DNA of 64,000 nt, taken from contig OU612066.1 of the NCBI GenBank assembly GCA_914767715.1, forward strand, positions 37,424,283 to 37,488,282, read 5' to 3'. Position numbers and translations under genes: made by a program. The notes under the pieces are model-generated. The model did no database searches, had not been told where the DNA came from, and saw only the letters and a program-made list of their open reading frames with translations. The stretch is from Membranipora membranacea (lineage: Eukaryota > Bryozoa > Gymnolaemata > Cheilostomatida > Membraniporidae). Of the stretch, positions 1 to 64,000 are shown piece after piece (the stretch's first letter is position 1; every line of letters starts with the position of its first letter).

Positions 1-251
1 CTGATCTTGTAAACTCAAAAATTCAATTTTTGAAGCTGGTAGATGACTTCTCGGACACAGTCAAGATAGTAACTCTGCCATGTGCAGAAGATAAAGCTCA
101 AAGACCAATTGTTGATGTTGACAATATTGAAGCTGCTCTACAAGGGGAAGATAATACTCCAGTACTGGTCGTCGCAATCTTAGGAGAGTATAGATCCGGA
201 AAATCATTCATGATGAATTTGATGAGCACCTATCTTGAAAAATTACAACAG
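1..251 (+). CDS. GTPase exon with P-loop (partial at window edge)
   Basis: Open in this frame to the window edge, so the exon may begin before base 1. It encodes hydrophobic beta strand VLVVAIL followed by GEYRSGKSFMMN, a Walker A/G1 motif. It ends at CAG|GTGAAT in phase 0. Confidence 0.85.
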
Positions 252-3200
252 GTGAATGTCAATCACAAAACAGGTCTTTTACGGTTATGCACTGTACTGT
301 AGATGGATTGTTTGTCTGTTTATTTATCATCTTACTCATGTAAAATTATAAGCATTATGTTGATAAGACCCCTCTAACATAAAAAAGCGGGTTGAGGTTT
401 GGTTTACCTTCAACTCATTGTCATCTGCGCAAAGTCACAATTCTTGATGCTTGCCATGCTTTAGTTAGATCAAGTAGATCTTGAGCTACTGTGATTTTGC
501 ACCCTGTAGAGATTTTGATCCTTTAAATTCGGTATTATTGTATGTTTCATTGCGACAATCAACCAAGGACTCTATATTATACCGAAACACAGAAAAAAAT
601 CAACGCAAGAGCGACTCCCCAAAATAATTGTGTAAATTAATGATGACCATTCACAAAGGCACTAGCATCTGTTTATGATGATGCTTACTAAATTTCTGAT
701 GGCTAGATGGAATCAGGCAGGAATTTAGTGCAAAAACTGAAATGGTAATGAAATACTGAAAGAGAAACAGTGACCCTTTGTATATTTCATCAGAAAAACA
801 ATGGTCAAGCATTAAAGAAACCAGGTGCAACTAATGATTCGTAGCAGTTTACACCTTGGTTCACTGTTGTCTGTGAACATTCATTTTTTGTAACTTGGTA
901 ATTGTGACAGTGCACATTGTTTACCCTGCACGCTGTCCACCAGTCGTCATTTATCGAAATAGCTAACTCGTTTCACCAATGTGGTACAGTTATCACATCC
1001 GTTATGTCTGTGACAAGAACATAAAGATGTGCTTTTATCTATCACCTATGTACATTGTATGGACACATACTGAAATAATGCTGCAATTCAATAGATGACA
1101 TCATATCAACTGCTAGTTTTTTAGCCGACTGTCAAGTCCCATCGTTGTCATCGATTTTTATTCGAGTTTTTAAAAGCCTTTGTCTTAAAGACTTAGTTTG
1201 AAGCTGCTATTTTGTATCACATTTTATTCTCCATATTTTATTCTATCAGGTGAGTGATTTTCAGCTTTAGAATCTAAAAAGTTATGGCCTCTCAAACTTC
1301 CAGGGTGATCACCTTCAATTGGCATTGGGATTCAGCTGGGTCTTTCATACCAGCAGGCAACGCCGCTACCATTGCACCACTAGGTTCAGCTCTGTGGCTT
1401 GTAGACATTATCGCTCAGCGATAGCGGCGTTGCCTGCATGACCACTTGGACCTGGGTTCGAGAGCCTCTATTCCCTGAGCATTTTGATCATCATCCTATC
1501 TATTAGTATATCATAATAAGTATTACACGTTGTGACATCCCACACGGTGTGCCAGCTGATTCTCAATGCCAATAGACTGCCGTCACTTTGGAAGTTTGAG
1601 AGGCCATAACTTCCTCAATATTTGGATTCCAAAGCTGGAAATCGCTCACATGATAGAATAGAATATGTCTTTAAAGTGTACATAACAGACTCTACACCCC
1701 TACTCACTTTAGGACGCTTCCAAAAAGGTAGAATAGAGCTACAGCGGGGAAGGTGGGAAACTTCCCACCCTCCCCCACCGAACTTAGCTTGTCAAAACCG
1801 GCTACCGTTACCGGTAGGTACTAAACATAATAAATAAATATAAATAGTACCAAATGCGCAGCACATGTGGTTTGGCATGGCAATATTGAATTACTGTAGC
1901 ATAATCAAAAATTATAAATTTAAACCAAAACCTTGATTGCTCATAAGATGTATGCCGGTTTTTTATAACATAATTTTTTCGGGGAGTTGCTCTCCTGCTG
2001 ACTCTTTATACCAACTAATGCAGTCGGCGTTCAATCCAGCATTTTTTAAGTTCATTCTAAGATTTTCGAATTTCATACCAGACTACGTTTATTCCAGTTA
2101 GTTCAATCCTGTCGACGCTTGTTCCAACCGATGTTCATTCAAAGATTCGGTGTGCATCTTCTGTTTCCAAACAAGCGCCCCCATGAATCTGACAACAGTT
2201 CCTTAGGTGAACACAACTATGCGTTATTAAGGAATCGTACAAGAGTAAAGTTGTGATAAATCATGAGAAAACTGTTCAAGTCGTTTTCATAACCTCTAAC
2301 AGCATTTTTAACACCATGTCATAGACTTTGGGATTCTAGAATAAAAAAAGAACAACAAAACTTTTATGACGAGACTCTAACACACATACTCACGCCACAC
2401 ACATTTTTTTTGCCTGAAGAAGAGCAGAAGGAAAAAAAAAAATGTAAAGATGCTACATGTTCATTTGAAAAAAATAATAGTGGGAAAATGGCAAGTGAGA
2501 AAACGTCCGGGTGGAAAAATGGATTGGTGGGAAATTGTCCAGGTGGAAAAATGGATTGGTGAGAAAACGTCCAGGTGGGAAAATAGCTTGGTGAGAAAAT
2601 GTCATGGTGGGAAAACAGATTGGTGGGAAAACATCCCGGCGAGAAAATGGATCAGTGAGAAATCGTCCTGGTGAGAAAACGGATATGTGGGAAAATGTTG
2701 TGGTGGGAAAATGGCTCGGTGGGAAAATGACATTGGGAAAATGTCCGGATACCTCAAGCTGTATCTGTTTTAAACAGGTGGTTTCAGTAGACATATAAGA
2801 TTTTTATTTTGTAACAACACATATTTATTTTGAGCGGTATTCTATGTATACAGTATTCTATGGGGATCGAATCATTTGAGAGATTGCAGGTACTTAGGAA
2901 TATAAATAGAGCTGAACAGAAGAACTTGCTTCAGAGAATTGTACTCTTAACAAAATGCATATTTCTCTAAAAAATCCGACTTTACTCTTTACCTAATCAG
3001 GATATTCACAACAAATACAATACCGTTTATGTGTGAGTCTCATTTGGAGGTTTGCACAGATTTTGTTGCCAGTAGATGGTATTAATTCTGATCAATGATT
3101 AAGTCTGTGAAGGAGTATTATACACAATGGCCTGTCTAGATCTTCTCTCAATGTTGGATGTTCTTTAAAGCACCTGACTTGACATGAATCTGAAACCTGA

Positions 3201-6200
3201 ATGACATAATTCTACACTGTTTCTAATTGTAACAAATATATTGCATTCCACTCCTCATCTTTTAAAAAAAACATTGTGACAAAAGCCTTGCAGAAAATGT
3301 CATTTGTTTCCTGGTAACTATCTTTTGTACTGCTTGATCTCTGCTACAGATTAGCACTTCAATAATGTTCGCTGGACTGTTAGGTGTGTTCGGGTGGTTG
3401 CCTCACATAGGAAAAGACATAGGTACTTTTCTACCACAACCTTGATATTTTCCATGTCACATCCAAATTGTAAGCTATTTACTGTACTATTTTGTATTCC
3501 AACCAATTTAGGGTAGATGTGATGAATGGATGACCTCCGGAACTCCCGTAAAAGGTGCAGCCTGGGCACAGTCAAAGAATTCAGTGACTCATGGAATCTG
3601 GATGTGGAGAAGGGTCTACAAGATCAAGGATAAAAATGGCCGTGAGGTAAGCTACATCATAATGAGTAAGGAGTGTGAAGCCTTGCAAAAAAATTGTTCT
3701 CAGCAATATTAGAACGTTAAGGTTCTGCTCGCCGAAATTCTTTTTGGGTGTCTCAATCCACATAATCAAAAAAGTCGAAACTCAAAATTAAGGCATGGCG
3801 TAACGTCATAACGCGACACTGAATTTCAGCAACAAGCAAGACATTCACTATGTTTCCATGTGAGTTTCGAGATCGGCCTAGATCGAGCAGAGTTGTCACC
3901 TCTTGGCTCGACCTCAAAATATGCAGCCATTCCCATGTTAGAGCTGAGAAAACAAAACATCAACAAAATCTGCCGCCGCCGGGATTTGAACCCCGGCCTC
4001 CCGCGTCAAAGTCTTTGATGCCTACCCGAGCTCGCTGTAGTGAGAACCGATATGTGCAAGCCAAACATTGGAGCTCAGGCCGATCTCGGAGGCAGTTCGA
4101 TAGCTCGAAGCTAAAGCTAATTAGCCTCAGCTCGAACTCAAAACTCACATGGAAACATAGTGATTGCAAGTTCTTGGAGCAAAAAATGCAAGTAATACAT
4201 AAAGACTACCCTTATATCATGCAGCCATAACAACAATAATGTTCAATGTTTGACTTGACTGGGAAAAAACGGCATTCAAATTCACATACTGATAGCTAAC
4301 CATAAGTGATGACAATGCTATAAAGAGAGTTAGCTGTGTCAATTGTTGTCCAAGGTGGACAAATGTGATGATCCTAGTGCTAACTTTGGTTATTTAGAGT
4401 AATAGATTCTGAGTATGATAATAACACAACATGTCTCATGGAGGAACAAAGAGCAAAGGCAAAACATGGCCACTGTAAACAGATTGTCTTCCCTTAAGCA
4501 AAGGGGAGTAAACTCCTATACAAAACACAAAACCCAAAACTACATCAGGGAGTTTGGGACCACTGGAGATTGCACTTCAGACGCACGTGACATTTGTTAT
4601 CACTATGGTGCAAGCGGTTACTTATTGTCTTCTCATGAATAAATTAGTGAATTTGGGACACTATCATATATAAGTCTGATTTATTAGTTGATGATGATGA
4701 TGATTATATATGAGGGATCAAAAGGAGCCACTGAAATGTCATCAATTTATCCTTCTGTTTTGTTGGCACAAGAGATACATCAAACTTTTCTTGAAGTGTT
4801 AATCCATCCAAAAGATATTTATTCACAATGAATAAGCATTATGATATTTGACAAGTGCCTAGTTATATCACCTCAGTGAAAGTCTGTGAGCATTTACCCG
4901 AATTCAGGTATATCAAGACTATGCCTCTCAAACATAGTTTCCTACTATAGCCTAGTTGGCAATTTTGAATTATCTTACTCCTAAATTAGTCAAAATTTTG
5001 ACAAAAATGCTCCTTAGCTGTACAAAACGAGAAGTACAAATATGTGAAATATGTTTATATAAAATTCATCGGGTGTACCCAGTTGTAGGGATTATATATG
5101 GAAATAAGGTGTTTTATTTTTACACTACATATATGGGGATATAATTCCCATTCTTACCTATTTGTTTAATCTAACCAATGATTGATTGATTGATTTATCA
5201 CTATCACAAACATTGAATGTTTCGAAAAACGGATGCATATACTTTGTCATAGTCAGAGCTTGCTACTAGTGTATGGAACTTTGGTTTTAAAAAAAAAAAG
5301 CTCATTATGTGTGATGCACATTTGTCTCAGAAAACAGTCTTTGCCTCATGAGCTGCGATATTTAACATGTCTAAGACCGCAAGAAGGGCAACGTTCAAGA
5401 AAATCGTGTATAAAATGACCTTCATCAGAAAAACAGCACATGACAATGGATTTAGTTCTCTGTTTAACAATAGTATCGAGGTCACCTACGTCAAGCCCAA
5501 ATTCTTTGCATCATTGAAAACTTTTCTGAGTAATTTCTTGTCTTTAGCATATATGCTGGTGTGCAAAACAGGCAGACAATACATTAAGAGTGAAACTGAA
5601 AAACTTTTGAACAGCATGGAAGCTAATGGCTTTGAACTCAGATACATATTTTATGCACATTATATTCGAATCTCAGTCTGTTGTCAATCTCTACACCAAG
5701 GTATTTTACCTTTCCACAAAACGACATATCGGTGCCATCTAGAGTCAGTTTAAGAGTATCAGGTTTGAGACGTTGAGTAGAGAAAAGCATTTCCTTTGTC
5801 TTATGCTCAGTTTATACATCAAATTAACTCACCCGAATTAGGGTTAATTAGGGGACTAATTTGGGTGCACTAAATGTCTAATTCGAGTGTCAGGTGACCA
5901 CTCGTATATTCGACAGTGAGTGATGAATATTCGACCACAATTTGACAGTTACTACGAGACCATGTACACTGTCGAATTATTCAGCGGATATTACATTTAC
6001 ATATAAAATGGCCGTTCATGAGTATCCTCTAGTATTTGTCATTTAATCTATCACCGATTCAAAGTGCAAAATTAGCACCTGAATTAAATTTGTGACGCCG
6101 AATTAAGCCATGAATTAAGCAATTCATTTGTAATTCAGGCAGCATTTTGGCAAATTCGGGTGACTCGAATAATGCGGCATTTTGAAAGAATGAAGTTAAT

Positions 6201-9200
6201 TCGGGTCTTAATTTGATGTATAAACTGGGCATTAGAAGCATTAAGTAGTAAATCTTGTGCATTGTTTGGAGATTCTATCAATTTCAGAAAAATTCTAAAT
6301 CATTACCAACTAATCCAGTTACACAAGTGTCATCTGCATATTTGAGTACTGTGATATTCGACAGTTCAGATGTAATCCTGTTTGTATAGATAGAGAATAA
6401 TAGTGGCGAGAGTACACTGCCCTGAGCAGTATCTTCAGGAATCCCAAGTTGAAATTGCTTGTGGGAATTTTGTTGACATCCCAATTTATTTATCACGTAA
6501 ACTTGTAGGAGTCTGCTCATGTTAGATCAGCACAAATTGAAAAATTTTAATTAAATAATGTCAAAGCTCTAACAAGGCTAGTATGATATTGTATGGACTA
6601 AGACCACTGTCTTGGGGCGATTACAAACTAAATTTTTGATGTTTCAATTGCCACTTTGGTCATTTTTAAGCTGAAAATCTTGTGCATTACACATGAGTAA
6701 AGAGTTCAAAGACAGCCTTACTGTTACTTACTTATAGATTTGAATGTGGCTTTGCAATGCTAAATGATTGATAAAAATCAATTTTATTCCATTTAGATAT
6801 GTCAGCTTCGCATGGTTTCCTAACATACAAATGACATGATATATGGATATGCAGTTGTGCTGTCGCTGACCAACCACTTCATGCAATGATATATCATATA
6901 CTAGCACAGAGGAAGGATAAATATCCTTACTCTGTGAAATTATGTTACCCCAGGCTTATAGTATTGACTTCGGCCAACTGCATCAATCTCTTGACTTCCA
7001 CTCTTGCAATCGGTAGTGTAAATATTTGGGGATATGCGGTAGTGCTGTCGCTGACCTCTTCAAACGGGTACACCCTCATACTTGGAATCCACGATTTACT
7101 TCATTCTTGAGAGACCTGTTTTTTCCTGCATACAACATGTGACACACTATCTATTTTTGGGCAGTCTGACGACTAGACAGCCTCTTGTCTTGTTCGCTGA
7201 CCACATTTCGAAATGATGTGATAGAATATTGGGTTAAAGTTTACATAGTCAAGTTCTCTGCTGACCATATTGAACTCTAACTTGCATTTCACTTATCAAG
7301 CAACTTTGAGAAAAATATGCATCTGTGCTCCCGCTGACAAGATTGTTACAACTGGGAACCCTCTCAGTTTTGAGTTCAGCGCGTTGTTTTACACTGGAAA
7401 CACCTTTTTTTTAAGCACTTGACATCTCACTTATTTAAAGCGCTTTTGAGGAAAATTGTGATATGTTGCGCCTCTGCCGCAGACATCATTGCTACAAATG
7501 GGACACTCTTTTTATTGAATTCAGCCCGTTGTTTTTACCTTGAAATACCTTTCTTTAAAAATTTCTTAACATTTCACTTATTGTTAGCGGTTTTGAGAAC
7601 TGACTTCACCCTGGATTCACCTTTTTTTTCCTGTTGTAAAATATTATCCGTACCATCTTTTTTAGAGCATTTATTGCTAGGCTGCTTCTGGCATAAGAGA
7701 AGGCACCATTTCAATTTGTATACAAAATTATATTTATTTTTATTTTCTACTATCTTGTATAATATTCTGAAGGAAAACAATACTGGTGAACAAAGAGATT
7801 TTAGTCATACGTCGAATGTTTTATCTTAATAATTTATTTGAGAAGAATCGTCTTTGCTATCTATCTGGTATTTTTAAAGATGGCTGTACTGCTAATCGAT
7901 TGCCAAGGAACTGGGGATGTGAAATATGGGAGCTCCTCTTTAGATAACATCACCAGTTTCATTAGCCTTCAGCTCTCAGATGTACTCGTAATCAACTTGA
8001 TGAGACAATTTGATATTGGCGCCTTGACAAGACTTAAGGTAAGCCATCACATTGTGAAGGTAAATAGACTACAATTTACCAAAACCCTGTTGGCCACCAT
8101 GATGGCTCAAGCAATTGTCTGAGAGTAAAGCTGATGAGCATGTCATTCCCCTTATAGAAATTTTTGAAGTACACACACTCATTGTTGTTGCTGTTGTGGT
8201 CGCCGCTGCTGCTGCGTACTGTGTAGTGGTATTTTAATGGGCCACCTCTGCCCCATAGACCTTGGCTCTGATATGTGCTAATATTAGAAGAAGAAGGCAA
8301 TTTTGATCATATAGTTGCTTGTGCTAATGAACTTACTTTGAACAGGAGGATGCTGCCTGGAAAACAATTTTCATGCAGTGTAGTGCAGGTGAGATTTTAA
8401 GGTTGCTTGTTCAAGCCCCAACACCCTCAGGTGTATATCTCTACTGCGTACCTGTCTTATGACTTACTGAAAGAAAGACATGTGACAGCATGAAAAGACA
8501 TACAAACTAGCTGGAAAAACAGCTAAACACTACCAGGGGTCCCAGCAATGAGCCATATATGATCCAACAACCCTGCATGAGGAATTCCCATTGTAACGTG
8601 TATAATAATTGAAACTGGCACTTATCCAGGTTGATGTTTTTCCCCCAGTAGGTTGAAACTGCAGGCACTATAGCTAACATTAAAGTATATCCTTACTATG
8701 TGATAGTTTTAATGAAATTAAATATTAACAATAAAAAAATTGATTGGTGTAATATGGAACAACTAATATGCTGTATCATAAATGTAGATTCCATTCCTTT
8801 CATAAAAAGCTAGAAGATTGTAATTAGCCATAACTAACTGCATACATTACAATCAACCATCAAATTGATGTGCATAAATTTATGCAGATGTGTACTGGGT
8901 ATGCTGATACTGTATGTGAAGAAGACAATCTTTTCAATCAGTTAATCTTTTTGGTGAGAGACTGGTGTCATGACACTCAATATGGAAAACGCCCTGAGAC
9001 GGAGTTTGCTGATATGGTAAGTAATAGCCGAACTTTAGTGGTGAAAATAAATGGCAAGGCAATATATTCCAAAAACCATGCGCTTGCTTAGCAGTTATGT
9101 TTTAGACAAGGATATTCAAAGATGATGCATAGCTTCTAGATATTTACACGCCAAGTAATTCATTCTATCATCAGGTTTTAGAAGCTGAAGCAGGTGAAGT

Positions 9201-12200
9201 CAAGCAGGCTGGTAGAGACATAATGAACGCATTTAAAGATGTTTCAGTCTACACCTTACCACTTCCAGGAGATAAAATTATTAAGGCGAGCGAGAGAGAT
9301 ATCCTTCCCAGCTCCCCGATGATATCTGTCAGCGGTAATTTTTTCCTTCTTAGATCTTAAATAATCCTAATAATCAGATCACAATTGAGCAACTTTTGAT
9401 CCAAAGTAGATGCCAGAAAAATATCTGTAGTTTAAATCTGATGGTTAAGGAACTGTGTTTACTATGGTGATTTGATGACTTATTTTTTGGAACACAATGA
9501 AGATTTAATCTTCTATCACCTCTTGATCAATTGATCATGTGATACAATTGTCGGTAGCATGAATTAATACCATAGACATAAAAACAGTAACTCTGTTTTT
9601 ATATCTATGATTAAAACACATTAGGTATGAGTTCTGCACATATTAAAATCTCTAAAATTACTATATTTTCTTTTTACTTTTAACTTTAGAATGGTGTAGG
9701 TGAGTGTAGGGTTGGTTTAATGTGTCTCTGTTTCTACCCATGTTTATTATTCTAATGAATCTTGTTGATATTAATTATTAGTTTTCTTTTCTAGAAGAAG
9801 ATATGAAGATGTCATTTCTAGTCGCCTCCAAGGAACTATTTGATGGAATATTTCTCTCTGAATATGGTGATCTACCGACTGCTCTGCAGTTTATTTCAGA
9901 TGTAAAGGTAAAACCAGATGTCACTGTATGACTGAATTATGAATTGTTGCTCATTGTCATGTAGCCACTGCTGGCCAACTGAGTCTATCAATTGTTAGTA
10001 AATGTTTGCTATAATCAATGTTCTATCAGTAAGGGAGCAGCAGTTGCCTTTTAAAATAGTAAGACACTGTACCAAGATAGAAAAATGTGAATGTTATTTC
10101 ACAGCTAGTATACATGTACCAGTTCTGGATTCAGAGCCCACAAGGAGTAGGAGGTAGGAGGTAACTCGCAAGCATTGGAGGTCTTGGGTGCAAATCCTGC
10201 TTGCCGATTACCAACTGCTGGGCTCAATTGACGCCACAGGTGTGCTCTTACCTGCCCGGAAACTGAGAGCAACTCGGCGCCGAATATGGCGGCTGCGCCC
10301 ATAAGGCACTTTTATTTCTCAGTTTTTGGACAGAGACAGACTTGCAACCCCTTTAACCCTTTTTAACCCAAAGCTTAGATCACAGAACTATATTTTCTGA
10401 AGCAACTGGTATTGTGCAATCATATCATTTTGTGGACTCAATGTGTTTTGGCACCAGCAAACCAGGGGCGGGCATGACACAGACACAAAAAAATATTGAA
10501 CAGCGACTATATATATATAATATATATATATTATAGATATGATCAAATAATCAAAGAACATTGTTAAGCTTGGATAAAAATCAGTTTTCACGGTTATGAG
10601 ATAAGGTGATATTATGTAGGTATAAGTCACTGAATGTGTGCAGGGATAATCTTTTTGTATGTCAATGATTAACAAGAGGATTGAGCGGGACGACTAATAC
10701 GCCATTTATATGGAGAATAGCACAGGTAGGGTAAGAACTTTATCGGCCTCATTACCTTAAAAGGCAGAAAATGTAGCACCACACACACATCTTGTGTACC
10801 AAAATAAAAACTGCCACACACAGAGTAATAAAATAGAAATTAGACTAACCCGCTATATGACGGGGTTATAGAAATAATATATTCAATCTCAAAACCAATC
10901 ATATTTTGTTATTTATAATAAGGGAACAATTTTTTTTTTACCTCAATGATTAGCAAGACAACCTGTGATGCCCCTTTAGGAAAGGCACAATATCAAACAC
11001 AAACCCAACCTCTTGCAATTACAGATCTAGCTGGTGTTTTACCACTGAAATTTCATCCCAACCATATAAGGTGTATTCTATCTCTTTTACTCAAATACTA
11101 CACGTCAATGACAGCTACTGACAATGAATTTCAATAGACAGTTTCTGAGTTCTGATTTAGGCATCAATTCGGAGTTGTCCTCTCTCCAGTTTGGTACTTT
11201 TAACCCATGTCGCATAGGAAAAACGTGCTGAAAAGAGGGTTATCTTGAGTACCGTTTATGATAGGGTAAAAATTATTTTTGATTCAGAATCTGCAACATT
11301 GAAAACTCATACGGACATAGTTTGGGAAATAATTTTAGTATGTGGATAGTCAATTATAGCATTTTCCGCCTGTTTTGCGGACAATTTGGCAGAATTTTTC
11401 ATGATTTTCGTCACTAAAATTAAGATTTAACAATATTCAAGCCTCCAATGATGTGCAAACCCTGTCTCTTAGGGTTTTCAATGGTGCAGACTCTGAATCA
11501 AAAATCATTTTTGTCCTAACATGAGCAGTTTTCAAGATAACCCTCTTTCAGCAGGATTTTCCTATACGACATGGGTTAAAATTACCAAACTGGAGAGAGG
11601 ACAACTCCGAATGGGGGCATAAATAAGAGCTCAGAAAACAGTCTAACACAAGTTGAACAAGTAGCCTGTCGAAAAACTGACTGGAGGAAAACAGTCGGCA
11701 GCTAACTCCCGCCTTTTGTAGTAGCAATTTAAATCGGTTCTGACTAAGACTTTTATATGCAGGTTCAATGTAAGATGAGTGTAAGATTTGGTGTTTTGGT
11801 TTGGCTATGTTTTTTTCTAAACTCCCTCGGTCGTGGTCACTAGCGTTTGTATTGCCGAAACTATTCACCTCAGGTATTGAAACAATAAATGCTTCTGTTT
11901 TTTAATAAATTTTTCCTCCGGAGCTGAAGATCAAGTGAATCTTTGGATTTTAAATTTACATACATACCTGTCCAGACCGACTCTGGATTTTCTAGAATTT
12001 ACAAAGTTTCAAATTCGAAGGGAAGTCAGGGCATGGTTATCAGTCGAAAAGTTCTAGGACAATAGGGAGATAGCACCACCATATTTTAAGTCTTCATAAC
12101 TTCAATCTTCAGTTGAGAGGAATATAGAGGGCTAGTGGCTAGTTTCATTGGATTTAAAATTCCGCCTTTTCACTTAATATTAATTCCCTTAAATATTATA

Positions 12201-15200
12201 AGATGTTTGCAAAGTTACCAATGTTAACATATATTAGGGTTCTCAAAAATAAAAAATTACTGATAATTTTACCCATTTTACTCTTCTGCTAGGTCACTAA
12301 ATTTAAATCCATGAATATTCTCATCCTGTTGGGTATTGTGAATATAGGTATAGCCTATCTTGACAAGATTTGTTGAGGCAGCTCGTTTGCAAGAGTCCAA
12401 CCTTAGAAAATTTGAATCAGGCAGGACGTAATTTATCAAGCAACATGTTGCAGACTTTAGTCCCTAGCCAATGTTATCGATATGTAAAAGGTACAACATA
12501 TTTGGATGGATAACATAGACTTTATCATTAGGTCCATGTTTGATATAAAGCTTTTTAGATATCCCTCCACCACCACCACCACCACAGAGGGAACTAACTT
12601 GTTCTATAGATATCACTGGTAAACAATTTCAAAGATCAAATGATTTGTTTAATTGTCACTCACATACAAGTATGTTGCGAAATCGGTTGTTTGATACTCT
12701 GCTGTTCACATAGAGCAAAGAAGAAAAAACGAAAAGAACATGAAGAAAAGCTGACATCTAATTGTGGATTTGGTTAAAATAATATTATTGAGGGATCATA
12801 AAATCATGTTGCATAAAAAACTGTCGTTCCCCCCAAGAAAAGCTATTTTTTACTGTCATGTATCTTCATGATGGAAGCTTTGGTCAAAAGTCATTTATAA
12901 AATGGTCATCATCATGTATGTAGTTCAGTATCAGGTTTTTGGTTATTTTATCTATAATGCCATCAAGCAGTAATATATGAGAATATGAAACTATTGCGCT
13001 GAATTCTTCAATAATTCTTTAATTAATTTAGACTCACCTTCGAACAGAAAACCACTGTTTAATTGGAGCAAGCCTATGTAGTTAGCCAATGGGATTTCCA
13101 CCGATATGGTTTTATCAATGTCAATGGAAATTTTTGACTAATTTCCTAAAATAATTCAGTGCATTCCTTGCAACGCAATAATACTGCTCGTTTTTTTTGT
13201 TTCTGCAACAATTTATTGTATTTAAAATCGATGGACTAAAATAGTGAAATAAAAGAAGGCAGCGGCATAGTCAGATTGGTCCAGGACTAGTGTGGCGACC
13301 ATCCGAATGTCTGGAAAACGAAGGACTACTGCTCCCAGGGCGAGCCCAGACACGCAGCCTACTCAGCAAGAAGCAAACCACTACCCCACAGCGAGGACGC
13401 CAACCTCCCACTCAAAGCAGAAGGAGCCGCCCCCTCCTCCCCCAGTAGGTGTGAATTCCACAGGTTAACACCTGTGGGATTCAGTGACCTCTCCCCTCTA
13501 CAGCTGTTGGCTCTCTTAGGGGCAAGTTGTTCCTTCGACCTAGTGGCTGTAATGGCAGGGGTTTGAATTTCTAACTCCCCATTTAGGCGAGTTTTATTAA
13601 AAAGTAACAAATAGCGGTATTTAAAAAGCATCGCAATGGGCATAATTTGATAATTTAAAAAAAAAGAGGTCACAGGACCATGTGGGCGGATTTTGAGTAT
13701 TATGACACGAAGAGCTGATTTTTGAAGTAAATAGATGTTAAGATGACAATTTGCAGCATGACCATAAAACTCAATACCATAAATTGAATGTGGATAAAAG
13801 AATGTGTAATACAAATTGATCATTGTTGGAATATCGAGATATGGTCGTACACTATGCATTAAAAATTTCCGACAAACTTTTAAAATATGTGTTTTAATAA
13901 TGATGCTCTCATCAAGATGAATGCCGAGAAATTTAGGGTTATTGTTTGTCTCTAAAACCTGATTACCAAGTTTAATTTGGTACTGTTCAGGATCTAAAAT
14001 TTGTTAATTTTAGGATTCAAAAACTACCTGAAATGTTTTTGTATGGTTTAAAATCAATTTATTACTCAAGCACCATTGTTCAATTTTATGAAAATTTGAT
14101 TTTAAAATTTCGGGATCATTGGAAAATATATTTGTGTCGTTGGCAAAGAGAATATATTTAAACATTGGCGCAGATATAACCAAATCATTGATCAATATTA
14201 AAAATAAAATTGGACCTAATAAAGATCCCTGTGGAACTCCTATATCGACCTTTTTCATTGTACTTGAATGATCGTTGATTTTGGCAAATTGTTTTCTGTT
14301 TTCTAAATAAGATTTCAACAAGTCACATGCATCACATGCTAAAAATTAAAAAAGGCAATTTTTTGATTTAAATAACATGGTTGATGGTATCGAAAGCCTT
14401 GCTGAAGCCTAAAAATATTCCTTGCGTAATTTTACTGTTATTAAAACTGTCGTACAGATGTTCTATTAGTCTAGATATGGCAGATGTTGTGTTCTGCTTT
14501 CCTCGGAATCCGAACTGGCTGTCAACTAAACTATTACAATTTTCCAAATAAAAACATAGTTGGCTAGCTAATTCTTTTTCCGCAATTTTAGATATTGCAG
14601 TTAATATTAATATCGGCCAATAGTTGTTACAGTCAAATTTATCACCATTTATATGCAGTGGTCGTACTCTGTGGCAATTTTCTGGCTATCTGGAAATTCT
14701 GATGTTCGAACAATAAGATTGATCATGTGGATCAAGATTGGGCTGATAGCATTTTTATTTTCTTTAATGAATTTCATGGAAATCCCATTGTACCCAACTG
14801 CATTTTTTGCAGAGGAATTATTTATGACACTCTCTGTAATATCATTTGTAATTTCTGAGAAGTCAAAATTGTTAATTTTGTCGTATTTTGACAAATAAGA
14901 TAATGGGGAAGCTCCACATTTGGCCTATTACATGTATCATGTATCATGTATCATGTATCATGTATCATGTATCATGTATCATGTATCATGTATCATGTAT
15001 CATGTATCATGATACATGATACATGATACATGATACATGATACATGATACATGATACATGATACATGATACATGAAACATGATACATGATACATGATACA
15101 TGATACATGATACATGATACATGATACATGATACATGATACATGATACATGATACATGATACATGATACATGATACATGATACATGATACATGATACATG

Positions 15201-18200
15201 ATACATGATACATGATACATGATACATGATACATGATACATGATACATGATACATGATACATGATACATGATACATGATACATGATACATGATACATGAT
15301 ACATGATACATGATACATGATACATGATACATGATACATGATACATGATACATGATACATGATACATGATATGACTCATCTAATTAGCGCACCCCTGTAC
15401 AATGTAACCGTGGGCAAGCTAGGCCATTGATCGGAGAGCTCACCTCCTTCAGCAGAATGGGTAGCGACCAGTATTCGCACCTGCAACTCTCAGTTTGAGA
15501 AGCTCGAATCCTAACCACTACGCCACCCTGCCTGCTGGGTAACCACTACGCCATCTAAAATGCTGTCTTTCGTGCGGCCGCACCGTGTTGCCGACTCAAT
15601 AATATTAAAGAAGCCATTCATGCTCATAATTCTCATATAGTCTAGGGTAAAGTTATCGGTTTCATTTGAAGCATTTATGTAAAAATTTAGATCACCAACA
15701 ACTATATAGCAGCGCCTCCCAGTCCATCAGAAAAAGTCATACGAACCACCATAGTCTCCGATCCAGACAACTGCACATCCGCCACACTAGCCTCAAACTC
15801 CTCTGATACATACATAGCAATTCCACCGCCAGCGCCATGAAACCGACAAAACATTTTATAGCCATATAGTGAATACTTCTTTAAAAATTCATTTTGTGAA
15901 AACCAAGTCTCTGAAATGGCAATACATGAAAAATGAGCATTGAGTTGAGCTAGCAGTACTTCAAACAAAGGCATTCTGTTGACTAGACTTGCATATTGAT
16001 GTGTAAAATTGTAAAGGATCTGGTGCTAAAATTTTTAGGTATTAACAGATCCTGGGCTAAGATTTTGAACATGATTAAAGAGTCAATGAATAAGCGGAAT
16101 GATTTTATGAGCTATTGACTTTTCGCATTCTGAAAAAGTTTGACTGGCAATTTAGACAGAACGGTGGTTCAACGAGGCATCAAATGAAGCACACACTGTT
16201 AAAATAGTCAATAAAATATATGAAATTCTTAATTTCAAGAATTTTTACTGTGAATATGACAGTCTCGCAATATTCAAAGTAAATTTACCCATCACAATAA
16301 TTATTCAGCTCTTATAAACAATCGTTGTCTCAGGCAATTAGGCCACAGTATGTCAGTGCATGAAAAGGCATCAGAGATTGAGACACTACCGTGGCCCAGA
16401 AAGCCGGATAAAATAAACTTATCTGCTGTGAATTAAATTTAAAAAAAGGCCTGAATTGAATTAAACAATTCATTGAATTTAATCAAACTTTTCTGCATCA
16501 AACTTATCTGCATTAAACTTTCAAGTTCTGCATCAAACTTTTAAGTTCTGCATCAAACTTTTCTGTTCTGCGTCAAACTTTTCTGTTCTGCATCAAACTA
16601 TTCTACGCTGAATCAAACTTTTCTACTGGAATCAAACTAATTTCAACTACCCTATATTATATATTATTGTATGTAGGTCCTAGGTCTACAATGATGAAAA
16701 TAACCAATAGGTTGTCAAGATTTTTTACTGTACATCAAACTTCTCTATATTGGTGTTTCTCAGTAGCTGATTGGTCAACAGGAATATTGCATGGGCACAC
16801 ACACTACAAAGGTATAGCAATTACAGCACCGGGTCCCATACACTAAATACCAGGTATCATTATGAAATATCAGTATATAAGAAGCTATGATAGTCAATAC
16901 CATCACTTTCAGGCTGTCATTCATTCGGGTTGGACAATATTCCGTATATTGCTGATAATAATGACCATGATTTGTGAAAGCTGCAAAAGGACCACTATGC
17001 AAGGGGCAAGCTTCTGCCACCACTGCGGAAAACAACTCAAATTTGGTAAGTTATTCTCTCGTGTTTTCTGAATTCACATTTTAGTAATGATGACAATAAT
17101 GCAGTCATTTTGAATTTTGCCTCACAGAATATTTTATTGATAGAATAAAGATGAAAGATGAGCAGGTAACCAGCTATTTTTGGGCATTCCGCGTACAATA
17201 GTACGTAGCTGGTTACTCATCTTATTTGTTACCATACATGCAGGTCTAAGATTTGGTACCATACAGGCTGTTATCCTCAGCTTAATAAACTACAAAATTT
17301 TAATCTGGGAATTTTAATAATACACAGGGATAAGAAATCAATATATTTATAAAAATTTGCTGAATTTTTGAATAGCTTTGACAGCAAATGGAAAATTCTT
17401 ACAAAATGGTACCTGTTGTCGTATACAGTAACAATGAAACCTCAGTTTCATTTGTGGGCCTAGCCTAACAGTCCTCTTATCATACTTGTTTCATTAGTCA
17501 GCAAACAAGCCTAGTTTTTGGGAGCTAACTTTAATAGCAATATATTTATATTTAATAGGAATTAATGAGGGTGTCGGACGTTCCAGTTCTGCAAGCTGTG
17601 CCAGTTCAGCGATGGGACTTACTAAGTTTTTAATGCTGAAAAACAGCAAAGGAAAAGAGCGTACTGGTAAGCATACATTTGATAAAATGATTTCTATACA
17701 TACATGCATATAAAAATATTTATATACGTATATATATATATATATATTATATAAAGATTTAGTTAATCTTTGCCTTTGACGAAATAGGGCAACTTAAATT
17801 CCAATGAATATTACTGTCGGTAAGGGAGATCAGGCTCCTTTTTTTTCAGTAGTTCTCAACCTCTCAACAACAATTCTGGTATGCTGACTTGCTTGGCTTA
17901 TCATATGTAGCCGGTGATACACCACTATGAAAAAAATGTAGCCAGTAAATTCCGTTGATCACTATTGAAAACATTTTTACTGGTTAAACTACGCTATGCA
18001 ACGCTGTAGCCTATATGAGCCAAATTATTATACCTATTTATTTGCTGCTTGTTTGTAGCTGGTAGCTTGGCAAGGAAAGGGCTTAGTCGAAATCCATCTC
18101 TCAAGAATCATCGAGAAAAGGTAATGTACATGCACATTGTGAAAAGAGATACAACCTGAGTGTAGATGTTTATAGAGCACATTGTATTTATTTGGACTCA

Positions 18201-21200
18201 CAATAAAAAAGTCTGATCGAATATTCAATTAACTTCCTACACCTTGCTCTCATGTTTATATTATGCCTAGATTTTTTCGAACAGTTGACACAAACACAGC
18301 ATCAGCTCCATGGGATTCTCCCCCATAATCAACTGGCAATGTGATTCATTTCACACAGCTTTTCAGTGTATATGCAACATAGTTTAATTCCAGATATTAC
18401 TGTATCAAATGGAGTAGAATTTTTCAACCAAAGTCTAACGCATATAAAAAACGAGTTTGGAATTATTGCTTTGCACACATCAGTCTGTCGGGTACCCTGA
18501 TTTTTGAAAGCCCATTTGATGACGGCTTACAAATAAGCCCACCCCAAATAATTATTTGATCTAAGCATCCAGCCCTCAAGTCCTTCACAGCGGTTCCAAA
18601 AGGTATTACAAAATGCAAAAATGCCTGATAATCAGTGATAAAAAATAAACTCCTCTACAAAATTCCCATAAAAAGACAATAAAAGTATCAAAATCCATCC
18701 AGCCTCTGAATTTTTTCGTACAAAACTCACCTTATTTTGGTGTGACCTGAAGGGAAAATAGCAATCACCCAATGCTGTATTAATGCTAATTTTATGACAT
18801 GTTTTGCAGAAAAAATTTGGAGCGCCTTAGCACAGTGTGATGCAAGCAGGTCCCACATTCGAGGAGCATCAAGGCTGGTATCCATCCCATGTGTGTCAAC
18901 AGCCTTGTTGATACGGGAAGCACTAGCGGTAAAGCACACCGTAGAGACAGCACATCTCGTAGGTGGTGCTAGTGTACTTACTGGTGCAAAGTTGGTTGAT
19001 AATAAAGGTAAGCAAAACTCTTTAAATGATTTCATTTTAGATCAATTACGACTCGGACGTAACATTATTCTGCATCATTTTGAAAAATCAAGATTGAGAT
19101 AGTAGCCAAGCAAGTTTTACACTACAAAATGTCAAAATTCATCAAATTTATGATCAAAATGATATCAAAAAGAATTTTAGCAGATGTTGGAGTTTTATAA
19201 TATCTCAATGAGAAATTTTTTTACATTTTGCATGTTAGTGGAATTCAAATTTAGTAAACATATGCTAATCTGTAATGCTGTATATTATCTTTAGAGGTGT
19301 CTTTATTTGTGTGTTACTATATATGACTCGCTCACCATTGCCTGTTTTATCATTTTGGTATGAATTTCATGTTGGAGTTTATGACCAAGGCAATTTAAAA
19401 AAAATTATGGTCCACTTATAAGTGTTTGTTCTTCCAGCGTGATTGTTTATTACATAAAAATTTTCACAGGGACTAGGCCCACTGGAACAATAGACCTTAA
19501 AGAATTATCTGAAGCCCAGGGGTTGCCCATTAGTCGGTTAAAACTACTACTGGAAATCGACAATGGTGGTAAGTTTCAATTTATATTTCATTATTTAAAT
19601 TTTGTAGTTTTTCTTGGCTGCGATATGATTTAAAAATATAGAATAAATGTCCAGCTTTGTTATAACGATCCCAGTAGGCCTATAAAAATAACATCTAGCG
19701 TACTCGGAGCTGTTACTGGTTTGCAAACTGACAATATCCTCCATTTGTGTATGAAATTATTCGGAATACATAACAGAACAACCTTTTGAAATATGGTAGG
19801 CCCTACACATTACTGCCAGTTGACTAAAATCATAAAATATTTTCAAAATTTTACTGTGGTCTTATTTATTCAAACTTAAAACTTACAGCCCACCTTAAAT
19901 CAGAAAGAAGTTGCTAGGTTTTTTGAGGTTTGACCAGTCATACATCAGTCATGAGGAGTAAATTGTAAAACGTTAGCGACCTTTAGGATACTGACTGAGC
20001 AATGTATGGACATTGTATTCTGCTAGCTTGACAATTTTGGGCGTGGTTGGTTAATTAAAATTATTTGTATTTCCATTCTCAATCAGTGTATTGGGATGTT
20101 TTTTTAACTGCAATTTTAGCCTGTTCATATTATCAAAATAGTATTATCTCCTGTGTGGTTATTCAGCAACCCACTGGTGTGAATTGTCATGTATGTATCA
20201 GTATCAATTAAAAGTTTGACAAATTGTTTATAATTGTGGTATTAGGTCAGACTCGTACTAACAGAATGAATAAGGTTTTACGGTGAGGATTGTCATCAGC
20301 AAAACCATAATAACCATTATTGTCATTACCTCAGGAATTATGTATAGAGCAGTTTGGTGGATGATTTCCTGAGCATTCGGCGATTACTGAAGAAAACCCG
20401 ATCCTCTATTGCACTACGAGCTGCCTGTGTAGGAAATGGCATGGAAATAGACTTTAAATCTAGTTTATGCAAGTCTTTATGAGAGAGTAAGAAACTACAT
20501 GGACAAGAATGTCCTAGTTGCAAAAATCGACACAGGCAGCTCGTAGTGCAATAGAGGATCGGGATTTCTTCAGTAATCGCAAATGCTCAGGAAATCATCC
20601 ACCAAACTGCTCTATACATAATTCCTGAGGTAATGACAATAATGAATTCTACAACAATCTAGATGAGGTCACTACAAATATGGCCTTATGGTTTTCCAGC
20701 GACAATCCTCACCGGAACCCTTATTCATTCTGTTAGTACGAGTCTGACCTAATACCACAATTATAAACAATTTGTCAAACTTTTAATTGATACTGATACA
20801 TACATGACAATTCACACCAGTGGGTTGCTGCATAACCACACAGGAGATAATACTAATTTGATATATGAACAGGCTAAATTGCGGTTCAAGAAAACATCCC
20901 AATACATTAGGAAAGAGTATTTACCTAGGCAATACATACAGATGTAATAGTAGTATTGCGGAGGTTTTTTTCAAGGGGCCAGCCTCTACAGGGATAATTA
21001 TTTTAATAAGAGCAAATGTCATGAAATAGAATTGAATCCGTAGGATGCCAGCTCTTTGTTTTCTATAAGGTTGTATTGCTTTGCATCAGCAGAATGTTAT
21101 ACAATTTTTGTTAACAATCTGACTCATGCATACTCAGACTCATACATGATAATAGCTTAGCTTCAGCGTAGAGCCTACAGAAATTCGTGAAAGAATGGGC

Positions 21201-24200
21201 CCAAAGGGAAGCGACTTTCTGTCTGTCGAGGCAATCAGCAATTTCTTTGATGCTACGCTTCTCACATCTATGTGCTGGACATTAAGAAATAAAAATCTGT
21301 CTAGAAAAGCAAACAGAGGGTCTCCCTGTATATACCAGTATAAAAAGAGATGAAAAGGAAAACCTGAAAACCCCTAATTGAACAAGTGTTTGAATTTGTT
21401 GCTGATAAATCATTGAAAATCAAAGGGGGGTGGATCAGTGTTGAAGTACATGGTTAACAATAGCTGACCTAAACTCAAAGGAACTCAGACTTCCAGCCTT
21501 TTATCTGTTATGTCACAACAACTATTACTGTTATCTTACTATGGTAGTTGGATTTGTCAATATTTTTTATAATTCCTTTTATACTTAATACTTGTACCAG
21601 GGAGGGTGCTTGTACCTAATATCAATTGTCAATTATCTACCTCCAATATACACACTTAAAACCAATTCAATCTAACAATTAGGTCATAAGTATGTGGGGT
21701 GCACTTGACAGCCGTTGGGCGAGGGGCAAAAGTCTTGGGGGCTCAGACTAGCAAACAGATCAAAACTGCCAGTAACTTCCCAAAATCTGGAACGGAAGCA
21801 CAACTAATCTTTACCAACCAATATAGATGTGCATGCATACTAGTAGTTGTAATCAAAAGGTTCACAAATAATTGTTTGTACAACCATTTCTATTACAGGA
21901 AATCGGGACGAATTTGACCGATCTGATGCCGGATCTGATAGTGAGAGCCTTCCTGACATCAGAGTCCACATCAACGAGGTAACTAAGACTGAACCAAAGT
22001 CACCAAGTCCAGAGCCTTCACATGCAGAGTCATCATTGGGCGAAAATGTGGTGCATATTATCAGTGATTCTGATGAAGAGATGGAATTCCATGCAGTATT
22101 TCCAAGGTAAAACCAGTAGATCATAACAAATTATGCCAGCAAAGCAATCAATATGAAATTTCATGACCAGCCATCAACCTACACTGTTTTTTTTTACTCA
22201 TTGCAGTTTGCCTAGGTGCTCTCAAAGCCATACAATGGCTTTGGATTTGGGTGCTCTTACACTTGAGAATTTAAAACATTTACTTCTCAAATTCTTTTAT
22301 TTCTCAAATTTGCTGAAATCTTTATCATGCGTTAGATCCATAGCCACTAATTTCCAATCTCTCCACTTTAAGACTCCATCCAGTTAGGCTATACCCAGAT
22401 ACAATGGGTGAGATGAGATAACAATGATGTTTTCTATGTTCTGCGAAATTAAATTCTTTATATATTATCTTCCTGTAGACCTAAGGGTAGAGTTCCCTCA
22501 AAATCAAATCCTTATAGATCGCTAATTATTTCTCACATATCATGCCCTGAACTCCTAGGAACCAGAACCTTGAATATCTCATGTTGCCACCTTAAGGCTA
22601 GGTCAAGAAAGATTATGCTATGCACACAAAAAAGGTGTATCATTATATTTCCGCATCATTTTGATGAATCCATGTTGAGATAGCTAAGCATGTTTTACAC
22701 TACAGGGACCGGTTTCAATTAGAACACTCGTTTAAAAACTAACTTTCAAGAGAACATTCATAATAGTTATTAAAATCTGTTGATGTTGACAGAATTGAAT
22801 CAGTTGCTATCCTCTGACTAAGTAAGTGAAAATTTTAACAGATGTTTGATTTGGTTGGTCTGTTTGATTCCGTCTATATTTATCATTGTAGTATTGAATC
22901 CAGGTCAGACAATGATACTGAACTTTAAATATCCAGCAAGCGCTGCTGGAACAGAATACACGGAAAGAGCGTAAACCTGACAGGTAAGTCACAGATAGTA
23001 TAGACCTACTAGATCACTTATCAGATTCAGAGATAATAATATCAGGTATAATAATATCAAGATGTCTTGCTCTTGATTCCATTGTGCCATTATGCCAGGA
23101 CGTAGGATTATGTGAAAATATTATGAAAAATAAAATGTGAAATTTGTTAAATGGCTAATCAAATATTGATGAGTCCATTCAACCAAACCCTAGCTCGTAG
23201 TAGCGCTGTATTTAGCCAGTAAAATAACGACCTGAGCGGGTAAGGGTAAGGGAATAATATGGGGCTGAGCCTCGCGCCATTGTGCGGTTACGTGATTATC
23301 TAACGACATCAACCTAGTAAAACTTGGTACTTCTGTCCATGGGCGTATATGCAGAAAATCTGACTGCCTAGTTTTAGCGTCCAAGACAGGTTTTGTGGGG
23401 AAATGTTGCCTTTTCAGTCCCTTAAAGTCATTGTATGAGTGGAGCTAGCTCGAAATAGGTGTCAAATTTGGATTCAGCATGCCCAAAAACCCATATAACA
23501 ACTCTTTGTTAAGCCATTTTGACATACTTAGTCCGTTTATGATTTTCTAGGACATGTGAATTGTCCAACGCTGATCCATGAGAGGATAACTCCCACCTCA
23601 GCACCTAGATGGCTTGTTTCTAGCAAGCCTGGCAGCACTTGCTTGTAGCATCTGCACCAATAAGTTTGAGGGTTGCTCCCCTATATCATAACTGAACTAT
23701 TCAAAAACGGTTTTTATGAAAAGTTATAAAAAAAACCATCCTGCTGGGAACTGCACTTACGGACGAACCTCATACCAATCTTTCTCTCCCCTTTTTTATA
23801 GAAAGCTAACCCCTGAGGAGCTATCAGGAATTCTGTGAGGTGTTGCCTCAGATAATGTCAAAGGGCCGTTCCGTAGAATCAAAGTTGGTAGACGCCAGGT
23901 CTGGAAAACAACTGAGGCACGATGGCGCCTCGCCAGCTTTCGCGGCAGGATCGGGAGAATTCTGGTGAAGTTCACTGGAGAGGAGCTTGGTGAGGAGCCA
24001 TCTGCTGACGATGGAGGGCCGAGAAGGGAATTCTTCTCACTGCTGATGGAAGCAATAACTCTTAACAGTGGAATGTTCACTTCAGGTAAGCCAAATAGAT
24101 CAATCAGATCAATTAGATCCAGTGGTTCCTACTCTCAGGGGTTGATAGCTGACCGGATAGGGTTTTGATAATCAGCTAGAGAGAGATATTTGTGAGATCT

Positions 24201-27200
24201 TATGAGTAAAACATTTTCAGAGTTTTGTGTTCTTTAACTGCTAGAATCTTGATGTTGATTAATGTCGTTATTTGGTTGACAAAGTAAAATATTAATAATA
24301 ACAAAGTAAAATATTAATAATAATAAGAATATTGATAATAATAAGAATATTGATAATAATGATAATTAGCTCATTTATTACCCGCTTTAAACTGCACCGA
24401 GAGGGTATCTATTAAGCCGTGGACACTACATTATCATAGGAAAAGAAATCTGCATTTAGCTTGTGATACAGTATAACAGATATCATTATAAGATGTCCCT
24501 GGTGTCCCTAGAAAATCTATAAATATAATCCTAATAACTTATATTATTATAGTTTAAGGGCTCAAATGGTTTTAAAATGGGTTAGTGGCGCCACTAACCC
24601 ATTTTATAGTCATAAATGGTTCAAAAACACTAAATTGAGGCATAACAAATCATATTTTGGACTCTTTTGATGGATTTTTGTTGAAATAACTTCGAATTCG
24701 GAACGTTTACCTGTTCACCATAGTCAAATATAAGCCCTGGCACACGATAGTATATACATACATATACCAAATAATACCCTCCCTGCAAGTTGTGCTTGTG
24801 CATACAGAGGATGAAGTTTGATTGAGGAAATAGATATGTAGGACCTTTTATATGGGAGAATACATTAATCATTCAGCACTGTTTCCTATATCAATTTGCA
24901 TAGGCTCTACATGTACATGTAGATAATATTATTGAATTTCCCTGATTGTTTTTAATTTCAGTTTATGGATATGGTGCGTAGTCATGGCCTAGCAGACATC
25001 CTTAGGTACAAGGCTAGAGCGAAGCCACTTTCTGCCTCAGATGTGCTCAAAACGTTCAAAGTTGAACACAGCCATAACGAAGGTCGCCGGGCCCAAGAGG
25101 AAGTCGTGATGACAAATATGGAGGCTTTCATTGACATGCTCGAAGGTATTGCTCTGGCAACAATAACCCAGTGTGTCTTTACTTAAGTATTGCCAAACTC
25201 TAAAAATACCAGTGTTGTTATGACAATGAGCATGCGAATCAGGTACTATTGGTAAAGAGGTGCAAGCGCAAGAGCAGACAACTACATAAACGTATATAAA
25301 ATATTAATATCTCATTGAAAAGATAAATGAAAGCACATAAATTCAAAAGCCTTTGTGTAGTAAAACCAGTGGAAAACCAGTATTGTATTATTGAGGGTCA
25401 AAGGGAAACAATTTCTCAATCATGCTCAAAAAATTTGTTTATGATGGTAAATTGTTGTCATCAAATCATTCAAGCATTTATATAATTTCAGATGGAAATC
25501 TCATGATTAATCTCAATGAGATAGCTGAGGTCAAGATTGACGGTGTGTCCCAAAAGCCAGCAGAGCATGAGGAGTTGGTGAAGCTTGCAGAAAAGCTGAA
25601 ACCTCACCACATCCTGCAGTACGCCACTGGGGCTGCCGGCATGCCTGGTAGTGGATTTGGAGTCAAGCCCACCATCACATTCAACGCTCCTGATGATGGT
25701 GATTCCTACATTCATACCAGCACCTGTGCATGTCGGCCATCATTACCTGTGACAAACACCACAAAAGACATGAATGGATTCATTTTTGTGATGTTAGTTT
25801 CACTGAGCCATGGCGCAACATTTTCCACGACATGTCAATCTGTTCCTATATGTCTTGCTGATTGAAATAATTACCGATTGATATGTTGAGCATGATTTTT
25901 ATTATCATATCAATCAGTAATTTCAAAGCCGTAATACATGTATGTACTTGTAAATAATATTTCATAGGCCTAATTCATGTTTTTTTGTGAAACGAATTTA
26001 TTATTGTAAAATGTATTAATTGAATTTTATATGTAGTATCAAACAGCAATTTGCGCTTGGTATTGCACAATTGTCATTTCCTTCTGTATGCAATTAATAC
26101 AATGTAATATACAATGGAGTTATTGACGATAGAAATAATGAATGTGTATCTACATGTGTGATCCTTTGTCAAAACCATTCCAACTTTGCTGGATGGCCAT
26201 CATAATTTTGTAATATAGTATCCATAGAAAAAGGTTAACATGCTTGATTTCATAACCACTCTAAAATGTTCTGATCAAACTTATTCGCCTTCCATTTGAG
26301 ATCCGACATCTCTCACTCTGAGATATGCAGCCTGAGCATGTTGGAGGGACTCGATTCCGTCCAGTGGAATGTTCATGTTGTTGAATACTTGTTCAAAATA
26401 CTCATCAACATCAGTACTTCCTGTTGTTGTTTCTTGTAGATAATATGATTGCCTCACATCTGCGTCATTCAAATGATCCTCATTTATCGCATTTCCGCAG
26501 CTTATCTCATTGCTGTGCAGTATGTCTTGCTTCCCAACCCCACGGATAGAATGCGCATTCCAATAATTCACAAAATCATTGAGTTGTCTCTGCAAGAGAT
26601 CCATATAACAGTACCTTACACATGCTATTTCAATGTCACTTCCATTAAACTGGCCATGAGCGACTACTTCTTGAAAGTGCTCCCTCCATCTTTGCAGACC
26701 CCCTCTGTACAGCAGAATAGACCAAAGAGCTTCTATGCGTTGATTGTTCTGTGATGTTCCATAAAAGTGCTTTGCTCCTAAAAATTCTTGGATCGTTGCT
26801 ACATTCACGTTTTCAGTACCTCTGTCACTACGGATTATAGCTGGCTGCAGCTTCAAATGTCTTATCGTCTCAACATAGAAACTTGCTATAGCTACCGAAT
26901 TATTGTTTGATGAACATACTTTCAACCACAGCACTTTCCGAGAGAAACCATCGATACAACGGTGAATGCATAGGCCATAAGGTTTAAGTTTGTCATGTCC
27001 GTCTATATGCCAAACATGATCTGGCCCTTGTGACTCATACGTTCTTCTCTGAAGACGGCGTGATCTTCTTGATATAGTGCCCAGTGGATCGGTGTGTCGC
27101 ATTACTGTCATGACATCATTCCGCCTTACACAAAGGTCATGCTTTAGTCTTAGTCGCATAGTCATCTGGCGATATCCGCAAGCTGGATCTCTGTCAAGAT

Positions 27201-30200
27201 CATCCTCGATCTTTGCAAATATTAAATCCCAGTCTCCATCAAACCTTAAAATATAACAGAAAACTGTTTGGAAATTAAGATTACAGGAGGGGTATCAGAT
27301 ATCATGATGTATGATGGTAAATTTCATTAATTCACAGTTCTTCATTTCACCAAGAAAGGGTGATTTTATTGATCACACACATTGTTGAATTGGTCACAAA
27401 CAAACAAGTAAGGTTGATTTACCAAAAGTAATTACAGAAATATAGGCTACTTAACAATTAATAAGCAAGAGGTAATCATACCTGCGCACCCCAATGTTGA
27501 ATTCTGCAATAATTTCTTTGAGTTTGCTGTGACTCAATGAGATTCTATGTCGATTTCTCAGAAGTTGGATGATCTGAGTATGTGTAAATCTTTTTTCTGA
27601 TATAGCTGTTCAAAATGTCTGGGAGAAATGGATTGCCCATGCTGCCGGACTGTGGCCTTGATAAAGACTGCCATGCAGTTCAATTGCAAATCATCAATGA
27701 TGAAGTGAAATGAAAGCTTATTGGCTATGAACTATTGGTAGACTGAGGACCTACATACAGTAATACATAATATAAGGTGGTTGATATCAATGGAGCAGAA
27801 AAGTTTGGCTCAGAGTATATAGAAAAGTTTGATGCAGAACATAAAAGTTTGATCAATGAGTTTAAAAAAGGAGTGGAAACGGCCTCTCATTTCAAATTAT
27901 TGTTTGTTTCGACTGGTAGTTGTCCTCTCTTTATCAGCAAAGGTCTCCATGACCACAGCCAATCAGAGCAGAGACTGCAGAGAGTGACTTCCTGCCAAAA
28001 AGAAGTACAACTTGAGTTGCTGTAATAATGTTGATGAACTGTCCAATCAGCAAGAGCATAGTTGTGAAATCCCATTTATCAAGATGGGTTCTACCACAAA
28101 TTTCCTAAGTGTTTGAACCTCTTGAAAAGAAACTAAACTAAGTAGCAGAGAGATATAGATAGCACTCAGGTATAGTCCATGTTTCACACTATAGTCTAGT
28201 TTTACCTGGGACTCCAAAGCCCTCTGCTACTCATATGAGAAGGGAAAGTTTCACTGCAGACATGGCCATACATTTGCCTCATAATTTGGTAATCAATGGC
28301 GGTTTTCATCAGTCAAACGTGGTATGTTATGCCTCCCATTGTCACTTAGGTGTTAGAAAGGACTTATTTAAGTACTTTCACTACTTTTATCTGGTCTAAG
28401 TTCCTCACATGGTTTTTAAATGGTGAATGAATGATTTATTTTCAGTCTCTCTATCCCCCATCAAACATTTGCATTGGAATTATAATTCAATACCCTGCAA
28501 AAGTGGTTACTATATTACTAGCTATGTCTCATCTACACTTGTGGTGACTACATCATGATATATTGTCTCTGGGTGTCTGAATATACCATTGAGTAAACAT
28601 GTCAAATATTTTAATAATTTTCAACTGGAGACAGACATATAAAAAGACTGAGGACTTAAATGAATTTTAATGGAGGGACCATATTAGTACAACCCTTGGA
28701 AACAGCCTTGTTAAGTCACAGGCTACATTTCGTTTCCACTCCCTCTCTGTAACTCCCTGGTTTGATGCAGAATGAAAGGTTAGATGCAGAACTTAAAAGT
28801 TTAAGTTTGATGCAGAACTTAAAAGTTTAATGCAGAAAGTTTGATGCAGTTGATAAAATTAAAATCGAAAGTTTGATTAAAATCAATGAATTGTTTAATT
28901 CAATTCAGGCCTTTTTAAAATTTGATTCACAGCAGATAAGTTTAATTTTATTCGGCTTTCTGGGCCACGGTAAGACACAGATTACTGCAATGGCAAGTCA
29001 TGATACATTAGACATTGGACACATTTCCATGGTGTTAACGTCCAAAACTATTCTGCCCATCTTACCGAATGAATTTAACTCCCGCCCATGCCAATCCAGC
29101 TAGGACTGTCTGCCAATCATTTTTCTGGCTATCAATCAAAAAAATTGTCTATCAGTTTATGCTCCTCCAGTAACGCCTGTAACATATTCAGTTGGGTTAG
29201 ATAACCATGTCAGATAAATTCAATCTAAGTATTTATGTTTGATGGTAAATGATGGTCTTACTCAAGTAATTCAGTTCTGGTGAATTTTGGCTTTAGTACT
29301 GAATTAAAAAGACCAACAACCATCTGCATCTTTGATATATCCCTACAGGATGAAGAATTTTGTTGGAGTTTAAATTTTGCCTTTTCACTAATTCGCTAAT
29401 GATAAATTCGCTAATCATAAGATATTTTCAACCTTGGAAGATTTCAATCAGAAGGAACCCTACTCTCAAGCAATAGCATATTTTAAAGATATCAAATAAA
29501 CATCAAGTTCTGTATAGGATAGCTCAGTGTCATTGTGTCGTGAACAATGCAAGGACAATGAGCCAGGGGGGCCAACTAGAAAGTTATCACTATTACATCA
29601 CTCAAAATAATCACTCAGATTGCGATTTTGGCTGTTTTCTAATTGAAAGAACCCTTGTAAAACGAGTTTTCAGTCTGTGCATGTGCAAACTGTTGCAGCA
29701 TAGGGCCTGAACTAATTCGTATAGATGGAGTACCTAGATTTGAAAATAAAATTGAAAATAATAGTGTGGAAATATATGGGCCTCAATGGAACCAGAGAGG
29801 ATGGATGGAACATTGGTTTTGGTGTCACATAGCTTCTTATCTGAGAGTTGTCTTTCTTCAGGGAAGGCTACGCCACCATTCAGTAACGCTCACTCCAGGT
29901 GGGAGGCAAGGGGCTCAAACTAGAGCAGATAATTTAAAAGACTGTCGTTAGGCGACGAGTTTTCATACTGCCTGCAGGAGAGCCTAGCGACAAAGTGTGT
30001 TTCTGCCGCAGAACTCCCGAGTTCAAGGTTTTGAGATACGAAAACCAGTGTTCCATTGAGGACCAAATATTTCCAAAAGATAGATTTCAATTTTTAATTT
30101 TCCAATTCAGGTACTATGCTTAGGTGAATTAATTCAGTCCCTATGCCGCAGAGACAACTTATGTCTCAACAGGTTGCACATGTGTAGAGTGCTGACCTTT

Positions 30201-33200
30201 GGACATAGATCTAAAAACTGTTTTTAAATCTATGGTTTTGGAAGATTGTTATTGGGACATCAATCAATACATAACGCCAAAACTGCTAGATTTTTACCTA
30301 GATCTAAGTACTGACACAAAGTTATATACTGATAATATATCTCTACAAATAACCATAATGTGTGTTTTCCCTCTGAGCCATATTTAAATCTAATTAAAGT
30401 GAAACTACTTCTTCATTTTTACTACTACATGTAATACTTGCTTTGGATCATTCATCATGCATACCCAAGTTTTCCTTGCTCTGAGGGCGTCCATATTTGA
30501 TAGAATTCTCTTTAACATTTTTATTTAAAGATGCTGGAAATTAATGCCTATTTTTACTGCTAACTGGTGTGCTCCTGCCTTGGAAGAAGGCGTGTTAAAA
30601 TCGATCAAATTTGGATAGACTTTGCTATTCAATTTTCAGATGCTACAGTGTCGGTTAACGGAGATAAGCTTTGAAATGCCTACCCTTGAAGAAGGACTTA
30701 ATGAGATACTAAATGGAAAAGCTTATTCAGCTGCTGAAAATGATCTAGCTGGGAAACTTTCTGAGGTAAACAAAACTTTTCTGATGATTTGAGGCTCTAA
30801 CAGGCCATTAGGTTCAAAGAAATAATCAAATCACACTGACTTATTGAAGTAGCGGAGGACATCTTTGAATCTATTCTTACTAACCACCACCACCACCACC
30901 ACTGAAACCACCACTGCTATTAATCTAATCCACCATCTCCATCACAAGTCTGAGAGCTGACTTGTCTGCGTGACAACCCCTGTCCCTCTGCCATACATCG
31001 ATGCTTTCGTTTATGTTTTCAATGTTTTTTTATCAAACTCAGGCCAACATTGGCATTGTACATGAGAAATCAAAAATCTGAATTTTGAATTTGAAGACAA
31101 TGCCTAATCAGTAGTAGGCAGAGTAGCTTGCTAATGATCACTTCATCCCTCAGGCATCCCCCTACCTCATATTGCCACTGTTAACACCACTGAGGAGGAT
31201 ATCTTTATGAAAAACTATCAAGCCCTGTTGCAGCCTTTGGAAGTTCTTTTTTTTAGAAAGAGCCTGAGTTGTTGGAAAATCCATCTGACTCTTCAGAAAA
31301 TATGATCAATGAAGTCATGAATGCCTTGTGGAAAGAAACAAAAGCCCTCTATGACGAAAAGAGTCATTTGAGTAAACGTGGTGAATCAGAACCATACAGG
31401 TATGTTTATATTGGTAATGTAGTATAGACCTGCTTGCTGAGCGAGCCAATAACATGTATCTGTCCAATGAAGGAAAAAGACATTGGTCAGAATTAAATGC
31501 TTAAGCAACGAAAAGGAAAAAAATATGCGATAATCTTGAAAATAAAGGTTGTGGAAATAGGAAAATTGCCTTAAATGAGGCAGTGACTTTTTTGTACAGT
31601 ACGAAAAGGTTTTTGTACAGCGGCAGAAGGTCTCACAAAGTGAGTTTGATGTTGTTATATCTCTTAGCAAAATCTTGTATATCCATTCTTAATATATGCT
31701 GATTACGTCTTTATACAATTTCCCAAATTATTATACAAAGAATGTAGTTCTGAGTGGAGGTATTAGCTACAAACCTTGGGTGAATGGTTTAAAGAAGGAA
31801 ATCAATGGTTCCTACATTGCAGGATCCCTCAATCGATTGATTCTATTGCAACTGTTATTGTCAGATTTAGAACTCATATATTAAAACTCCTGGAACAACT
31901 TTTTTTTAGAACTCAGTCAAAAAATTCAGTTTGACAATAAATGGGGACACATTTTTGGCCTATAAAAAACTTATGAAGAGGTTATGTCCATATGCAACGA
32001 TAAAAACCCAGCAGACACTAGACTTCCTTCATTGCAGGAAGTATCTAAAGCTGCTTCAGAAAACATGGAATCATAGTCATGCTACGTTGATAGTCCGTGC
32101 AAAGACTGAACTCGCGGAACAACAAATAGAACAGCTCCAACAGGTGATACGCATTTACAACGAGGAGAGAAAGAGGAGACATGACGCGCATGTTATGCAA
32201 TATAAGGAGTTTGAAGTCAAAATTAATACGTACAAAGCTAAGGATGCTTCCAAATCTCATCTGTATGTATTCCATCTAAGCATTTCTTTTAACATTCAAC
32301 TACTATTTATATACAGTATACATTTTATTAATACTAAACATTTCCACCCTGCTGTTTGCTTACAGAGTAAAGGCATGGCACAGATATACAGCACGTTTCT
32401 TTGATACCAAAAATGAGACAACACAAGAATATGGAAGGTAAGAAACTGATAAAATGATTATGGTTCTGCCAATTTGGTTTTCCCTGTGTTTGGCATCCTT
32501 GCATCAATGACAACATATCAACTAATACATCAAAACTTCTACTCTTATGGTAGTTTTTTTCCTTCAAAATTTTCTGCATCTGCACAATGCTACTAAATTA
32601 GGGATAGGGATTTTCCTTGTCTTTTGTCTGATCACAATACCTGGTCGCCATGCAGAGACCCTTAGCTAAGCGAGTATTACTTTTCTGTACATCATTGGTA
32701 AGCTACCTAAAATTGAATGCTAACAGCTCAACAGAAATTTGATTCCATAGCAGTGTGTCATTTTGTTAAAGAAATGAGGCCCCAAGCCTTTTTCAGGGGT
32801 CTGGGTTTGGCAAGTAAAAATCTGGGGTGGAAAAGTTCTGGGGTTGAGCTCATTGATCTGGGGTTGAATTCCAACTTTGTGAAAAAAGAAGGGATGTCTC
32901 CTCTCCTTCCCCACCCAACAGACCCCCACAACCAGTATGATAAGGAGGCCTGCGTCCTCAAGGCAGTCAAGAGCCTAGTAATGTGTAGTGACAGGTAGGC
33001 CTACCTAGGAGTAACTCCTTGCATGTACTCACTCTTAGCTGTATCATGTATGCTATTTGGACTGACCACCACACAACAGATCAATTTTGTGGGTGGGAGG
33101 TAATAATTTCAGGAAGCATGTTCTAAATAAAAGATTTTTGGTCTAAAAACTTTGGAAAAGGAGACGTGAATAAAACGTCACTAGTAAAGAGAAGAAAACT

Positions 33201-36041
33201 TATGTATCAGAATTGACATTCATTGCAGTTTAACCAGGGTTAACCCACCCAAATGCTGCTGATGGAGCGTTGGGCCTACTCAAACACCCAAAACTCTTAC
33301 CCCACTTTTGGGGCTCCCCAACACCACTTTAATGCAATAGAAAGTGAGTTTGAGCTTATTTTTAGCCTATTATAATTTTCAACTCCAGAATGTTTCTCTC
33401 TACCCCAGATCTATTCAACCCCCGAAAACCTGCTTTGTAAATTCAACCCCCGATAGGCCGGGGGTCAGGGGTACTCCCTACGCCCCTGGCCTTTTTGATC
33501 TTAATTTATTGCATAATCAAATGTTTTACTTGATAATAGGTGATGTTTATTCTTAGATATTCAGTTGTTCATTGTGTTGAGCTTAAAATAATTTATGGCA
33601 AGCTTGAATCATGAATTTATGTTACTTGGTGTTGGCTTTTGTTGGTCTTAAAATAGTAGCTTTACGGTCAAGGGATAGTGTGTGTGTGTTGGAAGATATT
33701 CTATTAAAACGTGGATGCGATGGATCTCTGGCTATTCTTAAAAAAATCATGTAAGCAGTCATTGACTGGAGGTAACTGTAGTTTGAAATACACCAGATCA
33801 GGAAATACATCTCATGTACAGTGCGCTTGAACACTCCCAAAAAACCATTGCATGTTATAGTCAGGAAGTTACTTATGGTAAAGTTTTGTCAGTTTTGCAT
33901 GATGAAACAATTCAATGCTCTACCTGGCATGAATTATTGATGGTGGACGAAGTGCCTCCCATAGGGGAAGGTACCTCCCATTCTCTGAATCATGATGTCA
34001 AGATCTCCCGGAAATGCAATACAAGAAACAAGCACTTCCCTATGGGAGGCACTTTTTCCACCATTAATAATTCATGCCAGGTAGAGTGTTGAATTGTTTT
34101 ACCATGCAAATCTGACAAACTTGCCTGACTATAACATGCTTTGGTCTTTGAGTAGACATTAATAAGTTCCAACCTGTTCTTATAAGTATCTGATAATAAA
34201 GATAATAAATCTGGAGCAGCAAAACTTAAAAAGGATCTAATAATACTAATGTTAAATGTTTACAACTAGTTTCTAGGTAAGTTCTTTTTATTAAATTTAC
34301 CAACAATTTTGTCAAGCTGATAACTCAAAGTGGCAGATTGGAGGTTCGATATTAAAGTCAAAAAGGACAAAAAAATCCACCAACATATATATAGCAGCGA
34401 CTAATAAAAATCACTTTGGTTTTTTCCAAACAGTTCTAGTATAACGGTGTCATCTGCGTATTTGGTGATATACATATTTGGGCTGGACACTGACATGCTC
34501 TCCACATATAATGAGAAGAGAATTGGGGATAGGACACACCCCTGAGGGCATCCAGTCGAAACAGTTAATGCGCTAAATGTATCATTGTGTGTCTTTACTC
34601 GTTGTGTACAATTCGTCAGGAAGTTGTACACCCATGTGATTATGTTGTTATTCACATGTTTCCTGTCAGGATATCTATCAATTTAGAACTGTTAATGGTA
34701 TTGAATGCACTACCAAAGTCTATAAAGACTGCCAGTACATAGTTCTTAGCTGATTTGTCAAGATGTGCAGTGATTCTGTCAAGTAGGGCATCTTCTCTAA
34801 TGGTTGGGGTCATTGATGTGCGAAGATATTTATTGCAAAGTTATAAAATAGCATCAGTTCCTACTTCTATGAGCATATATGTTTGAAGCTATGGCATCAC
34901 ACATCATTAAAAATTACTTGCTCAGGTAGCTAACCCAGTTAAACAAAAGATAAAAGGGTCTTGAAACTTTGCATACAGCAGTTGGGTTAGATACTCCAGG
35001 TGCTTTTCCAGGAAAAAACACCAGATGACAAAATACAGGTAAAAAAATCATGCAATGGAAGACATCTTCTCTACCTAGTTTAGAAACACAAATGGGGAAA
35101 ACAACTTCTCCAATACTGATAGACAGTTTTCTGAGCTCTAATTTGAGCCTCTTTTTGGAATTGTCCTCTCTCCAGTTTGGTACTTTTAACCCACGCCGCA
35201 TAGGAAAAACATGCTGAAAAGAGGGTTATCCTGTAAACCGCTTATAATAGGATAAAAATGATTTGTGATTCAGAATCCGCACCATTGAAAACTGATAGGG
35301 AGATAGTTTGGGAAATAATTTTGGTATCCGGATAGTCAATTATATCAATTTCTGCCAGTTTTGCGGACAAATTTCATAGAAAAATTCACGAATCTTGTCA
35401 CTAAAATTGAGAATTATGAGCTTTTAAACCCCCAAGATTTGGAAACCATGTCACACAGGGTTTTTCAATGGTGCAGGTTCTGAATCAAAAATCATTTTTA
35501 TCCTAATATAAGCAGACCCTCTTTTAGCACGTTTTTCCTATGCGGCGTGGGTAAAAAGTACCAAACTGGAGAGAGGATAACTCATCAAATTAGAGCTCAG
35601 AAAACTATCAATTGACTGTAATGCTACGTCAGCACTTTTTTGTTGCCTGCTTTCACCAATTGATGGTATTGTATTGCATTCCCACCAACAGTTTGGGAGA
35701 AGTTATATAACCTACTCTCTGTTATTTTTAATGGTTTTGCTTTGCACAGATTACGAGAGGAGTACAGGAGGTGGAAAGAGACAGTCGAGAGTGAAGAAGA
35801 TGAATTTCGTCAGCGCTTTGGTGCTCTTACAGATGCATTAGATAAGGCAACTGAGAAATATGAAAGAGAATGGGAGTTATTGAAAATTCGATCAGAAGAG
35901 AATGAGCGGCTGAAACAGGATCACAAGGGGTTGTGGGTTCTGAAAAAGGCAGTAAGAGGTTTGGTTGGTGCTGCAGGAGTGATCATTGCACCATTATGGT
36001 TGCCCCCAGTATTGATACATGATGATCTCTTTGCTGATTAA
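1..36041 (+). CDS. GBP/atlastin-like large GTPase gene, 5' partial, 11 exons
   Basis: Predicted dynamin-superfamily GTPase of the GB1/RHD3 type; relatives fuse or tether membranes (atlastin) or act in immunity (GBP). Exons: 1-251, 3512-3646, 7880-8038, 8888-9016, 9175-9334, 9795-9907, 30640-30765, 31257-31399, 31930-32262, 32366-32437, 35750-36041. Every junction is AG/GT and all phases agree, which argues for one gene despite a 20.7-kb intron. Seen motifs: P-loop GEYRSGKS, the HGIWMW strand before switch II, DCQG as the G3 motif, and LIFLVRDW carrying the RD of G4; the last resembles atlastin more than GBP. The second half is charged and helical, likely coiled coil, ending in a hydrophobic stretch (about GLVGAAGVIIAPLWLPPVLI) 8 residues before the stop. 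Only one hydrophobic segment is seen, against the two of atlastin. A RING domain, as in RNF112, could lie upstream of the window. Function in this organism is inferred. Confidence 0.82.
1281..1610. mobile_element. MITE-like element with about 60-bp inverted ends
   Basis: The left end GTTATGGCCTCTCAAACTTC is the reverse complement of the right end, and similarity runs about 60 bp inward (both arms continue into ATTGGCATTG and a CAGCTGG motif). The inner part has a second inverted pair around GGCAACGCCGCTA and a tRNA-like B-box string near 1453 (CTGGGTTCGAGAGCC). No coding capacity. I could not find a clear target duplication. Confidence 0.75.
2470..2750. repeat. minisatellite, about 20-bp GTGGGAAAATGGAT-type units
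   Basis: Roughly a dozen degenerate units of the form GGTGGGAAAAYGGATTGGTG lie in tandem. Because the unit lacks stops, open frames appear on both strands here; I treat them as artefacts of the repeat. Confidence 0.85.
3512..3646 (+). CDS. GTPase exon with HGIWMW motif
   Basis: Forty-five codons, phase 0 to 0, flanked by TTTAG and GTAAGC. It carries SVTHGIWMWRRVYKIKDKNG, the strand that precedes the G3 motif in GBP and atlastin proteins, and supplies the switch-I region. Confidence 0.85.
3846..4162. mobile_element. inverted-repeat element with tRNA-like core (copy 1)
   Basis: The termini CACTATGTTTCCATGTGAGT and their reverse complement bound a 317-bp element. On the minus strand its middle contains a tRNA-like stretch (about 3965-4045) with a B-box GGGTTCAAATCC and an anticodon-loop-like ACTTTGACG. 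A second copy lies at 57867-58179 and keeps the A-box half that is degraded here. Confidence 0.75.
5804..6231. mobile_element. MITE with TTA duplication, PIF/Harbinger-like
   Basis: Inverted ends TGCYCAGTTTATACATCAAA are flanked on both sides by TTA (5801-5803 and 6232-6234), the 3-bp target pattern of PIF/Harbinger elements. The interior is non-coding and rich in AATTCGGGT-type repeats. Superfamily assignment rests only on the duplication. Confidence 0.65.
6284..6520 (-). mobile_element. LINE reverse-transcriptase fragment
   Basis: Minus-strand reading gives GIPEDTAQGSVLSPLLFSIY followed by LKYADDT, the palm and catalytic motifs of a non-LTR reverse transcriptase. The fragment is short, lies in an intron of the GTPase gene, and has no endonuclease part. 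Confidence 0.75.
6840..7740 (-). repeat. diverged satellite array with single-copy tail (copy 1)
   Basis: Several degenerate units recur with motifs CTGTCGCTGACC, GGGTACACCCTCAT, TTCAGCGCG and CACTTATTTAAAGCGCTTTT. They are the reverse complement of the satellite at 61.4-63.8 kb. A non-repetitive tail (about 7630-7740, with GCTAGGCTGCTTCTGG) also occurs beside that array, so both belong to one mobile or duplicated unit. Confidence 0.7.
7880..8038 (+). CDS. GTPase exon with G3 motif
   Basis: Fifty-three codons, phase 0 to 0, from TTAAAG| to AAG|GTAAGC. It carries VLLIDCQGTGD, the DxxG motif, and the following helix and strand (LSDVLVINLM) typical of the GB1 fold. Confidence 0.85.
8340..8500 (+). 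repeat. possible degenerate SINE
   Basis: A B-box-like GCTTGTTCAAGCCCC near 8404 follows a weak A-box-like region. No clear tail or duplication. Tentative. Confidence 0.25.
8888..9016 (+). CDS. GTPase exon with G4 RD motif
   Basis: Forty-three codons, phase 0 to 0, from ATGCAG| to ATG|GTAAGT. It encodes LIFLVRDWCHD; the RD pair is the base-specificity motif of GB1/RHD3 GTPases, and the context LIFLVRDW is the atlastin form. Confidence 0.85.
9175..9334 (+). CDS. GTPase exon, end of G domain
   Basis: Phase 0 to 1. It encodes a helix and the strand VSVYTLPLPGDKI, matching in position the FxxxxxxxLPHPG segment after G4 in atlastins. Acceptor ATCAG|, donor AGCG|GTAATT. Confidence 0.75.
9795..9907 (+). 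CDS. GTPase exon, linker to helical region
   Basis: Phase 1 to 0, acceptor TTCTAG|, donor AAG|GTAAAA. It encodes the ASKELFDGIFLSEYGDLPTA region, equivalent to the helix joining the G domain to the middle domain. The next compatible exon is 20.7 kb downstream. Confidence 0.7.
9908..11136. other. start of the 20.7-kb intron
   Basis: No exon fits the gene's phase here. It contains a possible SINE-like stretch at 10130-10300 (B-box-like GGGTGCAAATCC at about 10188) and an AT dinucleotide run near 10509-10535. Confidence 0.5.
11137..11643. mobile_element. MITE family member, about 110-bp inverted ends, TA-flanked
   Basis: Inverted ends GACWGTTTYCTGAG carry the motif GTTGTCCTCTCTCCAGTTTG in each arm. 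TA lies on both sides (11135-11136, 11644-11645), as for Tc1/mariner-type targets. A related copy is at 35122-35609 in a later intron of the same gene. Confidence 0.75.
11644..13280. other. intron, no recognised feature
   Basis: AT-rich sequence with no sizeable open frame and no repeat I recognise, apart from a short CACCACCAC run near 12570. Confidence 0.4.
14930..15369. repeat. heptamer microsatellite with a strand switch
   Basis: About 11 copies of ATCATGT read on the plus strand up to 15008, then about 50 copies of the reverse complement (ATACATG) run to 15369, so the array is head to head around the palindrome CATGTATCATGATACATG. One variant unit (GAAACATG) lies near 15073. Long open frames on the minus strand here are repeat artefacts. 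Confidence 0.95.
15380..15558 (-). repeat. tRNA-derived SINE inserted in the LINE
   Basis: On the minus strand the A-box region GGTGGCGTAGTGGTTAGGAT and a B-box-like GGTGCGAATACTGG are spaced as in a tRNA-derived SINE head. It interrupts the LINE endonuclease frame at about 15558, and its 3' side runs directly into the heptamer array. Confidence 0.7.
16387..16640 (+). repeat. left terminal inverted repeat with subterminal repeats
   Basis: Starts TACCGTGGCCCAG. From about 16490 to 16630 it has at least six direct repeats of CATCAAACTTTTCTGTTCTG type, likely transposase-binding sites by analogy with other transposons. An inner block (to about 16760) is also matched in inverted form at 27680-27870. 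Confidence 0.85.
16961..17045 (+). CDS. zinc-ribbon first exon
   Basis: Reads MTMICESCKRTTMQGASFC and on to HHCGKQLKF. The four cysteines form CX2C-X10-CX2C, a zinc-ribbon knuckle pair. The ATG lies 574 bp inside the transposon end. Donor TTTG|GTAAGT, phase 1. Confidence 0.65.
17156..17222. repeat. imperfect hairpin in the first HECT-gene intron
   Basis: AGATGAGCAGGTAACCAGCTA pairs with TAGCTGGTTACTCATCT across a loop of about 25 bases. Confidence 0.6.
17559..17666 (+). CDS. HECT-gene exon, serine-rich
   Basis: Phase 1 to 1, acceptor TTAATAG|, donor CTG|GTAAGC. It encodes a Ser/Ala-rich linker (GRSSSSASCASSAMG). Confidence 0.5.
18059..18120 (+). CDS. HECT-gene exon, basic (uncertain)
   Basis: Phase 1 to 0, acceptor TTTGTAG|, donor AAAAG|GTAATG, encoding a basic stretch. 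Its end phase does not fit the next exon, whereas skipping it does, so it may be alternatively used or not an exon. Confidence 0.35.
18810..19007 (+). CDS. HECT-gene exon, unknown domain
   Basis: Open for 66 codons in phase 1 to 1, joining the exon ending at 17666 and the one starting at 19470. Acceptor TTTTGCAG|, donor AAAG|GTAAGC. I do not recognise a domain. The opposite strand is also open over this stretch, so coding support is moderate. Confidence 0.45.
19470..19568 (+). CDS. HECT-gene exon, helical segment
   Basis: Phase 1 to 1, acceptor TTCACAG|, donor GGTG|GTAAGT. It encodes GTIDLKELSEAQGLPISRLK, which resembles a helix-turn segment but matches nothing I can name. Confidence 0.5.
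20088..20906. repeat. long inverted duplication (hairpin arms of about 343 and 377 bp)
   Basis: Left arm 20088-20430 and right arm 20530-20906 are near-identical reverse complements around a spacer of about 99 bp. The right arm holds about 40 extra bases (near 20640-20685). It lies in a HECT-gene intron inside the transposon. Transcription through it would give a very stable RNA hairpin. Confidence 0.9.
21899..22106 (+). CDS. HECT-gene exon, acidic with SUMO-interacting-type motif
   Basis: Phase 1 to 2, acceptor TTACAG|, donor CAAG|GTAAAA. The product is Ser/Asp/Glu-rich (DRSDAGSDSESLPD) and contains VVHIISDSDEEME: a hydrophobic core followed by acidic and serine residues, the classic form of a SUMO-interacting motif. 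Confidence 0.65.
23802..24085 (+). CDS. HECT-gene exon, N-lobe start, with in-frame TGA
   Basis: Continues phase 2 from a small exon at 22937-22983. It reads KLTPEELSGIL, then TGA, then on through RILVKFTGEELG and DDGGPRREFFSLLMEA, the HECT N-lobe signature. TGA for CGA (Arg) is a single CpG-type transition. Donor TCAG|GTAAGC, phase 1. Confidence 0.7.
24573..24606. repeat. perfect 34-bp palindrome
   Basis: TAAAATGGGTTAGTGGC followed directly by its reverse complement. It sits in the interval where the missing HECT N-lobe exons would be expected. Confidence 0.9.
24962..25145 (+). CDS. HECT-gene exon, N-lobe/C-lobe junction
   Basis: Phase 0 to 1, acceptor TTTCAG|, donor GAAG|GTATTG. It carries KPLSASDVLKTFKV, EGRRAQEEVVMTNMEAFIDM, the segment that precedes the C-lobe in G2E3-like HECT proteins. 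Its start phase does not fit the exon ending at 24085. Confidence 0.65.
25492..25865 (+). CDS. HECT-gene terminal exon, C-lobe with catalytic cysteine
   Basis: Phase 1 start after TTTCAG|, ending in TGA. It shows HILQYATGAAGMPGSGF (C-lobe FxxFxTG-type motif) and TSTCACRPSLPV, where the first Cys occupies the thioester position. The C-lobe itself has no breaks. Confidence 0.75.
26281..27640 (-). CDS. DDE integrase/transposase of the transposon, spliced, possibly frameshifted
   Basis: Catalyses cut-and-strand-transfer of the element, by family. Exon 2 is 27244-26281, stop at 26281. It shows WHIDGHDKLKPYG (first D), IRSDRGTENVNV (second D) and NNQRIEALWS (catalytic E): a complete D-D-E set of the rve integrase fold. 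Exon 1 ends at 27482 (CGCAG|GTATGA) and joins in phase. It encodes an N-terminal helix-turn-helix-like stretch (THTQIIQLLRNRHRISLSHS). Upstream of about 27605 that frame meets a TGA, while MGNPFLPDILNSY in another frame (ATG at 27640) looks like the true N-terminus, so a small frameshift near 27600 is likely. It is convergent with the HECT gene, with 415 bp between the stops. Confidence 0.8.
27645..28765. other. right subterminal region of the transposon
   Basis: Non-coding. An inverted match to the inner left end runs over about 27680-27870 (TGTAGGTCCTMRGTCTAC). The rest (27870-28765) has no counterpart at the left end and is probably a later insertion or lost from the other side. Confidence 0.55.
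28765..28972 (-). repeat. right terminal inverted repeat with subterminal repeats
   Basis: Reverse complement of the left end, including the block GGCCTGAATTGAATTAAACA and the AAGTTTGATGCAGAAC repeats. About 900 bp (27870-28765) separate it from the inner inverted block, so the right arm seems expanded relative to the left. Confidence 0.85.
28973..30639. other. rest of the 20.7-kb intron
   Basis: No exon, repeat or RNA gene that I can support. A short hairpin near 30200-30235 (ATAGATCTAAAAACTG with TTTTTAAATCTATG) is the only structure seen. Confidence 0.4.
30640..30765 (+). CDS. GTPase gene exon, middle domain
   Basis: Forty-two codons, phase 0 to 0, acceptor TTTTCAG|, donor GAG|GTAAAC. 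It encodes an acidic helical segment (MPTLEEGLNEILNGKAYSAA). Its phase fits the exon ending at 9907, so the intervening 20.7 kb reads as intron. Confidence 0.65.
31257..31399 (+). CDS. GTPase gene exon, helical region
   Basis: Phase 0 to 2, acceptor TTTTTTTAG|, donor ACAG|GTATGT. It encodes charged helix (ENMINEVMNALWKETKALYD) with no stop in the frame set by the previous exon. Confidence 0.65.
31930..32262 (+). CDS. GTPase gene exon, coiled-coil region
   Basis: Phase 2 to 2. The acceptor at 31928-31929 is preferred over the one at 31908-31909, which would bring in an early TGA. The product has a strong heptad-like stretch (AKTELAEQQIEQLQQVIRIY). An alternative is a later start at an internal AG near 32040. 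Confidence 0.6.
32366..32437 (+). CDS. GTPase gene small exon
   Basis: Phase 2 to 2, acceptor CTTACAG|, donor GAAG|GTAAGA. It encodes about 24 residues including WHRYTARFFDTKNETTQEYG. Its phase joins neatly to the last exon. Confidence 0.6.
33849..34140. mobile_element. foldback element, arms of about 115 bp
   Basis: Left arm 33849-33967 and right arm 34029-34140 are about 85% reverse complements (shared GCATGTTATAGTCAGG, CTACCTGGCATGAATTATT, GTGCCTCCCATAGGG) around a 60-bp centre. It lies in the last intron of the GTPase gene. No protein is coded. Confidence 0.8.
34395..34830 (-). mobile_element. LINE reverse-transcriptase fragment
   Basis: Minus strand: REDALLDRITAHLDK, FIDFGSAFNTI, then TGCPQGCVLSPILFSLY and ITKYADDTVI. 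The catalytic YADD is intact but the frames are broken near 34650. It is a different family from the LINE at 13-16 kb. Confidence 0.8.
35122..35609. mobile_element. second member of the 11.1-kb MITE family
   Basis: Same ends (GACAGTTTTCTGAGCTCT) and same internal order as 11137-11643. Arms of about 100 bp include TTGTCCTCTCTCCAGTTTGG. TA precedes the left end; the right flank is altered. Confidence 0.75.
35750..36041 (+). CDS. GTPase gene terminal exon
   Basis: Starts in phase 2 after TTGCACAG| and ends at TAA. The first 60 residues are highly charged with heptads (EEYRRWKETVESEEDEF and on). Then comes a hydrophobic stretch VRGLVGAAGVIIAPLWLPPV and a short acidic tail. It may anchor the protein to a membrane or lie flat as an amphipathic helix. 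Confidence 0.75.
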
Positions 36042-38090
36042 CTTATTAATTATTAACTTACACATATCCCCAAGGAGACATTCAAAGGCATCGGCTTCTC
36101 TCAGCAAATATGCTAGGCTTGCCGCCTTTATAGAGCTGAAGTCTCCACTCATGATCTATGAGGAGCATTTTTAACAGATATATCTCAGAAACTTATGCAC
36201 ATCCATTAAAATCATACATAGAGTAATTTGAGACATCGAATAATACATTTAGAATGCTAAAATGATGGAGGCTAAGACAGTCTGGAGTTGTAGATGATAT
36301 GCTATGGGCACAGAGCGTGGTGGTTCAACATTTGGTCAGCGTATTGTTGAATTAGCAATATTATGATGTTTATTAAGTTTGATCTGATTTTACCCTCTGA
36401 AATACAAATTTTTTCTGATTTAATAATATTTTTATGGCTGATTGTTAGCCGTAATGTTCAATTTTCAGCAGTATACATGCTTATCATATTCAATAGTAAA
36501 TCTGCATCAAACATACATGCTCAAGGTCTCAATCATGAGCTTAATTGTAACATCTGAAATAAAAACACAGTCAAAACTAGTCTACGCACTTTGCAGGATT
36601 TGCTTGGATTTTTCCTCTCATTACTTCTACATTAATCTTACTTCAGATACCCTAAGGGTCCAATAATACACATTGAATGACCTTTTGTCAATGTCATGAT
36701 GGCTGAGATTTTTTTCACTACTTGGCAGTGAATATCTCTGCTCATGGGTATTGCCCAAACATGAGGCTACTTTTCCCAGAGTCTGACTGGAAAACTCTAA
36801 TACCCTAATACCTGGAGCAATATAGTAGGTGGCATGAATAGAAATCAATAGATATTGCAGTTTTAGTGCTCCCCTTTACTTACTTATAATAGCTAAGAGC
36901 AGACAACTCCAGCAAGGCCCTGCATTGTTCTCAGACTTTTCCAGGCCGGGGGGGGGGGCCGTCGGGCAAAAGTCTGGGGGGCTCAGACTAAGTCAAAACT
37001 CATGTGATGTGCCTTCAATTGCCCTGTGCAAAAGATTCAGCCGACACAATGACCTGAAGTATGTTTATGACAAGGAAAGCATAGGAGATCGAATTATCTT
37101 CATTTTTAACGTGATATATTGCTTTTTAAAATTTTTTGAATTGTATTGGTGATCATGTTTTATAGTTATTTTCACCAATATTTGACGTTGAGTCACAGTG
37201 ACCTCTGGAAGTTCATTTTGGGGCAGAAAGTGCCCTTTTGAAATTGAGCCCTCTGTGCCTTGTTTTTGAGGTATTTGATAAGTTTATGCTTTCACCATAT
37301 AGAGGAGGCATCGCACTAACTGGAGGAGTGAAAATTTAGTTGAACTTTATGCTTTTAGGCCTCCTGTCTTTGAGACTTGGAACTGATTTTTTGCAATAGT
37401 AATAGGGCCATTTCTGACCCCTCATTACATGCGACCCCAATAATGCAGAAACTAGAATTTCCAATTGGTTATACCCTTTTGGTCTTGTACTGTCACTTAC
37501 ATCAATAATCCTACCAGCTTTCAGATTCTGGTTAGCACAACTGTAACAGATAATCACCCAAATCAAACTCCTTGCCCAAATTTTCACTAATTTAGCGCAA
37601 TATTTTCCAGCCAAAATTCAGAAATTCAGAGAGTCAGTCAAATTTGTTGTCAGCATGATGAACAGCAGGAGATTGTCTAGATATTTATCAAAGCGATTAT
37701 TGATTATGGGTTTACTTATTGAGATATTTGGATTTGGTTTTGATTGTGGCGTTTGATGTTAAATTCAATAGTAGAGAAGTTATGAGCATAAACATTTCTC
37801 TTTCGATGCTAAATAATCACCCATAAAAGGTGATCCGTCGTTGTACACAATGTGCTTTGCATGTAATACTGCATAGAATCTCATCACGCTTTTGCATAAG
37901 GCCACACCAAAGTAATACCTTGATCTAGATGAACGTCCGCCACCTTGTCAGCGCCCTGATAAAATCAAAATACCGCCAGACGCCAGTTGTAAATAGTCAT
38001 AAAATAATAAAATATTTTACCTTGGTCATTTGACGAAGTAAAATATAAAACATATACCCCTAAACGCCTGTCAATTCCCTATATGTATGC
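36042..38090. other. downstream of the GTPase gene, no recognised gene
   Basis: AT-rich. AATAAA at about 36558 could be a distant polyadenylation signal. A G-run with GGGCAAAAGTCTGGGGGG near 36950 recurs in part at 21725 (GGGCAAAAGTCTTGGGGG), so it belongs to some dispersed repeat. Confidence 0.35.
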
Positions 38091-38097
38091 ACATGGC

Positions 38098-38405
38098 ATG
38101 GGCGTCAGAGAGATTTACCAAGGGGTGCTCCTTTTAGCTGTGGAGTAGTTAGTGGCATGTGTAATCTTTTGAAATTCGAGACCCAAAAAGAGAAATTCTG
38201 GTACATACCAGCCAACTTTTATGGATGAGCAACACCAAGCATGATACCAGAAATATTTAACAGCAACATCCTCTTGCCCGGGCCCCGATTGAAAGTTCTA
38301 GCGTTAAAAGAAAACATTGAGTTCCAATTGTTAAAAAAAAAAGAAAATTTTAAACCTCCCAAGGGGTGCTCACTTGAGCACCCTGAGCACCCCTTCTGAC
38401 GCCGA
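38098..38405. mobile_element. hAT-like MITE (tentative)
   Basis: GGGCGTCAGA at the left and TCTGACGCC at the right are inverted. Inside each end lies GGGGTGCTC or its complement, and an imperfect ATGGCA repeat flanks both sides. Confidence 0.45.
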
Positions 38406-38409
38406 TGGC

Positions 38410-40735
38410 ACATGGTATGCATGATATATAATTTTATTACCTATGGTGAGTGGTGACTCAATATGGATGAAGAGATCAAAAACTACAACATGAAAATAAA
38501 ATTCTGTCTTTCTTCTTCTTCATTGTCCATTGTTGATTTTATAATATGGTACTGATTGGCCAATTAGTAGTGTGCTGGACCAATGAGAGGCAAACCTAAA
38601 ATCTTTTAAAATAATCAAATTGGACTCAGAGGAGAGTAGGAGGCGTGGCTTGCTACTCTTGTGTCATTGGCTACTTATTTGTATATTCTGTATATTAGCT
38701 GCTAGGGTAGCCCCAAAAGTATCCTGATATGCAGTTCCTAAAAACAAACAGGACATGCTGGCGTGAGCAGTGCGATATACCTTGGCAGTCTGGACTATGA
38801 TGTGAACACTGTGGAAATGGTGAAAACTGTGAAAGCAGTATCTGAGAGGACATCAAGATGCACTACTTGCACCTATAAGATAACTAAACTCAAAGCTCCC
38901 GCCACACTAAGGGGGTACACAATGGATTCGCATTTTGGCAACACATTGCTTATCACCTATCATACTGATAGTGGTTACTCATGATGCATATCCTGGTTAT
39001 ATCATCTATCTTACTGATAGCCCCATTACTGATATATCACCTATATTACTGATATTGGTAACTCATGATAGCATTTCCCTGAATGCATAAATCTATTTAT
39101 ATCTATGGTGTCCTCCCCACTTAACGATTTGTTCACCAAAACTGTCAGGGTTCTATGTTCCCTACTACTTATGTTTTCATTATCAATGAACTCTGAACTG
39201 TATATCTTTATGATTCTAATATATAAAATATATTCAATCTCACACCATTCGTATTGTTGTTATATAATTAAGGAGAATAAAAACTGAAATTGCAAATGAA
39301 ACCTTCTTTCAATACAATCTCTACATTGTATCAATGCCACATATTATTTAGACAGGAAACTTTTGGTTTACTCTTTGAGCATGTGCACGCTGACCTAGAT
39401 AACCTCTTACTTCCTTTTCGCTCTAATGTCATCGATGAAAATCAAGGTCACACAGCCCGCGGTGTTGGCTGCAGGCTATTCTGTGTTGTACATAACAACA
39501 AATTGCTCATCTATTACACAGCTCCAATTCTGACCTATTTATTTTCTTGGCACTTTGTAACAAAGAAAAGACACTCTAATACAGATATCTTCTCAAGTTT
39601 TATGGATATTTGTAGTAAAAGTTTTTTTTTTATGCTAGTGTTAGCAATTCTTGCTCGGCGGAAGAAAGGCTGTCCTGAAGCCTCTGACTAATATCCATTG
39701 CTGCACAAAATTCAACAGGCAGTGTTTTATAATACTTTGTTTATTGGTATATGCCCTATACCATGCACTAGAAGCTTCATATTTTACCCCGAAGAGCAGT
39801 TTTCACATGTGATTTTTGTCCCTTACAGCAGTTTTTGCGCGCAATTTTTTCCCTTTTCCCATTCTCACTCCAATTCTCCCCTCAGGGGTTGGCAGGTCAG
39901 ACAATTAAGGGAAATAGTAATCCACCTTAACTGGAAACCCATGTGTGGATGGAACCTCACATTCTTTGAAGACTGGTTAAGGCAGTGCTTTCCTTTCTGA
40001 ATCAAGGTTGGTACAGTGTCATCCTTTTGTGAATTTATTATAAAGGCACAGTTGTTCTGCTCATTTAAGTCTCTTCTAGTAAAGTGACCAGTTTTTGTAC
40101 TTGCTACATCTTCTCTGATCCAAACAATCAGACATAGGCGTATTTAACTATCTCGAACTCTCGAATGTTAGAGGCAAGGATGGTTAGAGTGTTGGGAAAA
40201 ATGTTCCACCCTCGAATCAAGTAATGAGGAATTGTCTTCTTTTTCTGTTATTATTATTAGTTGTCCTCTCTTTGTCACTGGACATAAAAGTAAAATTTTG
40301 ATATGAAACCAGTAGACTTTTTGTCGTCTATTGACATTCCAAGGTCATCTTAATTAATACTTTGGGATGCAACGAAGTTACAGGAAAATACAGATAGAGC
40401 AAATCTTTTTCCCTAAAAACTTCCTCATGCTACCCTAATGCTACCCAAATCTCTGGAGTATTGCTCTGTATATATTGTTACCCAGAAAGTCCCTTGACTT
40501 TTATCCCTCCAATCCTCTCATCAATATGCATATTTAGCAACAAAGCAAAGCAAGCACACCAGGTGAGCTTGCTTTGCTTTGTTTGTTTTTTTTTTTCATC
40601 ATCATCATCATGATCATCATTTCATTATTGATGATGATGGTTGGTGGTTGATTGATTGCTTGTTGTTGATTCATTGATTTTATTGTTGTGTTGATTGATT
40701 GAGACTGTCAACAGAACCCCACAGAACCACCACTT
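38410..40735. other. no recognised gene
   Basis: Contains open frames of 60-133 codons that I do not recognise (for example 39290-39691, plus), with no splice or domain support. Short ATATCACCTATMTTACTGATA repeats lie at 38955-39055, and low-complexity GATGAT/GATTGATT stretches at 40595-40700. Confidence 0.35.
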
Positions 40736-40739
40736 AGCC

Positions 40740-41260
40740 ATCATAGTCATAGCTATCAATCATGGTCACTACGCTTGAATATGCAGATGTACTCTGGGAC
40801 CCGTCTGACAATGCCTCTATAGAGGATCTTGAACTAGTGCAAAACAAAGCAGTGAGATTCATAAAAAATATCAAAGGCAGACGTGGCGTCACAGAGGCAC
40901 GTACTAGTCTTGGAATCCAGACTCTACAAGAGAGACGTAAAGCCAATAGAATATCACTCCTGATGAGAATACTCTCAGACCAGAACAAACACGATACCCT
41001 ATCCGCTGACTATGACGAACTTGTAAACTGTAGATCGCAGGCAACTATGAAAACAAGGGCAGCTAAAAGAGGAGAGCCCACCTCTATCCAGGCATCGTCT
41101 GCCGTTTATCATAACAGTTTCCTGCCACGAAGCAAAAGGGACCTCCGGATAGGGTCTCGACAAAATTAACTTTGGAATGGCTACATGCCAGAATTCTTAA
41201 AATACCACTGATCAAACAAATGCTTCAACAAATGAGGCACTCGGCCTTTATACCTGACAT
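40740..41260 (+). mobile_element. LINE 3' part, interrupted
   Basis: Encodes TTLEYADVLWDPSDNASIED and LQERRKANRISLLMRI, the conserved C-terminal region after the RT of CR1/Jockey-type LINEs. The frame ends in TAA at 41169, but a further stretch HSAFIPD resumes in the conserved style. It continues beyond a 5.1-kb insertion at 46361-46410, where an AATTGAGGTAAG tandem tail looks like the LINE 3' end. Confidence 0.7.
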
Positions 41261-41265
41261 GAATC

Positions 41266-41605
41266 CGCGACAACTTGGCCCGAGCCAAACTTGGCCCGAG
41301 ACAAACTTGGCCCGAGCCAAACTTGGCCCGAGACAAACTTGGCCCGAGCCAAACTTTGCCCGAGCCAAACTTGGCCCGAGCCAAACTTGGCCCGAGCCAA
41401 ACTTGGCCCGAGCCAAACTTGGCGCGAGCAAAACTTGGCCCCAATTAATAAAACTTGGCCCCAAATACTAAAACTTGGCCCCAGATACTAAAACTTGGCC
41501 CCAGATACTAAAACTTGGCCCCATGCAATGAAACTAGGCCCCAATTAGTAAAACTTGGCCCAAAATACTAAAACTTGTCTCCAAATATAAAACTTGGCCC
41601 CATGC
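41266..41605. repeat. left minisatellite arm
   Basis: About nine units of a 16-bp ACTTGGCCCGAGCCAA repeat, then about seven units of a 20-bp AAACTTGGCCCCAAATACTA repeat. Confidence 0.9.
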
Positions 41606-42064
41606 ATGCCTCATACAATATTAATCTGTCGCAAGTGAACTATATACTAGGCTAAGTAGGAGTTTCTTGTACAGATGTTTAGCCGCCCAGTTCCTATCAT
41701 TTAAGACAGTTCTACAGTATTACCTGGTGATGCAGCTAGTTGGTCATGTCATTGAAACTAAATTGTATAAATCTCGCTCAAATGAGCTTCCATGTGGCAT
41801 ATATTAAGTATTACAGAAAACCACCTTAAATAAATAGTCGATATAATGAGCGAACATGCTAATTGTTACCGCATTTCTGGTCTGCTTACTGTATGCTTAT
41901 TTCTAGAGTTATCTGTGTTATGCTTATAGGAAGGCAAGTCTGAACTCAAACAACAGCCACAGCATTCTGGTTTGTGATAATTGCATCATAAAGTTTCTTT
42001 TAAACCTGTGAACTTGCCATCCCTAAAGAGTTCCATGTTGCTAATGTTTGCATTCTTAGTATTT

Positions 42065-44960
42065 AGCTGTCCATCGTGGCCGATGATGACGTCTTTCGTC
42101 TACGAATAAATTGTCTCCAATCATCTCTGCTTCGGGATAGGCTCTGCCAAGATCTAAGGGGATCTCCCGATCTTTAAGGGTTTCTTTTGATGATGTCCTC
42201 GTATCTCAGCTTTGGGCATCAAATTCCATATGTACCATCAGTGAGTTGTGAGTACAATATAAGCTTTGGTATTCGGGTGTTATCTAGTCTGTTGAAATGT
42301 CCGGTCCTGCTGAGGCATCTGCTGATGAGAATATCGTACATGCCAGTTAAGGAAGTTGTTTTCAGGATCCTTTCATTTGATATAAACTGTCACCACTTCA
42401 TGTTGAGTATCTGTCTCAGGTGTCTCATCATGAATGCATTAAGTTTATAAGCAGTAACCTTGTACACAAACCAGGATTCGACACCATAGAGAAGAACTGA
42501 TAGAACAATGGCTCTGTACACAGCACTTTTAGTCTTGATGGTAGGATCCTTATTGTCCCATATATGATCTCTGAGTCTCCCAAAGGCTTTGAGGCATTGG
42601 ACATGCGTATCTCCAGTTCAGTGTCGAGCTTGTTGTCGTTGGTGTCAGTTGTACCAAGATACTTAAACCTGCTAACCATAGCAAGGTTTTCACCATCAAT
42701 ATGAATGTCATCTCCTGCGTCAGATAAGCCCGGTGAAGGTTGGTACATCACCTCAGTCTTTTTTACGCTAATCTTTTACCCAAACTGTTTGGCTGACTGG
42801 GCAAAACCAGATATAGTTTCCTGTGCATCTGCATGGTCTTGAGCAACAACTGGAGTATCATCTGCAAATATAAGTTCACGTACCAAAGCCCTTTCACCTG
42901 CTGACTGATGTATTCACTCCTTTGTGTAGGGCAGACACAAGATTGGTGAAATTGGCAGGACAACCAAGTTTCTCTAGAATAGCCCACAAGGCATTTCTGT
43001 TCACAGTGTCAAAGCCAAAAGTCAAAACACCATTTCATCCTCGGCTCAACACAATCTTCTTGAATTTGCTTCAGGAAGAATATCATCTACAGTGTCTTCG
43101 CCTGCACAAAATCCACATTGTGCCTCTGGGAGTAGGTCCTCTGCATAAAAGCTCAATCTTTTGAGTAACACACAGGCTAATACTTTACCAGGTGTTGATA
43201 GAAGTGAGATGCCACAATATTTCCCACAGAGACATCGATCACCTTGCTTAAACAGGGTTATAAGCTGAGCATCCTCCCAATCTTGTGGAGGCTCTCCGCT
43301 CTTCCAAGAGTCAACAATGATCTCATGGTGTTGCAGGTACAAGCAGCTATCAGTCCACACAGTTCTTTATCGCTCTCCTCAAACCAGTCTGCATGATTTC
43401 TCTCCACATATTCCAAGATCTCTTTGTACACCTCATACACCGTTGACTTGAATGCGGACCATTATTCTCTTCCACTGAGCCTGCCAGAGCAGGGAGCTTT
43501 TCATTCATGTTAGTTTCTAATTCACTCCTGATGGTATCAGACCACATAGTGTTAACATTGAGCTTTCTATGACGCTGACTAGATTTACACATGAGCTTCC
43601 GCACTCTGAGCCTGGTGTAACACCTGTTGATGATGTGATCAGTACTGCACTAGCTCTAGTATCACTGATGTCACACAATTCACATTGGCGGTTGACAATG
43701 AAGTCAATCAGGTGCCAGTGTTAAGCCCTCGGGTGCATCCATGTGTTTTTATTGCTAGCTTTGTGCTTAAAGCTCGTATTTGTTATCACCAGCTGATGTT
43801 CAGTACAGATAGACAGTAAAAGCTCACCATTAGAATTAGATCGTCTTGTTCCAAATTTTCGAAACACATTATTCCAGATCTCATTATCTTGGCCAACTCT
43901 AGCATTCAAGTCACCTAGGAACATAATTTTAGCTTCTTTAGGTACTGTCATCAAGGTGGAATCCAGCTGCTGATAAAACTGTGCGATGTTCTCAGGGCTA
44001 TTCGTCCTTGTACCGTAAGGTCGCGTATTTTAGCTGCATGGTTAATGTCCATGAGTGGTTAAAACTCAGTCAAGCATACCGCGGTTATAATAAGGGCAGT
44101 GTTTCCAAATTCTATAGGCAGGCGGCTAATCAGTGCACATACATACTAACTCAGTGGTAACATGCCAGCGGCGACTATATATCTCTTATTTTTATTAACA
44201 ATATCTGACCTCAGAAGAGATATATAAGGATGTGGAGCTCAATGTATTGACCTTCAAGGTCAAGCTTCGTTACACCTATATAAAATTATCATCCAATTAG
44301 AAACGATCTGACCAATAGTTAACCAATCAGCATTCTTCTTCCCCAACCAGTCGATGCAATGCTTATTATTATGGCAGACAGAAATGTATCATAATGTTTT
44401 GTTTTGAAGAAGTTAGTAGGACAGCTGACGGCTGTGGTCAGGTCTATGCAGTGTGGTGGGAGGGCATTAGCATGTAACACATAGTGTGCACATTTCTTGA
44501 TCATTATATTGCCTGGGCGGCTAAATATTGTGGTTAAATTACAGTGGGCTTGCTGGTGTGATATGGCTAAAATCTGTGTTTTGTTTCCTAAATTAATCCA
44601 GGCCTGTTCACCAACAAGCCACATGGTTACAATACGCTACCTTACGGTAGGTGCATACACCGCAATGATAGTACAATATCAGTTCTGTTCTTGTTTAGAT
44701 GGAGTCTAAGGGTGATCATTCTATCATTTACAGATTTGGGGGTCTTCAGTCATATTGGCGATGACAGCATTGATTCACTCTTCATTTCTGAGATCTTAGC
44801 ACTACCAGTATCACCAAAACAAGCCTCACTTAGTGCTTCAACATCAATTCTATATTTCTTTAGCTCTTGTACAATGATGCCACTTCGCCTTCGCCTTCTG
44901 GTCTATCTGCTCTATCACGATCAAGCATTGTTCTAATGTTCAACGAAGCAAAATTCAGAT
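42065..44960 (-). mobile_element. LINE with APE endonuclease and RT, broken
   Basis: Minus-strand order: N-terminus at about 44950 (RTMLDRDRADRPE, then ELKKYRIDVEALSE), an insertion at 44649-44011, then endonuclease IMFLGDLNARVG (about 43925), the spacer, RT (43360-43046: DWEDAQLITLFKQGDR, LLPEAQCGF), FKYLGTTDTNDNKLD (about 42690) and the C-terminal tail to about 42070. It resembles the endonuclease-reverse transcriptase family often mislabelled craniofacial development protein 2. Many frameshifts and stops. Confidence 0.8.
44011..44649. mobile_element. 639-bp MITE inserted in the LINE endonuclease
   Basis: Ends TACCGTAAGGTCGCGTATT and, complemented, TACCGTAAGGTAGCGTATT. If the outer TA is counted as target duplication, this is a Tc1/mariner-type insertion. 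If TAC...GTA are the true termini, it resembles the large transposon at 16.4 kb, but I find no 6-bp duplication. LINE coding resumes on either side. Confidence 0.75.
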
Positions 44961-45169
44961 CATAAGCTGTTTGCACTTTTTATCCTTGGCGACGTCCTGC
45001 CAGTATGTATTTTATTTCTTGTGAGACTTCATTATCCAAATTGGAATAAAGCTTGCAAAGGATTTGAAAGGCTACTCTGAGTTTTGTAGGTTGTCAGAGC
45101 AGCCTTCTCTACAGGTTTAGGAAATTCTGTACTGGCAAGGTGAGACTAAGACGAGTGCAGATCCTCAGC

Positions 45170-46347
45170 CAGCCAAGTTTTATTTATTGGGGCAAAGTGT
45201 TACTAATTGGGGCTAAGTTTTACTGATTGGGGTCAAGTTTCATTGCATCGGGCTAAGTTTTACTAATTGGGGCCAAGTTTCACTGCATTGGGGCCAGGTT
45301 TCATTGCATCGGGCCAAGTTTTATATTTGGGGCCAAGTTTTACTAATTGGGGCCAAGTTTCAGTACCTGGGGCCAAGTTTTACTAATTGGGGCCAAGTTT
45401 CACTGCATTGGGGCCAGGTTTCATTGCATCGGGCCAAGTTTTATATTTGGGGCCAAGTTTCAGTACATGGGGCCAAGTTTTATATTTGGGGCCAAGTTTT
45501 ACCAATTTGGGCCAAGTTACAGTACTTGGGGCCAAGTTTTACTAATTGGGGCCAAGTTTCAGTACTTGGGGCCAAGCTTTACTAATGGGGGCCAAGTTTC
45601 ACTGCATCGGGGCCAAGTTTCAGTACATGGGGCCAAGTTTTATATTTGGGGCCAAGTCTTACCGATTTGGGCCAAGTTACAGTACTTGGGGCCAAGTTTT
45701 ACTAATTGGGGCCAAGTTTCAGTACTTGGGGCCAAGTTTTACTAATGGGGGCCAAGTTTCACTGCATTGGGGCCAGGTTTCATTGCATCGGGCCAAGTTT
45801 TATATTTGGGGCCAAGTTTTACTAATTGGGGCCAAGTTTCAGTACTTGGGGCCAAGTTTTACTAATTGGGGCCAAGTTTCAGTACTTGGGGCCAAGTTTT
45901 ACTAATTGGGGCCAAGTTTTACTAATTGGGGCCAAGCTTTACTAATTGGGGCCAAGTTTCATTGCATGGGGCCAAGTTTTACTAATTGGGGCCAAGCTTT
46001 ACTAATTGGGGCCAAGTTTCATTGCATCGGGCCAAGTTATATATTTGGGGCCAAGTTTGGCTCAGGCCAAGTTTGGCTCGGGTAAAGTTTGGCTCGGGCC
46101 AAGTTTGGCTCGGGCCAAGTTTGGCTCGGGCCAAGTTTGGCTCGGGCCAAGTTTGGCTCGGGCCAAGTTTGGCTCGGGCCAAGTTTGGCTCGGGCCAAGT
46201 TTGGCTCAGGCCTAGTTTAAGTGCTCAAACGGTGCAAGATGCTGGTAGAGGCATTTCATTATCAACCACTTTGGTTGATAATGAAATGCCTCTACCAGCA
46301 TCTTGCACCGTTTGAGCACTTAAACTAGCTCAGGCCAAGTTGTCGCG
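45170..46347. repeat. right minisatellite arm, expanded
   Basis: About 45 units of roughly 20 bp (GGGGCCAAGTTTTACTAATT and CATTGCATC variants), then about ten 16-bp units GGCTCGGGCCAAGTTT. This is the left arm in reverse complement and about three times longer. Open frames here are repeat artefacts. Confidence 0.9.
46213..46327. mobile_element. perfect 115-bp palindromic insertion with 9-bp duplication
   Basis: Two 56-base arms are exact reverse complements around the 3-base loop CTT (46269-46271), with ends TAGTTTAAGTGC. GCTCAGGCC flanks both sides (46204-46212, 46328-46336). The target is itself a tandem array, so the duplication could in principle be neighbouring units. Confidence 0.85.
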
Positions 46348-46724
46348 CTTCCCCTGACATTGGTAGTCTAAGAGTGTTCTAAAGTAATTGAGGTAAGAAT
46401 TGAGGTAAGAAAACACAGCCTCAGAGTCAGACCCACTGCAGTCATCATGGGCACCTGCTGGATCAGACATAGTACACAACATTATATACATCATATTTAT
46501 TCTGGGGAATGATGTTGATTTTCCAATCTTTAACCTGGAGGTCAACAAGTCACTTACTTACCATTGGAGTTTGTCTGGTTATGTTAATATTCTCTACTCT
46601 AACAATTTGTTAAAGACTCTTACAAATTTGTTAGAGTCTCTAACAGATGCTTGTCTCCTGAAAAAAATTTTCAGGGCTTTTTTTGTTAGAGAGTTGACCA
46701 GACAGATTAAATACGCCTATGCGA

Positions 46725-46860
46725 ATCAGATATTGAGTTGGTATGATGCCAGGTCAACCTGCCAATCCTATGGAAGGGATCTGGTGGCTAGATTTAAAGT
46801 CTTAGAATTAGCTTGCATTTCCTTGGGCAAGTTCAAATTGAAAATCTGATAGTCTAGTTC
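46725..46860 (+). pseudogene. duplicated C-type-lectin exon fragment
   Basis: AATCAGATATTGAGTTGGTA and what follows match 53811-53900 almost base for base, giving NQILSWYDARSTCQSYG. Downstream it diverges and lacks the VVLSTAARF part. No acceptor in the right phase precedes it, so it is a dispersed partial copy 7 kb upstream of the lectin gene. Confidence 0.7.
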
Positions 46861-46869
46861 ATCTTTTGC

Positions 46870-47650
46870 CGCCTTATTGTGGCCTTACACTGTGAAAATT
46901 ATAACACATTCCTATTGATTCCTGTCTCATTATGTGGATCTCCAAGCACAATATATTTCAAAATAATGGCAATTCTGTATTACGCATGTTGGCTAAGCTT
47001 TTAAAAGTCATTCTACATAAAAACATCATATAACTACTTTTTTCTAATGCATTGTTTTCAAATAACCTGGAATCTTTTACTGCATTGCAAAATACATTGC
47101 ATAGAAGTTACCAAAAATGACTACCACTATCACCAAAAAATTCAGCTTATCATAGTTGGTATTATAGTTGTCCTCTTTTACAGAGAATGCAGATACATTT
47201 TTCAGACTACTTATTCTAAATTTTGTCCTTGCCTGGACTCCCAGGTTCCCAGACAAACCTCCACAATTACGATTGAAGCCTAGTGCTAACATGCTAATTT
47301 TTCTAGAATAACTTTACTTCCAGCTAATTCATTTACACAGCATGGAAGTGCATATATGAAGCTATTAGAATTCTTTCAGCGGAGCATTGCTATTATTACT
47401 TACTCCTAATGATCCAGTTCATCTTATTATTGTTCTGAATGTATAGAGGTGTGTTGAAATGCCTGACACTCACCTATGAGGACAGATGTTGCCAAAGAGT
47501 ACCCTCAACAGGATGCACATTCCAGACTATGAGGAAGGGAAATACTTTCATTTTTTTTTTATTAGTTTAACAACCTTCAGTCATAAATAAATCTGTATTG
47601 CATTCTCATGAAGGTAGATAATGATGGTATGGGAAAGATCCTTGTGCAAC
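46870..47650. other. no recognised feature
   Basis: AT-rich with short open frames on both strands at 47047-47292 that lack domain or splice support. Confidence 0.35.
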
Positions 47651-47654
47651 AGAG

Positions 47655-47800
47655 GCCATACGAGATGCACCAGCGTCAATTTACATTGAAGAAATGAGGT
47701 TGTTTTTAGGTCTATCTAAGTTTGTGGATAACATGTCTGCACTGGCGGCACCGCTGAATGAGTTACCTCAGGTTACCAGAGACAAATTACAAGAAAAGTT
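47655..47800 (+). mobile_element. Ty3/gypsy pol remnant
   Basis: Reads EAIRDAPASIYIEEMRLFLG then LSKFVDNMSALAAPLNEL. This matches the block that follows the reverse transcriptase palm in gypsy polyproteins (AIRDAPxPxxxxELRSFLGL...PLxxLL). Only this fragment is seen; no LTRs were found. Confidence 0.55.
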
Positions 47801-48029
47801 GCGCTTTTGTGCTGTCATGTTTGCCACTCTAGAAAGCGAAAGAAATGCGGTGCCAAAAATAGACACAGTCCTAAATTTATTCCACGTAACAGCAAGACAG
47901 ATTTCAAGTTAGACTTGTACAGCTCCCCTTCATTCAAGTGTATAAGACTGTATCGGAAAATTAGCATCAGAAGAGAGATGAAATCTCTAAAGAAGATGGC
48001 TTCCTTCTGTGAGGAAATCTCTTGATCAT

Positions 48030-49795
48030 ATTAATTCAACTTGACTCGGAGAGATCAGATACTAGGGTGATATCATTCAGGATGGGTTCACCAGTTCTTG
48101 TGCTTTTGTGATTGGATAAAGAGTTCTCAGACGAAGTGGTGGAAAAAATGTCACTTGTGACATACAGCATACAGGTTGAACTGAGGGGTGACTTTGTTAT
48201 ATGGAAAAGGCATGTAGACCAACTGGAGTCATGTGAAGTAGATGAATATGGGAAGTGAATACAGTCAATAATGGAATCAATAAGGTTGTAGCTAACATTA
48301 GTTATAACCTATTCATAATTATTACCAAAAATAGAATTTATTAGTTTACTCCCCCACCCCCTATTATTCATAATAAAATGTGGTTTGGCTGCAGATCAGA
48401 ATTGTACAAAAAACTAAGTGTGCTGTAATTTTTAATAATAGTCATACTAAATAATAAAAAGTAGAAAATGTAAAATCTCTTGTCTCGACCTTCTTTCTCC
48501 TGTATACTGCAGAGCAGGGCGATCACAATGACATTGGTGTTTTGAATGGGTGTCCATGCCTTGAATAGCTGAAAATATCAAGTTTTTATGGATTTAATTT
48601 CTGAATACTAAGGCTTTCTAACTTACGGAAGAACACATGATAAACAATCCTTTTCAAACGTTTCTCTTACAGACCCGGCCATCACACTCAGAGTTTACGT
48701 ATTTCCTCTCTACCATCTATAATAGCAGGATATACTAATATCCTGTGAATCACTTACTTGATGGAGTTTTCACTGATAAAGGAAATTTATTATTGATGCA
48801 TAAGGAAACTCATCTCGCCTGAACTCACGCTGAAGATTCTCTGATGAGATTGTACATAGAATAAATAATCATTCAAGTGTCTAGGTGCAGTGGGCATGCC
48901 ACTGATTTGTGAGGAACGGAAATTGTCGTCCTGCTTTTCAAATTGGTTCTAACTATGTTTGTAGTTATGGTTTTAAATCTTGCACTCCGGACACTTCAAA
49001 ATGTCACTTTATTTTTGTGTTATTTATTTGTAGTTCTAATTTGGAGTTACTCCTCTTTCATGCACTGAAGAAAGACAAGATCGCTCAAATCTATTAAATC
49101 ATAGTTCCAATTGGTAATGCTAGCACTCTGGTGAGTACGAGGTATTTAACTTCCCACTACTCCACAAAGCAATTTACTAATGGGTTGTTATTGTGCCTGA
49201 CCTCTTCTTAGCTTCACTAGAGGTTGCCTTCAAGTTGTTTAAGAAAGGTTCCTGCCGATAACCTGCTAAGACCCCTGTCTTGTTCTAACAGTAAAACTCT
49301 TGATGAGTTTCGAGACAATGCTCTTACACCACAAAGTCAATATTATCCTTAGATGTTAGTATGACACAATCACTATTTATGAATGTGTTCAGGTACGATT
49401 GATATTTTTGTTATTCAACTTAGGTGACTGATTTTAATTATGAGCACCTACTTGATCTCTGTATAGTGCCTGGAAGCCCAATCAGGTAATCAAGGCGGCG
49501 TATCAGTATCACAGGCCTCTTAGCCAAGTTATATTAGCTAAAGACTCCAGCCCAATTTCTAGTGAAGGAAAGAGGTATCAGTCTGTGGTCACTCTAAAAT
49601 TGATGTTCAATTTCTATATTCAATGTTGAATTAATGTTTCACAGATTAGAGGTACCTTATCTTAAATCGGTAGCGTCCTACTTCTTTAAAACACAAGAAT
49701 TTAATCCTAAACTATTATTCCGAAACTTAATCTATTTAACCCCCAAGCAAATATGAATACTAATTAATTCTGTTCTGCTCTAACAATAATTCCCA
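48030..49795. other. no recognised gene
   Basis: A 62-codon frame at 48909-49097 has four cysteines in the order CX13CX6CX6C, but no acceptor, donor or domain I can name. It could be an isolated exon of the lectin gene upstream region; I do not claim it. Confidence 0.3.
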
Positions 49796-49804
49796 ATGAT
49801 AATT

Positions 49805-50118
49805 CAAAATGATTTCCGACTTGATATGATCACAGACGCGAATTACCTGCGTTTAACTGTGGGTTACAATGATTTCCGACTTTGATGTGAGCACCTACGC
49901 GAAATACCTGCGTTTATGGTGGGTCACAATGATTTCCGACTTCTGATATGAGCACCAACGCGAATTACATGCGTTTTATTGTGGGTCGCAATGATTTCCG
50001 ACTTTGATATGAGCACCTACGCGAAATACCTGCGTTTATGGTGGGTCACAATGATTTCCGACTTTGATATGAGCACCTACGCGAAATACCTTGCGTTTAG
50101 CGGTGGGTCACAATGATT
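49805..50118. repeat. tandem repeat, five units of about 62 bp
   Basis: Unit CACAATGATTTCCGACTTTG, then ATATGAGCACCTACGCGAAA, TACCTGCGTTTATGGTGGGT. Five units with few changes. Confidence 0.9.
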
Positions 50119-50604
50119 AAACCTCCTAAAGTTAATTTTGAATCCTGTTTCAGAGTGTTGTTATAGTAACAACTAACAACGACTTACTTTAGTTGATTGC
50201 AAAATTGCCTTATAAACTGTTAGTGAATATGACCTAATGTCTGAGTACCTGACGAACTGTCCCTATTACTTTGCCAATTACTATATGCATAGAAATCAAT
50301 TACAACAGTATATTCACTAAAGTTATTGTTTATTGTCTTGATACTTATAAACAATGATAATGTAATTCAAATGATACTCACAGTATATATTGGTCCTTAG
50401 ACTCCACTTTAGTTTTAGCGTTCCAACAAAGATCTCTGATTTAAAGCTAGCATTTATTAAATCAAAATATAATGTCTTTTACTAGCTATGTAAAAAGTTG
50501 ACTGTGCTGCTCAAAGACTTAAACTGTACTAATTTACTGTTCAAAGTTTCGGCCTTTATATAGGTGCCGATTTTTGTGCTGACTCTGCTTGTTGTCATTT
50601 GATT

Positions 50605-51090
50605 AGCTGTCAGCGGATTAGTGGATTAGTGTCTCTTGTGGCTTTGTTATATGAAACCGTTCTGTGGTCACGTCACGTGGTATATGGCTGCTGTTCCTCA
50701 GTCTACCTTCTGGAATTTATTGTTCTATTTTTGGGCTGACTTTGTTGTTGTTACTCCATGATTAATTACTTCCGTGTCACCCTGAAGATTACTTGGTACT
50801 TGGTGCTATGACGTTTTGGAAAACCAAATTCCTGAAGATTAATTGGTACTTGGTACTAGGACAAGTTGTCAGCGGATTAGTGGATTAGTGTCTCTTGTGG
50901 CTTTGTTATATGAAACCGTTCTGTGGTCACGTCACGTGGTATATTGCTGCTGTTCCTCAGTCTACCCTCTGGAATTTGTTGTTCTATTTTTGGGCTGACT
51001 TTGTTGTTGTTTCTTCCTGGTTAATTACTTCTGTGTCACCCTGAAGATTACTTGGTACTTGGTACTATGACGTGTTGGAAAACCAAATTA
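50605..51090. repeat. two-unit tandem duplication, about 258 bp
   Basis: GTCAGCGGATTAGTGGATTA through to the TTACTTGGTACTTGG segment occurs twice (from about 50609 and 50867), with more than 90% identity by eye. Confidence 0.85.
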
Positions 51091-51094
51091 CTGC

Positions 51095-51884
51095 GTCACT
51101 GGAATTCCTATTTTCTGACCGGATTAGCATGCTCCGGTTGTCTTCGTTACATCTTTGATGGATTACTTTTGCGTCTCTCTGCTCGTTGTGATAGCTTGTG
51201 ACTACTAAATACCATGGAGGTTTCTGGGTGCATTTGTTTTCATATATATCTGTACCCTCTGACTTCTGCGGCTGGCTGAATATAACTACATATCTCAAGT
51301 GCCCATTTTTGGTACTGACAGATTTCACTGAGCATTGAGCTGTCATGTTAATCTGACTTCAAATGAGTTGTGCAGCTAATAGTTTGCAAGCATACATCAT
51401 GATACCCTTTATGGGGGTGGAAATGTTGTCCTTTGTTGTTTGGAGCATCTCAAAATATCCCTTTGCATGCGCAAGTTAAGGATTTTTTAATAAACTTGAA
51501 GGTTTCAATCAAGTAACGAGTACATCGGATATCGTAGAATCTGTCTCGGTTAAATCACATATACGCTGTGCACAGGTAAGTGTGTTACCTCTTACTTGTA
51601 CTCTGGCAACATTATTTTGCCAAGCAACGAAAACAGTCTATTGTAATGCTGAATGGCTTTCCTGCCCACCTTGAAATATCCCCTTATGGCTTCGTTAGAA
51701 ATTATTGTATTCATTCAAGCCAAGTTTTTTAAAAGTACAAAATTCACAAAGGAGAACTACCATTTACTATGTTCATTGTATCTGAGAAAGTCCATATAGA
51801 GTTTAAAGGTCAACACTGCCGTCAGTCTTAAGATTCTGGGCCAAACTTACCCGAAATGGCCAAGTATAAAAGAAAAGTTATGAG
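51095..51884. other. no recognised feature
   Basis: A 93-codon minus-strand frame (51346-51065) has no domain support. Nothing else stands out. Confidence 0.3.
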
Positions 51885-52140
51885 GAGTCAGGAGTGACCT
51901 AAGGGTAAAGTGTTTGACTTGTGAGCTGTGGGGAACAAGTTCTATTCCAGGCATCGACGGTCATCCTAATTTGGTGCTGGCACGCCAGGTGATCGAAGAA
52001 TTGGAGTATAATTCTGGACGTCCATCTTGTGTTTGCACACCCCACATGTATCAAAATAAGTCTCGTCCCTGCATCTTCAATTTAGGAGGAGCGGGATTGG
52101 GGGAATAACTCTCTCTGTACCCAAGACTTAACCGCTAATA
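51885..52140 (+). repeat. degenerate tRNA-derived SINE
   Basis: An A-box-like GTGACCTAAGGGTAAAGTG and a B-box-like CAAGTTCTATTCC about 35 bp later fit a tRNA-type head. No clear tail. Confidence 0.4.
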
Positions 52141-52571
52141 ATTTATTGTGCTGCAGTGAAATTGAAAGCGGGGGGCCTTTGTCCATATGCTGGCCCCATT
52201 ATAAGTAAAATAACCTCATTCTTTAACTGTTGAAATAAATTTTTGTAAGCTTGGATTCTCAAACCCCTAAGAGTGCTTTGGTGAATTTTTATGTGTATGT
52301 GAGCGTATTTCTCCTATAAAAGATCAACAAATAACAGAATGAAACATTTATCGCTAGTCAAAAGCTTTAAGATATTTTGCCTTCGTCTAGAGCCCAAATG
52401 TACTAGCCGTTTATGCTGTTTATTTATCTGCTCCGAGTTTATGTATGAACATGTGTACATCTGATTCCAAATTTAGCAGACAAAATGCTGTGAAGCTAAG
52501 ACGCTGTTTGTCGACTCATATTTTCTCCATCTTTGGCAATTATCTGTTTCTTGTTATATCATTTACCTCAG

Positions 52572-52710
52572 GCATGCGTCAATCATGGAAAATGCACCTC
52601 TTACAACTACAATATCATCAATAGATCCTGTGAGATGATACCTTTCATTCTTAAGGGCGGAGAACTCAGCAGTGGGGACATTGCAATTGGCTGGTTCCTC
52701 TGGTTTCAAG
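52572..52710 (+). CDS. PAN/apple-like exon
   Basis: Phase 0 to 1, acceptor ACCTCAG|, donor CAAG|GTAAAA. CVNHGKCTSYNYN and SCEM fit the C-terminal half of a PAN/apple module, where the paired cysteines clamp the central helix. Confidence 0.65.
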
Positions 52711-53200
52711 GTAAAAATTGAGAACACTAGATATATTATGAACAAACCAACACAAGGGATTAGGGTTGAGTATAGGATGGATTCAGAGAATATGGGTTTT
52801 CGATTTTGGCAAGGCAAGCACTTAGTATTTTGGTTTGGTACCAAACTGTTTTAATCAGTTACAATTACTATATGCCAGCGGTAGCTTTCGCTTTATTAGC
52901 TTTAAAAAACATCATTTAACATAGCAACTTAGTTGACGGAGTAATAATGGATTTACAATAGCTGTATTTAGATATAGATATCTAGGTTTATATGGAATGT
53001 GGTGAATTTTACCTCTTGCTATATAAATTCAAACTAAGAACTGCGAACCAAACATCATATAAGTAATCGCCATATTTACTTATGACATGATAAGAAGATG
53101 GTACCTTTATTTACCATTTTTATTCTAAAAAAAATTTCCATTCACGCTTTTTTGCTTAATACCCTTTTGAGAACAAATTAATAATTTTTATTTTTTGTTT

Positions 53201-53240
53201 CTAGACATCAATGAATTTTTCTAGACATCAATGAATGTGA
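53201..53240 (+). repeat. tandem-duplicated splice acceptor
   Basis: CTAGACATCAATGAA occurs at 53201 and again at 53221. Only the second acceptor keeps the EGF frame; the first would read EF then a TAG stop. Confidence 0.85.
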
Positions 53241-53350
53241 TACGGAGGAAAATGTTTGTGGCCCTAATTCAGCTTCTTGCAAAGATAATCCCTGGAGCTA
53301 TTCTTGTACATGTAAGACTGGATTTGAGCTTGATGCTTGTGGGGATTGTG
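53225..53350 (+). CDS. calcium-binding EGF exon
   Basis: Phase 1 to 1, a single-module EGF exon. DINECDTEENVCG is the D-I-N-E-C calcium-binding start, followed by CKDNPWSYSCTCKTGFELDACG. The asparagine and aromatic positions fit the family. Confidence 0.8.
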
Positions 53351-53375
53351 GTAACTTATAATCAATTGGCTCTAT

Positions 53376-53407
53376 CCATAGACCTACTAATATTAGTAGG
53401 TCTATGG
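53376..53407. repeat. perfect 32-bp palindrome
   Basis: CCATAGACCTACTAAT followed by its exact reverse complement, 25 bp after the EGF exon donor. Confidence 0.9.
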
Positions 53408-53751
53408 CTCAATCACATATATTGTGAGCAGAACAAAAGAGCACAACTTCTCTGATGATGCTTTCAATCAGCAAATTACTAAGTTGTTCAAGTTGAATAA
53501 CTTAGAGAAGTTATATAAAAGTTATATAATGTATTTAATTGAGTTGCCACCTTGCAATATGACTAGACCAGGCCAAGGCCATGCTGAAAATAAAGACAAC
53601 ATTTAATATTTTTTTTAGAAACTAACTTATGAGAAAAAGATGTTTGGCAATAATAAAGGTAATATTATGGCAATTTTAAGCATGATGGTAATTTGAAGCA
53701 TAATGGTAATTTGAAGTGTGATGATAAAGTTGGTTTTGTTGCTCCTTTCAG

Positions 53752-53907
53752 GCTGCTCCAGTGAAATATCTGGTTTCGGTACATGCTACATATTCTCTGA
53801 CCCAAACAATCAGATATTGAGTTGGTATGATGCCAGGTCAACCTGCCAATCCTATGGAGGAGATCTGGTGGTGTTGTCAACAGCTGCTAGATTTAATGCA
53901 TCAGTTT
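53752..53907 (+). CDS. C-type lectin exon, first half
   Basis: Phase 1 start after CCTTTCAG|. It encodes FGTCYIFSDPNNQILSWYDA and CQSYGGDLVVLS, the first cysteines and the GGDLV strand of the lectin fold. No good donor precedes TGA (53906-53908); GTTTGA at 53902 is the only nearby candidate. Confidence 0.6.
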
Positions 53908-54074
53908 GAAATGAAAAATCTGAAAGTCTATCTTATAGTTTAATTGTCGGTAATCTGACCATCTAAATCATGCAGTAATGGCACAATAGCATGTATCGAA
54001 AGCACCAATATACAAACATGCTATGAAATGGCTAAATTTTTGCAATTTCCTTTGAGGAGGACTGGTGTCTGGCC

Positions 54075-55660
54075 TCGGTGTTAACCCTGATAAAGCTGAG
54101 CTTCTTCTAGTGACACGAAAAAAGAAACTATAAAATGCTACCAATATCAATATTTGGGAAGCAAATCCAACATAAATCATCGGTCAAATACCTTGGTGTG
54201 CACATTCGCCAAAAATTGACCTGGTCTTACCATGTTACATCCAAAATTGACAAAGCCTTGAAAACACTATGGATTTTTAGGCGAGCAATAGAAATGAGAC
54301 GGGGCCTCGGACCCATCCAACTGTTATGGGTCCTGCAAAGCATCTTCCACACTTTATTATTTCACGGCATTGTTGTATGGTGGGAGACAACAACCAAAAC
54401 CGACCATAATTACTGAAATATCCAAAATAAATAGATCAGCCCTAATGTCTGCAACAGGAGCCTTTCGAACTACCCCCACCTTAGCTGTAGAGATCATTAT
54501 AAACACCCTTCCCATTGAGATTGAGGCCCAGCAGTTTGCCATTAACAGCTGGTACAGACTGATCAGAACAGGCATAACACCCCAACCAAATCCTGGCCAC
54601 CATAATATCCACACACTAACTCATCCATCTGATTTCACAATAAACAACTGACCTTTCCTAATGATAAAGTCAGTTTTTTATACCCAGCAAAAGAGCAGTG
54701 GCTTGAAGAAAAAGTCGACACTAACAAATATGATATATGCTCCCATACTGATGGGTCATCAAATGAACTGGGGGTCGGAGTGGGCATATTCACCATGGTA
54801 AAGGATGAAGATGCTGATCTCCCAAATGCAAACCAAAATGTTTCCATTTTACTATCTGTTAAATCAACTGTTTTCTAATCTGAAATGCTTGCAATAGTCA
54901 CTGCCGCTGCTATGCTCTTGCAACATGATTGTATAAAGCTTTCCATTATATTTGATAGCAGGTCAACGCTACAATCCCTTCAATCCAGCATTGAGAACTA
55001 AGACCAAACTAGACTGTAAGAAAAGTATAAACCAACTGGCCCAAACTAACCATCTAGACCTCGTATGGGTGCCTTGACATACAAGTATCCAGGGTAATGA
55101 GAGGGTTGATGAACTCGCTAATATTGGTGCGGAGCTTGACACCATGGGTTCTGACCCTGTCCCTCCGATTCCTTTGAGCAACATAAAAGCCCAAACAAAG
55201 CAACGGATGCAGGAACAGGTGCATTCAAAATGGCTTTAAACCCAAAAACGTAAAGGCACCAAAATCTTTTGCTCACCCTGAATATGAAAAGCCTTTCAAA
55301 AATACCAAATCTACGCAAACCACTTATCTCACACACAGTCAACACAATCACAGGCCATGGACAGTTCAGGTCTCACCTGACTTAATTAATATTAGCCGAC
55401 GACGAGCCCTCATTTCCTGGTTGTGGTGCAAACCTTGATGGCCATAGTCACTATGTTCACCATTGTCCCAAAAACAATAGCACTAGACAATTTTCAAAAA
55501 CCACTTACACTCTGGATAAACCAACTGTCATCCAGGAAACCAAAATACACATCGAGGTTCCAGATCTTGTTGACTTCATTTGTCAGTCATGCAAGTTTGA
55601 TAACCATGGGATGCCAGAGCAAACTGGCTTTCCGGGGCCTCTGAGTACTATGGGTACCTG
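54075..55660 (+). mobile_element. LINE 3' part with RNase H (copy 1)
   Basis: VKYLGVHIRQKLTWSYHVTS and SATGAFRTTPTLAVEI are the post-RT thumb region, then an RNase H domain (YTDGSSNELG-type motif, here HTDGSS at about 54740, then a broken second half), and a Cys/His-rich end (about 55420-55640). Several frameshifts. It lies in the lectin-gene intron. Confidence 0.75.
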
Positions 55661-56482
55661 TACCTGAACTCTGATAATACAACCATGTTGTATTATCCCC
55701 CATATAAGACAAGACATGTATAGTCAGGCTCAAACCTACAAAACATCCTAAGCTTTTTTTGAGTGTATGGTTGTTGAACTAAACTTAACTTGTCGTCCAG
55801 TCTTCGGAAAATGTCATAAGATTACAGTGAGTACAGTGAGTATTGAACAATCTGTTATTGCATTCATACTAACAGCAATGAAAACAAGTACTGTCAGATT
55901 GAATACCTAAAACAGCTATGCTATTACCTCTGCCACGGTGACCACCAGGAGTATCGTAGTTTATGATCTAAGCATCCATTATCCACATACATTCTGACAA
56001 ATTCATAATGCAATTATAGAAAACCTGAAGAACACAAGTACGAAATCATAAGTCATAGCTGACTTGACATAGCTCCAGCTGTTTCGTGGATTTGATTAAC
56101 AGCCAGAGTGGTGTACTCTGCCGTATAATAGCTTATATCCAACAACCAAGTCTCAATGAATATAAATATCAAATTAAAATTTCAGAATTTCAAAACAACG
56201 ATCATAAAAATGTATCACTATGGATTCCTTTAACCGAAGCTCACTACAAAGCAAAAGGTCAAATCAACAATTGGTTACCCTTTAATTGCATCTAGACTTG
56301 GTTACCCAAGTTACATTGTTGTCTAACTTGGTTCCCTTACATAAGTAATCGGAATTCTGAAAATGTGAAAAAAGACTCATAAAATGTGTTTGGTATTATG
56401 ACTTTCAAGTTTGAGGAAGGGCCCAAAAATATTAGATCCTGGAGTAAAAATATAGGTTGAAATTCTACTGTTTTTCCGACAG

Positions 56483-56602
56483 GCAAAGAAACATAATATT
56501 ACTGGATCGGAGCACATCAGCAAACAACCGGCTCAAATTCATGGTCGTGGATCGGTGGGTCATCTTTTGACACTTGTATGTGGTGGGGGGTTCAGCCTGA
56601 CG
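56483..56602 (+). CDS. C-type lectin exon, second half, left piece
   Basis: After GACAG| the lectin frame reads KET, TAA, then YYWIGAHQQTTGSNSWSWIG and FDTCMWWGVQPD. WIG is the hydrophobic core motif of the fold. The frame continues at 57599 across an insertion. Confidence 0.6.
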
Positions 56603-57598
56603 TATACTTGCCAAGTCTCCCGATTTAGACATGACCCTACAGATTTTCACACCCACCTCCCACTTTTTGTAAATCTCACTATTTCCTCCAGATTTTAGAG
56701 AAAACAGTCCAATCGCAATTTTTTGATAGTTATCCAAGCACATGTTGTTGTTGACTAGTTACTGTTAAGGTCTTTGCACACAAAATTGAAAGGAATTATC
56801 ATTTTAACAATCCTAACAAATTTACCTGTTTTGTTAAGATTCAGCCTATTATTGTAAATGACCAATAGCATCCTCTCATAACTCACAACACTGACTGTCA
56901 TTGGTCACAATATAAAGTAGCTAGTCAAATGCATACCTTTAGTTTTCATTTCCTTTCAGATCACACATTTCTTAGTATAAATTTTGTACTCACTGTCTAC
57001 TCTAGTTAAATTTAAGGGAAGGAAAATAGAAACCTAACAATTCCAAAGGTAGGTCCACTACAATTTAACAAATCTCGGACCAAAGACTTTGAAACATATT
57101 TAATGTTAGTCAAACAAAAATAAAGTAGCCTACCTTATCTGGATTCTCCCTGCTGTGACTGAGCACATTTTCAGATCTTGATGATGCATGGGCACTTGTA
57201 GCCTGTCTTGACAGGCAAAGGCCCCTGGGACTTACATGCCTCTACTTTGCCAATGGGGTGTTTGATACTGGACATTGACAATGTAAAGGCATGTATGTAA
57301 TTGTTTGAAGTATTTCACTTCACCTCAGTTTGATATTTTAGTACTAGTACAAACATGAAATTATTTGGGGTCAAATATACCTTTTTAGCCCTTCCTAGTG
57401 GCTTGAAATGCTCTCAGAGCTTCTGCAGACGGGGCTCCGCCCCGTACCCCGTTGGGGGGCTCACACCGACCCCCCAAACCCCCAGGTGGGTGACTTGGGT
57501 GCTTCGCACCCTCGAAGCACCACGTTGTGGTGCAGTATCGCCGTAAAATGAAATCTCCCTATTTTGTATTTAGATTACTTGGCAAGTATGGCCTGACG
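56595..57598. mobile_element. 988-bp hAT-like insertion in the lectin exon
   Basis: The element is 56603-57590. Its ends TATACTTGCCAAGT and, complemented, CATACTTGCCAAGT are inverted. GCCTGACG is duplicated exactly (56595-56602, 57591-57598), the 8-bp size of hAT insertions. Near 57430 it holds a GC-rich stretch (CGGGGCTCCGCCCCGTACCC) also seen, complemented in style, near 59460 next to a hAT transposase. Non-coding. Confidence 0.85.
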
Positions 57599-57722
57599 CT
57601 ATTGACTCTGGTAAATTTATATGTGTAGATACAGGCCCATCAGCAAGAGATATGAAATTCCATGATTATTTCTGCTATAGTGCACTCCACTATATATGTG
57701 AGGTGGCGGTAGAGACAGTGTA
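57599..57722 (+). CDS. C-type lectin exon, right piece
   Basis: Continues the frame broken at 56602: AIDSGKFICVDTG and then DYFCYSALHYICEVAV followed by TAA. The final FxCxxxxxYICE is the C-terminal signature of the fold. Confidence 0.65.
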
Positions 57723-57866
57723 ACAGGCTAGCATTTAGACAATATGCCAACATAAATCTTTGTCTTTAATCTTACGTCCTTGCATTACCTTGGCATCATT
57801 TGCCTGTATTCCTATTAAAGTCTCTTTCACACCATAGTTATGTTGTATTTCATGTATGCTAATAAT

Positions 57867-58179
57867 CACCATGTTTCCATGTGAGTTTCGAGGTCCGCCT
57901 AGATCGAGCTGAGTTGTCACCTCTTGGCTCGATCTCGAAATATGCAGTCATTCCCATGTTAGACCTGAGAAAAAAAACATCAACAAAATCTGCCGCTCCC
58001 GGCCACCCGCGTCAGAGTCTTTGATGCTAACCGCTCGGCCATGCAAACTCGCTGTATTGCGGGCCGAAATGTGCGAGCTGAACCTTGGAGCTCAGGGCGA
58101 TCTCGGAGGCAGTTCCATAGCTCGAAGCTAAGGCTAATTAGCCTCAGATCGACCTCACAACTACCATGGAAATGCAGTG
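57867..58179. mobile_element. inverted-repeat element with tRNA-like core (copy 2)
   Basis: Same ends as 3846-4162 (CACCATGTTTCCATGTGAGT here). On the minus strand it keeps the A-box ATGGCCGAGCGGTTAGCATC and the anticodon-loop region but has lost the B-box. The two copies together outline a nearly complete tRNA-like sequence. Confidence 0.75.
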
Positions 58180-58589
58180 ATTGTCTTCTTGAGATGTTCT
58201 GTGGATGTTAAACCTGATCTCATAATTGACATGGCATTTAATTTTCTGTTGGTAAACTTGAAAATGATACTTTGAGATTGTGATTTGATATATTGCATTT
58301 ATAATAAACATTTCTAAGCATTATGCTGGTAATGTGTGTCAACAGTGAAGTCTCGTAATAAATACAGTGAATGGTTCCATAGTATATTCTTTAGATTGGC
58401 GATGCCCAGTGATTGGGACAATTATTGTAAGTGTTTTAGATAATGCCCAATCCTTCACGTTGTCATCATTGACATACTTACAGCTACAAAATAAGTCAGT
58501 TGATGTAAATCTCAATCCCTGGACCATCAATTCTATTCAAGTTTAAGGCCAAAATTTGTGGATGGAAACCTTACACCTTACACCTTTAC

Positions 58590-59210
58590 ACTTTCACCAA
58601 AAATTGACCTGGTCTTACCATGTTACATCCAAAATTGACAAAGCCTTGAAAACACTATGGTTTTGTAGGCGGGCAATGAGAATGAGATGGAGGCTCAGAC
58701 CCATCCAACTGTTATCGGTCCTGCAAAGCATCATCCATCCTTTATATTTACTTCACGGCATTGTTGTATGATGGGAGGCAACAACCAAAATCAACCTTAT
58801 TACTGAAATATCCAAAATAAATAGATCAGCCCTAATGACTGCAACAGGGGCCTTTCGAACTACCCCAACCTTAGCTTTAGAGATCATCCTAAACATCCTT
58901 CCCATTGAGATTGAGGCCCAGCAGCTTGCCATTAACAGCTGGTACAGACTGATCAGAACAGGCATAACACCCCAACCAAATCTGGGCCACCACACACTAA
59001 CTCATCCATCTGATTTAATAGGTAAACAACTTATATTTCCAAGTGATAAAGTCAGTTTTTTATACCAAGCAAAAGAGCAGTGGCTTGAGGAAAAAGTTGA
59101 CACTAACAAATATGATATATGCTCCTATACTGATGGGTCATCAAATGAACTGGGGGTTTGAGTGGGCATATTCACCAAGGTAAAAGATGAAGATGCTGAT
59201 CTCCAAAATT
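58590..59210 (+). mobile_element. LINE 3' part (copy 2)
   Basis: About 90% identical by eye to 54210-54830: QKLTWSYHVTSKIDKALKTL, ATGAFRTTPTLALEI, then the RNase H start YTDGSSNELGV. It ends abruptly at about 59210. It has fewer stops than copy 1 over the shared part. Confidence 0.75.
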
Positions 59211-59224
59211 GACAGACTCAGATA

Positions 59225-59310
59225 TCAGGGGGTTAGGGGATAAGGCACAACAAGTAAGTAAGTAGGTCAGTAAGTAAGTATGTAAGTAAGTAAGTAAGTA
59301 AGTAAGGGAG
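59225..59310. repeat. AAGT microsatellite
   Basis: About 17 copies of AAGT or AGGT between the LINE fragment and the hAT element. Confidence 0.9.
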
Positions 59311-59358
59311 CGGCATGGTTTTATTGTCGGCCAGTGTAAGATCAAAGTAAGATTACAA

Positions 59359-61195
59359 CAGGGTTCTCAACCTTTTGGGAAGCAAAATCCGAGCTCTCAG
59401 GTGCAAAGCACCTGAGCCAGGGCCGAAGCGCCGAGACAATTAGCTGGGGGGTTTGGGGGGACGCTGTAAGCCCCCCAACGGGGTCCGGGGCCGGCCGCCA
59501 ACGCATTTTCAATCATTTAGAGTAAAATATTGAAGCAGAATTGATAGAAATGATAGTGTTTGAGGGTTATATTTTCACCTATTGTTTTGGCAAATGTTTT
59601 AGAAAACTAGAAATATAAAACTATAACTATAACAATAAAACTGACTGAATACTGAGAATTTATTATGTAAGAGGTAGGGTAGTAGCACTAAATGTCGCCT
59701 ATAGTAATACATAGACTCTGCATGAAGCAGTTATTAAAAAGCTAAGAACTGGACTAATTGTTAATTTTATTTCTGATATTCACGGTTGTAGAGCATTGTC
59801 GAGGATTTGCATTTCTTTAATGTCTCTGGGGTTATGTCCAGCTCATATATCGGTGTCAGTTTGTTAACTTTAATGGCCAGAATCTTGTTGATGGAATCAA
59901 GATCTAGTCGATTTCTGGTGTCTGTGTGGACAGCTTTCAATAAACTGAACAGCCTCTCTGTACCACTGTTAGAGTTGGGGCAGCATAATAAGTAGGGAAG
60001 TATGGATTTAAGAACAGGTTTGTCAGCACCAACAACCTTACTGTAGAATCTATCGGTTGGAAGTGATAGGTTTTCATCAGAATACCTGGTGCCAAGTAGA
60101 TTCCTAACCTGATCTCTTACTTCCTGTGTGTCCATCTTCTCAAACATCGTAGGTGGTAGTACATGCTCGATCAGCTTCACAACTGCAATGTCACAGGAAT
60201 ATAACAATTAAATAATAGTCATTTTTATCAACCTTATTGTATTAGCAGCTTTGGATTAGTATTGCACTGGCCCAAGGATTGGCTATCAATGTATACCACT
60301 CTTTTGTCACATCCTAGAATGTACAGTCTGAAACAGAGGTATTTGTGAGTGTTGGTGGATGCATGAACAAGTATAGCTTCATCTGATCAAATGGCAGGGT
60401 CTTCAACATCTTAGTGAGGAAGGCTTCTATCCACTCCGTACATGATGTTATTATAGAAGTGATCAACTCAGTGGATGAGTCATCACCCATAGCTGTGATA
60501 GCTATACGAGCCTTCTGGCCGACATCAATGTCTCTCTCAGGCAGAAGAGACACATCTGGTAGTTTTCTCGACTCCACCATATCGGCAACATCCATTGGTC
60601 TCATGATCCGCCCTGCCAATGACCTTAGGAGTTTCTCTGTTGCTTTGAGGGCAACATCAACCACGTGCTTTTCACTCTGAAAATAAAATCATACATTACC
60701 AATAGGCATGAGAGCTTGAGTAATATTATGGGTAGCCTAATTAATAAGTATTAGAGATTAAGGAAGTGATAATCACTCATTCTGTTTAATTTGGGTTACC
60801 ATATGATTACACTGAATGTAAAAGAATTTATAAATCGTATACAATTTCAGAACATCTCAATAAAGCTTGCTTCATTTATGCAGATGTTGAATGGAGCATA
60901 ATAGCTCACCTGGAACGTTTTGTTGTATGTATCTATGGAAGGTAGTACATCCTCTAAGAAAAGAAGTATTGGCAGTGTCTTGGGATCCTCTAGCTTCTTC
61001 AGGATTGGTTTGACCTTTTTCTCGTTACCAGGTGCATCTCGAAAGTAGGAGCGAAACGGCTCAAAATGATTTATGAGCCTACTAATGCATGGTTTCATGG
61101 AAAGCCATCGGGTAGGGCAGTGTTTGATGATAGAGCTGTACTCAAGATCATCGTAGAACTTGAAGTAATCTTTGAACTCCTCAAGCTTTGCTGGA
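59359..61195 (-). mobile_element. hAT transposon, 3' end and transposase
   Basis: The terminus CAGGGTTCTCAACCTTTTGG at 59359 is a typical hAT end; the other end is not in view. Transposase exons on the minus strand: 61195-60910 (HCPTRWLSMKPCISRLINHF), 60676-about 60314, and 60182-59767 with the hAT dimerisation block (LLCCPNSNSGTERLFSLLKA). Junctions are AG/GT, and the first is phase-compatible. The middle exon runs into TAG at 60314 without a clear donor, so it may be broken or spliced earlier. Confidence 0.75.
59767..61195 (-). CDS. hAT-family transposase, 5' partial
   Basis: Relatives cut and paste hAT elements; domesticated forms exist (ZBED, SCAND3, GTF2IRD2 groups). Seen: the TRWLS motif near the start of the traced part, a helical insertion region, and the C-terminal dimerisation domain. 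The N-terminal BED finger and first catalytic residues would lie upstream, beyond the satellite array or outside the window. An acceptor GATTTTAG| at 61196-61197 marks a further upstream intron. Confidence 0.7.
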
Positions 61196-61264
61196 CTAAA
61201 ATCAATATAATATATTATATGAAATGTTAATATATTACAACAATATCATTAAATTAACGAATAA

Positions 61265-63770
61265 TAGTATACAATGTGTTGCATTGTTTTGACCATAGTT
61301 ATCTCTCATAGGCCAGAAGCAGCCTAGCTCTAAGTGCTCTGAAAAAAAGTGGCACGGACAATTTTTGATGGCAGGAAAAAAACAAGTGTTTCTAGGGTAA
61401 AAAAGTGTGCTGAATCCAAAAATGAGGGTGTACCCGGCTGTAGCGGTCATCGTCAGCGGCAGCGTGGCAGTATATGGCAGCATATCACAAATTTTCAATA
61501 AATCGCATTTAGTTAGTAAAGATTGTAGTGTTTGTTACAGCCAACAGAGAACAAGAATATATCTGTTTCTAGGGTGAAAAAGTGTGCTGAATCCAAAAAT
61601 GAGGGTGTACCCGGTTGTATTGGTCATTGTCAGCGACAGCGCGGCAGCATATGCCACATCTTTTACAAATTCTCATTTAGTTAGTTAAAATTGTAGTGTT
61701 TGATACAGTCAACGGTCAACAGTGAACAAGAGTAATATGTTTCTAGAGTAAAAAAGTGTGCTGAATCCAAAAATGAGGGTGTACCCGGTTGTAGCGGTCA
61801 TCGTCAGCGGCAGCGTGGCAGCATATCACAAATTTTCAATAAATCGCATTTAGTTAGTAAAGATTGTAGTGTTTGTTACAGCCAACAGAGAACAAGAATA
61901 TATCTGTTTCTAGGGTAAAAAAGTGTGCTGAATCCAAAAATGAGGGTGTACCCGGTTGTATTGGTCATTGTCAGCGGCAGCGCGGCAGCATATGCCACAT
62001 CTTTTAAAAATTCTCATTTAGTTAGTTAAAACTGTAGTGTTTGATAAAGTCAACTGTCAACAGAGAACAAGAATAATATGTTTTTAGAGTAGAAAAGTGT
62101 GCTGAATCCAAAAATGAGGGTGTACCTGGTTGTAGCGGTCATCATCAGCGGCAGCGTGGCAGTATATGGCAGCATGTCCCAAAATTTTCAACCAAGCGCT
62201 TTAAGTTAGTGAATATTTTAGTGTTTGATACAGCCAACAGAGAACAAGAATAATGTTTCTAGAGTAAAAAAGTGTGCTGAATCCAAAAATGAGGGTGTAC
62301 CCGGTTGTAGCGGTCATCGTCAGCGGCAGCGTGGGAGCAAATCCGACTTTTTTTTACAAATTCGCTTCTACTTAGTAAAAATTGTGGCATTTGATACAGT
62401 CAACGGTCAACAGAGAACAAGTTTAATATGTTTCTAGTGTAAAAAAGTGTGCTGAATCCAAAAATGAGGGTGTACCTGGTTGTAGGGGTCATCAACAGCG
62501 GCAGCGTGGCAGTTTATGGCAGCATGTCCCAAAATTTTCAACCAAGCGCTTTTAGTTAGTGAATATTTTAGTGTTTGATACAGCCAACAGAGAACAAGAA
62601 TATATATGTTTCTAGGGTAAAAAAGGGTGCTGAATTCAAAAATGAGGGTGTACCCAGTTGTATCAGTCATTGTCAGCGGCAGCGTGGGAGCAAATCTGAC
62701 TTTTTTTACAAATTCACTTCTACTAAGTGAAAATTGTGGCATTTGATACAGTCAACAGTCAACAGAGAACAAGATTAATATGCTTCTAGTGTAAAAAAGT
62801 GTGCTGAATCCAAAAATGAGGGTGTACCTGGTTGTAGGGGTCATCATCAGCGGCAGCGTGGCAGTTTATGGCAGCATGTCCCAAAATTTTCAACCAAGCG
62901 CTTTTAGTTAGTGAATATTTTAGTGTTTCATACAGCCAACAGAGAACAAGAATATATATGTTTCTAGGGTAAAAAAGGGTGCTGAATTCAAAAATGAGGG
63001 TGTACCCAGTTGTATCAGTCATTGTCAGCGGCAGCGTGGGAGCAGATCTGACTTTGTTTTACAAATTCACTTCTACTAAGTGAAAATTGTGGCATTTGAT
63101 ACAGTCAACAGTCAACAGAGAACAAGATTAATATGCTTCTAGTGTAAAAAAGTGTGCTGAATCCAAAAATGAGGGTGTACCTGGTTGTAGGGGTCATCAT
63201 CAGCGGCAGCGTGGCAGTTTATGGCAGCATGTCCCAAAATTTTCAACCAAGCGCTTTTAGTTAGTGAATATTTTAGTGTTTCATACAGCCAACAGAGAAC
63301 AAGAATATATATGTTTCTAGGGTAAAAAAGGGTGCTGAATTCAAAAATGAGGGTGTACCCAGTTGTATCAGTCATTGTCAGCGGCAGCGTGGGAGCAGAT
63401 CTGACTTTGTTTTACAAATTCACTTCTACTAAGTGAAAATTGTGGCATTTGATACAGTCAACAGTCAACAGAGAACAAGATTAATATGCTTCTAGTGTAA
63501 AAAAGTGTGCTGAATCCAAAAATGAGGGTGTTCCCGGTTATAGTGGTCATCATCAGCGGCAGCGTGGCAGTATATGACAGCATATCCCAAATTATTCAAT
63601 AAAGAGCTTTAAGTTAGTGAAGATTTTAGTGTTCGATACAGCCAACAGAGAACGAGAATATAAATGTTTCTAGGGTAAAAAAGGGTGCTGAATTAACAAA
63701 TAAGGGTGTACCCGGTTGTATCAGTCATTGTCAGCGGCAGCATCTCACAAATTTTTCACAAAATCACTTT
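61265..63770 (-). repeat. 176-bp satellite, about 14 units, with single-copy tail (copy 2)
   Basis: Units start at GTTTCTAG (61387, 61565, 61739, 61905, 62080, 62255, 62430, 62608, 62782, 62960, 63135, 63313, 63488, 63665), with spacings of 166-178. From 62608 on, two unit types alternate, making 353-bp dimers that are nearly identical. The tail at 61265-61385 matches 7630-7740 in inverse. It lies upstream of the hAT exons, in their intron. Confidence 0.9.
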
Positions 63771-63828
63771 TAGTTAGTGAAAATTGTAGTACTTTTTGTT
63801 ACAGTCAACAAGAACTTTTATTAGTTGG

Positions 63829-64000
63829 TCACTCATTTTCCTCATCCTCATCATCCTCGTCTCCGCCAGCCTCCTCCTCCTCATCAAGACTGTTCTCTCT
63901 GAAAGCTGTATTTGCAGCTTGCTTCAAAGCAAGTGCTGTTTCGAGCCTAATAATTGAGTCATAGCTGCAAGAATGACCAAATCCATGAATAAGTTTGGCT
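63829..64000 (-). CDS. C-terminus of an unrecognised acidic protein (partial)
   Basis: Open from the window edge to TGA at 63829-63831. It reads LIHGFGHSCSYDSIIRLETA, then ends in a run of Glu and Asp (SLDEEEEAGGDEDDEDEENE). The GHSCSYD segment recalls large uncharacterised invertebrate proteins linked to mobile elements, but I cannot name it. Confidence 0.45.
   Translation of the reverse strand, partial: AKLIHGFGHSCSYDSIIRLETALALKQAANTAFRENSLDEEEEAGGDEDDEDEENE

Follow-up and report, generated by a model that had tools for sequence, protein, structure and literature searches.

Does the gene for a HECT-type ubiquitin ligase that lies between the ends of a transposon in the bryozoan Membranipora membranacea belong to this element, or did it get there by chance? 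The window (the whole stretch of 64,000 nucleotides that was analysed) maps to chromosome 2 and contains an element of 12,586 bp (16387-28972) that carries a HECT-like gene on the plus strand and, on the minus strand, a gene for an rva_4 (IS3EU-like) DDE integrase. The following features were assigned:

16381..16386, left target-site duplication AGACAC, read from the sequence, exact
16387..16700, plus strand, left terminal inverted repeat starting with TACCGTGGCCCAGA (exact), about 105 bp strong with weaker similarity to about 300 bp, including a 20-bp subterminal tandem array (16507-16638)
16961..17045, plus strand, putative exon 1 of the HECT gene, bordered by a GT donor and containing the zinc-ribbon CESCKRTTMQGASFCHHCGKQL (DZR, E=1.7e-4, under the Pfam cut-off)
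17573..17666, plus strand, open frame bordered by a GT donor, possibly another HECT exon
19469..19568, plus strand, open frame bordered by a GT donor, possibly another HECT exon
20087..20906, long hairpin within the putative HECT gene (arms of 148, 63, 51, and 44 nt)
21899..22106, plus strand, putative exon of the same transcript with AG and GT at its borders and the acidic motif VVHIISDSDEE (from 22048)
23855..24085, plus strand, HECT N-lobe exon, motif GGPRREFFSLL
24962..25145, plus strand, HECT exon preceding the C-lobe (FMDMVRSH...EAFIDMLEG), borders read; its phase fits the C-lobe exon, not the N-lobe exon
25492..25865, plus strand, HECT C-lobe exon with stop codon (25863-25865)
26281..27294, minus strand, main open frame of the DDE integrase/transposase, rva_4 (PF24764)
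27454..27731, minus strand, integrase coding sequence upstream of the main frame, spread over two frames that overlap (through a splice or a broken frame)
27854..28759, segment of some 0.9 kb inward of the right end without counterpart in the short copies shown
28740..28972, minus strand, right terminal inverted repeat with subterminal repeats (sequence comparison), ending in TCTGGGCCACGGTA at 28972 (exact)
28973..28978, right target-site duplication AGACAC, read from the sequence, exact

The inverted ends and the exact AGACAC duplications outside both of them, as described in the initial annotation, were thus recovered. The arms revealed few gaps and mismatches over about 105 bp, and subterminal repeats of 20-26 bp extend the similarity inward. 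Filing the element under IS3EU also proved sound: TA..TA termini, a 6-bp target-site duplication, and an IS3/IS481-like DDE core with rva_4 and rve above cut-off are all present, and IS3EU/GingerRoot transposons (Repbase; PMC10045372) share the retroviral-integrase-fold DDE transposase, TA..TA ends, and 6-bp duplications, the latter being given for fungal TET+ elements as well (excerpts of PMC12730594). The window element is best read as one long and probably decayed member of the IS3EU/GingerRoot-type DNA transposons. A Polinton/Maverick or another large virus-like element would fit the 6-bp duplication, the long inverted repeats, the rve-type integrase, and the size of more than 12 kb, as Polintons also generate 6-bp duplications and encode an rve integrase, but this reading is most improbable and was rejected because large open frames are absent. 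The longest in the whole element reach 337 and 156 aa, and nothing among the open frames points to a protein-primed DNA polymerase B or other virus-like genes; the TA..TA ends and the rva_4 core also speak against it.

The minus-strand integrase matched rva_4 with E=2.8e-33 and rve with E=6.6e-8, and all three catalytic positions were located (D, D, and E codons at 27001-27003, 26824-26826, and 26731-26733), the second D and the E being 30 residues apart, compared to 35 in a second family described below (family 2). It is the sole copy of its kind in the genome, the next best match being 33% identical.

The plus-strand gene, initially annotated as a multi-exon HECT gene, is a real HECT relative, as its C-lobe and N-lobe motif match the HECT protein of family 2 in the correct order (E=8.8e-6 and E=0.017, the latter searched in the 12.6-kb element), but its Pfam HECT scores of 15.2 and 14.3 bits (E=0.017-0.032; C-lobe exon E=0.017) stay below the cut-off of 23.9. 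The catalytic Cys codon (25725-25727) lies within HTSTCACRPSLP and aligns with STCANQMYLP of family 2. The N-lobe exon alone yielded no Pfam match, and for the exon at 24962..25145, which we take to be part of the gene because of HECT features, no significant match in Pfam or to the family-2 HECT was found. A complete N-lobe was not found either: residues 106-239 of the family-2 protein remained unmatched (best E=3.5, with a stop), and the N-lobe exon is out of phase with the exon that follows. The view that this copy encodes an intact ligase was not supported; with HECT below cut-off, the middle of the N-lobe missing, and the N-terminal part of the integrase in two frames, the copy is probably damaged. 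A crude join of the HECT exons of this damaged copy was used for a public protein search, in which none of 6566 word-sharing candidates reached E<=1e-3, and the predicted fold of the C-lobe exon alone revealed a mean pLDDT of 37.9. A genome search with the C-lobe exon (four places, 14/14 candidates scored) identified at least three other loci at 35-41% identity; since family 2 was absent from its matches, this count is a lower bound, and it is within this search that the window C-lobe stands as the sole one of its kind, the next best being 41% identical. Upstream, VVHIISDSDEE presumably represents a SUMO-interaction-like motif (unscored), and the zinc-ribbon exon putatively belongs to the same transcript. 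G2E3-like HECT proteins carry N-terminal PHD/RING fingers; the few open frames scanned in the window revealed the zinc-ribbon exon only and no PHD/RING.

The left end of the window element recurs at 40 or more other places of the genome with 88-92% identity (79 matches counting extra pieces; 40/201 candidates scored), of which the best 20 were read. In 17 of these a second end was identified within 10 kb, and 16 of the 17 displayed an exact 6-bp target duplication, so that the ends are mobile. The exception, L020, has GATTTA on either side, but three bases off the left end. TA was found at both ends of 16/17 two-ended copies, L021 having TC at one end; in L034 the outermost 17 bases of the second end fail to align, and for L022 and L027 no second end was found in the fetched regions. 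Contrary to what had been expected of other copies with these ends, no HECT C-lobe was detected in the 20 regions; the cores of both genes are absent from the copies read. Shared with the short copies are one arm and the right flank of the hairpin at 20087..20906 and part of the upstream integrase region (27594-27853), and no match to the segment at 27854..28759 appeared in the four copies shown, their blocks ending at element positions 11467-11481 and restarting at 12374. In the fetched flanks of the 17 copies, three short matches to the shared internal segments lay outside the elements; as far as these flanks go, the segments are element-specific.

A further gene pair was found in family 2, which consists of five near-identical copies. 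Its HECT exons join in matching phases to a frame of 320 aa that exceeds the Pfam cut-off (32.4 bits vs 23.9, E=1e-7, C-lobe at residues 245-311), and its integrase matches rva_4 with E=7.5e-59. A PDB search with the HECT protein, a predicted ubiquitin ligase by its domain match, revealed AREL1 (E=4.3e-5) with one N-lobe and one C-lobe stretch. Where compared, the integrase and the last HECT exon of the four remaining copies were 99.2-99.6% identical and free of stops. Inverted ends were sought by comparison of two copies and not found; homology reaches the left edge of the fetched sequence and breaks on the right, possibly at an insertion in one copy. Terminal inverted repeats and target-site duplications enclosing a HECT-integrase pair were thus seen for the window copy only.

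Genome-wide searches for both protein families, rva_4 and HECT, revealed how often the two genes occur together. A HECT C-lobe lies within 3 kb of 10 of the 22 rva_4 loci (from 25 matches; 51/51 candidates scored), in nine cases tail-to-tail with the integrase and once, on C5, in a different arrangement, while random placement gave a mean of 0.02 pairs and a maximum of two in 20,000 placements. The 32 HECT loci comprise 31 clustered from 70 matches (74/74 candidates scored) and the window locus, which the PF00632 search missed and which was added by hand; without it, the two protein-family searches alone yield nine pairs. Among HECT loci, 10/32 thus neighbor an integrase, namely none of the 16 host-like loci with at least two matching pieces and 10 of the 16 with a single, C-lobe-only piece, and the Pfam match at paired loci spans the C-lobe only. 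No HECT was detected within 5 kb of the remaining 12 rva_4 loci, several of which are fragments (C5:27171101, C11:11335033, and C8:10610219 are substantial). A first impression, from about 1.4 kb of sequence downstream, that two further families lack HECT was corrected by the genome-wide search for C8:20758680 and C3:24728108, where HECT sits just beyond that stretch. Two HECT copies on C5 and C10 are 93% identical over 1.25 kb, and downstream of them no integrase was found within the 1.6 kb (C5) and 0.9 kb (C10) that were read. Neither protein family was detected in 14 control genomes, which has no bearing on animals.

Since the ten pairs include five near-identical copies and two of one other family, the independent lineages come down to three that were compared with each other and two more. 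Integrase identity is about 31% between the window and family 2, 30% between the window and the C8:20758680 family, and 52-54% between the latter two; C8:10479378 (two stops in the integrase match) and C5:26632819 were compared with the window only (25-27%). The pair hence recurs with three or more diverged integrase lineages; a number of four or five is probable.

Accidental capture, i.e., a host HECT gene or fragment caught between two transposon ends without any role, might be suspected from the degenerate window gene, its C-lobe without close relatives, and the short copies lacking HECT. It is improbable and largely refuted by the genome-wide pairing, which involves several diverged lineages with the same orientation at nine of the ten loci; HECT is not chance cargo, and the proposal that the ligase travels with the element is supported in this genome. 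Repeated independent gains, in which transposon families would exchange HECT genes among themselves, as is the case for TET/JBP genes in fungi, and HECT would not be ancestral, fare better and are a possible, if less favored, explanation. With 51% identity, the family-2 integrase is nearer to L016/L017, where no neighboring HECT was detected, than to that of the window (31%), and roughly the same distance separates the HECT C-lobes of the window, family 2, and C5 from each other. However, the tail-to-tail placement recurs in the window, family 2, C8:20758680/C3:24728108, and C8:10479378, as expected for common descent. Altogether, HECT is likely to be an accessory gene that has been conserved within a clade of IS3EU-type transposons.

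Such an element would carry two convergent genes, one for an rva_4 DDE transposase, which may bind the subterminal 20-26-bp repeats, cut at the TA ends, and insert the element with a 6-bp stagger, and one for a HECT-type ubiquitin ligase acting as a conserved accessory factor that could help the element to evade or tune its host. As the role ranked first, we tentatively suggest that HECT targets proteins of host silencing or repair, perhaps those modified by SUMO, for degradation, since SIM-like motifs (unscored) occur in an exon that precedes the HECT exons in the window as well as in family 2. Ranked next, and somewhat less likely, is an action on the transposase itself (turnover, autoregulation, or transpososome disassembly) instead of on host defence; the convergent position at nine of the ten linked loci and the regulation of other transposases by proteolysis would suit it, while the SIM-like motifs hint at SUMO-modified targets. 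That HECT is ancestral to one clade of IS3EU-type transposons in animals, acts against silencing under the guidance of SUMO, and was spread through animal genomes by these elements is a bolder and rather doubtful extension. Should HECT prove to be a regular component of these elements, they would offer a natural system for finding host proteins that a transposon needs destroyed, and a route for the multiplication of divergent HECT genes in invertebrate genomes.

A transposon-encoded HECT ligase appears to be undescribed so far. In the library searched, no paper combined IS3EU and HECT, and among the matches listed for 'HECT domain' and 'transposase' none dealt with a transposon-encoded HECT by title and start of abstract; HECT and ubiquitin are not mentioned in the main text of PMC10045372 on IS3EU/GingerRoot, nor does the word HECT occur in that of PMC4255032. 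The closest parallel are the fungal TET+ IS3EU transposons (excerpts of PMC12730594), which share the 6-bp duplication and the presence of accessory genes, with transposase and alpha-kinase genes oppositely oriented, similar to the convergent pair here; yet their accessory genes encode a TET/JBP dioxygenase and an alpha-kinase instead of HECT in an animal, and their ends read TAYGG..CCRTA, unlike TACCG in the window. Like AREL1, UBR5, and E6AP, the transposon HECT has a GGPRxEFF-type N-lobe motif and a C-lobe with catalytic Cys, but it is very divergent, lies beside a transposase gene, and revealed no known substrate-binding domain. To our knowledge, only few transposons carry accessory genes that may fight host silencing. 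Transposons of several superfamilies encode Ulp1 and OTU proteases, and thus likewise an accessory gene of the ubiquitin/SUMO system; these proteases take modifiers off, whereas a HECT ligase would attach ubiquitin.

The two ends TACCGTGGCCCAGA and TCTGGGCCACGGTA enclose 12,586 bp (16387-28972) and are flanked on either side by AGACAC. They align closely with each other over about 105 bp, followed by 20-26-bp subterminal repeats, which likely form a transposase-binding array. Searching the 339,339,785-bp assembly (18 contigs), where the window spans C2:37424283-37488282, with the left end resulted in at least 79 matches, and at least 40 places beyond the window matched it at 88-92% identity (40 of 201 candidates scored in both cases). 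Among the best 20 of these 40 places, which were read, 17 revealed both ends at a spacing of 2.2-3.5 kb. An exact 6-bp duplication was present in 16 of these 17 copies, region L020 being the exception, so that the ends are those of a mobile transposon family that moved with 6-bp duplications. In region L034, the outermost 17 bases of the second end failed to align, and in L022 and L027 no second end was found within 10 kb. Three features published for IS3EU/GingerRoot, namely TA..TA termini, 6-bp duplications, and a DDE core, were found in the window element. A Polinton identity was rejected based on its open frames. The following coding parts, several of them putative, can be read in the element:

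16961-17045, plus strand: possible upstream HECT exon with a zinc ribbon (DZR, E=1.7e-4, under its cut-off)
21899-22106, plus strand: possible upstream HECT exon, acidic and SIM-like, putatively part of the transcript
23855-24085, plus strand: HECT exon encoding GGPRREFFSLL, AG/GT borders
24962-25145, plus strand: HECT exon, AG/GT borders
25492-25865, plus strand: HECT exon with HTSTCACRPSLP and the catalytic Cys codon at 25725-25727, AG/GT borders
26281-27294, minus strand: main frame of the integrase (rva_4, E=2.8e-33; rve, E=6.6e-8)
around 27454-27731, minus strand: upstream integrase part in two overlapping frames, with a possible splice or frame break

In the integrase, D, D, and E are all in place, with 30 residues separating the second D from E. 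The genome holds no second copy of this kind (30 matches; all 34 candidates scored): the next-ranked match was 33% identical, another reached 39% across 128 residues, and a few short fragments were 45-53% identical. Among 823 public candidates, 230 related proteins were detected at E<=1e-3. The best relative among the matches listed (at least 120) was 96% identical, and the others listed came, by source name, from fish, scallops, a mussel, and insects.

Concerning the HECT gene, exon 24962-25145 joins 25492-25865 in phase, whereas 23855-24085 does not join 24962-25145, so that something between the latter two is missing or unread. With Pfam HECT, the gene scored no more than 14-15 bits, below the cut-off of 23.9, and the best PDB match was AREL1 (E=0.0094). 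The HECT gene of the window copy is probably non-functional or badly shortened.

The initial annotation had regarded the HECT gene as carried by the transposon, and its co-occurrence with the integrase was borne out elsewhere in the genome. A profile search with PF24764 (rva_4) gave 25 matches (51 of 51 candidates scored), clustering into 22 loci, and PF00632 (HECT) gave 70 matches (74 of 74) at 31 loci, to which the window HECT, missed by this profile, was added by hand (32 in total). In 14 control genomes, neither family had a match, a result uninformative for animals. Pairing was tested up to 5 kb, and all ten pairs found lay within 3 kb, namely the window, C3:10076109, C4:27007531, C7:6384137, C7:6632102, C7:6991498, C3:24728108, C8:20758680, C8:10479378, and C5:26632819. 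Random placement of 32 loci gave a mean of 0.02 pairs and a maximum of 2 over 20,000 trials. Apart from the C5 pair, all were oriented tail to tail (9 of 10). Of the 16 HECT loci matched in at least two pieces, which are host-like genes, none was paired; among the 16 matched by a single C-lobe piece, the window included, 10 were. No HECT was detected within 5 kb at 12 of the 22 rva_4 loci, some being fragments and others (C5:27171101, C11:11335033, C8:10610219) not, though these absences are weak because PF00632 misses the window's own HECT. Matches of both families, linked and unlinked, are concentrated at C5:26.3-27.9 Mb and C8:10.48-10.61 Mb; these stretches may be rich in transposons or contain nested elements.

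Five of the ten pairs belong to a second family (family 2; C3, C4, and three on C7), whose integrases are 30-33% identical to that of the window, each with a HECT C-lobe nearby on the opposite strand. These copies are 98.5-99.0% identical to the C3 copy over the 2.0-3.7 kb compared. In the C3 copy, the HECT gene was read as five exons with consistent phases and a 320-aa frame (Pfam HECT E=1e-7, above cut-off, covering the C-lobe at residues 245-311), and AREL1 matched one stretch each of the N-lobe and C-lobe (E=4.3e-5); the integrase revealed rva_4 at E=7.5e-59. No stop was found in the compared stretches of the integrase and last HECT exon in any of the four other copies (partial integrase in L018). 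A search of the window element for family-2 HECT residues 106-239 revealed no convincing counterpart. C3:24728108 and C8:20758680 look like one further family; the window, family 2, and this third family showed 30-54% identity to each other. The integrases at C8:10479378, with two stops in the match, and C5:26632819 were compared with the window only (25% and 27% identity). Since only the former three were intercompared, the pairing spans at least three lineages, and probably four or five.

Of the short copies with related ends, those shown in detail matched the element in blocks of conserved order, at about positions 1-250, 727-1152, 4248-4965, 11208-11467, and 12374-12586 from its start (L020, L025, L036, and L037; L022 and L034 likewise in part), L027 matching the element end only. 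They resemble deletion derivatives whose source element had the same layout as the window copy. No HECT C-lobe was found in any of the 20 regions read. Blocks 727-1152 and 4248-4965 fall within the span bounded by the putative first and the C-terminal HECT exon; because the core exons of the gene lie in the stretch absent from the copies shown in detail, these copies are no proof of HECT in their ancestor. A nested multi-arm hairpin (20087-20906, arms 82-100% complementary) lies within the element, and the sequence of one arm is matched by short copies.

Among the unpaired HECT loci, C5:27908059 and C10:11570180 share 93.4% identity across 1,253 bp, mostly non-coding, and are thus also dispersed copies; no integrase was found in the 1.6 kb and 0.9 kb read downstream, respectively. 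The regions concerned (L044, C5:27908000-27909999; L045, C10:11569300-11570550) display a divergent HECT gene duplicated across two chromosomes. Both share 45 bp at 89% with 24547-24591 in the gap of the window HECT gene, perhaps a small dispersed repeat.

DDE integrases insert with a stagger, which here would be 6 bp. Altogether, HECT is probably a conserved accessory gene of IS3EU-type transposons, its protein presumably acting as an accessory factor. Within the literature searched, no paper joining IS3EU and HECT was found, and such carriage appears new in that scope. Conserved accessory genes of selfish elements usually counter the host or regulate the transposase. In fungal transposons, IS3EU among them, an accessory TET/JBP gene is thought to aid escape from methylation-based silencing (PMC12730594). 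For HECT, we tentatively favor, though at less than even odds, a role in degrading host proteins of silencing or repair; control of the transposase or transpososome is somewhat less likely, and other roles take the remainder. Unscored SIM-like motifs occur in the window (VVHIISDSDEE) and family 2 (DSDEDIEVVSE), in exons putatively belonging to the transcripts.

Further repeats were noticed in the window. Fragments resembling, by eye, a LINE reverse transcriptase and endonuclease lie at 13359-14345 and 15702-16025 on the minus strand (Exo_endo_phos E=0.0056 for the endonuclease, below cut-off), separated by a 7-bp minisatellite (14931-15371). Two long arrays at 41272-41602 and 45172-46218, built of related tandem units of 16-20 bp (AACTTGGCCC.. 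and GGGCCAAGTT..), in opposite orientation and about 3.6 kb apart, resemble subterminal arrays of another transposon. Finally, hAT-like transposase fragments (59767-61245, minus strand, by eye) precede a satellite array with 6.7 copies of a 353-bp unit (61387-63741).
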